A DNA stretch of 40,348 nt, from contig QBLU01000032.1 in assembly GCA_003241875.1 (NCBI GenBank), positions 1 through 40,348 of the forward strand. Reading direction: 5' to 3'. Positions 1 to 40,348 of this stretch are shown piece after piece. The notes beneath the pieces are model-generated. The model made no database searches and was not told the DNA's origin. It worked only from the letters and a program-made list of their open reading frames with translations. Origin of the DNA: Alphaproteobacteria bacterium. Lineage in GTDB: Bacteria; Pseudomonadota; Alphaproteobacteria; Sphingomonadales; Sphingomonadaceae. Position 1 is the first letter of the stretch. Each line of letters starts with the position of its first letter. The position numbers and the translations under genes were made by a program.

Positions 1-550
1 CGATCAGCCTTGGCGCATCATGTCCATCGGACTGCGATCGTGGGCCCATCGGTTCTAATCAGAGAGTCTTGGTATAAGCCCCGACCAGGCGCGGTACTTC
101 AAGTCGATCGCCTGGGACATCGCCACGAGTTACAACCGGACCGGCGTCAGGCGTTCCTGACCGAGCCATCTCCTGGAACAGATGCGTATCCGACGTAGCC
201 ACTGCGCCACGTCCCGCAAGAGCGGTCAACGGTCATACCACGACAGCAGGTGTATATCGGTGCGGGGAAGCCGCTGACGCGCCAGCGGTGGCAGGATCGC
301 AAGTGTCGCTCGATCCAGCAGATAAGGTGCAGAAAATCGGAACCTCGGCAAAGTGCAAGTTCGAAAGAAAAGTAGCCATTCAGCAAGCGACCCTCAATCT
401 GCCAAGAGTGCCGACTCAGTCTTGCACCTGAATTCATTGAACTGGTTCTTCACCATGGATAACCGGCAAAAAATCTGACATCAGAGCTTTCGTCAGGTCC
501 CAATTTGCACATCGGCCCATAGGATCACAAAATTTGCAAAGGGCGACGCT
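1..550. other. Non-coding or decayed leading region
   Basis: No open reading frame here looks like a complete gene. A short protein-like stretch at 59-160 on the + strand (containing SPDQARYFKSIAWDIATSYN) follows an in-frame stop at 56-58, has no start codon and ends at 158-160, so it may be the remnant of a gene that begins outside the window. The last 100 bases are AT-rich and probably carry the promoter of the glycosyltransferase at 551. The octamer AATTTGCA occurs twice there, at 502-509 and 531-538. The function of the repeat is unknown. Confidence 0.5.
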
Positions 551-1579
551 GTGGCTGTCCATGTAGGTGTGTTACACCCTTCGTTCGGGCATGAACTTCA
601 GTGGATCGACGATTTCGCTCCCGAGGAAGCCGGGTTCGTATTCCACAAAGTGGCGCCGCCCGACGTTAAGGAAATTTCTTGGCACGAACGAGGCGCAGTT
701 ACAACTGGTCGCGAATGGCTGAACCATTTTCGCTACGCACTAAATGCTGTTAGGTTTGACTTTGACGTGATCGTTACTAATTTTCCGCAATTGGCGTTCG
801 CCGTTTGCTTTTGGAAGCTGCTGCTTCGCAAACATGTGAAGGTCGTTTCCTGGTCATTTAATTTGGGGTCGGTATCAAGCACGTTTAAGGGTCGCCTCGC
901 CGGGCTTCCATTGCGCGCTGCTGATCTTTTGATAGTCCATTCTCAGGAAGAAATCGGAATATATTCCGCGTGGTTAAGCTTACCAAAAGAACGCTTTCTG
1001 TTCGTTCCTCTTCAACGCGGCGTAGTGCAGGTGGAGACTTACGACACCGGTGATAAGCCATTTCTGGTTTCACTCGGTTCTGCAGGACGTGATTATAGCA
1101 CCCTGTTCGCCGCTGTTGCCGGGCAAGATCAGCGTGTGATTGTCGTAGCCAAGCCTGACGTATTGGCGGGCCTGGACGTTCCTTCAAATGTCGAGGTCCT
1201 GAACGGACTATCGTTGCTTGAGTGCCAAAGCCTGGCATCGCGCGCCGTTGCCGGCGTGGTCCCAATCTCAAATCTCGACACTGCATCAGGCCAGGTGAGT
1301 TTTTTGATGCTTATGGCTCTCGGCGTGCCGGTCATTGTTACGGACTGTCCCGGAAGTAGAGATTATTTGATTGACGGACATGACGCTCTAATCGTGCCGC
1401 CAGGTGATACCGATGCTTTGCGCCTCGCTATACTGAAGGTTTGGAAAAACGAAGATTTTCGTAAGCGCTTGGCTGAGAACAGCCTGCTATCGTGGCGCGA
1501 GCGCTTTTCTGACGAGGCTGCGGGTGTGAACTTGGTTCGCGCTCTTGCAAAGGCGGTCCAGGAGCCTGCAATCCACTAG
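551..1579 (+). CDS. Glycosyltransferase, GT4-like (surface polysaccharide)
   Basis: A 342-aa protein with a GT-B type layout. The N-terminal half is variable. The C-terminal half has the GT4-like nucleotide-sugar region: a strand ending LVSLGSAGRDYSTL near residue 175, then a stretch with SFLMLMALGVPVIVTDCPGS and an IVPPGDTDALRLAI tail typical of the family. It probably transfers a sugar from a nucleotide donor to a lipid-linked or polysaccharide acceptor at the inner face of the membrane; donor and acceptor cannot be read. The start is the GTG at 551, with only a weak upstream AAAGGG. Base composition is clearly lower in GC than the neighbouring genes (the 60 bases from 721 hold 24 G/C), which suggests acquisition from elsewhere. 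It is the first gene of a polysaccharide block with the polymerase-like gene at 1899. The family call is fairly safe; the specific role is inference. Confidence 0.8.
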   Translation: MAVHVGVLHPSFGHELQWIDDFAPEEAGFVFHKVAPPDVKEISWHERGAVTTGREWLNHFRYALNAVRFDFDVIVTNFPQLAFAVCFWKLLLRKHVKVVSWSFNLGSVSSTFKGRLAGLPLRAADLLIVHSQEEIGIYSAWLSLPKERFLFVPLQRGVVQVETYDTGDKPFLVSLGSAGRDYSTLFAAVAGQDQRVIVVAKPDVLAGLDVPSNVEVLNGLSLLECQSLASRAVAGVVPISNLDTASGQVSFLMLMALGVPVIVTDCPGSRDYLIDGHDALIVPPGDTDALRLAILKVWKNEDFRKRLAENSLLSWRERFSDEAAGVNLVRALAKAVQEPAIH

Positions 1580-1898
1580 CCGAAGTGGACTGAACCGCGT
1601 CGGGTTTGCCGGAGGCTGTCTGGTTCGAGTCATGCAGCGATCACCGCCGTTGCCGACCGATGGCTCGACCGGCCACTGCGAGCCGTTCGGTCTGACGGCC
1701 CGAGCGAGGCTGGTCGGATTTCTACTCATGACTTTCACCGACCGAATTCGACCCGGTTTCACAGCGCACCCGCTGTTCGTTAGTCTGTTTCGGAGCGCGG
1801 CAGCGTTTTGTGGCCTGCTTTTGATACTGCCGCACTGGATAATGGCTGATGTGCTCGACTAGCGATGCTAACATACTGACCATTCGAAACAATCACGT
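1580..1898. other. Intergenic gap, no supported gene
   Basis: These 319 bases separate the first glycosyltransferase from the polymerase-like gene. The one frame open on the + strand (1545-1862) starts inside the preceding gene. It reads as arginine/proline-rich filler with a single hydrophobic stretch near its end, and is not recognisable. No clear promoter, repeat or hairpin stands out. Confidence 0.4.
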
Positions 1899-3557
1899 TT
1901 GGGCCGCGTGGCTTCGCTGACCGCCATAATTTTTCTGACGATTGCCGCCTTTGGCGGATTGCGGCTTTTCGCACCTCGTGCACTTCGCTCCAGTCTCGGC
2001 CCTTGCGAGTTTGCAGCCGCCATAGCGCTCCCAGTCCTCGCCACCTTTGCGCACTTCTACGCGGTGTTCGCGGTCGGCGTGGTTGTCATTATCGTCGGCT
2101 TCCCGGTGCAATTCGGCGGAGCCATGGGTCGGCAGGCGCGCCTCGAGCAGCAACTGCGTCTAGGCTTCTTTGCGCTACCCTTGTTACCGATGCTCTACCG
2201 CGACGTGACGCTCGGGTCGCTGACTTTGACACAGCTGAACTATGTCACCCTTATCTGCGGCGCTCTTTTCGGCGCCATGATTGCATCGGGTACGCGCCTG
2301 CCGAATGCGCGCCTGGCGAAGTGGGACATCACTTTTGCGGCCATGATGCTGGCCCAGTTATTCATGGACGTCCGTGGCGATGATTTCCTGTTCCTGCTGC
2401 GATCGGTGCTGCAAGTAACGCTTGCACTCGGCCTGCCATACTTCGTGTTCAGCCGCGCAATTGTCATGAGTTCAAACCCAAAGCGGCTGCTGTTCGGGAT
2501 GATTATCGCGGCCGCAGCGATAGCAGTCATAGCACTGTACGAGTCAACGCGCTCCTGGCTGCTTTACATCGACATGCCGAATTATGTCGGCGCCAATCCC
2601 AACATCATTTCGGGTTACAGCAAACAGCGCGGTGGCATGTTGCGGCCGGGGGCGACATGGGGGGATTCGACCAGTCTTTCGCTTTTTTTCGCTATCATTC
2701 TGGTAATGCTCTACGCGCTTCGGCGGGAGATTGGTTCCCGAAAAATAGTCTTGATCCTGGCCGGAATGATTGGCTGCGGGCTGTTCATCTCTCTCGCACG
2801 GGTGGGCTATCTGGCGCTAGTGGTCGGTCTGGCCGCCTGCTTCATCTACGAGCGCCGTTACGCACGTCTGGCGTTGATGACCTTTGCCGTTCCCATTGCA
2901 GCGCTTGGTTTGATCGCGCTGGCTGCGGTCTTTCCGGTCATCGGCAGCTCGATCGGCCTCTCCAACGATGCCGCCGACACGGCCAATTATCGCGAAATGT
3001 TGAACCGCGACGGAATGGCGCTGTGGCAGAACAACTGGCTGATCGGCGTCAGCATGTCCGAAATTCTTACCAGTCTCGAGCATCTTCGCCAAGGCGAAGG
3101 CATCATCGATCTCGTCAACCAGCCGCTGACGGTCCTGATGCGTGGCGGCGTTGTTTTCGCGCTGCTGTACTATGCGATGACATTTCGGCTGCTGGGTGTG
3201 CTCCGCGCTCGGCGTCGGCGAATGGACCACCAAACGCGAGCAATTGCCTGTGCGGCCTTTGCCGGAATCTTGGCGATAACTGCAGGGCTGCTGACCACAT
3301 CCTATCTTCGCAACGAAGCAACATTCGTGATTCTGCTCGCAATCGGGGCAGGAACTGCCGTGCGGCGAACCGCGAAGCAATCCCTGCCTCCGCCGGATAT
3401 CGCGGCGCCGGCAAACGACACCCGCTTTGGGCCGGTGGCAATCGGCGCCTTGCAGCGCAACAGGCTGAACGACGCGGTACCAATCGCCGAAGCCTCCAGA
3501 ATCCGCACCAGAAACGCATCGATCCGATCACGCGCCAAGACTGATGCGCAAACTTGA
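1899..3557 (+). CDS. O-antigen ligase / Wzy polymerase-like membrane protein
   Basis: A 552-aa protein made almost entirely of hydrophobic segments (about 10-12 predicted by eye), with one larger polar loop around residues 360-410, the layout of the O-antigen ligase/polymerase (Wzy_C-like) family. These proteins act in the inner membrane and polymerise or ligate undecaprenyl-linked oligosaccharides on the periplasmic side. A segment ISLARVGYLALVVGL near residue 300 matches the R-containing helix usual just before the catalytic loop. The C-terminal ~60 residues are polar and look cytoplasmic. The start is uncertain: TTG at 1899 opens the frame and GTG at 1908 is an equally good choice; neither has a clear Shine-Dalgarno. 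It sits among glycosyltransferases, so export or polymerisation of an exopolysaccharide is the likely job. Sequence divergence in this family makes the exact reaction unreadable. Confidence 0.72.
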   Translation: MGRVASLTAIIFLTIAAFGGLRLFAPRALRSSLGPCEFAAAIALPVLATFAHFYAVFAVGVVVIIVGFPVQFGGAMGRQARLEQQLRLGFFALPLLPMLYRDVTLGSLTLTQLNYVTLICGALFGAMIASGTRLPNARLAKWDITFAAMMLAQLFMDVRGDDFLFLLRSVLQVTLALGLPYFVFSRAIVMSSNPKRLLFGMIIAAAAIAVIALYESTRSWLLYIDMPNYVGANPNIISGYSKQRGGMLRPGATWGDSTSLSLFFAIILVMLYALRREIGSRKIVLILAGMIGCGLFISLARVGYLALVVGLAACFIYERRYARLALMTFAVPIAALGLIALAAVFPVIGSSIGLSNDAADTANYREMLNRDGMALWQNNWLIGVSMSEILTSLEHLRQGEGIIDLVNQPLTVLMRGGVVFALLYYAMTFRLLGVLRARRRRMDHQTRAIACAAFAGILAITAGLLTTSYLRNEATFVILLAIGAGTAVRRTAKQSLPPPDIAAPANDTRFGPVAIGALQRNRLNDAVPIAEASRIRTRNASIRSRAKTDAQT

Positions 3558-3588
3558 TTGACCGCCGGTCCGGCGCTGCGCCGGTCAA
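3558..3588 (+). terminator. Hairpin directly after the polymerase-like gene
   Basis: TTGACCG at 3558-3564 pairs with CGGTCAA at 3582-3588, and inside it CCGGCG (3570-3575) pairs with CGCCGG (3579-3584); the two pairings are partly alternative. The structure begins immediately after the TGA at 3555-3557. No T-tract follows, so this may be an imperfect terminator or an mRNA 3' stabiliser. Confidence 0.4.
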
Positions 3589-3816
3589 GGCGTCGTGGCC
3601 GGTGAACTCGGTTGTCATCGGCACGGCGAGTCCAAAAATTATCGCTTCCGCGGCGCGGTCGCGCTCCGACGCGGCGCAGCATTCTCACAGGCTGTTGGGA
3701 GAAGGCGGGGTGCGCCTGCTCAATTCTGGGAGGGCAGAACAGCATGGGGAAGCACGGGATGCTGGCGGCTGCCTGCATGCGCTAAAGTGTCGAAGTGCAT
3801 CAAGGTGGGGCGCAGC

Positions 3817-5109
3817 GTGAACCTACAGCTATCGACAGCACGGCGCGATGAGCGTGAGTTGCACGCATCGAGGTTATCGAGGCTTCCGAACGCGGTCGCC
3901 CCCGTGAAGTTCGCCTGCCTGACCAACGTCTACCCTGCCCCAAGCCACACCTTTATCCGCCGTGAGATCTTCGCGCTCGAGCGGCAGGGTTTCGAAGTCG
4001 CCCGGTTTTCCATCCGAGCCTGGGGAAAATCGCTGCCGGACCCCGACGACCAGCGCGAACTGGCGCGCACCACGGTTCTCCTTGATGCTGGCTGGCTGGC
4101 GATACTGGGCGGTACACTTGGGCTTGCGCTGCGCCGTCCGGGTCGCTTTGCCGGCGCCTGTCGCACCGCTCTGGCCTTGTCGACGGGCGGCTGGCGCGAT
4201 GTGCCGCGCCATCTGGCTTATGTTGCCGAAGCCTGCCTGCTGGTCCGCCGGCTCGAGGCGGCGGGGATCAGCCATGTTCATGCCCATTTCGGCACCAACC
4301 CCGCCGCCGTGACGATGCTGGCAAGTATCGTCGGCAAGATTTCCTACAGCTTCACCGTCCATGGGCCCGATGAATTTGACGCGCCGGTCGGCTTGTCGCT
4401 GGCAAAGAAGGCATCTCGAGCGGCATTTATCGTCGCGATTTCCAGCTTCGGCCGGGGGCAATTGATGCGTTGGCTGGACCCCGCCGCCTGGCCGCGGATC
4501 CATGTCGTGCGCTGCGGCGTCGATAGCCGTTTCCTCGCCGCGGTGCCGCAGGTGACAGACAGCCGCACGCTCGTCTGCGTCGCCAGGCTTAGCGCCCAAA
4601 AGGGGTTGCCGTTATTGATCGAGGCGGCAGCGCGACTGGCGCAAACAACCGACTTCAGCCTCCGGATCGTCGGCGGCGGCGAGCTCGAAGACTTGCTCGC
4701 GAGCCGCATCAAGGAACTGGGGCTGGCTGACCGTGTCACCCTTGTCGGCGCGCTTTCGGCAGGCGGAGTCCGCGCCGAGCTGCTGGCGGCGCGGGCACTC
4801 GTCATGCCAAGCCTCGCTGAAGGCTTGCCGGTGGTGCTGATGGAAGCGCTCGGGCTTGGTCGACCGGTCGTCACGACCAGTATTGCCGGCATTCCCGAAC
4901 TGGTTGATGCGGACTGTGGCTGGGTGGTCGCATCCGGCGATGTCGAGCAACTCGCCGGGGCCATGCGTGCTGCGCTCGATGCAACTCCCGCCCTGCTGGC
5001 AAGGCTTGGCGCCGAAGGGCGCCGGCGGGTCATGCGGGACCATGATGTCGAGACAAATGTGGCCGAACTCGCTGCACTGCTGCGGCCGGTTGCGCAGCTG
5101 GCCGCATGA
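3817..5109 (+). CDS. Glycosyltransferase family 4 (WcaL/EpsE-like)
   Basis: A 430-aa GT-B glycosyltransferase. The N-terminal acceptor domain begins KFACLTNVYPAPSHTFIRRE, an opening typical of colanic-acid/exopolysaccharide GT4 enzymes, followed by HVHAHFGTNPA and SFTVHGPDEFD. The C-terminal donor-binding domain has LVCVARLSAQKGLPLLIEA and the GT4 EX7E signature in the segment SLAEGLPVVLMEALGLGRPV. The frame is open much further upstream, but GTG at 3817 is preceded at 6 bases by GGTGGGG (3804-3810), which makes it the best start; GTG at 3904 is the alternative that keeps only the conserved domain. It overlaps the next gene by four bases (ATGA at 5106-5109), so the two are translationally coupled. 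It probably adds a hexose to a growing lipid-linked repeat unit. Confidence 0.87.
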   Translation: MNLQLSTARRDERELHASRLSRLPNAVAPVKFACLTNVYPAPSHTFIRREIFALERQGFEVARFSIRAWGKSLPDPDDQRELARTTVLLDAGWLAILGGTLGLALRRPGRFAGACRTALALSTGGWRDVPRHLAYVAEACLLVRRLEAAGISHVHAHFGTNPAAVTMLASIVGKISYSFTVHGPDEFDAPVGLSLAKKASRAAFIVAISSFGRGQLMRWLDPAAWPRIHVVRCGVDSRFLAAVPQVTDSRTLVCVARLSAQKGLPLLIEAAARLAQTTDFSLRIVGGGELEDLLASRIKELGLADRVTLVGALSAGGVRAELLAARALVMPSLAEGLPVVLMEALGLGRPVVTTSIAGIPELVDADCGWVVASGDVEQLAGAMRAALDATPALLARLGAEGRRRVMRDHDVETNVAELAALLRPVAQLAA

Positions 5110-6305
5110 TGATCGACGTGCTCGCCTGGTGCCTTGTTGCGATCACGGCGCCGCCGGTTCTGATGTTCGCCATCGAATGTATTGCCGGCGCGGCACCGCG
5201 CGATGAAACCTCCGCCAAGCACGCCCATGATGACACAGTTGTCCCCCCTTTCGCGGTCCTGATCCCGGCGCACAACGAAGCCGCGGATATCGCAGCGACA
5301 CTGTCCGCCGCTGCGGCGCAATTGCGGCCTGGCGACCGGCTGCTGGTCGTGGCGGATAACTGCGATGACGCTACCGCCGCCTTGGCACGCGCCGCCGGTG
5401 CCGAAGTCGTGGAGCGCTTTTCCACGACCCAGCGCGGCAAGGGCTTCGCGCTGGCTGCCGGGCGCTCGGCGCTCGCCGCATGGCCGCCGGCCGTCGTCGT
5501 CGTGCTCGATGCCGACTGCGTTCCCGAGCCCGGCGCGTTGCAGCGCCTCGCTGGCCACGCTGCGCTTGAGGCGGCGGCGGTCCAGGGACGTTATCTGCTC
5601 ACCCCGAACGGCAGTACCCACCCGTCCGCGCAGATTTCGTTGTTCGCCTTCGCCATAAAGAACCTCGTGCGCCAGCGAGGGCTGCAACGGCTCGGCAGTC
5701 CGGCGCTGCTGCAGGGCACCGGGATGGCCCTGCCCTGGCCCTTGTTCGCCGAGGCCGAACTGGCGAGCGATTGTCTTGCCGAGGACCTTGAACTCGGGAT
5801 TGCGCTGGTGCTTGCAGGCAAACCGGTCCGGTTTTTGCCAGATGCCGGCTTCAACAGCCCTGCAAGTTCGCTCGGTGCCGCTGTCGGGCAGCGTACGCGG
5901 TGGGAACATGGCACGATCGTGACGGCCTGGCGCCATATCCCGGCGCTGCTCGCTGCCGGGCTCCGCCGACCGTCAATACTGCTGCTGGCGCTCGATCTGA
6001 CCATTCCCCCACTGGCTTTGCTCACCGTGATCATTGTCGCGACGACACTGGTGACCGTGCTGCTAGCGGGGCTCGCCGCCGGTCCCGCACCGCTGCTGAC
6101 CCAGCTTGCTCTGGACGCCCTCTTCCTGCTCGCTGTCGGCTATGCCTGGTATCGCGTCGGACGTGCCTATCTGGCGCTTGGGACCTTGCTCCACATCCCC
6201 GGTTATGTGCTGTGGAAGCTGCCGATCTACCGCCGCCTGCTCGTCGATCGCCAGCGCAGCTGGGTGCGCACCGCGCGTGACGCCACCACCGAACGCAAGC
6301 AATGA
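5106..6305 (+). CDS. Glycosyltransferase family 2, membrane-bound
   Basis: A 399-aa GT-A enzyme of the processive-like GT2 type. Residues 1-25 form a membrane anchor. The catalytic domain shows AVLIPAHNEAADIAATL, LLVVADNCDDAT, the DxD-type motif VVVVLDADCVPEPG, the acidic EDLELG, and QRTRWEHG, corresponding to the Q/RxxRW motif of cellulose-synthase-like GT2 enzymes. Two or three hydrophobic segments follow at about residues 280-370. It likely transfers sugars at the cytoplasmic face of the membrane. The ATG at 5106 overlaps the stop of the upstream GT4 gene, so the pair forms one operon. The gene ends 22 bp before the convergent oxygenase gene. Confidence 0.86.
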   Translation: MMIDVLAWCLVAITAPPVLMFAIECIAGAAPRDETSAKHAHDDTVVPPFAVLIPAHNEAADIAATLSAAAAQLRPGDRLLVVADNCDDATAALARAAGAEVVERFSTTQRGKGFALAAGRSALAAWPPAVVVVLDADCVPEPGALQRLAGHAALEAAAVQGRYLLTPNGSTHPSAQISLFAFAIKNLVRQRGLQRLGSPALLQGTGMALPWPLFAEAELASDCLAEDLELGIALVLAGKPVRFLPDAGFNSPASSLGAAVGQRTRWEHGTIVTAWRHIPALLAAGLRRPSILLLALDLTIPPLALLTVIIVATTLVTVLLAGLAAGPAPLLTQLALDALFLLAVGYAWYRVGRAYLALGTLLHIPGYVLWKLPIYRRLLVDRQRSWVRTARDATTERKQ

Positions 6306-6327
6306 TGCGACGACGGGTTGATGGTCC

Positions 6328-7209
6328 TCAGCCTGGCGCCTTTTTCGCGCGCAGCATGCGGTAGAGCGCCGGGGGCAGCCAGTCGATCGCCGATCGGCGA
6401 TAAAGCGCCGGCGGAATCCAGTCGGCCATCTTGTGCTGGCGCATGACCTGCCAGTCGGTGCGGTCGCTGCTGCCGGGCCGGCGTTTGAACACCGTGTCGC
6501 GGACCGGGACGGTGTCGAGCCCGGCGGTGGGGGCGGTGTAGTAATACAGCGCGATCGAGCGGCGGGCGCGGTCAGGCGGGCATGCTATGGCGGTCGGCAC
6601 ACCGTGAAAACTGTCGAGATCGGTGTTGAAGATGACGGCGCGAGCCATGACCGGCGCGGCCGACCGGACGCAGCGGCTCATATCACGCGTCCAGAGCTCG
6701 AGATCGCCCTCCCATTCGGGTTGCCAGCCGTCGTTAAGGTAGATCAGCAGGTTGAGGCGGCGCAGGACGCCAATCCGGGTCTGGATGTTGAAATCGGCAT
6801 GGATGCCGAGATGGCCACCGCAGCGCATTTCATGGAGGCCGCCGCCGCTGTAATAGGGATCGGTGAGCAATTTCTTGATGCCGGTCAGGCCTTCGAGAAA
6901 GGCGAGGATCGGTTCGGAGTTCATTTCGGCAAGAAAGTTGCGCAGGCCGGGCGTGGTGAGGTTGATCGGACGCCATGCGAGCTTGAGGCGTTCCTGGGCG
7001 CGGTCGAACGCCAGTTCTTCTCCCGAGGTCGGCCATTCGACAAGCAGGCTACGCAGCAGCTCGGCATCGATGAAATCATCGAGGACGATGTGCGGAAAGG
7101 GATCGGCGGCGGCATATTGTTCGTGGAGTGCCTGGCCGGCGGCGGCGCACTGGTCCTTGTCGAACATGATCATGCCATTGGCGAGCGATCGGGTTTCAAG
7201 GACGGGCAT
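6328..7209 (-). CDS. 2OG-Fe(II) oxygenase family protein
   Basis: A 293-aa protein with the double-stranded beta-helix signature of 2-oxoglutarate/Fe(II) oxygenases: HxD in GIHADFN, the distal histidine in SFHGVP, and the 2OG-binding arginine in RRSIALYYY. LLIYLNDGWQPEWEGDLELW matches the core between the first and second iron ligands (prolyl-4-hydroxylase-like PF13640 group). Such enzymes hydroxylate small molecules, sugars or side chains using 2-oxoglutarate and O2. I chose ATG at 7209 because AGGA precedes it by 8 bases; the frame is open up to 7314 without an equally good start. It lies in the polysaccharide block, downstream of a GT2 on the same strand, so modification of a sugar or of a nearby product is plausible but not shown. 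Confidence 0.82.
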   Translation of the reverse strand: MPVLETRSLANGMIMFDKDQCAAAGQALHEQYAAADPFPHIVLDDFIDAELLRSLLVEWPTSGEELAFDRAQERLKLAWRPINLTTPGLRNFLAEMNSEPILAFLEGLTGIKKLLTDPYYSGGGLHEMRCGGHLGIHADFNIQTRIGVLRRLNLLIYLNDGWQPEWEGDLELWTRDMSRCVRSAAPVMARAVIFNTDLDSFHGVPTAIACPPDRARRSIALYYYTAPTAGLDTVPVRDTVFKRRPGSSDRTDWQVMRQHKMADWIPPALYRRSAIDWLPPALYRMLRAKKAPG

Positions 7210-7270
7210 GAGATTTTTCCTGCCGGTGGTGCGGGTTCGTGGCCGCGAGAAGATGACTAGCTGCCGGCCG

Positions 7271-7447
7271 TCAGGGCAACAATCGCCCGGTCTGCCACCT
7301 GCAATTGGGGCCAAGGATATTCACCATGCCCTGTCGGCGATCGTGGTAAACGAAGCGCTCCGTAATGCTTGCGTCGTTCGCCAACGCCGCACGCAGGCTT
7401 TCAGGGTCCTTCAACGCCAGCGGCACGATCTCGACATCGATCAGGTG
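7271..7447 (-). pseudogene. Orphan coding remnant between GT2 and oxygenase genes
   Basis: On the minus strand a 58-residue stretch opens right after an in-frame TAG (7448-7450) and runs to TGA at 7271. It has a natural-looking composition: it begins HLIDVEIVPLALKDPES, continues with ITERFVYHDRRQGM and ends NILGPNCRWQTGRLLP. It has no ATG at its beginning and overlaps the last 47 bases of the GT2 frame in a different register. I read it as the 3' end of a gene broken by deletion or frameshift, or as the true continuation after an indel. I do not recognise the family. Confidence 0.4.
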
Positions 7448-8441
7448 CTACACCCGCTTGCGCGCCCTTGTATTCGATGAGCCGCATCTCCGCGCCCTTG
7501 AGCTTCCTGATGTAGAACGTCAGCATTCCCTGAATGCTGGGAAGCTTTGAAAGCGTCAAAGCCGCCGCATGACGCGCCGCCTCACCCGAAGATTGCCCGT
7601 TCGATACCAGTCCACGCCAGGTGCGCAACCAGTTGAACCCCCAAGCCGCGGTTGCCAGGGCCACCAAAAGCTCCTGCCCGGCAGCCAGGCCCGCCAGCGC
7701 CAGAACCGGCATCGCTCCGCCGTAAAATAACACCCGTTGCTGTTCACGCACGAAATGACCGGGATGCAGACTGCCAATCTGGGCAAAGGCATGGCCGGAG
7801 CGAACGGCGCGCCGCCACCATTGGGAAAATCTGGTCATGTCAGCGTCGTGGTGCGTCATGGTCCGGGGCAGCCTGTGAACCCGAAGCCCCGTTGCCCGCA
7901 CCCGCAGGCAAAAATCGTCATCCTCGCCTGCGATGAGCGTGCCATTGAAACCAGCGACCGCGGCAAAGGCTGTGCTGCGCACCATCATGTCGCCGCCGCA
8001 GACCAGGATATCGCCGGCGGGGCGGTGCCATTCTACCTCCGCCAGCGCATTGTAGATGGATCGTTCCGGCTCGATCTCCCGACGCCAGCCGGTCAAGATT
8101 CCAATATCGGGATGCCTGTCCAGGGTTGCCTGGGCCTCGGCAATCCAGCCTGGCTGCACGCCACAATCACCATCGACGAACTGGACATAATCCGGCAGTC
8201 CTGCGTGATGCAGGGCAGCAAATCCTGCATTGCGGGCCCGTGCAGCGGTAAAGGGCACGCTGGAGTCAAGCTCGACTACCATTGTCCCGACACTGCGGGC
8301 AAAGTTGACGCTGTCATCGACCGAACCTGAATCGACATAAACGATCCGGTCGACCTGTCCCTGCAGAGAGGTCAGGCAGCGTTGCAGCCGGATGCCCTCG
8401 TTGCGGCCGATCACAACGGTGGCGACGCTACTGGGTTTCAT
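7401..8441 (-). CDS. Glycosyltransferase family 2
   Basis: A 346-aa GT-A protein. The order of motifs is VATVVIGRNEGIRLQRCL at the N-terminus, IVYVDSGSVDDSV, then FVDGDCGVQPGWI as the DxD-type metal site, GDMMVRSTAFAAVAGF, and the acidic pair in GEDDDFCLRVRATG. Hydrophobic stretches at about residues 240-275 suggest membrane association. The family usually ends soon after a motif like the IEYKG seen here. The last 18 or so residues (GVAPDRCRD and onward) look out of register, and a protein-like reading continues in another frame (7271-7447), so the 3' end may carry a frameshift. ATG at 8441 is the start. It is divergent from the NRPS/PKS operon and shares a 500-bp upstream region with it. Confidence 0.82.
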   Translation of the reverse strand: MKPSSVATVVIGRNEGIRLQRCLTSLQGQVDRIVYVDSGSVDDSVNFARSVGTMVVELDSSVPFTAARARNAGFAALHHAGLPDYVQFVDGDCGVQPGWIAEAQATLDRHPDIGILTGWRREIEPERSIYNALAEVEWHRPAGDILVCGGDMMVRSTAFAAVAGFNGTLIAGEDDDFCLRVRATGLRVHRLPRTMTHHDADMTRFSQWWRRAVRSGHAFAQIGSLHPGHFVREQQRVLFYGGAMPVLALAGLAAGQELLVALATAAWGFNWLRTWRGLVSNGQSSGEAARHAAALTLSKLPSIQGMLTFYIRKLKGAEMRLIEYKGAQAGVAPDRCRDRAAGVEGP

Positions 8442-8941
8442 GTTCCCGGGCTTTCACGTCTCATGCGCTTGCCCGTGCAAAGGCCGCCGCGGCCTGCGCC
8501 ACCCAAACGCTGCATCAGCGCAAGCCGCAACGAGATCGAGCGGGCGCCGTGCCTCCTGCAGCCGCGCTGACGGCGCGCCGGAATGCCGCACATTACGTTG
8601 AAGAAATCATCGAGCATCACATTCACCACATCTGGCTAATCCCGTCGGTTGCACCAAGACGTCGGCACAAAGGTACAGTGATCAAATGCTGCCACGAAGG
8701 TAAAGCAACCGCGCTGCCCACTCGACCAATTCAAGCGGCCGCTGGCAACCCTGATTGAACACAGGTGAGATGGGCCGTCCACAACAGCGGTGGGTCAATC
8801 GCCCCACCCAGTCCACATCGTTGTGGCAGATTCTGGCGCGGGTTAACTCGTCCGGCTCGAACTCGGCGAGAGGCGCTCGGAAATCGGGCTGGAGGCAAAG
8901 CACGCAGATGGCGCGCTGGCGGCGGCGCAGGGGAAGGCTTG
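8442..8941. promoter_or_regulatory. Divergent 500-bp control region, GT2 / NRPS-PKS operon
   Basis: This gap separates the minus-strand GT2 from the NRPS gene and must hold the promoters of both, although no textbook -35/-10 pair is evident. On the minus strand a 63-codon frame (8438-8629, GTG start, beginning VNVMLDDFFNVMCGI) overlaps the GT2 start by four bases and could be a small coupled gene, but it is not recognisable. A + strand stretch containing HYVEEIIEHHIHHIWLI (about 8590-8645) and a minus-strand frame at 8682-8903 look partly protein-like and may be decayed genes. None can be supported as functional. Confidence 0.4.
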
Positions 8942-11900
8942 ATGTTCGACGACCTCACCACACCGAAGCAAGACGCCGGACGTTGGCCCAAGGAAGGTTG
9001 GCCCAAGGAAAGCTGGCGCTGTGTACTGATCGGTGCCGAAGCCTTGCTGGTCGATTGCGCCCAGCAACTGGAAGCCCGTGGCCACCGCATCGCCGCCATC
9101 GTCAGTTCGGCACCAGCGATTGCCGCCTGGGCGGCCGAGCGCGGGCCGCTGTTCGCAGACACGAATGCATTGCTGGCAATGGCCGAAAAGATCGGCGAGG
9201 TCGATTATCTGTTCAGCATTGCCAACCTTTCGGTGCTGGGGCGCGACGTTCTGGCGCTGGCCAGGCACGGCGCCATCAACTTCCATGACGGCCCCCTGCC
9301 CGAGCGTGCCGGTGTCAACACGCCGGCTTGGGCACTGATCGATGGCGCTGTGGAACATGGTGTCACCTGGCATTTGATGACCAGCGCCGTCGATGGCGGT
9401 GCAATCCTTGCCGAGCGGCGTTTCCCGATCGCGCCCGAAGAAACGGCGCTCGGCCTCAACCGCAAATGCTTTGCCGCAGCAAGCGACAGCTTTCGCGAGC
9501 TTCTCGACCGGATGACGGCGCAGGGACCTTCGCCGATCGCCGCGCCTGCGACGCCGTTGGCGATCTACCGCAAGGCCGACCGGCCCGCCGCCGGTGGCGC
9601 GATCGACTGGGGCCAGCCCGCCGCAGCCGTCGCCCGGCTGATACGGGCGCTCGATTTCGGCGCTTATGCCAATCCGCTTGTCGCGGCGACGGCGGTCTTC
9701 GACGGCAGCCTGTTCATCGTCCAGGCAGCACAGGTGCGACCCGGCACGGGCGCAGCGCCGGGCGAAATCACGGGAATCGACGCCGACGCCATAACCGTCG
9801 CGGCGGCCGACGCCGCGATAGCGATCACGCAGGTGACCATGCTTGACGGCACCAGCCTGGCCCCGCTCGACGCGGCGCGGCGCCTCGGCCTCGCGGTTGG
9901 AAAACGCCTCGAAAGTCTCGATCCCGGTCACGCCGCTACACTCCAGGAGCTGGTCAGCGCGACGGCGAAGCACGAAGCCTTCTGGGTTGCCCGCCTGCTG
10001 AAGGCGCAGACCATCGACCTGCCGGGCATCGATTGGCAGTCGCGACAGGCCGGCTGTTGTGCCAGCATCGACATGGCACTGTGCAACGCCGACCGGCCCG
10101 CGCGCCTCCACACCCTGCGTGCTGCCGCCGTCGGCTGGCTGGCGAGGCTCGCCGATGTCGACCGTGTCGATATCGGCTATGCGACGCCACTGCTGCGCGA
10201 GCAGTACAATGGCGTTGCGGCCTGGTTCGCGCCGCAACTGCCGCTCGGCATCGACATCGATTTCGGGGCACCCTTTTCGGCGCTCTGCGATGCCGTCACC
10301 ACCGAGGTCGCCGAGGTCCACCGCCGCATCGGCATGACCGCCGACCTCGCAGCGCGCACCCCGGCCTTGCGCGCGCGCGGGGCGCATCCGTTGACGCTGC
10401 CGGTCGCGCTGACCATGGTCGACGCGCTCGACGACGCCCGTGCCGAGCCCGGGGCCGTGTTGACGCTCGCCTTCTGCGGCGATGGCAGCGCCTGCCGCTG
10501 GCTCTACGACGCGGCGCGGCTGGCGCCCGATCTGGTTGTCGCCATGCAGGAACAGTTCGCTGTGCTGCTCGCCGCTGTCGATGCCGACCCGGCGCAGCGG
10601 CTCGGCGACTTGCCGCTGATGGGCCCGGCCACGCACCAGGCCGTGCTGGTGGCACGCAATGCCACCACCGCGCCGGCGCGCACCGATGTCTGCATCCACA
10701 CGCTGATCGAGGAACAGGTCCGCCGCACACCCGATGCCGTCGCCGTCGTCTGCGGCGACCGGTCGATGACCTATGCCGAGCTCGACCGGGCCGCCGGGCT
10801 TTGGGCGCAGCGGCTGCACGGCCTTGGGATCGGCCCCAACAAGCTGGTCGGCATCTATGCCGATCGATCGATCGACATGGTTGTCGGCGTCCTTGCCGTG
10901 CTCAAGGCCGGCGGCGCCTATGTGCCGCTCGACCCGGCCTATCCGGCGGCGCGGATCGAGCACATGCTCGCCGATTCTGGCGTCGGGGTAGTGCTCACCC
11001 AGCGTCGGCTGGCCGACAGGCTGCCGCGAAGGCATATCGAGCTGCTCTGCCTCGATGCACCCGTCGGGCCCGTGGCAACCCCTGCCCCGCTCGCCGACGT
11101 TTCGCCCGCCGATGCTGCCTATGTCATCTACACCTCGGGATCGACCGGCGCGCCCAAGGGGGTGATCGTCGAGCACCGCAACGTGGTGAACTTCTTTGCC
11201 GGCATGAATGCGCGGATCGAAGCCCCCGGCACCTGGTTGGCGGTGACCAGCCTCAGCTTCGACATCTCGGTGCTCGAGCTGTGCTGGACCCTGACGCGCG
11301 GCTTCACCGTGGTGATCTACACCGCCGAAGACCGCAAGGCCGGCGAGCTGCCCTCGGCACAGGCTCACAAGCCGCTCGATTTCAGCCTTTTCTATTTCGC
11401 CAGCGATGCGGGCGAAGGCAGTGACAGGTACAAGCTGCTGCTCGAAGGCGCCAGGTTCGCCGACCGCGAAGGCTTCAGCGCCGTCTGGACTCCCGAACGT
11501 CACTTCCATGCCTTTGGCGGGCTCTACCCCAACCCCGCCGTCACCAGCGCGGCGGTGGCGGCGATCACGTCGCGGGTGCGAATCCGCGCCGGCTCGGTCG
11601 TCATGCCGCTGCACCACCCGATCCGCGTCGCCGAGGACTGGTCGCTTGTCGACAACCTCTCGAATGGCCGCGCCGAAATCTCCTTCGCCGCCGGCTGGCA
11701 GCCCAACGATTTCGTCCTCGCTCCTGAAAAGTTCAAGGACAACAAGGCGATCATGCTGCGCGACATGGAGGTCGTGCGCAAGCTGTGGCGCGGTGAAAGC
11801 GTCGCCTTCCCGGGCCCGCTCGGCAAGGATGTCGAAACCTCGATCCTGCCGCGCCCGATCCAGCCCGAACTGCCGGTCTGGCTGACCTCGGCCGGCAATG

Positions 11901-13630
11901 TCGAAACCTTCGAAGCAGCAGGCCGCGCCGGCGCCAACGTGCTGACCCACCTGCTGGGCCAGACCATCGACGAGCTCGAGGGCAAGCTTGCCGCCTATCG
12001 CGCGGCCTGGACCGACGCCGGCCACCCCGGCACCGGCCGCGCCGCGGTTATGCTGCACAGCTTTGTCGGCCCCGATGCCGCGACCGTGCGCGCCATCGTC
12101 CGCGAGCCGCTGATCGAATATCTCCGCACCTCGGCAAGCCTCATCAAGCAATATGCCTGGAGCTTCCCGGCCTTCAAGCGGCGCGAGGGCATGACCGACG
12201 CCAGCGGCGGCGTCGAACTCGACAGCCTGGCGCCCGAGGAAATGGCGGCGCTGCTCGAATACAGCTTCGAACGCTATTTCGAAACCAGCGGCCTGTTCGG
12301 CACGCCGGCCGACTGCATGGCCGTCGTCGACCGGTTGAAGGCGGTCGGCGCCGATGAAGTCGCCTGCCTTATCGACTTCGGCATCGATTCGGCGACCGTC
12401 CTCGCCCATCTGCCCTACCTCAACGAAGTTCGCCGCCTCGCCGAACCCGGCCGTGCCGCAGCCCCGGCCGATGTCCCTGCGCTGATGGCGCACCATCGCG
12501 TCACCCATCTCCAGTGCACGCCGTCGATGGCTGCCCTGCTTCTCGCAGACGGCCGGAGCGATGCTGGCCTTGCCGGCCTCAAGCACCTGATGATCGGCGG
12601 CGAAGCCTTCCCGCCTGAACTGGCCCGTCACCTGCGCGCCCGGGTCGGCGGCCGTATCAGCAACATGTACGGGCCGACCGAAACCACGATCTGGTCGACC
12701 ACCGCCGACGTCGGGGAAGGTCCGATCTCGCTCGGCACCCCGCTCGCCAACCAGGAGGTCTTCATCCTCGATCGCCGCCAGCAGCCGGTTCCCGATGGCG
12801 TTCCGGGTGAACTCGTCATCGGCGGCGGCGGCGTGACTCGCGGCTATTTCAATCGCCCCGAACTGACCGCCGAACGGTTCGTGCAGCACCCGTTTCGCGC
12901 CGGCGAGCGCGTCTATCGCACCGGCGACCGCGCGCGCTTTCGCGCCGACGGCTCGCTCGAATTCCTGGGCCGGCTCGACAACCAGGTGAAGATCCGCGGC
13001 CACCGCATCGAACTCGGCGAGATCGAGGCGGCGCTCGCCGGTCATCCGGGGGTGAGCGAGGCAGCGGTTGTCGCCCGCGAGGACGCGCCCGGCGACATCA
13101 GGCTGGTCGCCTATATCGTTCCAGCCGGCACCAAGCCCAACGACGAGGTCCTGCTCACCCATCTGCGCAACCGGCTGTCCGAAGCGATGCTGCCGCAACG
13201 CATCATGGCGCTCGCTGCGATGCCCCGCACTCCGAATGGCAAGCTCGACCGCAAGGCGCTGCCCGTGCCGACTGCCGATGTCGTCGCCATTGCCGACGCC
13301 GCCTCGCCCGCCGATGGCGTGCAGGCCCGCATTGCCGAGGTCTGGCGGAACGTCCTCAAGCTGCCCAGCGTCGGCATGGGAGACAATTTCTTCGATATCG
13401 GCGGCCACTCCCTGCTCGCCGTGCAGGTCCACCGGCAGCTTTGCACTGCCCTTGATCGCAAGCTGGCGATCACCGACGTGTTCCGCTTCCCGACGATCAG
13501 GGCGCTGGCGGAATTCCTGGCGCGCGACAGCGCGGCCGTACCCATGGTCGGCATCGACCGCGCCGAGGCCCGCCGCGCTGCGGTGGGGCGCCGACGGATG
13601 ACCGGTCTCGTTCATGGGGGAACGGCATGA
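8942..13630 (+). CDS. NRPS-like protein: formyltransferase-C remnant-A(LLM)-PCP
   Basis: A 1562-aa multidomain synthetase. Residues ~25-320 are a formyltransferase domain with FMT-type catalytic residues N113, H115 and D151 (INFHDGPLP, then VDGGAI). Residues ~335-580 resemble only the C-terminal half of a condensation domain; no HHxxxDG is present. The adenylation domain starts near 583 (YVIYTSGSTGAPKG at ~725, FDISVLEL at ~770) and is interrupted at ~805-1165 by an FMN luciferase-like monooxygenase (WTPERHFHAFGG, PLHHPIRVAEDW) of the MupA/Atu3671 type. It resumes at ~1178 (MYGPTETTIW, RTPNGKLDRKAL). The ten pocket residues read DILQMGMIWK, near the glycine code DILQLGLIWK as I recall it. A carrier protein ends the chain (NFFDIGGHSLL, S1490). 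ATG at 8942 follows GGGGAAGG; the frame upstream is not protein-like. The stop overlaps the PKS start by four bases. An initiation module loading formylated and/or oxidised glycine is inferred. Confidence 0.9.
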   Translation: MFDDLTTPKQDAGRWPKEGWPKESWRCVLIGAEALLVDCAQQLEARGHRIAAIVSSAPAIAAWAAERGPLFADTNALLAMAEKIGEVDYLFSIANLSVLGRDVLALARHGAINFHDGPLPERAGVNTPAWALIDGAVEHGVTWHLMTSAVDGGAILAERRFPIAPEETALGLNRKCFAAASDSFRELLDRMTAQGPSPIAAPATPLAIYRKADRPAAGGAIDWGQPAAAVARLIRALDFGAYANPLVAATAVFDGSLFIVQAAQVRPGTGAAPGEITGIDADAITVAAADAAIAITQVTMLDGTSLAPLDAARRLGLAVGKRLESLDPGHAATLQELVSATAKHEAFWVARLLKAQTIDLPGIDWQSRQAGCCASIDMALCNADRPARLHTLRAAAVGWLARLADVDRVDIGYATPLLREQYNGVAAWFAPQLPLGIDIDFGAPFSALCDAVTTEVAEVHRRIGMTADLAARTPALRARGAHPLTLPVALTMVDALDDARAEPGAVLTLAFCGDGSACRWLYDAARLAPDLVVAMQEQFAVLLAAVDADPAQRLGDLPLMGPATHQAVLVARNATTAPARTDVCIHTLIEEQVRRTPDAVAVVCGDRSMTYAELDRAAGLWAQRLHGLGIGPNKLVGIYADRSIDMVVGVLAVLKAGGAYVPLDPAYPAARIEHMLADSGVGVVLTQRRLADRLPRRHIELLCLDAPVGPVATPAPLADVSPADAAYVIYTSGSTGAPKGVIVEHRNVVNFFAGMNARIEAPGTWLAVTSLSFDISVLELCWTLTRGFTVVIYTAEDRKAGELPSAQAHKPLDFSLFYFASDAGEGSDRYKLLLEGARFADREGFSAVWTPERHFHAFGGLYPNPAVTSAAVAAITSRVRIRAGSVVMPLHHPIRVAEDWSLVDNLSNGRAEISFAAGWQPNDFVLAPEKFKDNKAIMLRDMEVVRKLWRGESVAFPGPLGKDVETSILPRPIQPELPVWLTSAGNVETFEAAGRAGANVLTHLLGQTIDELEGKLAAYRAAWTDAGHPGTGRAAVMLHSFVGPDAATVRAIVREPLIEYLRTSASLIKQYAWSFPAFKRREGMTDASGGVELDSLAPEEMAALLEYSFERYFETSGLFGTPADCMAVVDRLKAVGADEVACLIDFGIDSATVLAHLPYLNEVRRLAEPGRAAAPADVPALMAHHRVTHLQCTPSMAALLLADGRSDAGLAGLKHLMIGGEAFPPELARHLRARVGGRISNMYGPTETTIWSTTADVGEGPISLGTPLANQEVFILDRRQQPVPDGVPGELVIGGGGVTRGYFNRPELTAERFVQHPFRAGERVYRTGDRARFRADGSLEFLGRLDNQVKIRGHRIELGEIEAALAGHPGVSEAAVVAREDAPGDIRLVAYIVPAGTKPNDEVLLTHLRNRLSEAMLPQRIMALAAMPRTPNGKLDRKALPVPTADVVAIADAASPADGVQARIAEVWRNVLKLPSVGMGDNFFDIGGHSLLAVQVHRQLCTALDRKLAITDVFRFPTIRALAEFLARDSAAVPMVGIDRAEARRAAVGRRRMTGLVHGGTA

Positions 13631-16600
13631 ATCCGATGATCCAGAACCTTCCCGGTTATGATCCCATCGGCGAACACGATGAAGCATGCATTGCCGTCGT
13701 CGGCATGGCCGGGCGTTTCGCCGGCGCCACCGACATCGACGCCTATTGGCGCAACCTGCGCGAAGGCGTCGAATCGATCGTCAACCTGACCGATGCCGAA
13801 TTGCTGGCTGCCGGTGTCAACCCGCGGCTGTTGCGCCGGCCGAACTATATCAAGGCTGCCGCCCCGCTTCCGGACATGGAAATGTTCGACGCCGGGTTCT
13901 TCGGCATGTCGCCGCGCGAAGCCGCCATCATGGACCCGCAGCACCGCCATTTCCTCGAATGCGCCTGGGCCGCGATCGAAGATGCCGGTCACCCACCGGA
14001 ACGCTTTGCCGGTGCCACCGGCGTGTTCGCCGGCAGCGGCCACAACGCCTACATGCCGTACAACTTGCTGACCAACCCCAAGCTGATGGAACAGGTCGGT
14101 TTCTTCCTTGTTCGCCACACCGGCAACGACAAGGATTTCCTCACCACCCGCGTCTCGTACCTGCTCAACCTGCGCGGCCCCAGCGTCAACGTGCAGACCG
14201 CCTGCTCGACGTCGCTCGTTGCCATCCACATGGCGGTCCAGAGCCTGCTCAACCGCGAATGCGACATGGCACTGGCCGGCGGCGCCACGATCGAACTGCC
14301 GCACCGCCACGGCTATCTGCACCAGGAAGGCGGCATCATGTCGCCCGATGGCCATTGCCGCGCCTTCGATGCCGAATCGGCCGGCACGGTGTTCGGCAGT
14401 GGCGTCGGGGTCGTTGTCCTGCGCCGTCTCGCCGATGCGTTGGCGGATGACGACCATATCTATGCCGTCATCAAGGGATCGGCGGTCAACAACGACGGGG
14501 CCGGCAAGGTCGGCTACCTCGCGCCCTCGGTCGACGGACAGGCCCAGGCGATCACCGAGGCACTGGCGATCGCCGGCACGCCCGCCAGCACGATCACCTA
14601 TGTCGAGGCGCACGGCACCGGCACCGCCGTCGGCGACCCGATCGAGGTCGCTGCGCTGACCGAGGCGTATCGCAAGGACACGGAGGAGGTTGGCTATTGC
14701 GGGCTCGGCTCCGTCAAGGGCAACATCGGCCACACCGATACCGCCGCGGGTGTCGCCAGCTTCATCAAGGTGGCATTGGCGCTGAAGCACGGCGAACTGC
14801 CGCCATCGCTGCATTTCTCCGCCCCCAACCCGGCGTGCGAGCTCGATCGCAGCCCCTTCTTCGTCAACGCCGCGCTCCGCCCCTGGGCCACCCCGGCAGG
14901 GATGCCGCGCCGCGCCGGCGTCAGTTCGCTGGGCGTCGGCGGCACTAACGCCCATGTCATCCTGGAACAGGCCCCGGGCCGCCGCCCTGGCACGCCGACT
15001 CGCCCGCATCAGCTGATCACCTTGTCGGCTGCCAGCGCGTCGGCGCTCGATGCCAATACCGCGGCCCTCGCCGAGCATCTCGGGCAAGGCTCCGCTTCCG
15101 ACCTCGCCGATATCGCCTATACGCTCACCGTCGGCCGCCAGGCGCTGCGCCACCGCCGCGTCGTCGCGGTCAGCGATGCCGCCGACGCAGCAAAGGCGCT
15201 TCTCGATCCGGCGCGGACTGCGACCTTCGAGGCAACCGCCGAAACGCGCCACGTGTATTTCATGTTCGCCGGCGGCGGCGCCCAGCACCCCGGCATGGGG
15301 CTCGACCTTTACGAAGGCGAAGCCGTGTTCCGCGATGCGGTCGACGACTGCCTCGACCGGCTGGTCGTCCATGGCGTCACCGACGTCCGCCGCTGGCTGT
15401 ATCCGACGGCCACAGACGCGGATGCGGCAACTGCCCAGATGAAGCGCCCGTCGATTGGCCTGCCGGCACTATTCGCTGTCCAGTACGGCCTGTCGAAGCT
15501 CTGGCTGCACTGGGGCGTGACGCCCAAGGCAATGATCGGTCACAGCCTCGGCGAGTATATGGCGGCGCATCTGGCAGGTGTCATGGCGCTCGACGATGCC
15601 CTCGGACTGGTGGCGCTGCGTGGCCGCCTGTTCGAACGTCTGCCCGAAGGCGGCATGCTCAGCATTTCGTTGTCCGAGCGCGAACTGGCCCCGTTGCTGA
15701 GCCCCGACCTGTCGATTGCCGCCGTCAACGGCCCCGCGATGACCGTCGCCTCCGGCCCCAACGCGGCGCTCGCGGCACTCAGGTCCCGGCTCGAGGCGCG
15801 CGAGATCCCGTGCCAGATCGTGCCGATCAACATCGCCGCCCATTCGTCGATGCTCGACCCCATTCTCGCGGAATGGAGCGCCTATCTGCGCCGCGTCCCG
15901 CTCAGCCCGCCGACAAAGCCGTTCGTCTCCGGGTTGACCGGAACGTGGATCTCGCCCGCCGAAGCCACCGATCCCGGCTACTGGGTGAACCAGATGCGCC
16001 ACACCGTGCGCTTCGGCGATGGTATCTCGGTGTTGGTCAAGGACCCCAATTGCGTCTTGCTCGAGGTCGGCCCCGGCCGCGCGCTTGCCAGCCTCGCCAA
16101 GGCCGGACTGGGTCGCGAAGCACCGCCGGCGTTGGCCTCGATGCGCCACATGGACGAGGCGGTGTCCGACGTACGCCACGCGCTCGACATGCTTGGCCGC
16201 CTTTGGGCAACCGGCGCGACCGTCAATTGGGGCGTATTCTGGCAACCCGAACGGCGCCTGCGCGTCCACCTGCCAACCTATCGTTTCGATCGCAACCGCC
16301 ACTGGATCGAGCCCGGTCAAGGCACGGCGATCGCCGAAGAAGACGATGCCGAACGGCGCGAAGACGTCGCCGACTGGTTCCACCAGCCGGTGTGGCGCCG
16401 CATCGATCCGCTGGCAGCACCACCTTCGGATGCAACGACCCTAGTCTTCGAAGGCGAAACTGGCCTTGGCGCGGCGCTTGCCGACCTGCTGGTGGCAGGC
16501 GGCGCCGATGTCATCCGCGTGCGGCCGGGGCGGCGCATGGCCTGGACCGGCAAGAACATGGTGACCATCGATCCTGCCGCCCCGGCCGACTATGCCGCGC

Positions 16601-19600
16601 TGATCGCCCGCCTTGCCGAGGAAGGCCGGTCACCGCGCAAGATCGCGCATTGCTGGCTGCTGACCGGCGACAAGCCCTTTCCCGGCGGTATCGACGCGGC
16701 CGAACTACTGCAGAACCGCGGCTTCTACAGCCTGCTCGCGCTTGCCCAGGCGCTTGGCGGCGAGGACACCAGGGGGCCGGTCGACGTTGTTGTCGTGACC
16801 GACCATATGCTGCGTGTCGCCGGCGATGCCGAGATCGTGCCGGCCAAGGCGACTGTGCTGGGGCCATGCAAGGTGATTCCGCGCGAAATTCCGGATGTCA
16901 CGACGCGCGCCATCGATGTCGTTTTGCCGGCCGCCGGCACCTGGGCCTGGCGGGAACTGGTCGCGGCGCTGGCCGCCGAACTGGCAACCCCCGACTCGCA
17001 CGACGTCGTCGCCTATCGCGCCGGCGAACGCTGGGGGCAGGACTGGCGCCCCGTGGCTCTGAAACCGGCGCCCGGGCTGCGGGCGCTGAAACCGGGCGGC
17101 GTCTATCTCATCACCGGCGGCCTCGGCGGGATCGGCCTCGCCCTTGCCGATCACCTTGCCCGGACCGTGGCTGCGCGCCTGGTGCTGGTCAGCCGCACCC
17201 CGCTGCCGCCGCGCGACCAATGGGCGGCACGGCTACATGCCAACGACCCCGATGATCCGATTCCCGATCGGATCCGCAGGATCATGGCGATCGAGCGGCT
17301 CGGTGCCGAGGTGCTCGTCGTCAATGTCGATGCGACCAACGCGCCCCGCCTCCGCCACGCCATCAGACAGGCACGCGACCGCTTCGGAACCATCGACGGG
17401 GTTTTCCATACCGCCGGCGTCCTCGACGACGGGCTGATCGCCCTCAAGGACCCCTTCGCCGCATCGGCCGTCCTCGCCCCCAAGTTGCGCGGCACGCTCG
17501 CGCTCGAGGAAGCGCTTTTCGATGCAAAGCCCGACTTCATCATGCTGTTCTCGTCGGTCAGCGCCACCCTGGGGTTGGCCGGGCAGATCGACTATGCCGC
17601 CGCCAACGCCTTTCTCGATGCCTATGCCCAGTCGAAGGCACAGTGCGATGGCCCTTATGTCGTGGCTGTCGACTGGAGCCAGTGGCAGGACGTCGGCATG
17701 GCCGCGGCACTCGCCCGCGCACTCGGCCATGACGGAAACGACGCTGCCGCCGGCAAACCGACGGGCAATCCGTTGCTCGGCGACGTGCGCCGCGACACCG
17801 CGACCGAGCGGACGTTTGTCGCCAGGCTTTCACCGGCCACGCACTGGTTGCTCGACGAGCACCGGGCGACCGCGGCCGACGGCACCACCACGCCGGTGCT
17901 CCCTGGTGCCGGCTATATGGAGATGGTGCGCGCCGCCCTTGCCCGACACGGCGAGGACCGGCCCATCGAGATCGCCAATGTCGTCTTCCTCGCGCCCTTC
18001 CTCGTCGCCGACGGCGCAACGCGGGAGCTTCGCCTGCACATGACGCGCCGGCAGGGCAGCGAATGGCGCTTCACCGTCGAAGGCCGCACCGTCGGCGCCG
18101 GCGACACGGAAGACTGGACCGAACATGTCCGCGGCGACGTCGCCTATGTCGATGCCCTGCGCCCGGCCGACGTCGAGATCGCGTCGATCCTCGTCGGCTG
18201 CCGCAGCAGCGTGCGCACCGGCCCGGCGCCGACCGATCGCATGAGGTTCGGCCCGCGCTGGCAGAATCTCGAACGCGTCGATTTCGGCACCGACGAAGCC
18301 GTGATCACCCTGTCGCTGCCGCCACGCTATGCGGGCGAGCTCGATCAGTTGACGCTTCATCCGGCGCTGCTCGACTTTGCCACCGCGGGCGCACAAGCGC
18401 TGGCGACAGGCTCGTCATCCGATTTCTTCGTCCCCGCGTCGTACCGCCGGTTGGTTCAATATGCCCCGCTTGTTCCGCGGCTTGTCAGCCATGTGCGCTA
18501 TCGCGGCGGGGCAGCGGCCGGCATCGCAACCTATGATGTGACCATCTGTGACGAGGCCGGCCATGTGCTGGTCGACATCACGGAATTCACGATGTTGAGG
18601 GTCTCCGAAAAAACCGCGTTCGCGGCAAGTGCCGGGCCCCGTGCCCGGCCGCGCGGCGCCGCCAGCCCGATCATTGCGCACAACCAGACCAGCGGCATCG
18701 AACCCATGCAGGGCATGAAGGCGATCGAATTGATCCTCGGCGCGCGGATGGCGCCGCAAGTCGCCGTTTCGCCGCAGCCTTTCGCCGCGCTCCTGGCCCG
18801 TCTCCGCACCACCGCCGCACCCGCTGCCGGCGGCCAGCGCAGCGGCGAAGCCAGGGGCGGAGCCCCGGAAAGCGCCGCGGAGCGGTTGGTTGCCCAGCTT
18901 TGGCACGAGATGCTCGGGGTTGCCGATATCGGCCTCGACGATGATTTCTTCGATCTCGGCGGCCATTCGCTTCTCGCCGTGCAACTGGTCAGCAAGCTGA
19001 AAAAACGCACCGGTCGCGCTCTGCCGCTGACAGCGCTGCTCGAAGCGCCGACGCTCGGCGGCCTTGCGGCGCTGCTCGGACCAATCGACGGCCCGGCCGA
19101 CGCGGGGACAGCGCGGCCAGCGGCTGCCGCACCGCGCACCAGCACGCCGGGACTGGTCCGGATCAGGGCCGGCGGCGACAAGCTGCCTCTGTTCTTCGTC
19201 CATGACGGGCTTGGCGAGACGTTGCTCTATCGCACGCTGGCGATGAAGCTCGATGCTGGTCATCCGGTCTATGGCCTCCAGCCCAGAACGGCCCCCGACG
19301 GCAGCTTCCTCCACACAACCATCGCCGAAATGGCGGCGGCGCACATCGAAAGCATCCGCCGCGCCCAGCCCGAAGGTCCGTATCTGCTGACCGGCCTTTG
19401 CGCCGGCGGCGTCATTGCCTTCGAGATTGCCCGCCAGCTCCAGGATGCCGGGCAGCGCACCCTGTTCGTCGGGATCATCGACGCCGCCGACGTCGAAGCG
19501 GCGGAACGGCCATTCTTCGTCACGCGGCAGCGGCTGCAACGGCTTGGCGCGCTGGTCGCCGGCGACAATTTGTCGGCAGGGCACATCGCATCGCTGGCGC

Positions 19601-20091
19601 CGGTGATCGCCCGGAGAATCGGCAATACGGTGCGCTATGAAATCGACAAGCGCCGCGAGCGGACGACCAGAGCGACCGCACCGTCAGCCGCCATGGCCGG
19701 CGAAAGCCCAACCATCTCCTTCCTCAATCTTTACCAGGGCGCCCACCGCCTGCACCGGCCGAGCGGCCTGTTCAGTGGCGGCGACGTCGTGCTGTTCAAG
19801 GCAACGAAGGGCGACGGCTCCATCGACGACATGCCGTTCGGCGAACAGTTCAGCGACGTCGCCATGGGCTGGGGCAAGCGCGTTGCCGACGTCGTCAACG
19901 TCATCGACGTCCCCGGCGGGCATTCGAGCGCGCTGCAGCCGCCGCATGTCGATACCCTCGCCCGCGCGCTTCAGGAACGTATCGATGCGGCCTTGCGCAA
20001 GGTGCCTGCCGACCCCGGCATCACGCCACGGCCGATGGCAGACGCCAACCCGGCAGTGGCCGTGTCGGAACCGGAGCTGGTCGCGGGTTGA
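13627..20091 (+). CDS. Type I PKS, KS-AT-KR-DH-ACP-TE
   Basis: A 2154-aa single-module polyketide synthase. KS spans ~20-440 with C193 (TACSTS), EAHGTGT and NIGHTD. AT spans ~540-840 with S640 in GHSLGEY; that motif favours malonyl-CoA, though IAAHSS replaces the usual HAFH. The linker HLPTYRFDRNRHWIE at ~880 leads into a structural KR subdomain, then the catalytic KR (TGGLGGIG at ~1160, Y1323). A DH-like hot-dog domain follows the KR at ~1396-1660, with H1412 and D1583 (HPALLDFATAGAQ). The ACP has S1781 (DLGGHSLLAV). A thioesterase at ~1840-2120 has GLCAGG, so the nucleophile is C1925 rather than serine, with D1952 and H2099 completing a triad. The start overlaps the NRPS stop (ATGA) and the stop overlaps the next start. 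The module likely extends the NRPS-bound starter by one malonate, reduces and dehydrates it, then releases it. Confidence 0.93.
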   Translation: MNPMIQNLPGYDPIGEHDEACIAVVGMAGRFAGATDIDAYWRNLREGVESIVNLTDAELLAAGVNPRLLRRPNYIKAAAPLPDMEMFDAGFFGMSPREAAIMDPQHRHFLECAWAAIEDAGHPPERFAGATGVFAGSGHNAYMPYNLLTNPKLMEQVGFFLVRHTGNDKDFLTTRVSYLLNLRGPSVNVQTACSTSLVAIHMAVQSLLNRECDMALAGGATIELPHRHGYLHQEGGIMSPDGHCRAFDAESAGTVFGSGVGVVVLRRLADALADDDHIYAVIKGSAVNNDGAGKVGYLAPSVDGQAQAITEALAIAGTPASTITYVEAHGTGTAVGDPIEVAALTEAYRKDTEEVGYCGLGSVKGNIGHTDTAAGVASFIKVALALKHGELPPSLHFSAPNPACELDRSPFFVNAALRPWATPAGMPRRAGVSSLGVGGTNAHVILEQAPGRRPGTPTRPHQLITLSAASASALDANTAALAEHLGQGSASDLADIAYTLTVGRQALRHRRVVAVSDAADAAKALLDPARTATFEATAETRHVYFMFAGGGAQHPGMGLDLYEGEAVFRDAVDDCLDRLVVHGVTDVRRWLYPTATDADAATAQMKRPSIGLPALFAVQYGLSKLWLHWGVTPKAMIGHSLGEYMAAHLAGVMALDDALGLVALRGRLFERLPEGGMLSISLSERELAPLLSPDLSIAAVNGPAMTVASGPNAALAALRSRLEAREIPCQIVPINIAAHSSMLDPILAEWSAYLRRVPLSPPTKPFVSGLTGTWISPAEATDPGYWVNQMRHTVRFGDGISVLVKDPNCVLLEVGPGRALASLAKAGLGREAPPALASMRHMDEAVSDVRHALDMLGRLWATGATVNWGVFWQPERRLRVHLPTYRFDRNRHWIEPGQGTAIAEEDDAERREDVADWFHQPVWRRIDPLAAPPSDATTLVFEGETGLGAALADLLVAGGADVIRVRPGRRMAWTGKNMVTIDPAAPADYAALIARLAEEGRSPRKIAHCWLLTGDKPFPGGIDAAELLQNRGFYSLLALAQALGGEDTRGPVDVVVVTDHMLRVAGDAEIVPAKATVLGPCKVIPREIPDVTTRAIDVVLPAAGTWAWRELVAALAAELATPDSHDVVAYRAGERWGQDWRPVALKPAPGLRALKPGGVYLITGGLGGIGLALADHLARTVAARLVLVSRTPLPPRDQWAARLHANDPDDPIPDRIRRIMAIERLGAEVLVVNVDATNAPRLRHAIRQARDRFGTIDGVFHTAGVLDDGLIALKDPFAASAVLAPKLRGTLALEEALFDAKPDFIMLFSSVSATLGLAGQIDYAAANAFLDAYAQSKAQCDGPYVVAVDWSQWQDVGMAAALARALGHDGNDAAAGKPTGNPLLGDVRRDTATERTFVARLSPATHWLLDEHRATAADGTTTPVLPGAGYMEMVRAALARHGEDRPIEIANVVFLAPFLVADGATRELRLHMTRRQGSEWRFTVEGRTVGAGDTEDWTEHVRGDVAYVDALRPADVEIASILVGCRSSVRTGPAPTDRMRFGPRWQNLERVDFGTDEAVITLSLPPRYAGELDQLTLHPALLDFATAGAQALATGSSSDFFVPASYRRLVQYAPLVPRLVSHVRYRGGAAAGIATYDVTICDEAGHVLVDITEFTMLRVSEKTAFAASAGPRARPRGAASPIIAHNQTSGIEPMQGMKAIELILGARMAPQVAVSPQPFAALLARLRTTAAPAAGGQRSGEARGGAPESAAERLVAQLWHEMLGVADIGLDDDFFDLGGHSLLAVQLVSKLKKRTGRALPLTALLEAPTLGGLAALLGPIDGPADAGTARPAAAAPRTSTPGLVRIRAGGDKLPLFFVHDGLGETLLYRTLAMKLDAGHPVYGLQPRTAPDGSFLHTTIAEMAAAHIESIRRAQPEGPYLLTGLCAGGVIAFEIARQLQDAGQRTLFVGIIDAADVEAAERPFFVTRQRLQRLGALVAGDNLSAGHIASLAPVIARRIGNTVRYEIDKRRERTTRATAPSAAMAGESPTISFLNLYQGAHRLHRPSGLFSGGDVVLFKATKGDGSIDDMPFGEQFSDVAMGWGKRVADVVNVIDVPGGHSSALQPPHVDTLARALQERIDAALRKVPADPGITPRPMADANPAVAVSEPELVAG

Positions 20092-21101
20092 TGTCGATCC
20101 TGGTTGTCATCGTCAACTATCGCACGGCGAAGCTTGTGGTTGCGTGCCTTGACAGCCTGGCGCTCGAAGTCGCCGCCAATCCTGGCACAAAGGTGACGAT
20201 TGTCGACAACGCGTCCGGCGATGGCTCGGGCACGACGATCGCTGCCGCCATTGCCGAACAGGGCTGGGAAAATTGGGCCGAGCTGGTCGAATCGCCGGTG
20301 AATGGCGGTTTCGCGGCTGGCGTGAATGTTGGCGTCCGCCCGGCGCTCGCTAGCGGCGACGTCGAGTTTCTGTGGTTGCTCAACCCCGATACCGTGGTGC
20401 GCCCTGGCGCGATTGCCGCCCTCGCCGGCTTCATGCGCGCCCGTCCGACGGCGGGTATAGCTGGCAGTCTGCTCGAACTTGCTGACGGAACACCTTGGCC
20501 GTTCGCTTTCCGATTCCCCGGCCTGCTCGGCGAGGTGGAACAAGGGCTGCGGCTGGGCCTCGCGACTCGACTGCTTCGTCGCCACGCCGTGCTGCGACGG
20601 ATGGGCAGCGAACCGGCGCAGGTCGACTGGGTGTCCGGCGCCAGCTTCATGGTGCGCCGCTCCGTGTTCGAAGCAATCGGCCTGATGGACGAAGCCTATT
20701 TCCTGTATTTCGAAGAAACAGACTTCTGCCGTGCCGCCAATCGTGCCGGCTGGGAGTGCTGGTACATCCCCGATGCCAAGGTCATGCACATTGCCGGCCA
20801 GAGCACCGGCGTCACGGGTGCCGATGCTGCGCGGCAGCGTCGGCCCGGCTACTGGTTCGAATCGCGCCGGCGCTATTTCGTCAAAAATCACGGCAGCCTG
20901 TATGCTGCAGCCACGGATCTCGCCTGGCTGGTCGCATATTCTGTCTGGACGCTTCGCCGCAAACTCACAGGGGCACAATCCCCTGACCCGCCTGGATTGG
21001 CGCGTGACCTGCTTTGGCATTCGCCGCTTTTGCGCTGGCACAGCGTTGCGAATCGCGACACGGACCGGGACGCCCACCGGCCCCGACTGGAAGCACATTG
21101 A
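20091..21101 (+). CDS. Glycosyltransferase family 2 (rhamnosyltransferase-like)
   Basis: A 336-aa GT-A enzyme of the rhamnosyltransferase-like GT2 subgroup. Motifs in order: ILVVIVNYRTAKLVVACL, TIVDNASGDGSG, ESPVNGGFAAGVNVGV, LWLLNPDTVVRPGA (DxD-like site), DWVSGASFMVRRSVFEAIG, and YFEETDFCRAANRAG, which supplies the acidic catalytic base. The ATG at 20091 overlaps the PKS stop by one base, and the gene is followed after one base by the phosphopantetheinyl transferase gene. This packing places it in the NRPS/PKS operon, so it probably glycosylates the assembly-line product or loads that product onto a sugar acceptor. The sugar cannot be inferred. It could instead belong to the polysaccharide block further upstream. 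Confidence 0.86.
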   Translation: MSILVVIVNYRTAKLVVACLDSLALEVAANPGTKVTIVDNASGDGSGTTIAAAIAEQGWENWAELVESPVNGGFAAGVNVGVRPALASGDVEFLWLLNPDTVVRPGAIAALAGFMRARPTAGIAGSLLELADGTPWPFAFRFPGLLGEVEQGLRLGLATRLLRRHAVLRRMGSEPAQVDWVSGASFMVRRSVFEAIGLMDEAYFLYFEETDFCRAANRAGWECWYIPDAKVMHIAGQSTGVTGADAARQRRPGYWFESRRRYFVKNHGSLYAAATDLAWLVAYSVWTLRRKLTGAQSPDPPGLARDLLWHSPLLRWHSVANRDTDRDAHRPRLEAH

Positions 21102-21102
21102 G

Positions 21103-21762
21103 ATGGTCGCGGCCTTGCGCATTTATGCCGATGCGCCGTTCGACCTTTGGGTCGTCGACCTGTCGAAGAAGCCGCAACGCGATGATATCGCGCTCCTGTC
21201 CGTGGCCGAATGCCGCCGTGCCGGGCGCTTCCGATTTCGCCGCGATCGGCGGCGCTACATCATTGCCCATGCCGAACTGCGGCGGCTGCTGACGGCACAC
21301 GGCGCCGCCTTCGCACGCGATAGCGCCTATCTGGCAAACGATTTCGGCAAACCGCACGTAGCTGGCGCGGCCGGTCCCCACTTCAGCCTGAGTTATGCCG
21401 ACGACGTGGCACTGATCGGCCTCAGCGACGCCGGCGCCATCGGCGTCGACATCGAAACACTGCGCTCAATCGATGACGATGACATCACCAGCGACATCTT
21501 CGATGCAGGGGAAAGCGCCGCGATCTCAGGCACGTGTTCCGGGCCTGCCCGCAACGGCGCCTTCCTGCGCGCCTGGACGCGCAAGGAAGCCGCCATCAAG
21601 GCAGTCGGCACTGGGTTGTCAACGCCACCTGCCAGCGTCGGCGTCGGTATCACCGACGACATACGGCAGTTGCTCGTCGTGTGCAGCGGCGTGCAAACGC
21701 CTGTCGAAGTTGGCTCGTTCCGGATCGGCGACCAGGTCGCAGCATGGGCGCGTGTCCTGTGA
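21103..21762 (+). CDS. 4'-phosphopantetheinyl transferase, Sfp type
   Basis: A 219-aa protein. It carries the two signatures of the Sfp/Gsp family: GAIGVDIETL (Mg-binding Asp/Glu) and FLRAWTRKEAAIKAVGTG (the WxxKEA helix). An upstream FSLSYADDVALIGLS segment corresponds to the conserved FNLSH-like strand, here with Y for H. It transfers phosphopantetheine from CoA to the serine of carrier domains, here most likely S1490 of the NRPS and S1781 of the PKS. The frame is open well upstream inside the glycosyltransferase gene, but the ATG at 21103 sits one base after that gene's stop and starts the conserved region. Its presence as the last operon gene argues that the cluster is functional and self-sufficient. 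It ends 24 bp from the convergent LuxR-type gene. Confidence 0.88.
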   Translation: MVAALRIYADAPFDLWVVDLSKKPQRDDIALLSVAECRRAGRFRFRRDRRRYIIAHAELRRLLTAHGAAFARDSAYLANDFGKPHVAGAAGPHFSLSYADDVALIGLSDAGAIGVDIETLRSIDDDDITSDIFDAGESAAISGTCSGPARNGAFLRAWTRKEAAIKAVGTGLSTPPASVGVGITDDIRQLLVVCSGVQTPVEVGSFRIGDQVAAWARVL

Positions 21763-21786
21763 ACCGCGCCGCCTGCCCCGGACCGG

Positions 21787-22014
21787 TCAAACCGCCGACA
21801 GCAGGCCTTCCTGGATCACATAAGCGACCATGTGCGCCCGATTGCGGGTCCGCGTCTTCAAGCGAACATTCTCGATATGCCGCTCGACCGTGCAAGGCGC
21901 TATCGCCAGTTCGAGCGCAACCTCCTTCGCCGATCGTCCCCGCGCGACCAACCGCAACACCTCGGATTCGCGATTGGTCAGCTGCGCCATTGGCAACCCA
22001 GAGTTCGTGTCCAT
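21787..22014 (-). CDS. Solo LuxR-type HTH regulator
   Basis: A 75-aa protein consisting of essentially one GerE/LuxR helix-turn-helix: LTNRESEVLRLVARGRSAKE, the recognition-helix region ALELAIAPCTVERHIENV, and a C-terminal dimerisation helix. No ligand-binding or receiver domain is present. GTGGGG lies 5 bases before ATG at 22014; ATG at 21990 is a possible shorter start, and the frame stays open to 22134. The gene is convergent with the end of the NRPS/PKS operon and is a reasonable candidate for its regulator, though nothing in the sequence proves the link. Single-domain LuxR proteins of this size are known in alphaproteobacteria and may act as DNA-binding subunits on their own. Confidence 0.75.
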   Translation of the reverse strand: MDTNSGLPMAQLTNRESEVLRLVARGRSAKEVALELAIAPCTVERHIENVRLKTRTRNRAHMVAYVIQEGLLSAV

Positions 22015-22380
22015 CTTGACCCCACTCGAAAGCGAAATAAAAACATCACTCGGTCTTACGCCAAGGCCGTCACGTCGTGACCAGACGGAAAAACAAGCGC
22101 ATCGTCCGAACTTTAACCAGTTCTGTGGTGACAACGCTTGTCGATGCCGACATGCGACCCTGAATTACTTCAGATTGTTACGGGTGCCACCCGTTCCAAG
22201 CAGAAGCTTGCTTCCCTGTTAAGTCCACGTAAAGACCTTGGTAACAATCTATCATGGCTTTAACAAAGTGCACACCTGTTAAAATGTCCCACATAATTTT
22301 TATGACTTGACAGCTCGTCGAGAGAGAAGCCCGCGTTGGGATATGCGCATGCGTCGACGCGATGCCAGCCACTGCAAAGA
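22015..22380. promoter_or_regulatory. AT-rich upstream region of the LuxR-type gene
   Basis: This stretch is visibly richer in A/T than its surroundings. It contains the cloverleaf-capable element at 22172-22250 and the inverted repeat AAAATGT-CCC-ACAT at 22281-22294 (with TTTT following at 22297). TTGACA at 22307-22312 on the + strand has no convincing -10 partner. It probably holds the promoter and operator of the minus-strand LuxR-type gene. No gene is supported. Confidence 0.4.
22172..22250. repeat. Nested inverted repeat with cloverleaf potential
   Basis: The outer arms AGATTGTTAC (22172-22181) and GTAACAATCT (22241-22250) are perfect 10-bp inverted repeats. Between them are a hairpin GGGT/ACCC (22182-22185 with 22189-22192), a hairpin CAAGC/GCTTG with loop AGAA (22197-22201 with 22206-22210), and a weaker third helix, AAGTC with GACCTT, between about 22221 and 22238. 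The pairings are compatible, so the element could fold as a multibranched structure in RNA or single-stranded DNA. No tRNA features (T-loop, CCA) are visible. Confidence 0.5.
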
Positions 22381-22542
22381 CTAGATCCGCGCGACAACTG
22401 TTCCGGATTCCATAAGAGACTCAAGACGCTGGGTGGTACTATTGTCGACGATACTGTTCGCTGCGGCTTCTCCTGGCCGTGGATCGGCGTGGAAGAAGGA
22501 CCCCGTTAGCGGGTCGATCGGCGACCAATAGGCACCCCTCAT
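22381..22542 (-). CDS. Possible small protein or gene fragment, 53 aa
   Basis: A 53-residue frame on the minus strand from ATG 22542 to TAG 22381. It has a balanced, natural-looking composition: it begins MRGAYWSPIDPLTGSFFHAD, includes SIVDNSTTQRLESLMESG and ends TVVARI. There is no good Shine-Dalgarno, and an in-frame stop lies just upstream, so it could equally be the tail of a decayed gene. No signal peptide or membrane segment is visible. I do not recognise a family. Confidence 0.3.
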   Translation of the reverse strand: MRGAYWSPIDPLTGSFFHADPRPGEAAANSIVDNSTTQRLESLMESGTVVARI

Positions 22543-22995
22543 TCTGATGGTTCAATCGGCCGTGATCGGGATGTTGGTTGTCGGGACCGTGGTACGAATC
22601 CGGCGGGAGCACGCTTGGGGCAAGCCGATCGCGCGTTAATTGAAGCTGTCGCGCAAGCAGATTCGAGCGCCGGAATGCGCGTTTGATCACGCTCTCGATC
22701 TGCTCCCCCAGGGTGCAATCGTAGAGCTTGAATGCCCCAGGTGGACTTAGAGAACATGGCAATCGAGCCCACTCCGGCAGGCAGAGGCCTTCGCGGCAGC
22801 ATCAAAAACGAGCGGTGTCTACACGACGCGCTTCACCTTGTGTCATACCGGTGCCGTCTGGAGAGCGGCGGATGGCATCAGAATGCCGGAAAATGATGAA
22901 TCTCGACAACGGTCTGCGGACCCGACGAGGTTCAAACGGACCTTGGCCGGTGTTTGAGGGCCGGCCCGGGAAGCCGTAACCCTCTGAATTCCGCT
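22543..22995. other. Gene-poor stretch next to the tRNA-Pro gene
   Basis: Several short frames exist on both strands (for example minus 22439-22762 and 22539-22805), but none is recognisable and the best coding signal shifts frame repeatedly. This looks like decayed sequence, possibly the remains of something inserted at the 3' end of the tRNA. No integrase, transposase or flanking repeat of the tRNA end was found. Confidence 0.35.
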
Positions 22996-23071
22996 GGTCG
23001 GGGCGAGAGGATTCGAACCTCCGGCCCCTGCCTCCCGAAGACAGTGCTCTACCAGGCTGAGCTACGCCCCG
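22996..23071 (-). tRNA. tRNA-Pro (anticodon CGG)
   Basis: On the minus strand the acceptor CGGGGCG (5' end at 23071) pairs with CGCCCCG near 23000-23006. The D arm is GCTCAGCCTGGTAGAGC, the anticodon loop is TTCGGGA giving CGG, and the T arm contains GGTTCGAATCC. CCA is encoded (22996-22998) after discriminator A. CGG reads CCG proline codons, which are common in this GC-rich sequence. Confidence 0.95.
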
Positions 23072-23134
23072 ACTCCAGCGGAAGCGGGCGTATAGCCGGG
23101 GGTCGCGGCATCGGCAAGCCGCTTGTGCCCGCGA

Positions 23135-24139
23135 TTATGGCTGGCCGCTGCCACCGGCGGCGCCATAGACCTGCCCGGTCGCATAGCTGCCGGCATTTTC
23201 GGCAAGCTGGACATAGATGCCGGCGAGCTCGACCGGCTGGCCCGGGCGCCCGAGCGGCGTGTCGCCGCCGAATTTCTGCAGCTTTTCCTGCGTCGCGCCG
23301 CCGCTGACCTGCAGCGGTGTCCAGATCGGTCCGGGCGCCACGCCGTTGACGCGAATACCCTTTTCAGCAAGCTGCTTGGCCATCGACTTGGCAAAGCTCA
23401 TGTTTGCCGCCTTGGTCATCGCGTAGTCGACCAGATCCTTCGACGGGTCATAGGCCTGTTCCGACGTGGTCATGATGATCGCCGAACCTGGCGGCATCCG
23501 CGGCACCGCCGCCTTGGTGATCCAGAACGGCGCATAGATGTTGGTCTTCATCGTCGCGTCGAAATCTTCGCTGCTGATGTCGCCGATGGTCGGCTTGGTC
23601 TGCTGCCGGGCGGCATTGTTGACCAGGATGTCGAGGCCGCCGAGCTGCGCCGCGGCATCGGCCACCAGTTTCGTGCAGAACGCCTCGTCGCGCAGGTCAC
23701 CGGGCAACGCCACGCCCTTGCGGCCCTCGCGCCGGATCAAGTCGATGACTTCGCGGGCGTCAGCTTCCTCGGCCGGCAGATAGTTGATCGCGACATCGGC
23801 GCCTTCGCGAGCAAAGGCGATCGCCGCTGCCCGGCCCATGCCGGAATCGCCGCCGGTGACCAGCGCCTTGCGACCGCGCAGCCGTCCGGAGCCCTTGTAG
23901 CTTTGCTCGCCATGGTCGGGGCGCGGGCGCATGTCACGCGCCAGTCCGGGCCAAGGCTGCTCCTGCTTGTCGAACGGCGGCTTGGGGTATTTGCCGCGCG
24001 GATCGACGAGCGCCGGGCCCGCCGGCGTTGCCGCCTCTGCAGCCGGCGTCGAGGCCGCGATGCCGACGGCCGCGACGCCGCCGACCATGGCCCGCCGCGA
24101 CAGCGTGGAATCCTGCGGTAAATCCTTTGTTTCGCTCAT
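23135..24139 (-). CDS. SDR family oxidoreductase with Tat signal (YghA-like)
   Basis: A 334-aa short-chain dehydrogenase/reductase. The N-terminus carries a twin-arginine export signal (STLSRRAMVGGVAAVGIAAS), then a ~60-residue linker with KYPKPPFDKQEQPWPG, which is characteristic of the YghA-like subgroup. The Rossmann motif is TGGDSGMGRAAA, with DILVNNAA, and the catalytic Ser-Tyr-Lys is spread over TTSEQAYDPSKDLVDYAMTK (YxxxK). Substrates of this subgroup are poorly defined; an NADPH-dependent carbonyl or sugar oxidation-reduction is likely. GGAG lies 7 bases before ATG 24139. It follows the ferredoxin-NADP reductase gene by 54 bp on the same strand and may be co-transcribed. A Tat-exported NAD(P)-dependent enzyme implies that cofactor is loaded before export. 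Confidence 0.88.
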   Translation of the reverse strand: MSETKDLPQDSTLSRRAMVGGVAAVGIAASTPAAEAATPAGPALVDPRGKYPKPPFDKQEQPWPGLARDMRPRPDHGEQSYKGSGRLRGRKALVTGGDSGMGRAAAIAFAREGADVAINYLPAEEADAREVIDLIRREGRKGVALPGDLRDEAFCTKLVADAAAQLGGLDILVNNAARQQTKPTIGDISSEDFDATMKTNIYAPFWITKAAVPRMPPGSAIIMTTSEQAYDPSKDLVDYAMTKAANMSFAKSMAKQLAEKGIRVNGVAPGPIWTPLQVSGGATQEKLQKFGGDTPLGRPGQPVELAGIYVQLAENAGSYATGQVYGAAGGSGQP

Positions 24140-24193
24140 GAAATCTCTCCGGCAAAGTGTGTGCCGAAAAGAACACCCGGCCGTGCCGAAGGT

Positions 24194-25495
24194 TCAGCCG
24201 ATCAGGCCGAGCATCTCTGCCAGGCTGACCAGTTTCTCGCGCGGCGCCCCCGGCCGGGCGCGCGACACCTCATGGGCATCGAGCGCCTGCCAGTTCCCGA
24301 AATGCGTCGTCCGCACGCCGCGGGCTGCCAGCAGCGCATCGAGCGCCGCCGGGGCATCGCCGCCGTTCGGCGCCGTCACATCGGCGCCTATGGCATCGAC
24401 AACGGCAAAGCCGTCGGGGCGATTGGTGCCGATGGTGCCCGATGGCCCCCGCCGTGCCCAGCCGCTGGCATAAAGGCCCTTGAAGATGCGCCCGGCGGCA
24501 TCGACTGGGAAGCGCCCCAGGCCCTCGTCATAGGGCACGCCCGGGATGGTCGCGGTGCGATAGCCGATGCAGGCGATGACCAGGCCGCACGGAATGGCGT
24601 GGAGTTCGCCGGTGCCGACCGCCTTGCCATCCTCCAGCCGGGTCGTCTCGACGATCAGGCGTTCGGCCTTGCCGTTGCCTTCGACCGCGACCGGCCGCCG
24701 GAAGAACTCGAAATGCACGGTGATCGGCTTGTCGCCCCGCGGCGTTGCGGCAAAATTGCGCAGATGGGTGACCGTCTTGCGGTCACCCGGATCGAGCGCC
24801 GCATCTTCCTCGATCGGCGGCAGGTCACCGGGTTTGACCAGCGGCTGGGCGCGCTCGAGATGGCCGAGCTCGCCCATTTCCTTGGTCGTGAAGCTCGCCT
24901 GGTGCGGGCCCCGACGGCCGACGATATGGATGTCGCGCACCGCCGACTGGCGCAGCGCTTCGACGCTGTGCTGGGCGATGTCCGATGTTTCGAGCTCCTC
25001 GCAGGTCTTGGCCAGGATCCGCGCGCAATCGATGGCGACATTGCCGTTGCCGATGATGGCCGCGCCGTGATGCGACAGCGGCACCTGCAACCCGGCGAAA
25101 TCGGGATGGCCGTTGTACCAGCCAACAAAGGCGCCGCTGCCGAGCACGCCGGGCAGGTCGTCGCCGGGGATGCCAAGCGGCTTGTCGTGCGGGGCGCCGA
25201 CCGACAGCACGACGGCGTCGTAAATCTTCAGCAGTTCATCAATCTGCACGTCGCGACCGATGACGACATTGCCGACGAAACGCACCCCCGCCCCCAGGTT
25301 GGTCGCCTCATAGCGTTTGCTGACCGCCTTGATCGACTGGTGGTCGGGCGCCACGCCGGCGCGGATCAGGCCATAGGGGGTCGGCAGCCGGTCGATGATG
25401 TCGATGCGCGCGGTGCCGCCCCAGCGCTTCAGCGCCGCCTCGGCGGTGTAATAGCCGGCCGGGCCGGCGCCGATGATGGCGATATTGAGGGTCAT
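24194..25495 (-). CDS. Ferredoxin/adrenodoxin-NADP+ reductase (FprA-like)
   Basis: A 433-aa FAD and NADPH-binding flavoprotein of the adrenodoxin-reductase group. The FAD motif IAIIGAGPAGYYTAE is at residues 5-19, and PTPYGLIRAGVAPDHQSIKA is the highly conserved segment of this family. The NADPH motif IIGNGNVAIDCARIL is near residue 150, RRGPHQASFTTKEMGEL follows, and ASGWARRGPSGTIGTNRPD is the C-terminal FAD-interacting region. It passes electrons from NADPH to a ferredoxin, feeding for example cytochromes P450 or Fe-S assembly. Length and motif order are normal and complete. No ferredoxin gene is nearby. Confidence 0.92.
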   Translation of the reverse strand: MTLNIAIIGAGPAGYYTAEAALKRWGGTARIDIIDRLPTPYGLIRAGVAPDHQSIKAVSKRYEATNLGAGVRFVGNVVIGRDVQIDELLKIYDAVVLSVGAPHDKPLGIPGDDLPGVLGSGAFVGWYNGHPDFAGLQVPLSHHGAAIIGNGNVAIDCARILAKTCEELETSDIAQHSVEALRQSAVRDIHIVGRRGPHQASFTTKEMGELGHLERAQPLVKPGDLPPIEEDAALDPGDRKTVTHLRNFAATPRGDKPITVHFEFFRRPVAVEGNGKAERLIVETTRLEDGKAVGTGELHAIPCGLVIACIGYRTATIPGVPYDEGLGRFPVDAAGRIFKGLYASGWARRGPSGTIGTNRPDGFAVVDAIGADVTAPNGGDAPAALDALLAARGVRTTHFGNWQALDAHEVSRARPGAPREKLVSLAEMLGLIG

Positions 25496-25723
25496 GGGGC
25501 CTGTGTCCGTTGGCGAAGGTTATCGCTTCCCCGCTAGGGCCGCAGCGCTGCGCCGGTCAAGTCAGCTGGGCTATCCAGTGATAAACAAGCAGGTTAACAC
25601 AAGCGGGTCGAAGTTCATGATTTCTGTCGGTTTCTTCCAATACGTGCAGAAACGAAGGGAGCATAAGCCGCCCCAGACGACGATCACCGATGATCGCGCC
25701 CAACCAAACAAGGGGAGTCGGCA

Positions 25724-27010
25724 ATGGCGCTCGACCTGTTCATGGCAAGTTTTGAAAAGACCGGCGGACCGGAATGGACCGCCCGGCACGGATTGACTTC
25801 AGCCGGCCTGCAGACACTGTTCGACGACCTCAGCAAAAAAGGCTGGCGGCAGGTTTGTCTCAGCGGTTACTCGACCGGTACTGAAGCACGCTACGCCACG
25901 ATCTGGCACAAGCTCGCCGGCCCCGCCTGGGGCGCCCGTCACGGCCTGACCAGCGCCCAGTACCAGACGCAGGTCAATGCCTGGGTAAAGGCCGGGATGC
26001 GGCCGAAATCGTTGTCGGGCTATGCGGTCGGCAATACAGAGCGTTTTGCCGCCGTGTTCGAAGCCGGCGGCAGCGGTGACTGGGTCGCCCGCCACGGCCT
26101 CGACGGCGCGCAATACCAGGCGGCCTTTAACGATTTCGTCGGCAAGGGTTTCCGGCTGCGCGGTGTCTCGACCTACAGCACCGGCGGCGAAGCCCGCTAC
26201 ATGGCCTGGTGGGAAAAAAGCGCCGGCCCGGCCTGGGTCGCCCGCCACGGCCTGCGCGAATCGGCGTTCCGGTCGGCGCATGCGAGCCTCGCTGCCCAGG
26301 GCTATGACCTGGTGTCGGGCGGCTCTTGCATCGCCGGCGGCGTCGACAGCTATGCCGGCCTTTGGGAAAAGCGTGCCCAGGCCTCCGTCGGGAACCACGG
26401 CATGACCGGCGGCGCCTATCAGGCCACCTTCGATCGCCTCGTCGCGGAAGGCTTCCGCCCGGTGTTCGTCGCCGGTGCGCGCGCCGTGCTGCCCGTCGAC
26501 GTCAACCTGCGCTTCCGCATCCAGCGCCAGCAGCAGAGCCAATGGTGCTGGTCGGCGGTGTCCAACAGCGTCCGCCGCTATTACCAGCCGGCAGCCACCC
26601 TCACCCAGTGCACGCTCGTCAACAGCCGGCGCAACCGCACCGATTGCTGCATGCCCGGCCCCGGCGCCGATGGTGACCGCTGCAACAAGCCCGACGATAC
26701 CGCCGGCGTGCTCGACGACCTCGGCCATCTCCAGCAGATGCAGAACAACAGCGTATCGTTCGCCGATCTGCGCGGCCAGATGGCGGCGGGCCGACCCGCC
26801 TTCATGCGCATCGCTTGGTCGGGCGGCGGCAAGCACGCGATCGTCGCCGCGGGCGTGGAGGATGGCGATTTCGTCATCGTCTGCGATCCCGGCAGCTCGA
26901 GCGCCGCCGATCCGGCCCAGGGCACCACCACCGTCGTTGCCTATGATACACTGCGCACGGCCTATAACGGCTCGGGCAGCTGGATCGGCACGGGCTATAC
27001 CAAGGCCTGA
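25724..27010 (+). CDS. BTRD1-like repeats plus AvrRpt2/C39-like cysteine peptidase
   Basis: A 428-aa two-part protein. Residues ~1-247 are five tandem repeats of about 49 residues, each with an aromatic/Trp segment, ARHGL or a variant, a helix, then KGW/KGF and a GY/TY turn (WTARHGLTSAGL, WGARHGLTSAQY, WVARHGLDGAQY, WVARHGLRESAF, VGNHGMTGGAY). They resemble the bacterial tandem repeat domain 1 found in polyglycine hydrolases. Residues ~255-428 look like a papain-fold peptidase of the AvrRpt2/C39 kind: QQQSQWCWSAVSNSV gives the nucleophile C275 with its oxyanion glutamine, GKHAIVAAG gives H371, and VIVCDPG gives D388. Extra cysteines at 298-325 suggest disulfides or metal. No signal peptide is seen. 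AAGGGGAG precedes ATG 25724. It pairs with the 207-aa gene 30 bp downstream. Substrate unknown. Confidence 0.8.
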   Translation: MALDLFMASFEKTGGPEWTARHGLTSAGLQTLFDDLSKKGWRQVCLSGYSTGTEARYATIWHKLAGPAWGARHGLTSAQYQTQVNAWVKAGMRPKSLSGYAVGNTERFAAVFEAGGSGDWVARHGLDGAQYQAAFNDFVGKGFRLRGVSTYSTGGEARYMAWWEKSAGPAWVARHGLRESAFRSAHASLAAQGYDLVSGGSCIAGGVDSYAGLWEKRAQASVGNHGMTGGAYQATFDRLVAEGFRPVFVAGARAVLPVDVNLRFRIQRQQQSQWCWSAVSNSVRRYYQPAATLTQCTLVNSRRNRTDCCMPGPGADGDRCNKPDDTAGVLDDLGHLQQMQNNSVSFADLRGQMAAGRPAFMRIAWSGGGKHAIVAAGVEDGDFVIVCDPGSSSAADPAQGTTTVVAYDTLRTAYNGSGSWIGTGYTKA

Positions 27011-27040
27011 GGGCCGCAGATCTTGAGAAAAGGACCGATC

Positions 27041-27664
27041 ATGCCGATTACCTTTGCCGTTCCCCCCGCCGGCGTCGCCGCGGCGCTCGCCGAAACCCTG
27101 CCCCAGCTCGGCCGCAGCACCGCCGTCGAGATGCGGGCGCCGGCCATCACCGAGGCCGCCGGCCGCTTTGCCCTCGGCGACCAGCTCCGCATTGCCAGCA
27201 ACCTCGAGGATGTCGCCACGTCCGACGCCATCGCCACACCCGTCTATGTGCTGGGGCTCGACCAGCTCATCGCCGGCAACGTCGCCGGCGGCGCCAAGCT
27301 GGCGCTGTGGGCGCACATCATGCCGACCAATGCCGGCGCGGTTTCCGCCGAAGTCACCGCCATCGACACCAAGTTCGCGCAGATCAGCAACGGCATCGCC
27401 ATCGGCCGCTTCCGCAATGCCGTCACGCGCATGGCAAGCGAGGAATCGGTCGAAGGCGGCGCCGATGGCGAAGTCGCCCAGCTCCGCATCCCGGCGCTGC
27501 AACTGACATTGCTGTGGCTGCGCAAGGCCGGCGCCGACAGTTTCGAACCGATGGAAGTCAGCAGCCCGAGCCTGAAGGTCGGCCAGCACTACAGCGAAAA
27601 GGAACTGGCGGCCGCCCTGCACGCCGAAGCCATGGCCCGCGCCGCCGGGCAGGGCGACGGCTGA
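27041..27664 (+). CDS. Protein of unknown family, partner of the peptidase gene
   Basis: A 207-aa protein that I do not recognise. It has no signal peptide or clear membrane helix. Alternating hydrophobic segments (LRIASNLEDVATSDAIATPV, KLALWAHIMPTNAGAVSAEV, LRIPALQLTLLWLRKAG) suggest a compact alpha/beta or beta-sandwich fold, with a charged C-terminal helix ending in AEAMARAAGQ. AAAGGA lies 6 bases before ATG 27041; a TTG at 27023 opens the frame earlier but is less likely. It is 30 bp behind the repeat/peptidase gene and is followed by a strong hairpin, so the two form a unit. An inhibitor, immunity or chaperone role for the peptidase is a guess from context only. Confidence 0.7.
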   Translation: MPITFAVPPAGVAAALAETLPQLGRSTAVEMRAPAITEAAGRFALGDQLRIASNLEDVATSDAIATPVYVLGLDQLIAGNVAGGAKLALWAHIMPTNAGAVSAEVTAIDTKFAQISNGIAIGRFRNAVTRMASEESVEGGADGEVAQLRIPALQLTLLWLRKAGADSFEPMEVSSPSLKVGQHYSEKELAAALHAEAMARAAGQGDG

Positions 27665-27688
27665 ACCACGGCACCAGCGTTTCGTCCG

Positions 27689-27726
27689 GCGGGGCCGGCT
27701 GCCAGAGTTCCGGCAGCCGGCCCCGC
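27689..27726 (+). terminator. Strong hairpin after the peptidase pair
   Basis: GCGGGGCCGGCTGCC (27689-27703) pairs perfectly with GGCAGCCGGCCCCGC (27712-27726), giving a 15-bp stem and an 8-base loop. It is followed by TCCCATTTC, a weak T-run. It stands 24 bp after the stop at 27664 and 75 bp before lepA, so it separates the two units. Confidence 0.75.
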
Positions 27727-27801
27727 TCCCATTTCGGCAGATAGTTTCGGCGGGTTCGCCGCATTGCACCCTGCGCCCCCTCTGCTACAGGGCGATGCAC
27801 A

Positions 27802-29610
<1,809 letters not shown>

Positions 29611-29626
29611 TTAAAGCTTGCTCAAC

Positions 29627-29646
29627 GCCCGACCGTCGGGCATTTT
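29627..29646 (+). terminator. Intrinsic terminator of lepA
   Basis: GCCCGA (29627-29632) pairs with TCGGGC (29636-29641) across the loop CCG, followed by ATTTT. It lies 16 bp after the lepA stop. It also argues that the next gene starts downstream of it, at 29675. Confidence 0.8.
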
Positions 29647-29674
29647 GCGCCTCGCGAGACATGGCGGGGTGCGG

Positions 29675-30229
29675 ATGATGAAGTCGATCACGGTACTTAT
29701 GGGGCTGGCGGCGATATCCGCTCTGTCCGCACCGGCGGCGGCTGCCGTAACCTACGCGTTCACCGCCTATTCCTCGATCGGGTCGCCAAATTATCGCGGT
29801 GGCTGGGTCTTCACGGCGCCCGATTTCGTCACCGCTGCGCTGCGCGTGGAGCCTGCCGCGCTCGACAGCTGTTTTGTCGAAGGCGACGGCGACACTCCCT
29901 CTTGCGGCAGGCAGCGTTTTGTTCCCGACCAGCCTACCAGCGGGCCCGACGGTACCGTTTTTACCGACGTTATCTTGTTCGGCGTCCTCAGCCCGATCGA
30001 AAGCGGCTCCTATCCCTATTATTTCCCCGGCAATGCCTTTGCCACCCCGGGAACCTATGACTCGATCGTGCTCGGCGCCGAGCAGCGCGGACGTCTGGTC
30101 GTCACCGGTCCGCCCGCCGTGCCGGATGCCCCGGCCTGGGCGATGCTTATTGCCGGCTTCGGCCTCACCGGTGCGGCGTTGCGGCGGCAGTCCGCGATCG
30201 CTCAACATCACTGGCCGGCCGAGGCTTGA
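29675..30229 (+). CDS. Secreted protein with PEPxxWA-CTERM-like tail
   Basis: A 184-aa protein. Residues 1-24 are a signal peptide (MMKSITVLMGLAAISALSAP, then AAAAV, likely cut after the alanines). The mature part is beta-rich and contains two cysteines (DSCFVEG, PSCGRQ) that could form a disulfide. The C-terminus reads VPDAPAWAMLIAGFG then LTGAALRRQ: a proline/Trp motif, one hydrophobic helix and a basic tail, i.e. the sorting signal recognised by exosortase-type systems common in sphingomonads. The motif lacks the usual Glu (PDAPAW instead of PEPxxW), and the tail continues 13 residues past the arginines. The start is the first of two ATGs at 29675/29678 behind GGCGGGG. The function of the mature domain is unknown; surface or exopolysaccharide association is typical of the class. 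Confidence 0.82.
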   Translation: MMKSITVLMGLAAISALSAPAAAAVTYAFTAYSSIGSPNYRGGWVFTAPDFVTAALRVEPAALDSCFVEGDGDTPSCGRQRFVPDQPTSGPDGTVFTDVILFGVLSPIESGSYPYYFPGNAFATPGTYDSIVLGAEQRGRLVVTGPPAVPDAPAWAMLIAGFGLTGAALRRQSAIAQHHWPAEA

Positions 30230-30580
30230 GGTCCGCTGTCGCGGCGCGCGACGGCATGACGCCGGCTCGCAATAACTTTTACGGCGCGGCGCTGCTGCCA
30301 GGCATCTGCCGCCGACCAGGGAATTTCGGCGGCAGCCCCGTCGACGCCGATCGCAGTCGACCCGCACACTGAAACGCAGACCTGCATGACGGCCAGGCCG
30401 GCCTCCCGGCGCTCGCCGTCTCCCAAAAAATCATGCGGCAGCCAGCCGCTGCGCCATCACGCATGGCATGGACCGTAAAGTTTCGGCGTTGCGGTACGTC
30501 GTGCCGCGAGGCATAGCGCCTTTTCCGCGTCCGGCTGCAATCCGATGTCCCCGCGCCCGGTTTCGGAGTAGCATCACGCC
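30230..30580. other. Intergenic region before the two-component genes
   Basis: These 351 bases hold no supportable gene. Small minus-strand frames at 30208-30426 and 30279-30464 are unrecognised. GACGGC (30388-30393) can pair with GCCGTC (30415-30420) just before an A6 run (30424-30430), which on the minus strand would place T's before the stem, so it is not a terminator in either direction. The promoter of the response regulator gene presumably lies toward the right end. Confidence 0.4.
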
Positions 30581-31264
30581 ATGGCCCGTATCCTGTGCGT
30601 CGAAGACGATCCCACCACCGCCGAATATATCGCCAAGGGGCTGGGTGAGGCCGGCTTCCTCGTCGATGTCACCGGTGACGGCCGCGACGGCCTGTTCCAG
30701 GCGTCCGACGGCAGCTACGATGCCATCGTTCTCGACCGCATGTTGCCGGGCATGGACGGCCTTGCGGTGTTGTCGGCCTTGCGCGCCGGCGGTGTGACCA
30801 CGCCGGTCGTCATGCTGTCGGCGCTGGCCAGCCTCGATGAACGCGTGCGCGGCCTGCGTGCCGGGTCCGACGATTACCTGCCCAAACCCTTCGCCCTTGC
30901 CGAGCTGCTGGCCCGGATCGAGGCGGTCCGCCGCCGCGTCGCCACCCCCGGCGACGCGCCGGTCACGCGCCTCGCCTTCGACGATCTCGAAATCGACCTG
31001 CTCGCCCGCCGCGTCACCCGCAACGGACGCCGGATCGAACTGCAGCCGCGCGAATTCCGGCTGCTCGAATTCATGATGCGCCACATCGGCCAGGTCGTTA
31101 CCCGCACCATGCTGCTCGAAGGCGTCTGGGATTATCATTTCGACCCGGGCACCAACGTCATCGACGTCCATGTCAGCCGGCTGCGCAAGAAACTCGACGA
31201 GGGCGGTGCCAAGCCGCTGCTGCACACCGTCCGCGGTGCCGGCTATCGGCTGGGAGAACACTGA
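30581..31264 (+). CDS. OmpR/PhoB-family response regulator
   Basis: A 227-aa two-domain regulator. The receiver domain has acidic residues E8, D9 and D10 (CVEDDP), the phosphoacceptor D52 in VLDRMLPGMDG, and the conserved lysine in DDYLPKPF near residue 100. The winged-helix DNA-binding domain (about 130-225) contains LQPREFRLLEFMM, VVTRTMLLEGVWDYHFDP and the C-terminal VIDVHVSRLRKKLDEGG with TVRGAGYRL. It would be phosphorylated by the histidine kinase encoded immediately downstream. The start codon is ATG at 30581. The regulon is unknown. Confidence 0.95.
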   Translation: MARILCVEDDPTTAEYIAKGLGEAGFLVDVTGDGRDGLFQASDGSYDAIVLDRMLPGMDGLAVLSALRAGGVTTPVVMLSALASLDERVRGLRAGSDDYLPKPFALAELLARIEAVRRRVATPGDAPVTRLAFDDLEIDLLARRVTRNGRRIELQPREFRLLEFMMRHIGQVVTRTMLLEGVWDYHFDPGTNVIDVHVSRLRKKLDEGGAKPLLHTVRGAGYRLGEH

Positions 31265-31290
31265 TCTCGCCGTTTTCGTCGGTCCGGTCG

Positions 31291-32640
31291 GTGTGGCCGC
31301 GCTCGACGACCGCCCGCATCGGCATCATCGTCTTCCTGGCGCTCGCCGGCAGCGGCGCCATCATTCTCGGCTTCATTGCCCGCGTCACCCAGAACCAGCT
31401 CGATGCCGATGCACGGGCGCTGATCACCGCCGAACGCAAGGCGATCGTCCAGGTCTTTGCACGCGACGGCATCGCCGGCGCCACGACCGTGATCGCCGGC
31501 GAGATTCGCGTGCCGGGGCCGCTGGCCGTGCTGCTCGCCGGACCGGATGGGCGCGTCGTCGTCGGCAATGTCGCCGCCTGGCCGGCGGGGGTCAGCGCCG
31601 ACAACCGCTTCACCCAGGTCGCCATGCTGCGCACCGGTCACCGCAACCCGGAAACCTTTGCAACCAGCGCTTCGCCCCTGCCCGGCGGCTATCGCCTGCT
31701 GATCGGCCGCAGTGTCGAGGAACAGCAGCGGCTGACCGAAACGCTCACCACCAGCCTGGTTGCCGCCGTCGGCCTGGCACTGGCGCTGGCGCTGGGGGTC
31801 GCCTATCTGCTCGCCCGCACCATCGCCGTGCGGGTCCGCGGCATCGCCGATGTCGCCGGCGCGGTGGCGGCCGGCGACCTGTCGCGGCGCGTCGATGCGG
31901 TGACCGATGGCACCGGCGACGCCTTTGATGCGCTGGGCGGCGCGCTCAACGCCATGCTCGCCCGGATCGAGGCGCTGCTCGACGAACTGCGCTCGGTCAC
32001 CGATGGCCTGGCGCACGACCTGCGCTCCCCGCTGACGCGGATGAAGGCGCGCATCGACCGGCTGACCCGCGCCGGCGACGGCCATAATGCCGAAATTGCC
32101 GGCATCGGTGCCGAAGCCGACGCGCTGCTCGCCATGCTCGAGACCAGCCTCGAGATCAGCCGCGTCGAAGCCGGCATCGGCCGCGACGGCTTCACCCGCA
32201 TGGACCTTGCCACCCTCGTCATCGACATGGTCGAAATGTACGAACCGCTGGCCGAGGACAGCGGCGTGCAGCTGACCGCGCTGGCGTCGAGCCCGGTGCC
32301 GGTGCTGGCGCATCGCGAACTGCTCGGCCGGGCGCTGTCCAACCTCATCGACAATGCGCTGCGCTATGGCGCCAGCGGCGGCGAGATCGAAGTCGCGGCG
32401 ATCCCGACGGCGGACGGCGCCCAGCTCGCGGTGTGCGATCGCGGCCCCGGCATCGCCAGCGCCGCCCATGACGATGCGCTGCGCCGCTTTGGCCGGCTCG
32501 ATGCGGCGCGGCCGGGCGGCGGTGCCGGCCTCGGCCTGTCGCTCGCCGCCGCCATCGCCCGCCTGCACGGCGGCCGCCTGGCGCTGACGCCGAACCGGCC
32601 CGGCCTGAAGGTGACGATCGACCTGCCGGCGCGGACTTAA
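31291..32640 (+). CDS. Sensor histidine kinase
   Basis: A 449-aa membrane kinase. TM1 is at about residues 10-32 and TM2 at about 150-172, enclosing a ~115-residue periplasmic sensor of unknown ligand. A HAMP segment follows, then the dimerisation/phosphoacceptor helix with H242 in LAHDLRSPLTRMK. The ATPase domain has the N box NLIDNALRYG, the G1 box CDRGPGI and the G2 box GGGAGLGLSLA. It is partner to the response regulator just upstream. The GTG at 31291 is 26 bp after the regulator stop and lacks a Shine-Dalgarno. The frame is open back to 31264 with an ATC right at the regulator's stop, so a non-standard, coupled start cannot be excluded. Its stop codon shares TTAA with the convergent tyrS. 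Confidence 0.93.
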   Translation: MWPRSTTARIGIIVFLALAGSGAIILGFIARVTQNQLDADARALITAERKAIVQVFARDGIAGATTVIAGEIRVPGPLAVLLAGPDGRVVVGNVAAWPAGVSADNRFTQVAMLRTGHRNPETFATSASPLPGGYRLLIGRSVEEQQRLTETLTTSLVAAVGLALALALGVAYLLARTIAVRVRGIADVAGAVAAGDLSRRVDAVTDGTGDAFDALGGALNAMLARIEALLDELRSVTDGLAHDLRSPLTRMKARIDRLTRAGDGHNAEIAGIGAEADALLAMLETSLEISRVEAGIGRDGFTRMDLATLVIDMVEMYEPLAEDSGVQLTALASSPVPVLAHRELLGRALSNLIDNALRYGASGGEIEVAAIPTADGAQLAVCDRGPGIASAAHDDALRRFGRLDAARPGGGAGLGLSLAAAIARLHGGRLALTPNRPGLKVTIDLPART

Positions 32641-33836
32641 AGCGCGACGATCACCCCGTGCCGCTTCTTGCCGGCCGAGACCCGCGCGCCAGGCGCCACC
32701 ATGGCGCTGTCCGCCGCCACCGCGACATCATCGATACGCGCGCCGCCGCCGGCCACCAGCCGCCGCGCCTCGCCCTTCGACGCGGCAAAGCCCAGGCCGA
32801 CCAGTGCGTCTAGGATGGTCACCGGTGCCGACACCGCAAAGCTCGGCAGGTCGGCGCCGGCGCCACCGGCAAAGGTCGCCGCCGCCGTCGCCGCTGCAGC
32901 CTCCGCCGCCGCCCGGCCGCGGCACAGCGCCGTCGCCTCGGTGGCCAGCACCGTCTTTGCCGCATTGATGTCGCCGGCCATCACCGCATCGATCTCGGCG
33001 AGCGACACGTCGGTGAACAGCTTCAGGAACCGCGCCACATCGGCGTCATGGGTGTTGCGCCAGAACTGCCAGTAATCGAACCCGGGCAGCGAATCCTCGT
33101 GCAGCCACACGGCGCCGGCCGCGGTCTTGCCCATCTTGGCGCCGTCGGCGCGGGTGATCAGCGGCGTCGTCAGGCCGTGCGCGTCCTTGCCGTCGACGCG
33201 ACGAATGAGGTCGGTACCGTTGACGATATTGCCCCATTGGTCCGACCCGCCCATCTGCAACGTGCAGCCATGGCGCCGGTTGAGCTCAAGGAAGTCATAG
33301 GCCTGGAGGATCATGTAGTTGAATTCGATGAAGCTCAGCGGCTGCTCGCGATCGAGCCGCAGCTTGACTGAATCGAAACTCAGCATCCGGTTGACCGAGA
33401 AATGCCGGCCGATGTCGCGCAGGAACGGGATATAGACGAGCGTCGACAACCATTCGTCGTTGTCGGCCATGATCGCCGCATTCGGGCCGTCGAAGTCGAG
33501 AAACCGCTCGAAAATCCGCCGGATACTCGCCTTGTTGGCCGTGATGCGGTCATCGTCGAGCAGCTGCCGCCCCTCGTCCTTCCCCGACGGATCGCCGACC
33601 TTGGTGGTGCCGCCGCCCATCAGCACGATCGGCCGGTGCCCGGTCCGCTGCAGGTGCCGCAGCATCATGATCGACACGAGATTGCCGATATGCAGGCTCG
33701 GCGCCGTGCAGTCATAGCCGACATAGGCCGTCACGACCCCCGCCGACGCCGCGGCATCGAGCGCGGCCGCATCGGTGATCTGGTGGATGAAGCCACGCGC
33801 TTCGAGCGTGCGAAGAAAGTCGGAGGTGTAGGTCAT
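32637..33836 (-). CDS. tyrS: Tyrosyl-tRNA synthetase
   Basis: A 399-aa class I aminoacyl-tRNA synthetase of the bacterial TyrRS1 type. The HIGH signature appears as PSLHIGNLVSIMMLRHLQRT, GYDCTAPS is the tyrosine-pocket strand, MGGSDQWGNIVNG is the family motif, and KMSKS appears as AKMGKTAAGAVWL. The C-terminal S4-like RNA-binding domain spans the last 60 residues (LGFAASKGEARRLVAGGGA). It attaches tyrosine to tRNA-Tyr. ATG at 33836 starts the conserved region; the frame is open to 33905 but through the palindromic repeat side of the gap. It is divergent from anmK, an adjacency seen in other proteobacteria as I recall. The stop overlaps the convergent kinase stop. Confidence 0.97.
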   Translation of the reverse strand: MTYTSDFLRTLEARGFIHQITDAAALDAAASAGVVTAYVGYDCTAPSLHIGNLVSIMMLRHLQRTGHRPIVLMGGGTTKVGDPSGKDEGRQLLDDDRITANKASIRRIFERFLDFDGPNAAIMADNDEWLSTLVYIPFLRDIGRHFSVNRMLSFDSVKLRLDREQPLSFIEFNYMILQAYDFLELNRRHGCTLQMGGSDQWGNIVNGTDLIRRVDGKDAHGLTTPLITRADGAKMGKTAAGAVWLHEDSLPGFDYWQFWRNTHDADVARFLKLFTDVSLAEIDAVMAGDINAAKTVLATEATALCRGRAAAEAAAATAAATFAGGAGADLPSFAVSAPVTILDALVGLGFAASKGEARRLVAGGGARIDDVAVAADSAMVAPGARVSAGKKRHGVIVAL

Positions 33837-33899
33837 GGTGGCGGTTTCATAACCAGTGGGCCGGGTGCTGTCATCATGCGCCCGCCCTCCCCTCGTTAT

Positions 33900-33993
33900 C
33901 GTCATCCCAGCGCAGGCTGGGATCCACCGTGCCGCGCGAAGCCACTGTCGGTACCTGGCGCGACGGTGGATCCCAGCCTTCGCCGGGATGACG
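33900..33993. repeat. 94-bp palindromic intergenic repeat between tyrS and anmK
   Basis: The left arm begins CGTCATCCCAGCGCAGGCTG and continues GGATCCACCG (33900-33929). The right arm at about 33963-33993 is its near-perfect reverse complement (GGTGGATCCCAGCCTTCGCC then GGGATGACG), around a central ~35 bases. Such GTCATCCC/GGGATGAC palindromes are dispersed repeats in many alphaproteobacterial genomes as I recall. It could form a long hairpin in either transcript and lies in the divergent promoter region. This is the only copy in the window. Confidence 0.8.
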
Positions 33994-34045
33994 CGACGAT
34001 CGTCACCCTGATGACAACCGCCCCCAAATCCGCCACTCTGCCGCT

Positions 34046-35140
34046 ATGCCCCTGAATTCCGTGAAAACCGTCATCGGCCTCATGTCCGGCACATCGATGG
34101 ACGGCATCGACGCCGCCCTCATCGACACCGATGGCGAAGGCGCCGTCAGCCAGCGTGGCTTCGTCTCCATCCCCTATGCCCCGGAATTCCGCCAGCGCCT
34201 GCGCGACGCCGCCGCCCATGCATTGGAACTGCACCGGCCCGGCCCCGACGCGCTGATCGATGCCGTCGCCGCCGAGCTCACCGGACTCCACGCCATCGCC
34301 GTCCACCAGTTGCTCAAGGCCACCGACACCGATCGCGACCGCGTCGACATGATCGGTTTCCACGGCCACACCGTCGCCCATCGCCCCGACCGCAAATGGA
34401 CCTGGCAGATCGGCGACGGCGCGTTGCTGCAGGCCGCCACTCGCATCCCGGTCATCCATGATTTCCGCAGCGACGATGTCGCCGCCGGTGGCCATGGCGC
34501 GCCCTTGGCGCCGGGCTATCACCGCGCCCGCAGCGCAGGGATCGGCCGGCCCCTGGGCGTGCTCAACCTCGGTGGGGTCGGCAACCTGACCTGGTTTGCC
34601 GCCGACGGCAGCTGGGGCAGCTTCGACACCGGCCCCGCCAACGCGCTCATCGACGACTGGATCAGCCACCACAGCGAGCGCCATTACGACGCCGAAGGCG
34701 CCATCGCCGCCGCCGGCAGCGTGCACCAGGATGTGCTGACCGCCATGCTCGACCTGCCGTGGTTCGACGCCGCCCCGCCCAAGTCGCTCGACCGCGCCGA
34801 TTTCAGCACCGGCCAGGCGCGCGGGCTGTCACTCGCCGATGGCGCCGCGACGCTGACCGCCTTCACTGCCGAAACCGTGCGCCTGGCGCTCGGGCACGTG
34901 CCGGCGCTCAGCCGCCTCCTCGTCACCGGCGGCGGCCGCCACAACCCGACCCTGATGGCGATGATCGCCACCCGCACCGGCGTTCCCACCGAACCCGTCG
35001 AGGCCGTCGGCTGGGACGGCGATGCCCTCGAAGCCGAAGCCTTCGCCTGGCTCGCCGTGCGCAGCGCGGCGGGCAAGGCGATCAGCTGGCCGGAAACAAC
35101 CGGCGTGCCGGTAGCGACGACCGGCGGGCGACGGGCCTGA
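34046..35140 (+). CDS. anmK: Anhydro-N-acetylmuramic acid kinase
   Basis: A 364-aa sugar kinase of the ASKHA fold. The N-terminal signature VIGLMSGTSMDGIDAALIDT binds ATP phosphates and marks the family. DMIGFHGHTVAHRPDRKWTW holds the sugar-binding residues, VIHDFRSDDVAAGGHGAPL is the most conserved AnmK block, and LGGVGNLTWF and SFDTGPANALIDDW follow, with a C-terminal LLVTGGGRHNPTL. It phosphorylates and opens 1,6-anhydro-MurNAc released during peptidoglycan turnover to give MurNAc-6-phosphate. The start is ATG 34046, 209 bp from the divergent tyrS start with a palindromic repeat between them. Length is normal. Confidence 0.97.
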   Translation: MPLNSVKTVIGLMSGTSMDGIDAALIDTDGEGAVSQRGFVSIPYAPEFRQRLRDAAAHALELHRPGPDALIDAVAAELTGLHAIAVHQLLKATDTDRDRVDMIGFHGHTVAHRPDRKWTWQIGDGALLQAATRIPVIHDFRSDDVAAGGHGAPLAPGYHRARSAGIGRPLGVLNLGGVGNLTWFAADGSWGSFDTGPANALIDDWISHHSERHYDAEGAIAAAGSVHQDVLTAMLDLPWFDAAPPKSLDRADFSTGQARGLSLADGAATLTAFTAETVRLALGHVPALSRLLVTGGGRHNPTLMAMIATRTGVPTEPVEAVGWDGDALEAEAFAWLAVRSAAGKAISWPETTGVPVATTGGRRA

Positions 35141-35230
35141 TCCGGCGGGCACGCGGTATCAGCCGCCCGGTAATTCTGCTATCGAGACCATATGAGGGAC
35201 CAGCCTTAGCCAGTCGGCAATGGAGGAACC

Positions 35231-35989
35231 ATGGCGACAAACGCACCGGCCGTCACCCCGCCCCGCTCCCGACAGCCACGCCCGTTCGCCGCCAGCCATC
35301 CGGCCGACGCCTGGTTCTTTCCGGGGCTGATCGCGATTATCTGGCTGATCATGCTCATTGGCTTCGTGCCGGAGGTCGTGCAGCGCATGAACAGCGATGC
35401 CGAGCCCTTTCCGTTGGTGATCCACGCCCATGCCGTCGTGTATTTCGGCTGGCTGACGTTCCTTGCATCGCAGGTCGTGCTGGTCAGGACCGGTAACATT
35501 GCCTGGCACCGACGCATGGGGACCGTGGGCGTCGCCATGGCGATCGCCGTCATCATCCTTGGTCCGGCTGCCGCCCTGACCCAGCAACTGTCGCATGTCG
35601 CGCGCCAGCCGCCACAGTTTCTCGGGCTCCAGTTCGCCAATGTCATCGTGTTTGGCGGCTTTGTCATTGCGGCGCTGGCCTTGCGGGTGCAGCCCGCGGC
35701 ACACAAGCGGCTGATGGTCGTCGGTACGCTCGCGCTGATCGGCGCCGGCTTCGGCCGTGTCGTGCGATTGGTGACGGGCGCGCCGCCGCCGTCCACGCTG
35801 ATTCCCGGCGTCTATATCGCTGCAAACGTGCTGTTGCTGGCGATCGCCATTCATGACTATCGCACCCGCGGCCGGTTGCATCCGGTGTTCCTGCCTGCAG
35901 CAGCGCTGTTCGTCGGCAGCGAGCTGGTCGTCGGTCTTTTGCTGCGGTCGCCGGCGTGGATCGGCTTCACCCGCGCCCTGGTCGGTTAA
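35231..35989 (+). CDS. Polytopic membrane protein, DUF2306-like
   Basis: A 252-aa protein with about seven hydrophobic segments: ~30-50, 64-84, 97-117, 133-152, 163-181, 193-210 and 217-235. Conserved-looking polar positions are a histidine pair in VIHAHAVVYFGWLTF, WHRRMG after the second helix, and AAHKRLM in the middle loop. This H...WHRR...HKR pattern resembles uncharacterised proteins near DUF2306, some of which may bind haem. I do not know its function. AGGAGGA-like sequence (GGAGGAACC) directly precedes ATG 35231. The stop overlaps that of the convergent esterase gene in TTAA. Confidence 0.75.
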   Translation: MATNAPAVTPPRSRQPRPFAASHPADAWFFPGLIAIIWLIMLIGFVPEVVQRMNSDAEPFPLVIHAHAVVYFGWLTFLASQVVLVRTGNIAWHRRMGTVGVAMAIAVIILGPAAALTQQLSHVARQPPQFLGLQFANVIVFGGFVIAALALRVQPAAHKRLMVVGTLALIGAGFGRVVRLVTGAPPPSTLIPGVYIAANVLLLAIAIHDYRTRGRLHPVFLPAAALFVGSELVVGLLLRSPAWIGFTRALVG

Positions 35990-36633
35990 GCGTCGAACCC
36001 CTTCGCCACAAACTCCGCCCCCAGCCGCAGACCGACCGGGTCGACGCTGTGCCCCAGCCCGGTGCTGACGTGCGTCTCGGCTTCGATGCCCAGCCTCGCC
36101 AGGTCCGCCTTGGCCACGTGCAGCGCCGCCACCGGCACGATCGGGTCGGCCGAGCCATGAACGAGCAGCACCGGCGGTTTGACGATCGCCGCATGCGCCA
36201 GTTCCGCCGTGCCGACGAGCATCCCCGAATAGCCGACGATCGCTGCCGGTGCCGAGGTTCGCCGCAGCCCGACATGCAGCGCCATCATCGTGCCCTGGCT
36301 GAACCCGATGATGGCGAGATCGGCATCGGACAGGCCATATTGCGCCAGCTTCCGGTCGACGAAGGCCTCGATCGCCGGTGCCGCCTGGGTCGCGCCGGCC
36401 GCCAGGGCCACCGGGGTAAAGCCGTGCAGCGGCCACCATTGATAGCCGCCGCCCGACCGCTGCGGCGCATTCGGCGCCAGGAACAGCGCATCGGGCAGGC
36501 TTTGCCGCCAGTGCGGCGCCAGCGAAATCAGGTCGGCGCCGTTCGATCCATAGCCGTGGAGCAGCAGCACGATCTGCTTCGGCGGGCCGCCGGACAGGGG
36601 TTGCAGGCTGGCGCCGTTGACGATCTTGGTCAT
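35986..36633 (-). CDS. Phospholipase/carboxylesterase family hydrolase
   Basis: A 215-aa alpha/beta hydrolase of the carboxylesterase/acyl-protein-thioesterase type (PF02230). The oxyanion strand is VLLLHGYGSNGADL, LFLAPNAPQR follows, the nucleophile elbow is GFSQG, the acid lies in VHGSADPIVPV and the histidine in STGLGHSVDP. It hydrolyses short-chain esters or acyl thioesters in the cytoplasm; there is no signal peptide. AGGA lies 5 bases before ATG at 36633; the longer open frame to 36699 has no better start. It is divergent from yqiJ and convergent with the membrane-protein gene. Confidence 0.9.
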   Translation of the reverse strand: MTKIVNGASLQPLSGGPPKQIVLLLHGYGSNGADLISLAPHWRQSLPDALFLAPNAPQRSGGGYQWWPLHGFTPVALAAGATQAAPAIEAFVDRKLAQYGLSDADLAIIGFSQGTMMALHVGLRRTSAPAAIVGYSGMLVGTAELAHAAIVKPPVLLVHGSADPIVPVAALHVAKADLARLGIEAETHVSTGLGHSVDPVGLRLGAEFVAKGFDA

Positions 36634-36814
36634 GAAGGTCCTGTGGTGACGCAAAAGGCGTTGGCCGGGCGATGTCGGCGCGCCGGCCAGTCTTCGCAAG
36701 TCCTGCCACGCACGCCGCGGCCGAACGCGACGAAATGGAGCACGAACGTTCCGGTTTCGATTGCTGCGCCGATACGGCTGCGATAGGTTACAGCATCGTC
36801 AAATTCGGGGTGTC

Positions 36815-37435
36815 ATGTTCCTTTTTCTGGTGCAGTCGGGCACTGCGCCATTCACCGTCGCGCTGGTGCTGATGCTGTTGCTCGGCATCGTTGAGGCCGT
36901 CGGCCTCGGCGGCAGCGCCGTCGATTTCGACCTCGACGATCCCGGCGTGCTGGCCGCAGGGCTGGACTGGCTCAACACCGGCCGGCTGCCGCTGCTGATG
37001 GTGCTCGTCGCCTTCCTGACGCTGTTCGGCCTCGGCGGCCTCATCCTGCAACAGGCGGTGCTCGCCACCACCGGCGCGCTGCTGCCCTGGTATGCTGCCG
37101 TCCCCGCCGCCATCGCCATCGCCGCGCCGGCCACCCGCATCGCCACCCGCGGCCTGGCGCGCGTGCTGCCGCATGACGAGACCACCGCCGTCGCCATCGA
37201 CACCCTGCTCGGCCGCCGCGCCCGCATCGTCATCGGCACTGCCCGCCAGGGCCACCCGGCCCGGGCCCGCGTCGAGGACAAGTTCGGCCACGCCCATTTC
37301 GTCATGGTCGAACCCGGCGACGACAGCAGCTTTACCGAGGCGGACCTGCTGCTGCTCACCACCCGCGACGGCGACCTGTTCCGCGCCATCGCCATCCAGC
37401 CCGACATCTTTTCGCAATTGAGGCCGACCCGATGA
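36815..37435 (+). CDS. yqiJ: YqiJ-like membrane protein (flotillin partner, NfeD-like OB fold)
   Basis: A 206-aa membrane protein with three hydrophobic helices (about 5-25, 50-75 and 80-105; LVLMLLLGIVEAVGLGGSAV in the first) and a C-terminal OB-fold-like domain (LLGRRARIVIGTARQGHPAR, then HFVMVEPGDD and the tail DGDLFRAIAIQ). The family is encoded next to YqiK flotillins and is related to NfeD; the pair organises membrane microdomains. GGGG precedes ATG 36815 by 4 bases. The stop overlaps the flotillin start by four bases (ATGA at 37432-37435), consistent with a two-gene operon. Confidence 0.88.
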   Translation: MFLFLVQSGTAPFTVALVLMLLLGIVEAVGLGGSAVDFDLDDPGVLAAGLDWLNTGRLPLLMVLVAFLTLFGLGGLILQQAVLATTGALLPWYAAVPAAIAIAAPATRIATRGLARVLPHDETTAVAIDTLLGRRARIVIGTARQGHPARARVEDKFGHAHFVMVEPGDDSSFTEADLLLLTTRDGDLFRAIAIQPDIFSQLRPTR

Positions 37436-39105
37436 ATGACCTGGTTCCCGTCACCGACACTGGCAGCTCGCTGATCGCGATCGGCGGCATCGGCGTCACG
37501 GCGCTGATCGCGCTGGTCGTCATCGGCCTCATCATCGCCCGCCTCTACCAGCGCGCTTCCAAGGAAACCGGGTTTGTCCGCACTGGCTTCGGCGGCGAAA
37601 AGGTCGTCATCAACGGCGGCGCCCTCGTCCTGCCGATCCTGCATGAAACCATGCCGGTCAACCTCAACACCGTCCGCCTGCCGGTGGAGCGCCGCAATAC
37701 CGATGCGCTGATCACCAGCGACCGCATGCGCATCGATGTGAAGGCCGAATTCTATGTCCGCGTGAAACCCGACGCCGGCAGCATCGCCATCGCTGCGCAG
37801 ACGCTCGGCAAGCGCACCATGCAGCCCGAAGCGCTGAAGGAGTTGATCGAAGGCAAGTTCGTCGATGCGCTGCGCTCGGTCGCCGCCGGCATGACGATGA
37901 GCCAGCTCCACGAGCAGCGTTCGGATTTCGTCCAGAAGGTCCAGCAGGTGTCGTCGGTCGACCTGGCGATGAACGGCCTCGAGCTCGAAAGCGTCTCGCT
38001 GACCGGCCTCGACCAGACCTCGATCGAGCATTTCAACGCCAACAACGCCTTCGACGCCGAGGGCCTGACCAAGCTGACCGAGCAGATCGAGCTGCGCAAG
38101 AAGACCCGCAACGACATCGAGCAGGACACCCGCGTCCAGATCGAGACCAAGAACCTCGAAGCCGAGCGCACCCGGCTCGACCTGCAGCGCGAGACGGAAT
38201 TCGCCCGCATCGAGCAGGAGCGCGAGTTGGAGAACCGCCGCGCCGCCCAGGTCGCCGACATCGCCCGCATCCAGGCCGAACAATCGCGCGCCGCCGACGA
38301 AGCCCGCATTGGCGCCAAGCAGATCGTCGACAGCGCCCAGATCGAGGCCGACCGTACCATTTCCCAGGCGCGCATCGCCCAGGAACAGGCGGTCGCCATC
38401 GCCCGTCAGGAAAGCCAGATCGCCGTGCAGGGCAAGTCGCGCGAGGAAAGCCAGGCCAAGGCCGAAGCCGACAAGGCCCGCGCCGAAGCCGTGGCCGCCG
38501 AGGAAAAGGTCATCACCGCACGCGAAACCGAAGTCGCCGAGCGTATCAAGAGCATCGAGCTGATCGAGGCCAGCAAGGAGGCCGAGCGCAGCGCCATCGG
38601 CATCAAGGTCGCTGCCGAAGCCGACAAGCAGGCCGCCACCGACCGCGCCGAAGCCATGCGCGTCACCGCCGAGGGCGAGGCCAACGCCGCCAAGCTGACC
38701 GCCGAGGGCGTCCGCGCACGCTTCGAAGTCGACGCCGCCGGCCAGCGCGCCTTGAACGAGGCCGCCAACCTGCTGTCGAGCGACCAGGTGTCCATGCAGA
38801 CCAAGATCGCGCTGCTGAAGGCGCTGCCCGACATCATCCGCGAATCCGCCAAGCCGATGGAAGCGATCGACAGCATCAAGATCGTCCAGGTCGAGGGGTT
38901 GGGCGGTGGCGCGGGTGGCGGCGTCGGCGGCAGCAGCGACGGCAACCTCGCCGATGCAGCGATGACCGCGGCGCTGCGCTATCGCACCCAGGCGCCGATG
39001 ATCGACAACCTGCTGCGCGAGCTCGGGCTCGACGGCAAGGCGGTCGGGCTGGCGCCCGCGCTGGGGATCACGCATGCGCCGACGGTGGAGCCGGCAGCCG
39101 AATAA
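37432..39105 (+). CDS. yqiK: Flotillin family protein (YqiK-like)
   Basis: A 557-aa protein. It has an N-terminal membrane helix (ALIALVVIGLIIARLY, about residues 24-40) and an SPFH/band-7 domain to about residue 220 (RTGFGGEKVVINGGALVLPI, RMRIDVKAEFYVRVKP, ALRSVAAGMTMSQLHEQRSD). A long charged helical region of about 220 residues follows, rich in Ala, Glu, Lys and Arg (EARIGAKQIVDSAQIEADRT, AEADKARAEAVAAEEKV), a predicted coiled coil that drives oligomerisation. A Gly-rich hinge (GLGGGAGGGVGG) precedes a C-terminal tail. It scaffolds membrane microdomains together with YqiJ. The start overlaps the yqiJ stop. Confidence 0.95.
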   Translation: MNDLVPVTDTGSSLIAIGGIGVTALIALVVIGLIIARLYQRASKETGFVRTGFGGEKVVINGGALVLPILHETMPVNLNTVRLPVERRNTDALITSDRMRIDVKAEFYVRVKPDAGSIAIAAQTLGKRTMQPEALKELIEGKFVDALRSVAAGMTMSQLHEQRSDFVQKVQQVSSVDLAMNGLELESVSLTGLDQTSIEHFNANNAFDAEGLTKLTEQIELRKKTRNDIEQDTRVQIETKNLEAERTRLDLQRETEFARIEQERELENRRAAQVADIARIQAEQSRAADEARIGAKQIVDSAQIEADRTISQARIAQEQAVAIARQESQIAVQGKSREESQAKAEADKARAEAVAAEEKVITARETEVAERIKSIELIEASKEAERSAIGIKVAAEADKQAATDRAEAMRVTAEGEANAAKLTAEGVRARFEVDAAGQRALNEAANLLSSDQVSMQTKIALLKALPDIIRESAKPMEAIDSIKIVQVEGLGGGAGGGVGGSSDGNLADAAMTAALRYRTQAPMIDNLLRELGLDGKAVGLAPALGITHAPTVEPAAE

Positions 39106-39115
39106 GGACGCGCCA

Positions 39116-39144
39116 AACTCCCTCCCCGCAAGGGGGAGGGAGTT
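39116..39144 (+). terminator. 12-bp perfect hairpin after the flotillin gene
   Basis: AACTCCCTCCCC (39116-39127) pairs with GGGGAGGGAGTT (39133-39144) across the loop GCAAG, 10 bp after the stop. No T-run follows. The same CTCCCTCCCC/GGGGAGGGAG palindrome is, as I recall, a very common intergenic repeat in sphingomonad genomes, so it may be a repeat doing double duty as a terminator. Confidence 0.7.
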
Positions 39145-39274
39145 GGTGAACACCGAACACGGCTGCCATCCCGGCTTGTGGGTCCGCCCAGCCAACGCCA
39201 TCCTGGGCGCGCCACACATCCACTCCCCACAAAGGCGCGTCCATGAAACCCACCTCCCCCAGACAGCCCACCTG

Positions 39275-40264
39275 ATGCGCGCCATCGCCGCCGCCAGGCT
39301 CGACTCGCTCGCCGACTATGCCGTCGTCGACATCCCGGCGCCGCAGCCCGGTCCGGGCCAGGTGCGGATCCGCGTCGCCGCTGTCGGCATCGGCTATGTC
39401 GATGCGCTGGTCGCGCTCGGCCGCTACCAGGTGAAGCCGCCGCTGCCGCACATCCCCGGCAGCGAGATTTCCGGCACCATCGACGCCATCGGCGCCGATG
39501 TTTCCGGCTGGCAGGTCGGTGACCGGGCGCTGGCGATGACGATGCACGGCTTTGCCGAGCTGGCGCTGGCCCCTGCCGCTGCCTGCCGCCGCGTTCCCGA
39601 TGGCGTCGGCTTCGCCGCGGCCGCCGCCATGCCGCTGAACTATCTGACAGCGCTGCACGGGCTCGCCGATCGTGGCCGCCTGCAGCCGGGCGAGACGCTG
39701 CTCGTCTTCGGTGGCGCCGGCGGCGTCGGCACGGCGGCGATCCAGGTCGGCAAGGCACTCGGCGCCCATGTCATCGCCGCTGCCTCGACGCCCGAAAAAC
39801 GCGCCTTTGCCCTGGCACAGGGCGCCGATCAGGCCATCGACACCGATGTCGACGGCTGGCGCGACCGGCTGAAGGCATTGCTCGCCGGCCGCAAGCTCGA
39901 CGTCATCGTCGATCCGGTCTGCGGAACCCTGTTCGAGGCCGCGTTCCGCTCGCTCGGCTGGGGCGGCCGCCACCTCGTCATCGGCTTCGTCGGCGGCCCG
40001 ATCCCGGCGTTGCCGAGCAACCTCACCTTGATGAAGGGCGCCGGCCTCATCGGTGTCGACGTCCGCCAGTTCCAGCTCTTCGAACGGTCCGCCGCTGCTG
40101 CCCATCTCGACACGCTGTCGGCCTGGCTCGCCGACGGCCGCATCACGCCGGCGGTCGGCGCGGTCTTTGCCTTCGACGACTTCGGCCCGGCCCTGACAGC
40201 GGCGTTCGGCGGCCAGGGCCTCGGCAAGTCGGTCCTCGCCGTGTCCGGAGACTCGCAGGCCTGA
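39275..40264 (+). CDS. NADPH:quinone oxidoreductase-like MDR enzyme
   Basis: A 329-aa medium-chain dehydrogenase/reductase of the zinc-free quinone-reductase type. The N-terminal GroES-like domain carries PGPGQVRIRVAAVGIGYVDA and PHIPGSEISGTIDAIGADV, and the Rossmann domain has LLVFGGAGGVGTAAIQVGKA with AASTPEKRAFA after it. The structural and catalytic zinc ligands of alcohol dehydrogenases are absent. It likely reduces quinones, enones or acyl-type substrates with NADPH. ATG at 39275 opens the conserved start; the frame is open from 39074 but that part overlaps the flotillin gene and the hairpin. A 10-codon frame (39243-39275, AAAGG upstream) ends in TGATG over the start and may couple translation. 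Confidence 0.9.
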   Translation: MRAIAAARLDSLADYAVVDIPAPQPGPGQVRIRVAAVGIGYVDALVALGRYQVKPPLPHIPGSEISGTIDAIGADVSGWQVGDRALAMTMHGFAELALAPAAACRRVPDGVGFAAAAAMPLNYLTALHGLADRGRLQPGETLLVFGGAGGVGTAAIQVGKALGAHVIAAASTPEKRAFALAQGADQAIDTDVDGWRDRLKALLAGRKLDVIVDPVCGTLFEAAFRSLGWGGRHLVIGFVGGPIPALPSNLTLMKGAGLIGVDVRQFQLFERSAAAAHLDTLSAWLADGRITPAVGAVFAFDDFGPALTAAFGGQGLGKSVLAVSGDSQA

Positions 40265-40323
40265 CAAGCGCTTGTGGCGCCACGCCGCTTGCGCCATCGT
40301 GGCACCGTAACCAGGGGGCGGGC

Positions 40324-40348
40324 GTGGCAGGACGGGGCCGGATCATCG
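40324..40348 (+). CDS. Possible start of a further gene (partial)
   Basis: GTG at 40324 follows AGGGGG at a normal distance (40312-40317) and opens a frame reading VAGRGRII before the window ends. Too short to identify. Confidence 0.25.

Follow-up and report, generated by a model that had tools for sequence, protein, structure and literature searches.

The locus considered here raises the question of what an assembly line with a single adenylation (A) domain and a single ketosynthase (KS) is for. It lies in the window, as we call the whole stretch of 40,348 nucleotides that was analysed, and consists of four genes, encoding an NRPS, a PKS, a family-2 glycosyltransferase (GT2) and a 4'-phosphopantetheinyl transferase (PPTase). 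A first-pass annotation of the sequence had read the set as making a free, very small product and had called decoration of the adjacent polysaccharide an attractive alternative. We consider it probable (about 0.6) that these genes form a carrier-protein assembly line dedicated to making a small acyl substituent for the adjacent extracellular polysaccharide. A small acid group for the outer polysaccharide is the most likely product because the cassette recurs in exopolysaccharide gene clusters of many bacteria.

Organization of the operon

The four genes overlap or abut, as the first-pass annotation had described, and its coordinates and junctions proved exact to the base (Table 1). The NRPS and PKS genes overlap in an ATGA, the PKS and GT2 genes share a TGATG, and the GT2 and PPTase genes are separated by a 1-bp gap. 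A tRNA-Pro is found at 22995-23071 of the window.

Table 1. Features of the operon and of the genes preceding it (positions in the window)
Feature	Position	Strand	Basis
Glycosyltransferase, group 1	551..1579	+	Pfam
Wzy_C / O-antigen-ligase-like membrane protein	1899..3557	+	Pfam, 31.6 bits against a cut-off of 31.7 (just under)
GT4-type glycosyltransferase	3595..5109	+	Pfam; homologues by cassette
GT2 glycosyltransferase	5106..6305	+	Pfam; sphingomonad comparison
2OG-Fe(II) oxygenase	6328..7314	-	Pfam; homologues by cassette
GT2 glycosyltransferase	7401..8441	-	Pfam; homologues by cassette
NRPS, gene 1: F, condensation C-lobe remnant, A (glycine-type code) with LLM inside, PCP; ATG 8942, stop 13628-13630	8942..13630	+	Pfam/NCBIfam, alignment, domain HMMs
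Formyltransferase domain of the NRPS; active-site N, H, D kept (NFHDGPLP, D151)	9017..10111	+	Pfam, alignments
LLM insert of the NRPS (TIGR04020), residues 814-1164, behind A4-type motif	11381..12433	+	NCBIfam, domain HMMs
PKS, gene 2: KS-AT-(structural KR)KR-DH-ACP-TE, Cys nucleophile in TE (GLCAG); ATG 13627-13629, stop 20089-20091	13627..20091	+	Pfam, active-site alignments
GT2, gene 3; ATG 20091, stop 21099-21101	20091..21101	+	Pfam/NCBIfam; conserved neighbour
PPTase, gene 4, HetI/Sfp-like; ATG 21103	21103..21762	+	Pfam/NCBIfam

Domains of the NRPS, the PKS and the PPTase

Pfam and NCBIfam agree with the annotation in finding one A domain and one KS in the operon. In the NRPS they find Formyl_trans_N and Formyl_trans_C, both above the Pfam cut-off, an AMP-binding domain split by a luciferase-like monooxygenase (LLM), and a PCP. 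The formyltransferase (F) domain is thus fused to A-PCP, the arrangement of an LgrA-type formylating initiation module. The motif NFHDGPLP and the Asp, which supply the N, H and D that we take to be the catalytic residues, are identical in all 42 members aligned (41 loci, described below, and G290, whose NRPS has no LLM). The insert scores 496.8 bits with TIGR04020 (MupA/Atu3671 LLM), whose curated cut-off is 244.45, and covers positions 1-341 of the 341 in the model. Its motif WTPERHFHxFGG is present in 40 of the 41 LLM-bearing members, and a variant of it in L033. Between F and A lies the C-lobe of a condensation domain, not mentioned in the first-pass annotation. The HHxxxDG motif of a functional condensation domain is absent from NRPS residues 391-590; judged by its sequence, the domain is a dead remnant.

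The ten specificity positions of the A domain, taken from an alignment that held no reference A domain, read DILQMGMIWK, which we take to be a glycine-type code. The pattern DILQ.GM[IV]W is found in the same 42 members and is missing from three outgroup F-NRPSs (L062, L065 and L071). The simplest reading offered earlier, one glycine plus one malonate, is borne out to the extent that this code presumably means glycine.

In the PKS, Pfam places KS, AT, KR, DH, ACP and TE in that order. KR ahead of DH, a point that the first-pass annotation did not give, is the reverse of the usual PKS order. What we recognise as the active-site motifs of KS, AT, KR, DH and ACP are intact in alignments, as in a reducing type I PKS module. 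In one alignment the TE nucleophile, likewise not mentioned in the first-pass annotation, is Cys in the six PKSs from sphingomonads and Ser in the remaining three; in a wider alignment Cys occurs in two of 31 readable rows, both from sphingomonads. The ketosynthase N-terminal family is matched four times in the whole genome: by this PKS, in full length by a 440-aa frame, and twice over short parts only. The PPTase scores 74.2 bits with the HetI model, below the cut-off of 370, and the genome has one other PF01648 match.

Distribution and unity of the cassette

At least 41 loci, mostly in Alphaproteobacteria, combine F and LLM in one NRPS with the architecture F-C*-A(LLM)-PCP. They comprise the window, three sphingomonad genomes, six plasmid records and at least 31 genome-contig loci among the matches listed, and are not a census: the genome-contig scan was pattern-limited, with the best 80 matches listed, and of 46 plasmid records matched, 16 had at least 80% covered and six were used as loci. 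With 41 loci sharing it, the operon architecture is more than a chance arrangement. Judged by title, the loci are mostly from Rhodobacterales (L027, for example, is Ruegeria conchae), the others being from Hyphomicrobiales, Novosphingobium (L060 is N. resinovorum), a Salinivenus MAG (L031) and Acanthopleuribacter (L043). Further loci among the matches listed are in a Myxococcota MAG and two proteobacterial MAGs. Some copies are plasmid-borne.

Near-full-length NRPS matches were found in six of 396 Sphingomonadales genomes (that of the window, G338, G383, G377, G172 and G290, which lacks the LLM). A further 30 listed genomes have partial matches only. The F/C-lobe part is matched in 10 of 385 Alphaproteobacteria, eight of which have it in frames of 1503-1630 aa. 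Of 21 genomes of the genus, one carries the PKS, the window's own. From this patchy occurrence (6/396 and 1/21) we conclude that the cassette is accessory.

The first-pass annotation had suggested a search for the synthetase pair across genomes, with a check for a conserved GT and PPTase. The PKS is a single ORF in 34 of the 41 loci; the exceptions are cut at the locus end (L032, L038), split into two ORFs (L045, L059), on contigs of 4.7 and 7.3 kb (L033, L044), or have no PKS within 10 kb (L052, where gene 1 stands among glycan genes). A GT2 homologue also occurs in 34 loci, within 6.4 kb of gene 1 in 32 and at 11.6-11.7 kb in two, and is weak or absent in seven. The PPTase, again in 34 of 41, lies within 7.6 kb. 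GT2 and PPTase are therefore genuine members of the operon, as had been supposed. Pairwise identities among 31 loci give r=0.964 for NRPS-PKS and r=0.886 for NRPS-GT2 against at most 0.46 in shuffles, values that are inflated by shared ancestry.

In G290, F and the glycine-type A domain are kept without an LLM, and DH is lost. The coupled loss of LLM and DH was considered as a sign of joint action and rejected, as the AT serine motif and the KR tyrosine are missing from this PKS as well. Given these further losses, G290 is a remodelled or decaying copy from which little can be concluded.

Polysaccharide genes beside the cassette

The neighbourhood was studied by BLAST with the cassette masked. 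In 31 of 36 loci the cassette has two or more classes of polysaccharide genes as neighbours. As many classes are seen in one of 18 random 20-kb stretches, a control that is not a whole-genome sample because the contigs used were for the most part already listed as carrying a sugar transferase. At least one class is seen in two of the 18. In this strict count all glycosyltransferases were merged into one class, the reference proteins were family members, and self-hits were excluded. The 36 loci are 33 of the 41 together with L143-L145; left out were two on short contigs (L033, L044), the sources of the reference proteins (L025-L028, L030) and the window. The random control began as 20 script-drawn positions spread over 14 contigs, which belong to 14 of the same genomes, and two stretches that overlap a cassette were dropped; keeping them in gives 2/20. 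An earlier control of 14 stretches, chosen by hand after a sugar-transferase search and hence not random, has none with two or more classes. A looser count, in which one gene may belong to several glycosyltransferase classes, gives 32/36 against 0/14. With plasmid records excluded, 28 of 32 loci have two or more classes (Fisher p ~1e-8, the loci not being phylogenetically independent), and with the left-out plasmids and the window added, 36 of 42.

A Pfam tally gives a similar picture. Among 130 ORFs flanking the cassette in 14 loci there are 12 matches to GT1, 11 to GT2, seven to Wzz, six to flippases, three to sugar transferases and three to WecG, none of which is among the 25 families listed for 130 control ORFs. 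The 130 come from 155 flank ORFs (L056 and L061 were omitted whole, four others by eye), and the control is 130 of 205 taken at random. Nine plasmid regions were also inspected. Genes for flippases, sugar transferases, CpsD/CapB kinases or the like are present in seven of the eight with gene tables (L029 has none), the eighth being L144. In at least six of 25 genomes (G338, G290, G172, L036, L037, L045) the NRPS has a PF02397 sugar transferase no more than about 21 kb away, and in L054, L056 and L063 one stands on the same contig at 75 kb or more; these distances were measured by hand, with contig numbers matchable only in part.

In the window, the operon is preceded by a group-1 GT, a Wzy_C-like protein, a GT4, a GT2, a 2OG-Fe(II) oxygenase and a second GT2. 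The uniform test finds glycosyltransferases alone on this contig, with no flippase and no sugar transferase. Four sphingomonad genomes in which the comparison was extended have homologues of several of these flank genes next to the cassette. The oxygenase has homologues there in three of these four and, from a separate comparison, none in L060; the Wzy_C-like protein has homologues near the cassette in G377, G172 and G290. The cassette of the Salinivenus MAG is bordered, by Pfam, by genes for a GDSL acylhydrolase (PF13472) and a DegT-type aminotransferase. Fifteen of the 41 loci, all from Rhodobacterales or Hyphomicrobiales, encode an SGNH-like protein (GHSL...DxxH). Such proteins, their fold assigned from motifs, would fit editing of an acyl group outside the cytoplasm.

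Five loci fall short of two classes. L074 has glycosyltransferases only, L031 has none in the BLAST test yet two GT2 by Pfam, and L034 has no polysaccharide genes in the stretch examined. L043 has none in the uniform test and no glycan family in the five ORFs scanned by Pfam. L144 (Aliiroseovarius) is beside nos genes, with no polysaccharide genes there; it encodes the same NRPS and KS-AT-KR-DH-ACP, followed by an extra C-A-PCP-TE, which suggests that a related system can hand the C4 acyl group to an amine. These five loci, with L043 and L144 outside polysaccharide loci, count against decoration, as do the finding of glycosyltransferases alone on the window's own contig, the lack of a PKS in L052, the usual chemistry of TE domains and the fact that no stand-alone acyltransferase is seen in the operon. 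On balance, the masked-flank comparison reverses the order given by the first-pass annotation: decoration becomes the better reading, and a free, very small product the less likely one.

Proposed pathway and its alternatives

To our knowledge, no chemistry has been described for any member of this family, and the steps given here are what we infer from the domains. The PPTase would prime both carriers. The A domain would load glycine, and F would formylate it to N-formylglycyl-S-PCP. The inserted LLM may then hydroxylate the alpha carbon, as its family suggests. The same reaction is proposed for LLMs of this subfamily in a published account (PMC8739492). The PKS module, if used once, would add one malonate, reduce and dehydrate, yielding a C4 enoyl thioester with an oxygen, and probably also the formamide, at C4. 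The product would be a carbinolamide at C4 or, if the C-N bond breaks and the formamide leaves, a 4-oxocrotonyl thioester. TE may use a sugar, and most likely an amino sugar, as acceptor of the acyl group, and not only water. GT2 would incorporate the acylated sugar into the repeat unit.

Should the LLM hydroxylate N-formylglycyl-S-PCP and formamide leave, the PKS would extend glyoxylyl-S-PCP to a 4-oxocrotonyl aldehyde that could cross-link the polysaccharide. F, a glycine-type A domain and an LLM, a sufficient set for such chemistry, occur together in the 41 loci, and MtaG of myxothiazol is a precedent. However, carbinolamides can persist, the chemistry is predicted only, and G290 has F and a glycine-type A domain but no LLM, so that the formylglycine nitrogen would be kept there. 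We regard this variant as unlikely. Somewhat less doubtful, though still tentative, is the broader idea of an NRPS-PKS, present in more than one phylum, whose sole job would be to place a reactive 4-oxocrotonyl or 4-hydroxy-4-formamido-crotonyl group on exopolysaccharide for slime cross-linking or surface binding. Megasynthases would then serve to functionalise a structural polymer.

Alternatively, TE could release 4-formamido-crotonate, or a hydroxylated or cyclised form, as a free small metabolite that GT2 glycosylates before it is stored or exported; the polysaccharide neighbours would then be incidental. TE domains usually hydrolyse or cyclise, L043 lacks glycan neighbours, and L144, with its added C-A-PCP-TE beside nitrous-oxide genes, resembles a system for a free peptide-polyketide. 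However, the masked-flank test is hard to reconcile with incidental neighbours, and no transporter-family match is found in the part of the window's ORFs that was scanned. Because of the masked-flank result, a free metabolite was demoted from the main reading and appears improbable. A lipid-anchor idea exists for RkpA/WcbR-type capsule PKSs, and the single module might likewise work iteratively and make a longer polyene acyl chain, for example as a lipid anchor. Type I PKSs do occur in capsule clusters (PMC3908369). However, the PKS co-occurs and co-varies with a formylglycine-loading protein, and in the window it has no ER domain by Pfam, which makes an iterative mode quite improbable. A small acyl group for the polysaccharide thus remains our preferred reading.

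Relation to known systems

The fusion of F to A-PCP resembles linear gramicidin LgrA (F-A-PCP), chains of which are the best PDB matches. The cassette NRPS differs from LgrA in its glycine-type code, its LLM insert, its dead C-lobe and its pairing with a PKS. The insert belongs to the family of the MupA/Atu3671 LLMs (TIGR04020), which includes PuwE (6ket, matched in PDB), but here it sits inside the A domain of a formylating loading protein. In AlmEFG, Dlt and RfbL/RfbN, adenylation and a carrier protein supply an acyl group to a surface glycan. They transfer a ready-made acid, whereas the cassette would assemble its chain first. The capsule PKSs RkpA and WcbR, likened by description with no sequences compared, are type I PKSs within surface-polysaccharide clusters, and the excerpt that describes them mentions no NRPS or formyl loading partner (PMC3908369).

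The Roseibaca orphan 'NRPS-like/T1PKS' cluster is described as a 4,527-nt NRPS gene and a 6,333-nt T1PKS gene with about 1 kb between them. Such a hybrid was reported in 18 of the 37 species of that study as a candidate bioactive-compound cluster, and the word 'polysaccharide' is absent from the main text (PMC10584327). The gap of about 1 kb fits one GT-sized gene, as in the Rhodobacterales loci here. Our gene pair is probably this Rhodobacterales orphan cluster, matched by gene size and order alone and not by sequence. The first-pass annotation had known of no characterised pathway with this set; we found none either, but the NRPS/PKS pair as such has probably been listed before. None of the open-licence papers listed in literature searches ties a formylglycine NRPS and PKS set to polysaccharide in its title or the opening of its abstract. 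What appears to be new is the association, in several orders, of polysaccharide loci with a formylglycine-loading NRPS and PKS that have a GT and a PPTase of their own.

If our reading holds, a recurring orphan cluster of the 'secondary metabolite' kind in fact belongs to surface-polysaccharide biosynthesis. The mining of such clusters would change accordingly, and an undescribed acyl group would be predicted on biofilm polysaccharides.

Flanking and accessory genes

Downstream of the cassette, the window carries a short LuxR-type frame, a tRNA gene at which G+C content dips, and a protein of repeats and a papain-like domain (Table). In 15 of the 41 collected loci whose NRPS combines a formyltransferase domain (F) with a luciferase-like monooxygenase (LLM), a conserved protein of about 300 aa is encoded downstream of the NRPS or the PPTase. 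This protein bears GHSL and DxxH motifs resembling those of SGNH hydrolases, and gave no Pfam match in the three members scanned. The annotation of Ruegeria sp. SCSIO 43209 (L143:19662-20448) lists a hypothetical ORF of 78 aa and a fragmentary transposase at the position that the PPTase occupies in relatives.

Table. Features downstream of the cassette and in related loci (L-numbers)
Feature	Location	Strand	Context
Short LuxR-type (GerE) DNA-binding ORF	21787-22134	-	convergent with PPTase gene
tRNA-Pro(CGG)	22995-23071	-	separates operon from lepA and other genes
Protein combining a papain-like Peptidase_C70 domain with five BTRD1 repeats (polyglycine-hydrolase-like)	25724-27010		near lepA
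SGNH-like protein, ~300 aa	L034:17718-18617; L027:20318-21253; plus relatives		

Domain order of the PKS and divergent relatives

The KR domain lies ahead of the DH domain in the window PKS (13627-20091), the reverse of the usual order in cis-AT PKSs, in which DH precedes KR. Among the orthologous PKSs compared by domain HMMs, those with both domains in a single frame show the same arrangement. A search at E 1e-100 did not find the PKS in 20 other genomes of the genus.

An extended version of the cassette is located on a plasmid of Aliiroseovarius sp. M344 (L144:14821-28560), where a loading NRPS of the cassette type is followed by KS-AT-KR-DH-ACP-C-A-PCP-TE. Nitrous-oxide reductase genes adjoin it, and no polysaccharide genes were found in the flanks checked. 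In a Myxococcota MAG (L052:9998-15961), an NRPS with F and LLM is accompanied by a PPTase, a WecG-type GT, a 2OG oxygenase and a GT4, with no PKS within 10 kb. In the sphingomonad genome G290, the relative on contig C15 (L116, L117) has an NRPS without LLM and a PKS without DH, from which the AT-serine and KR-tyrosine motifs are gone. Both reading frames are still open, at 1204 aa (NRPS, from the first start codon) and 1745 aa (PKS, stop-to-stop).
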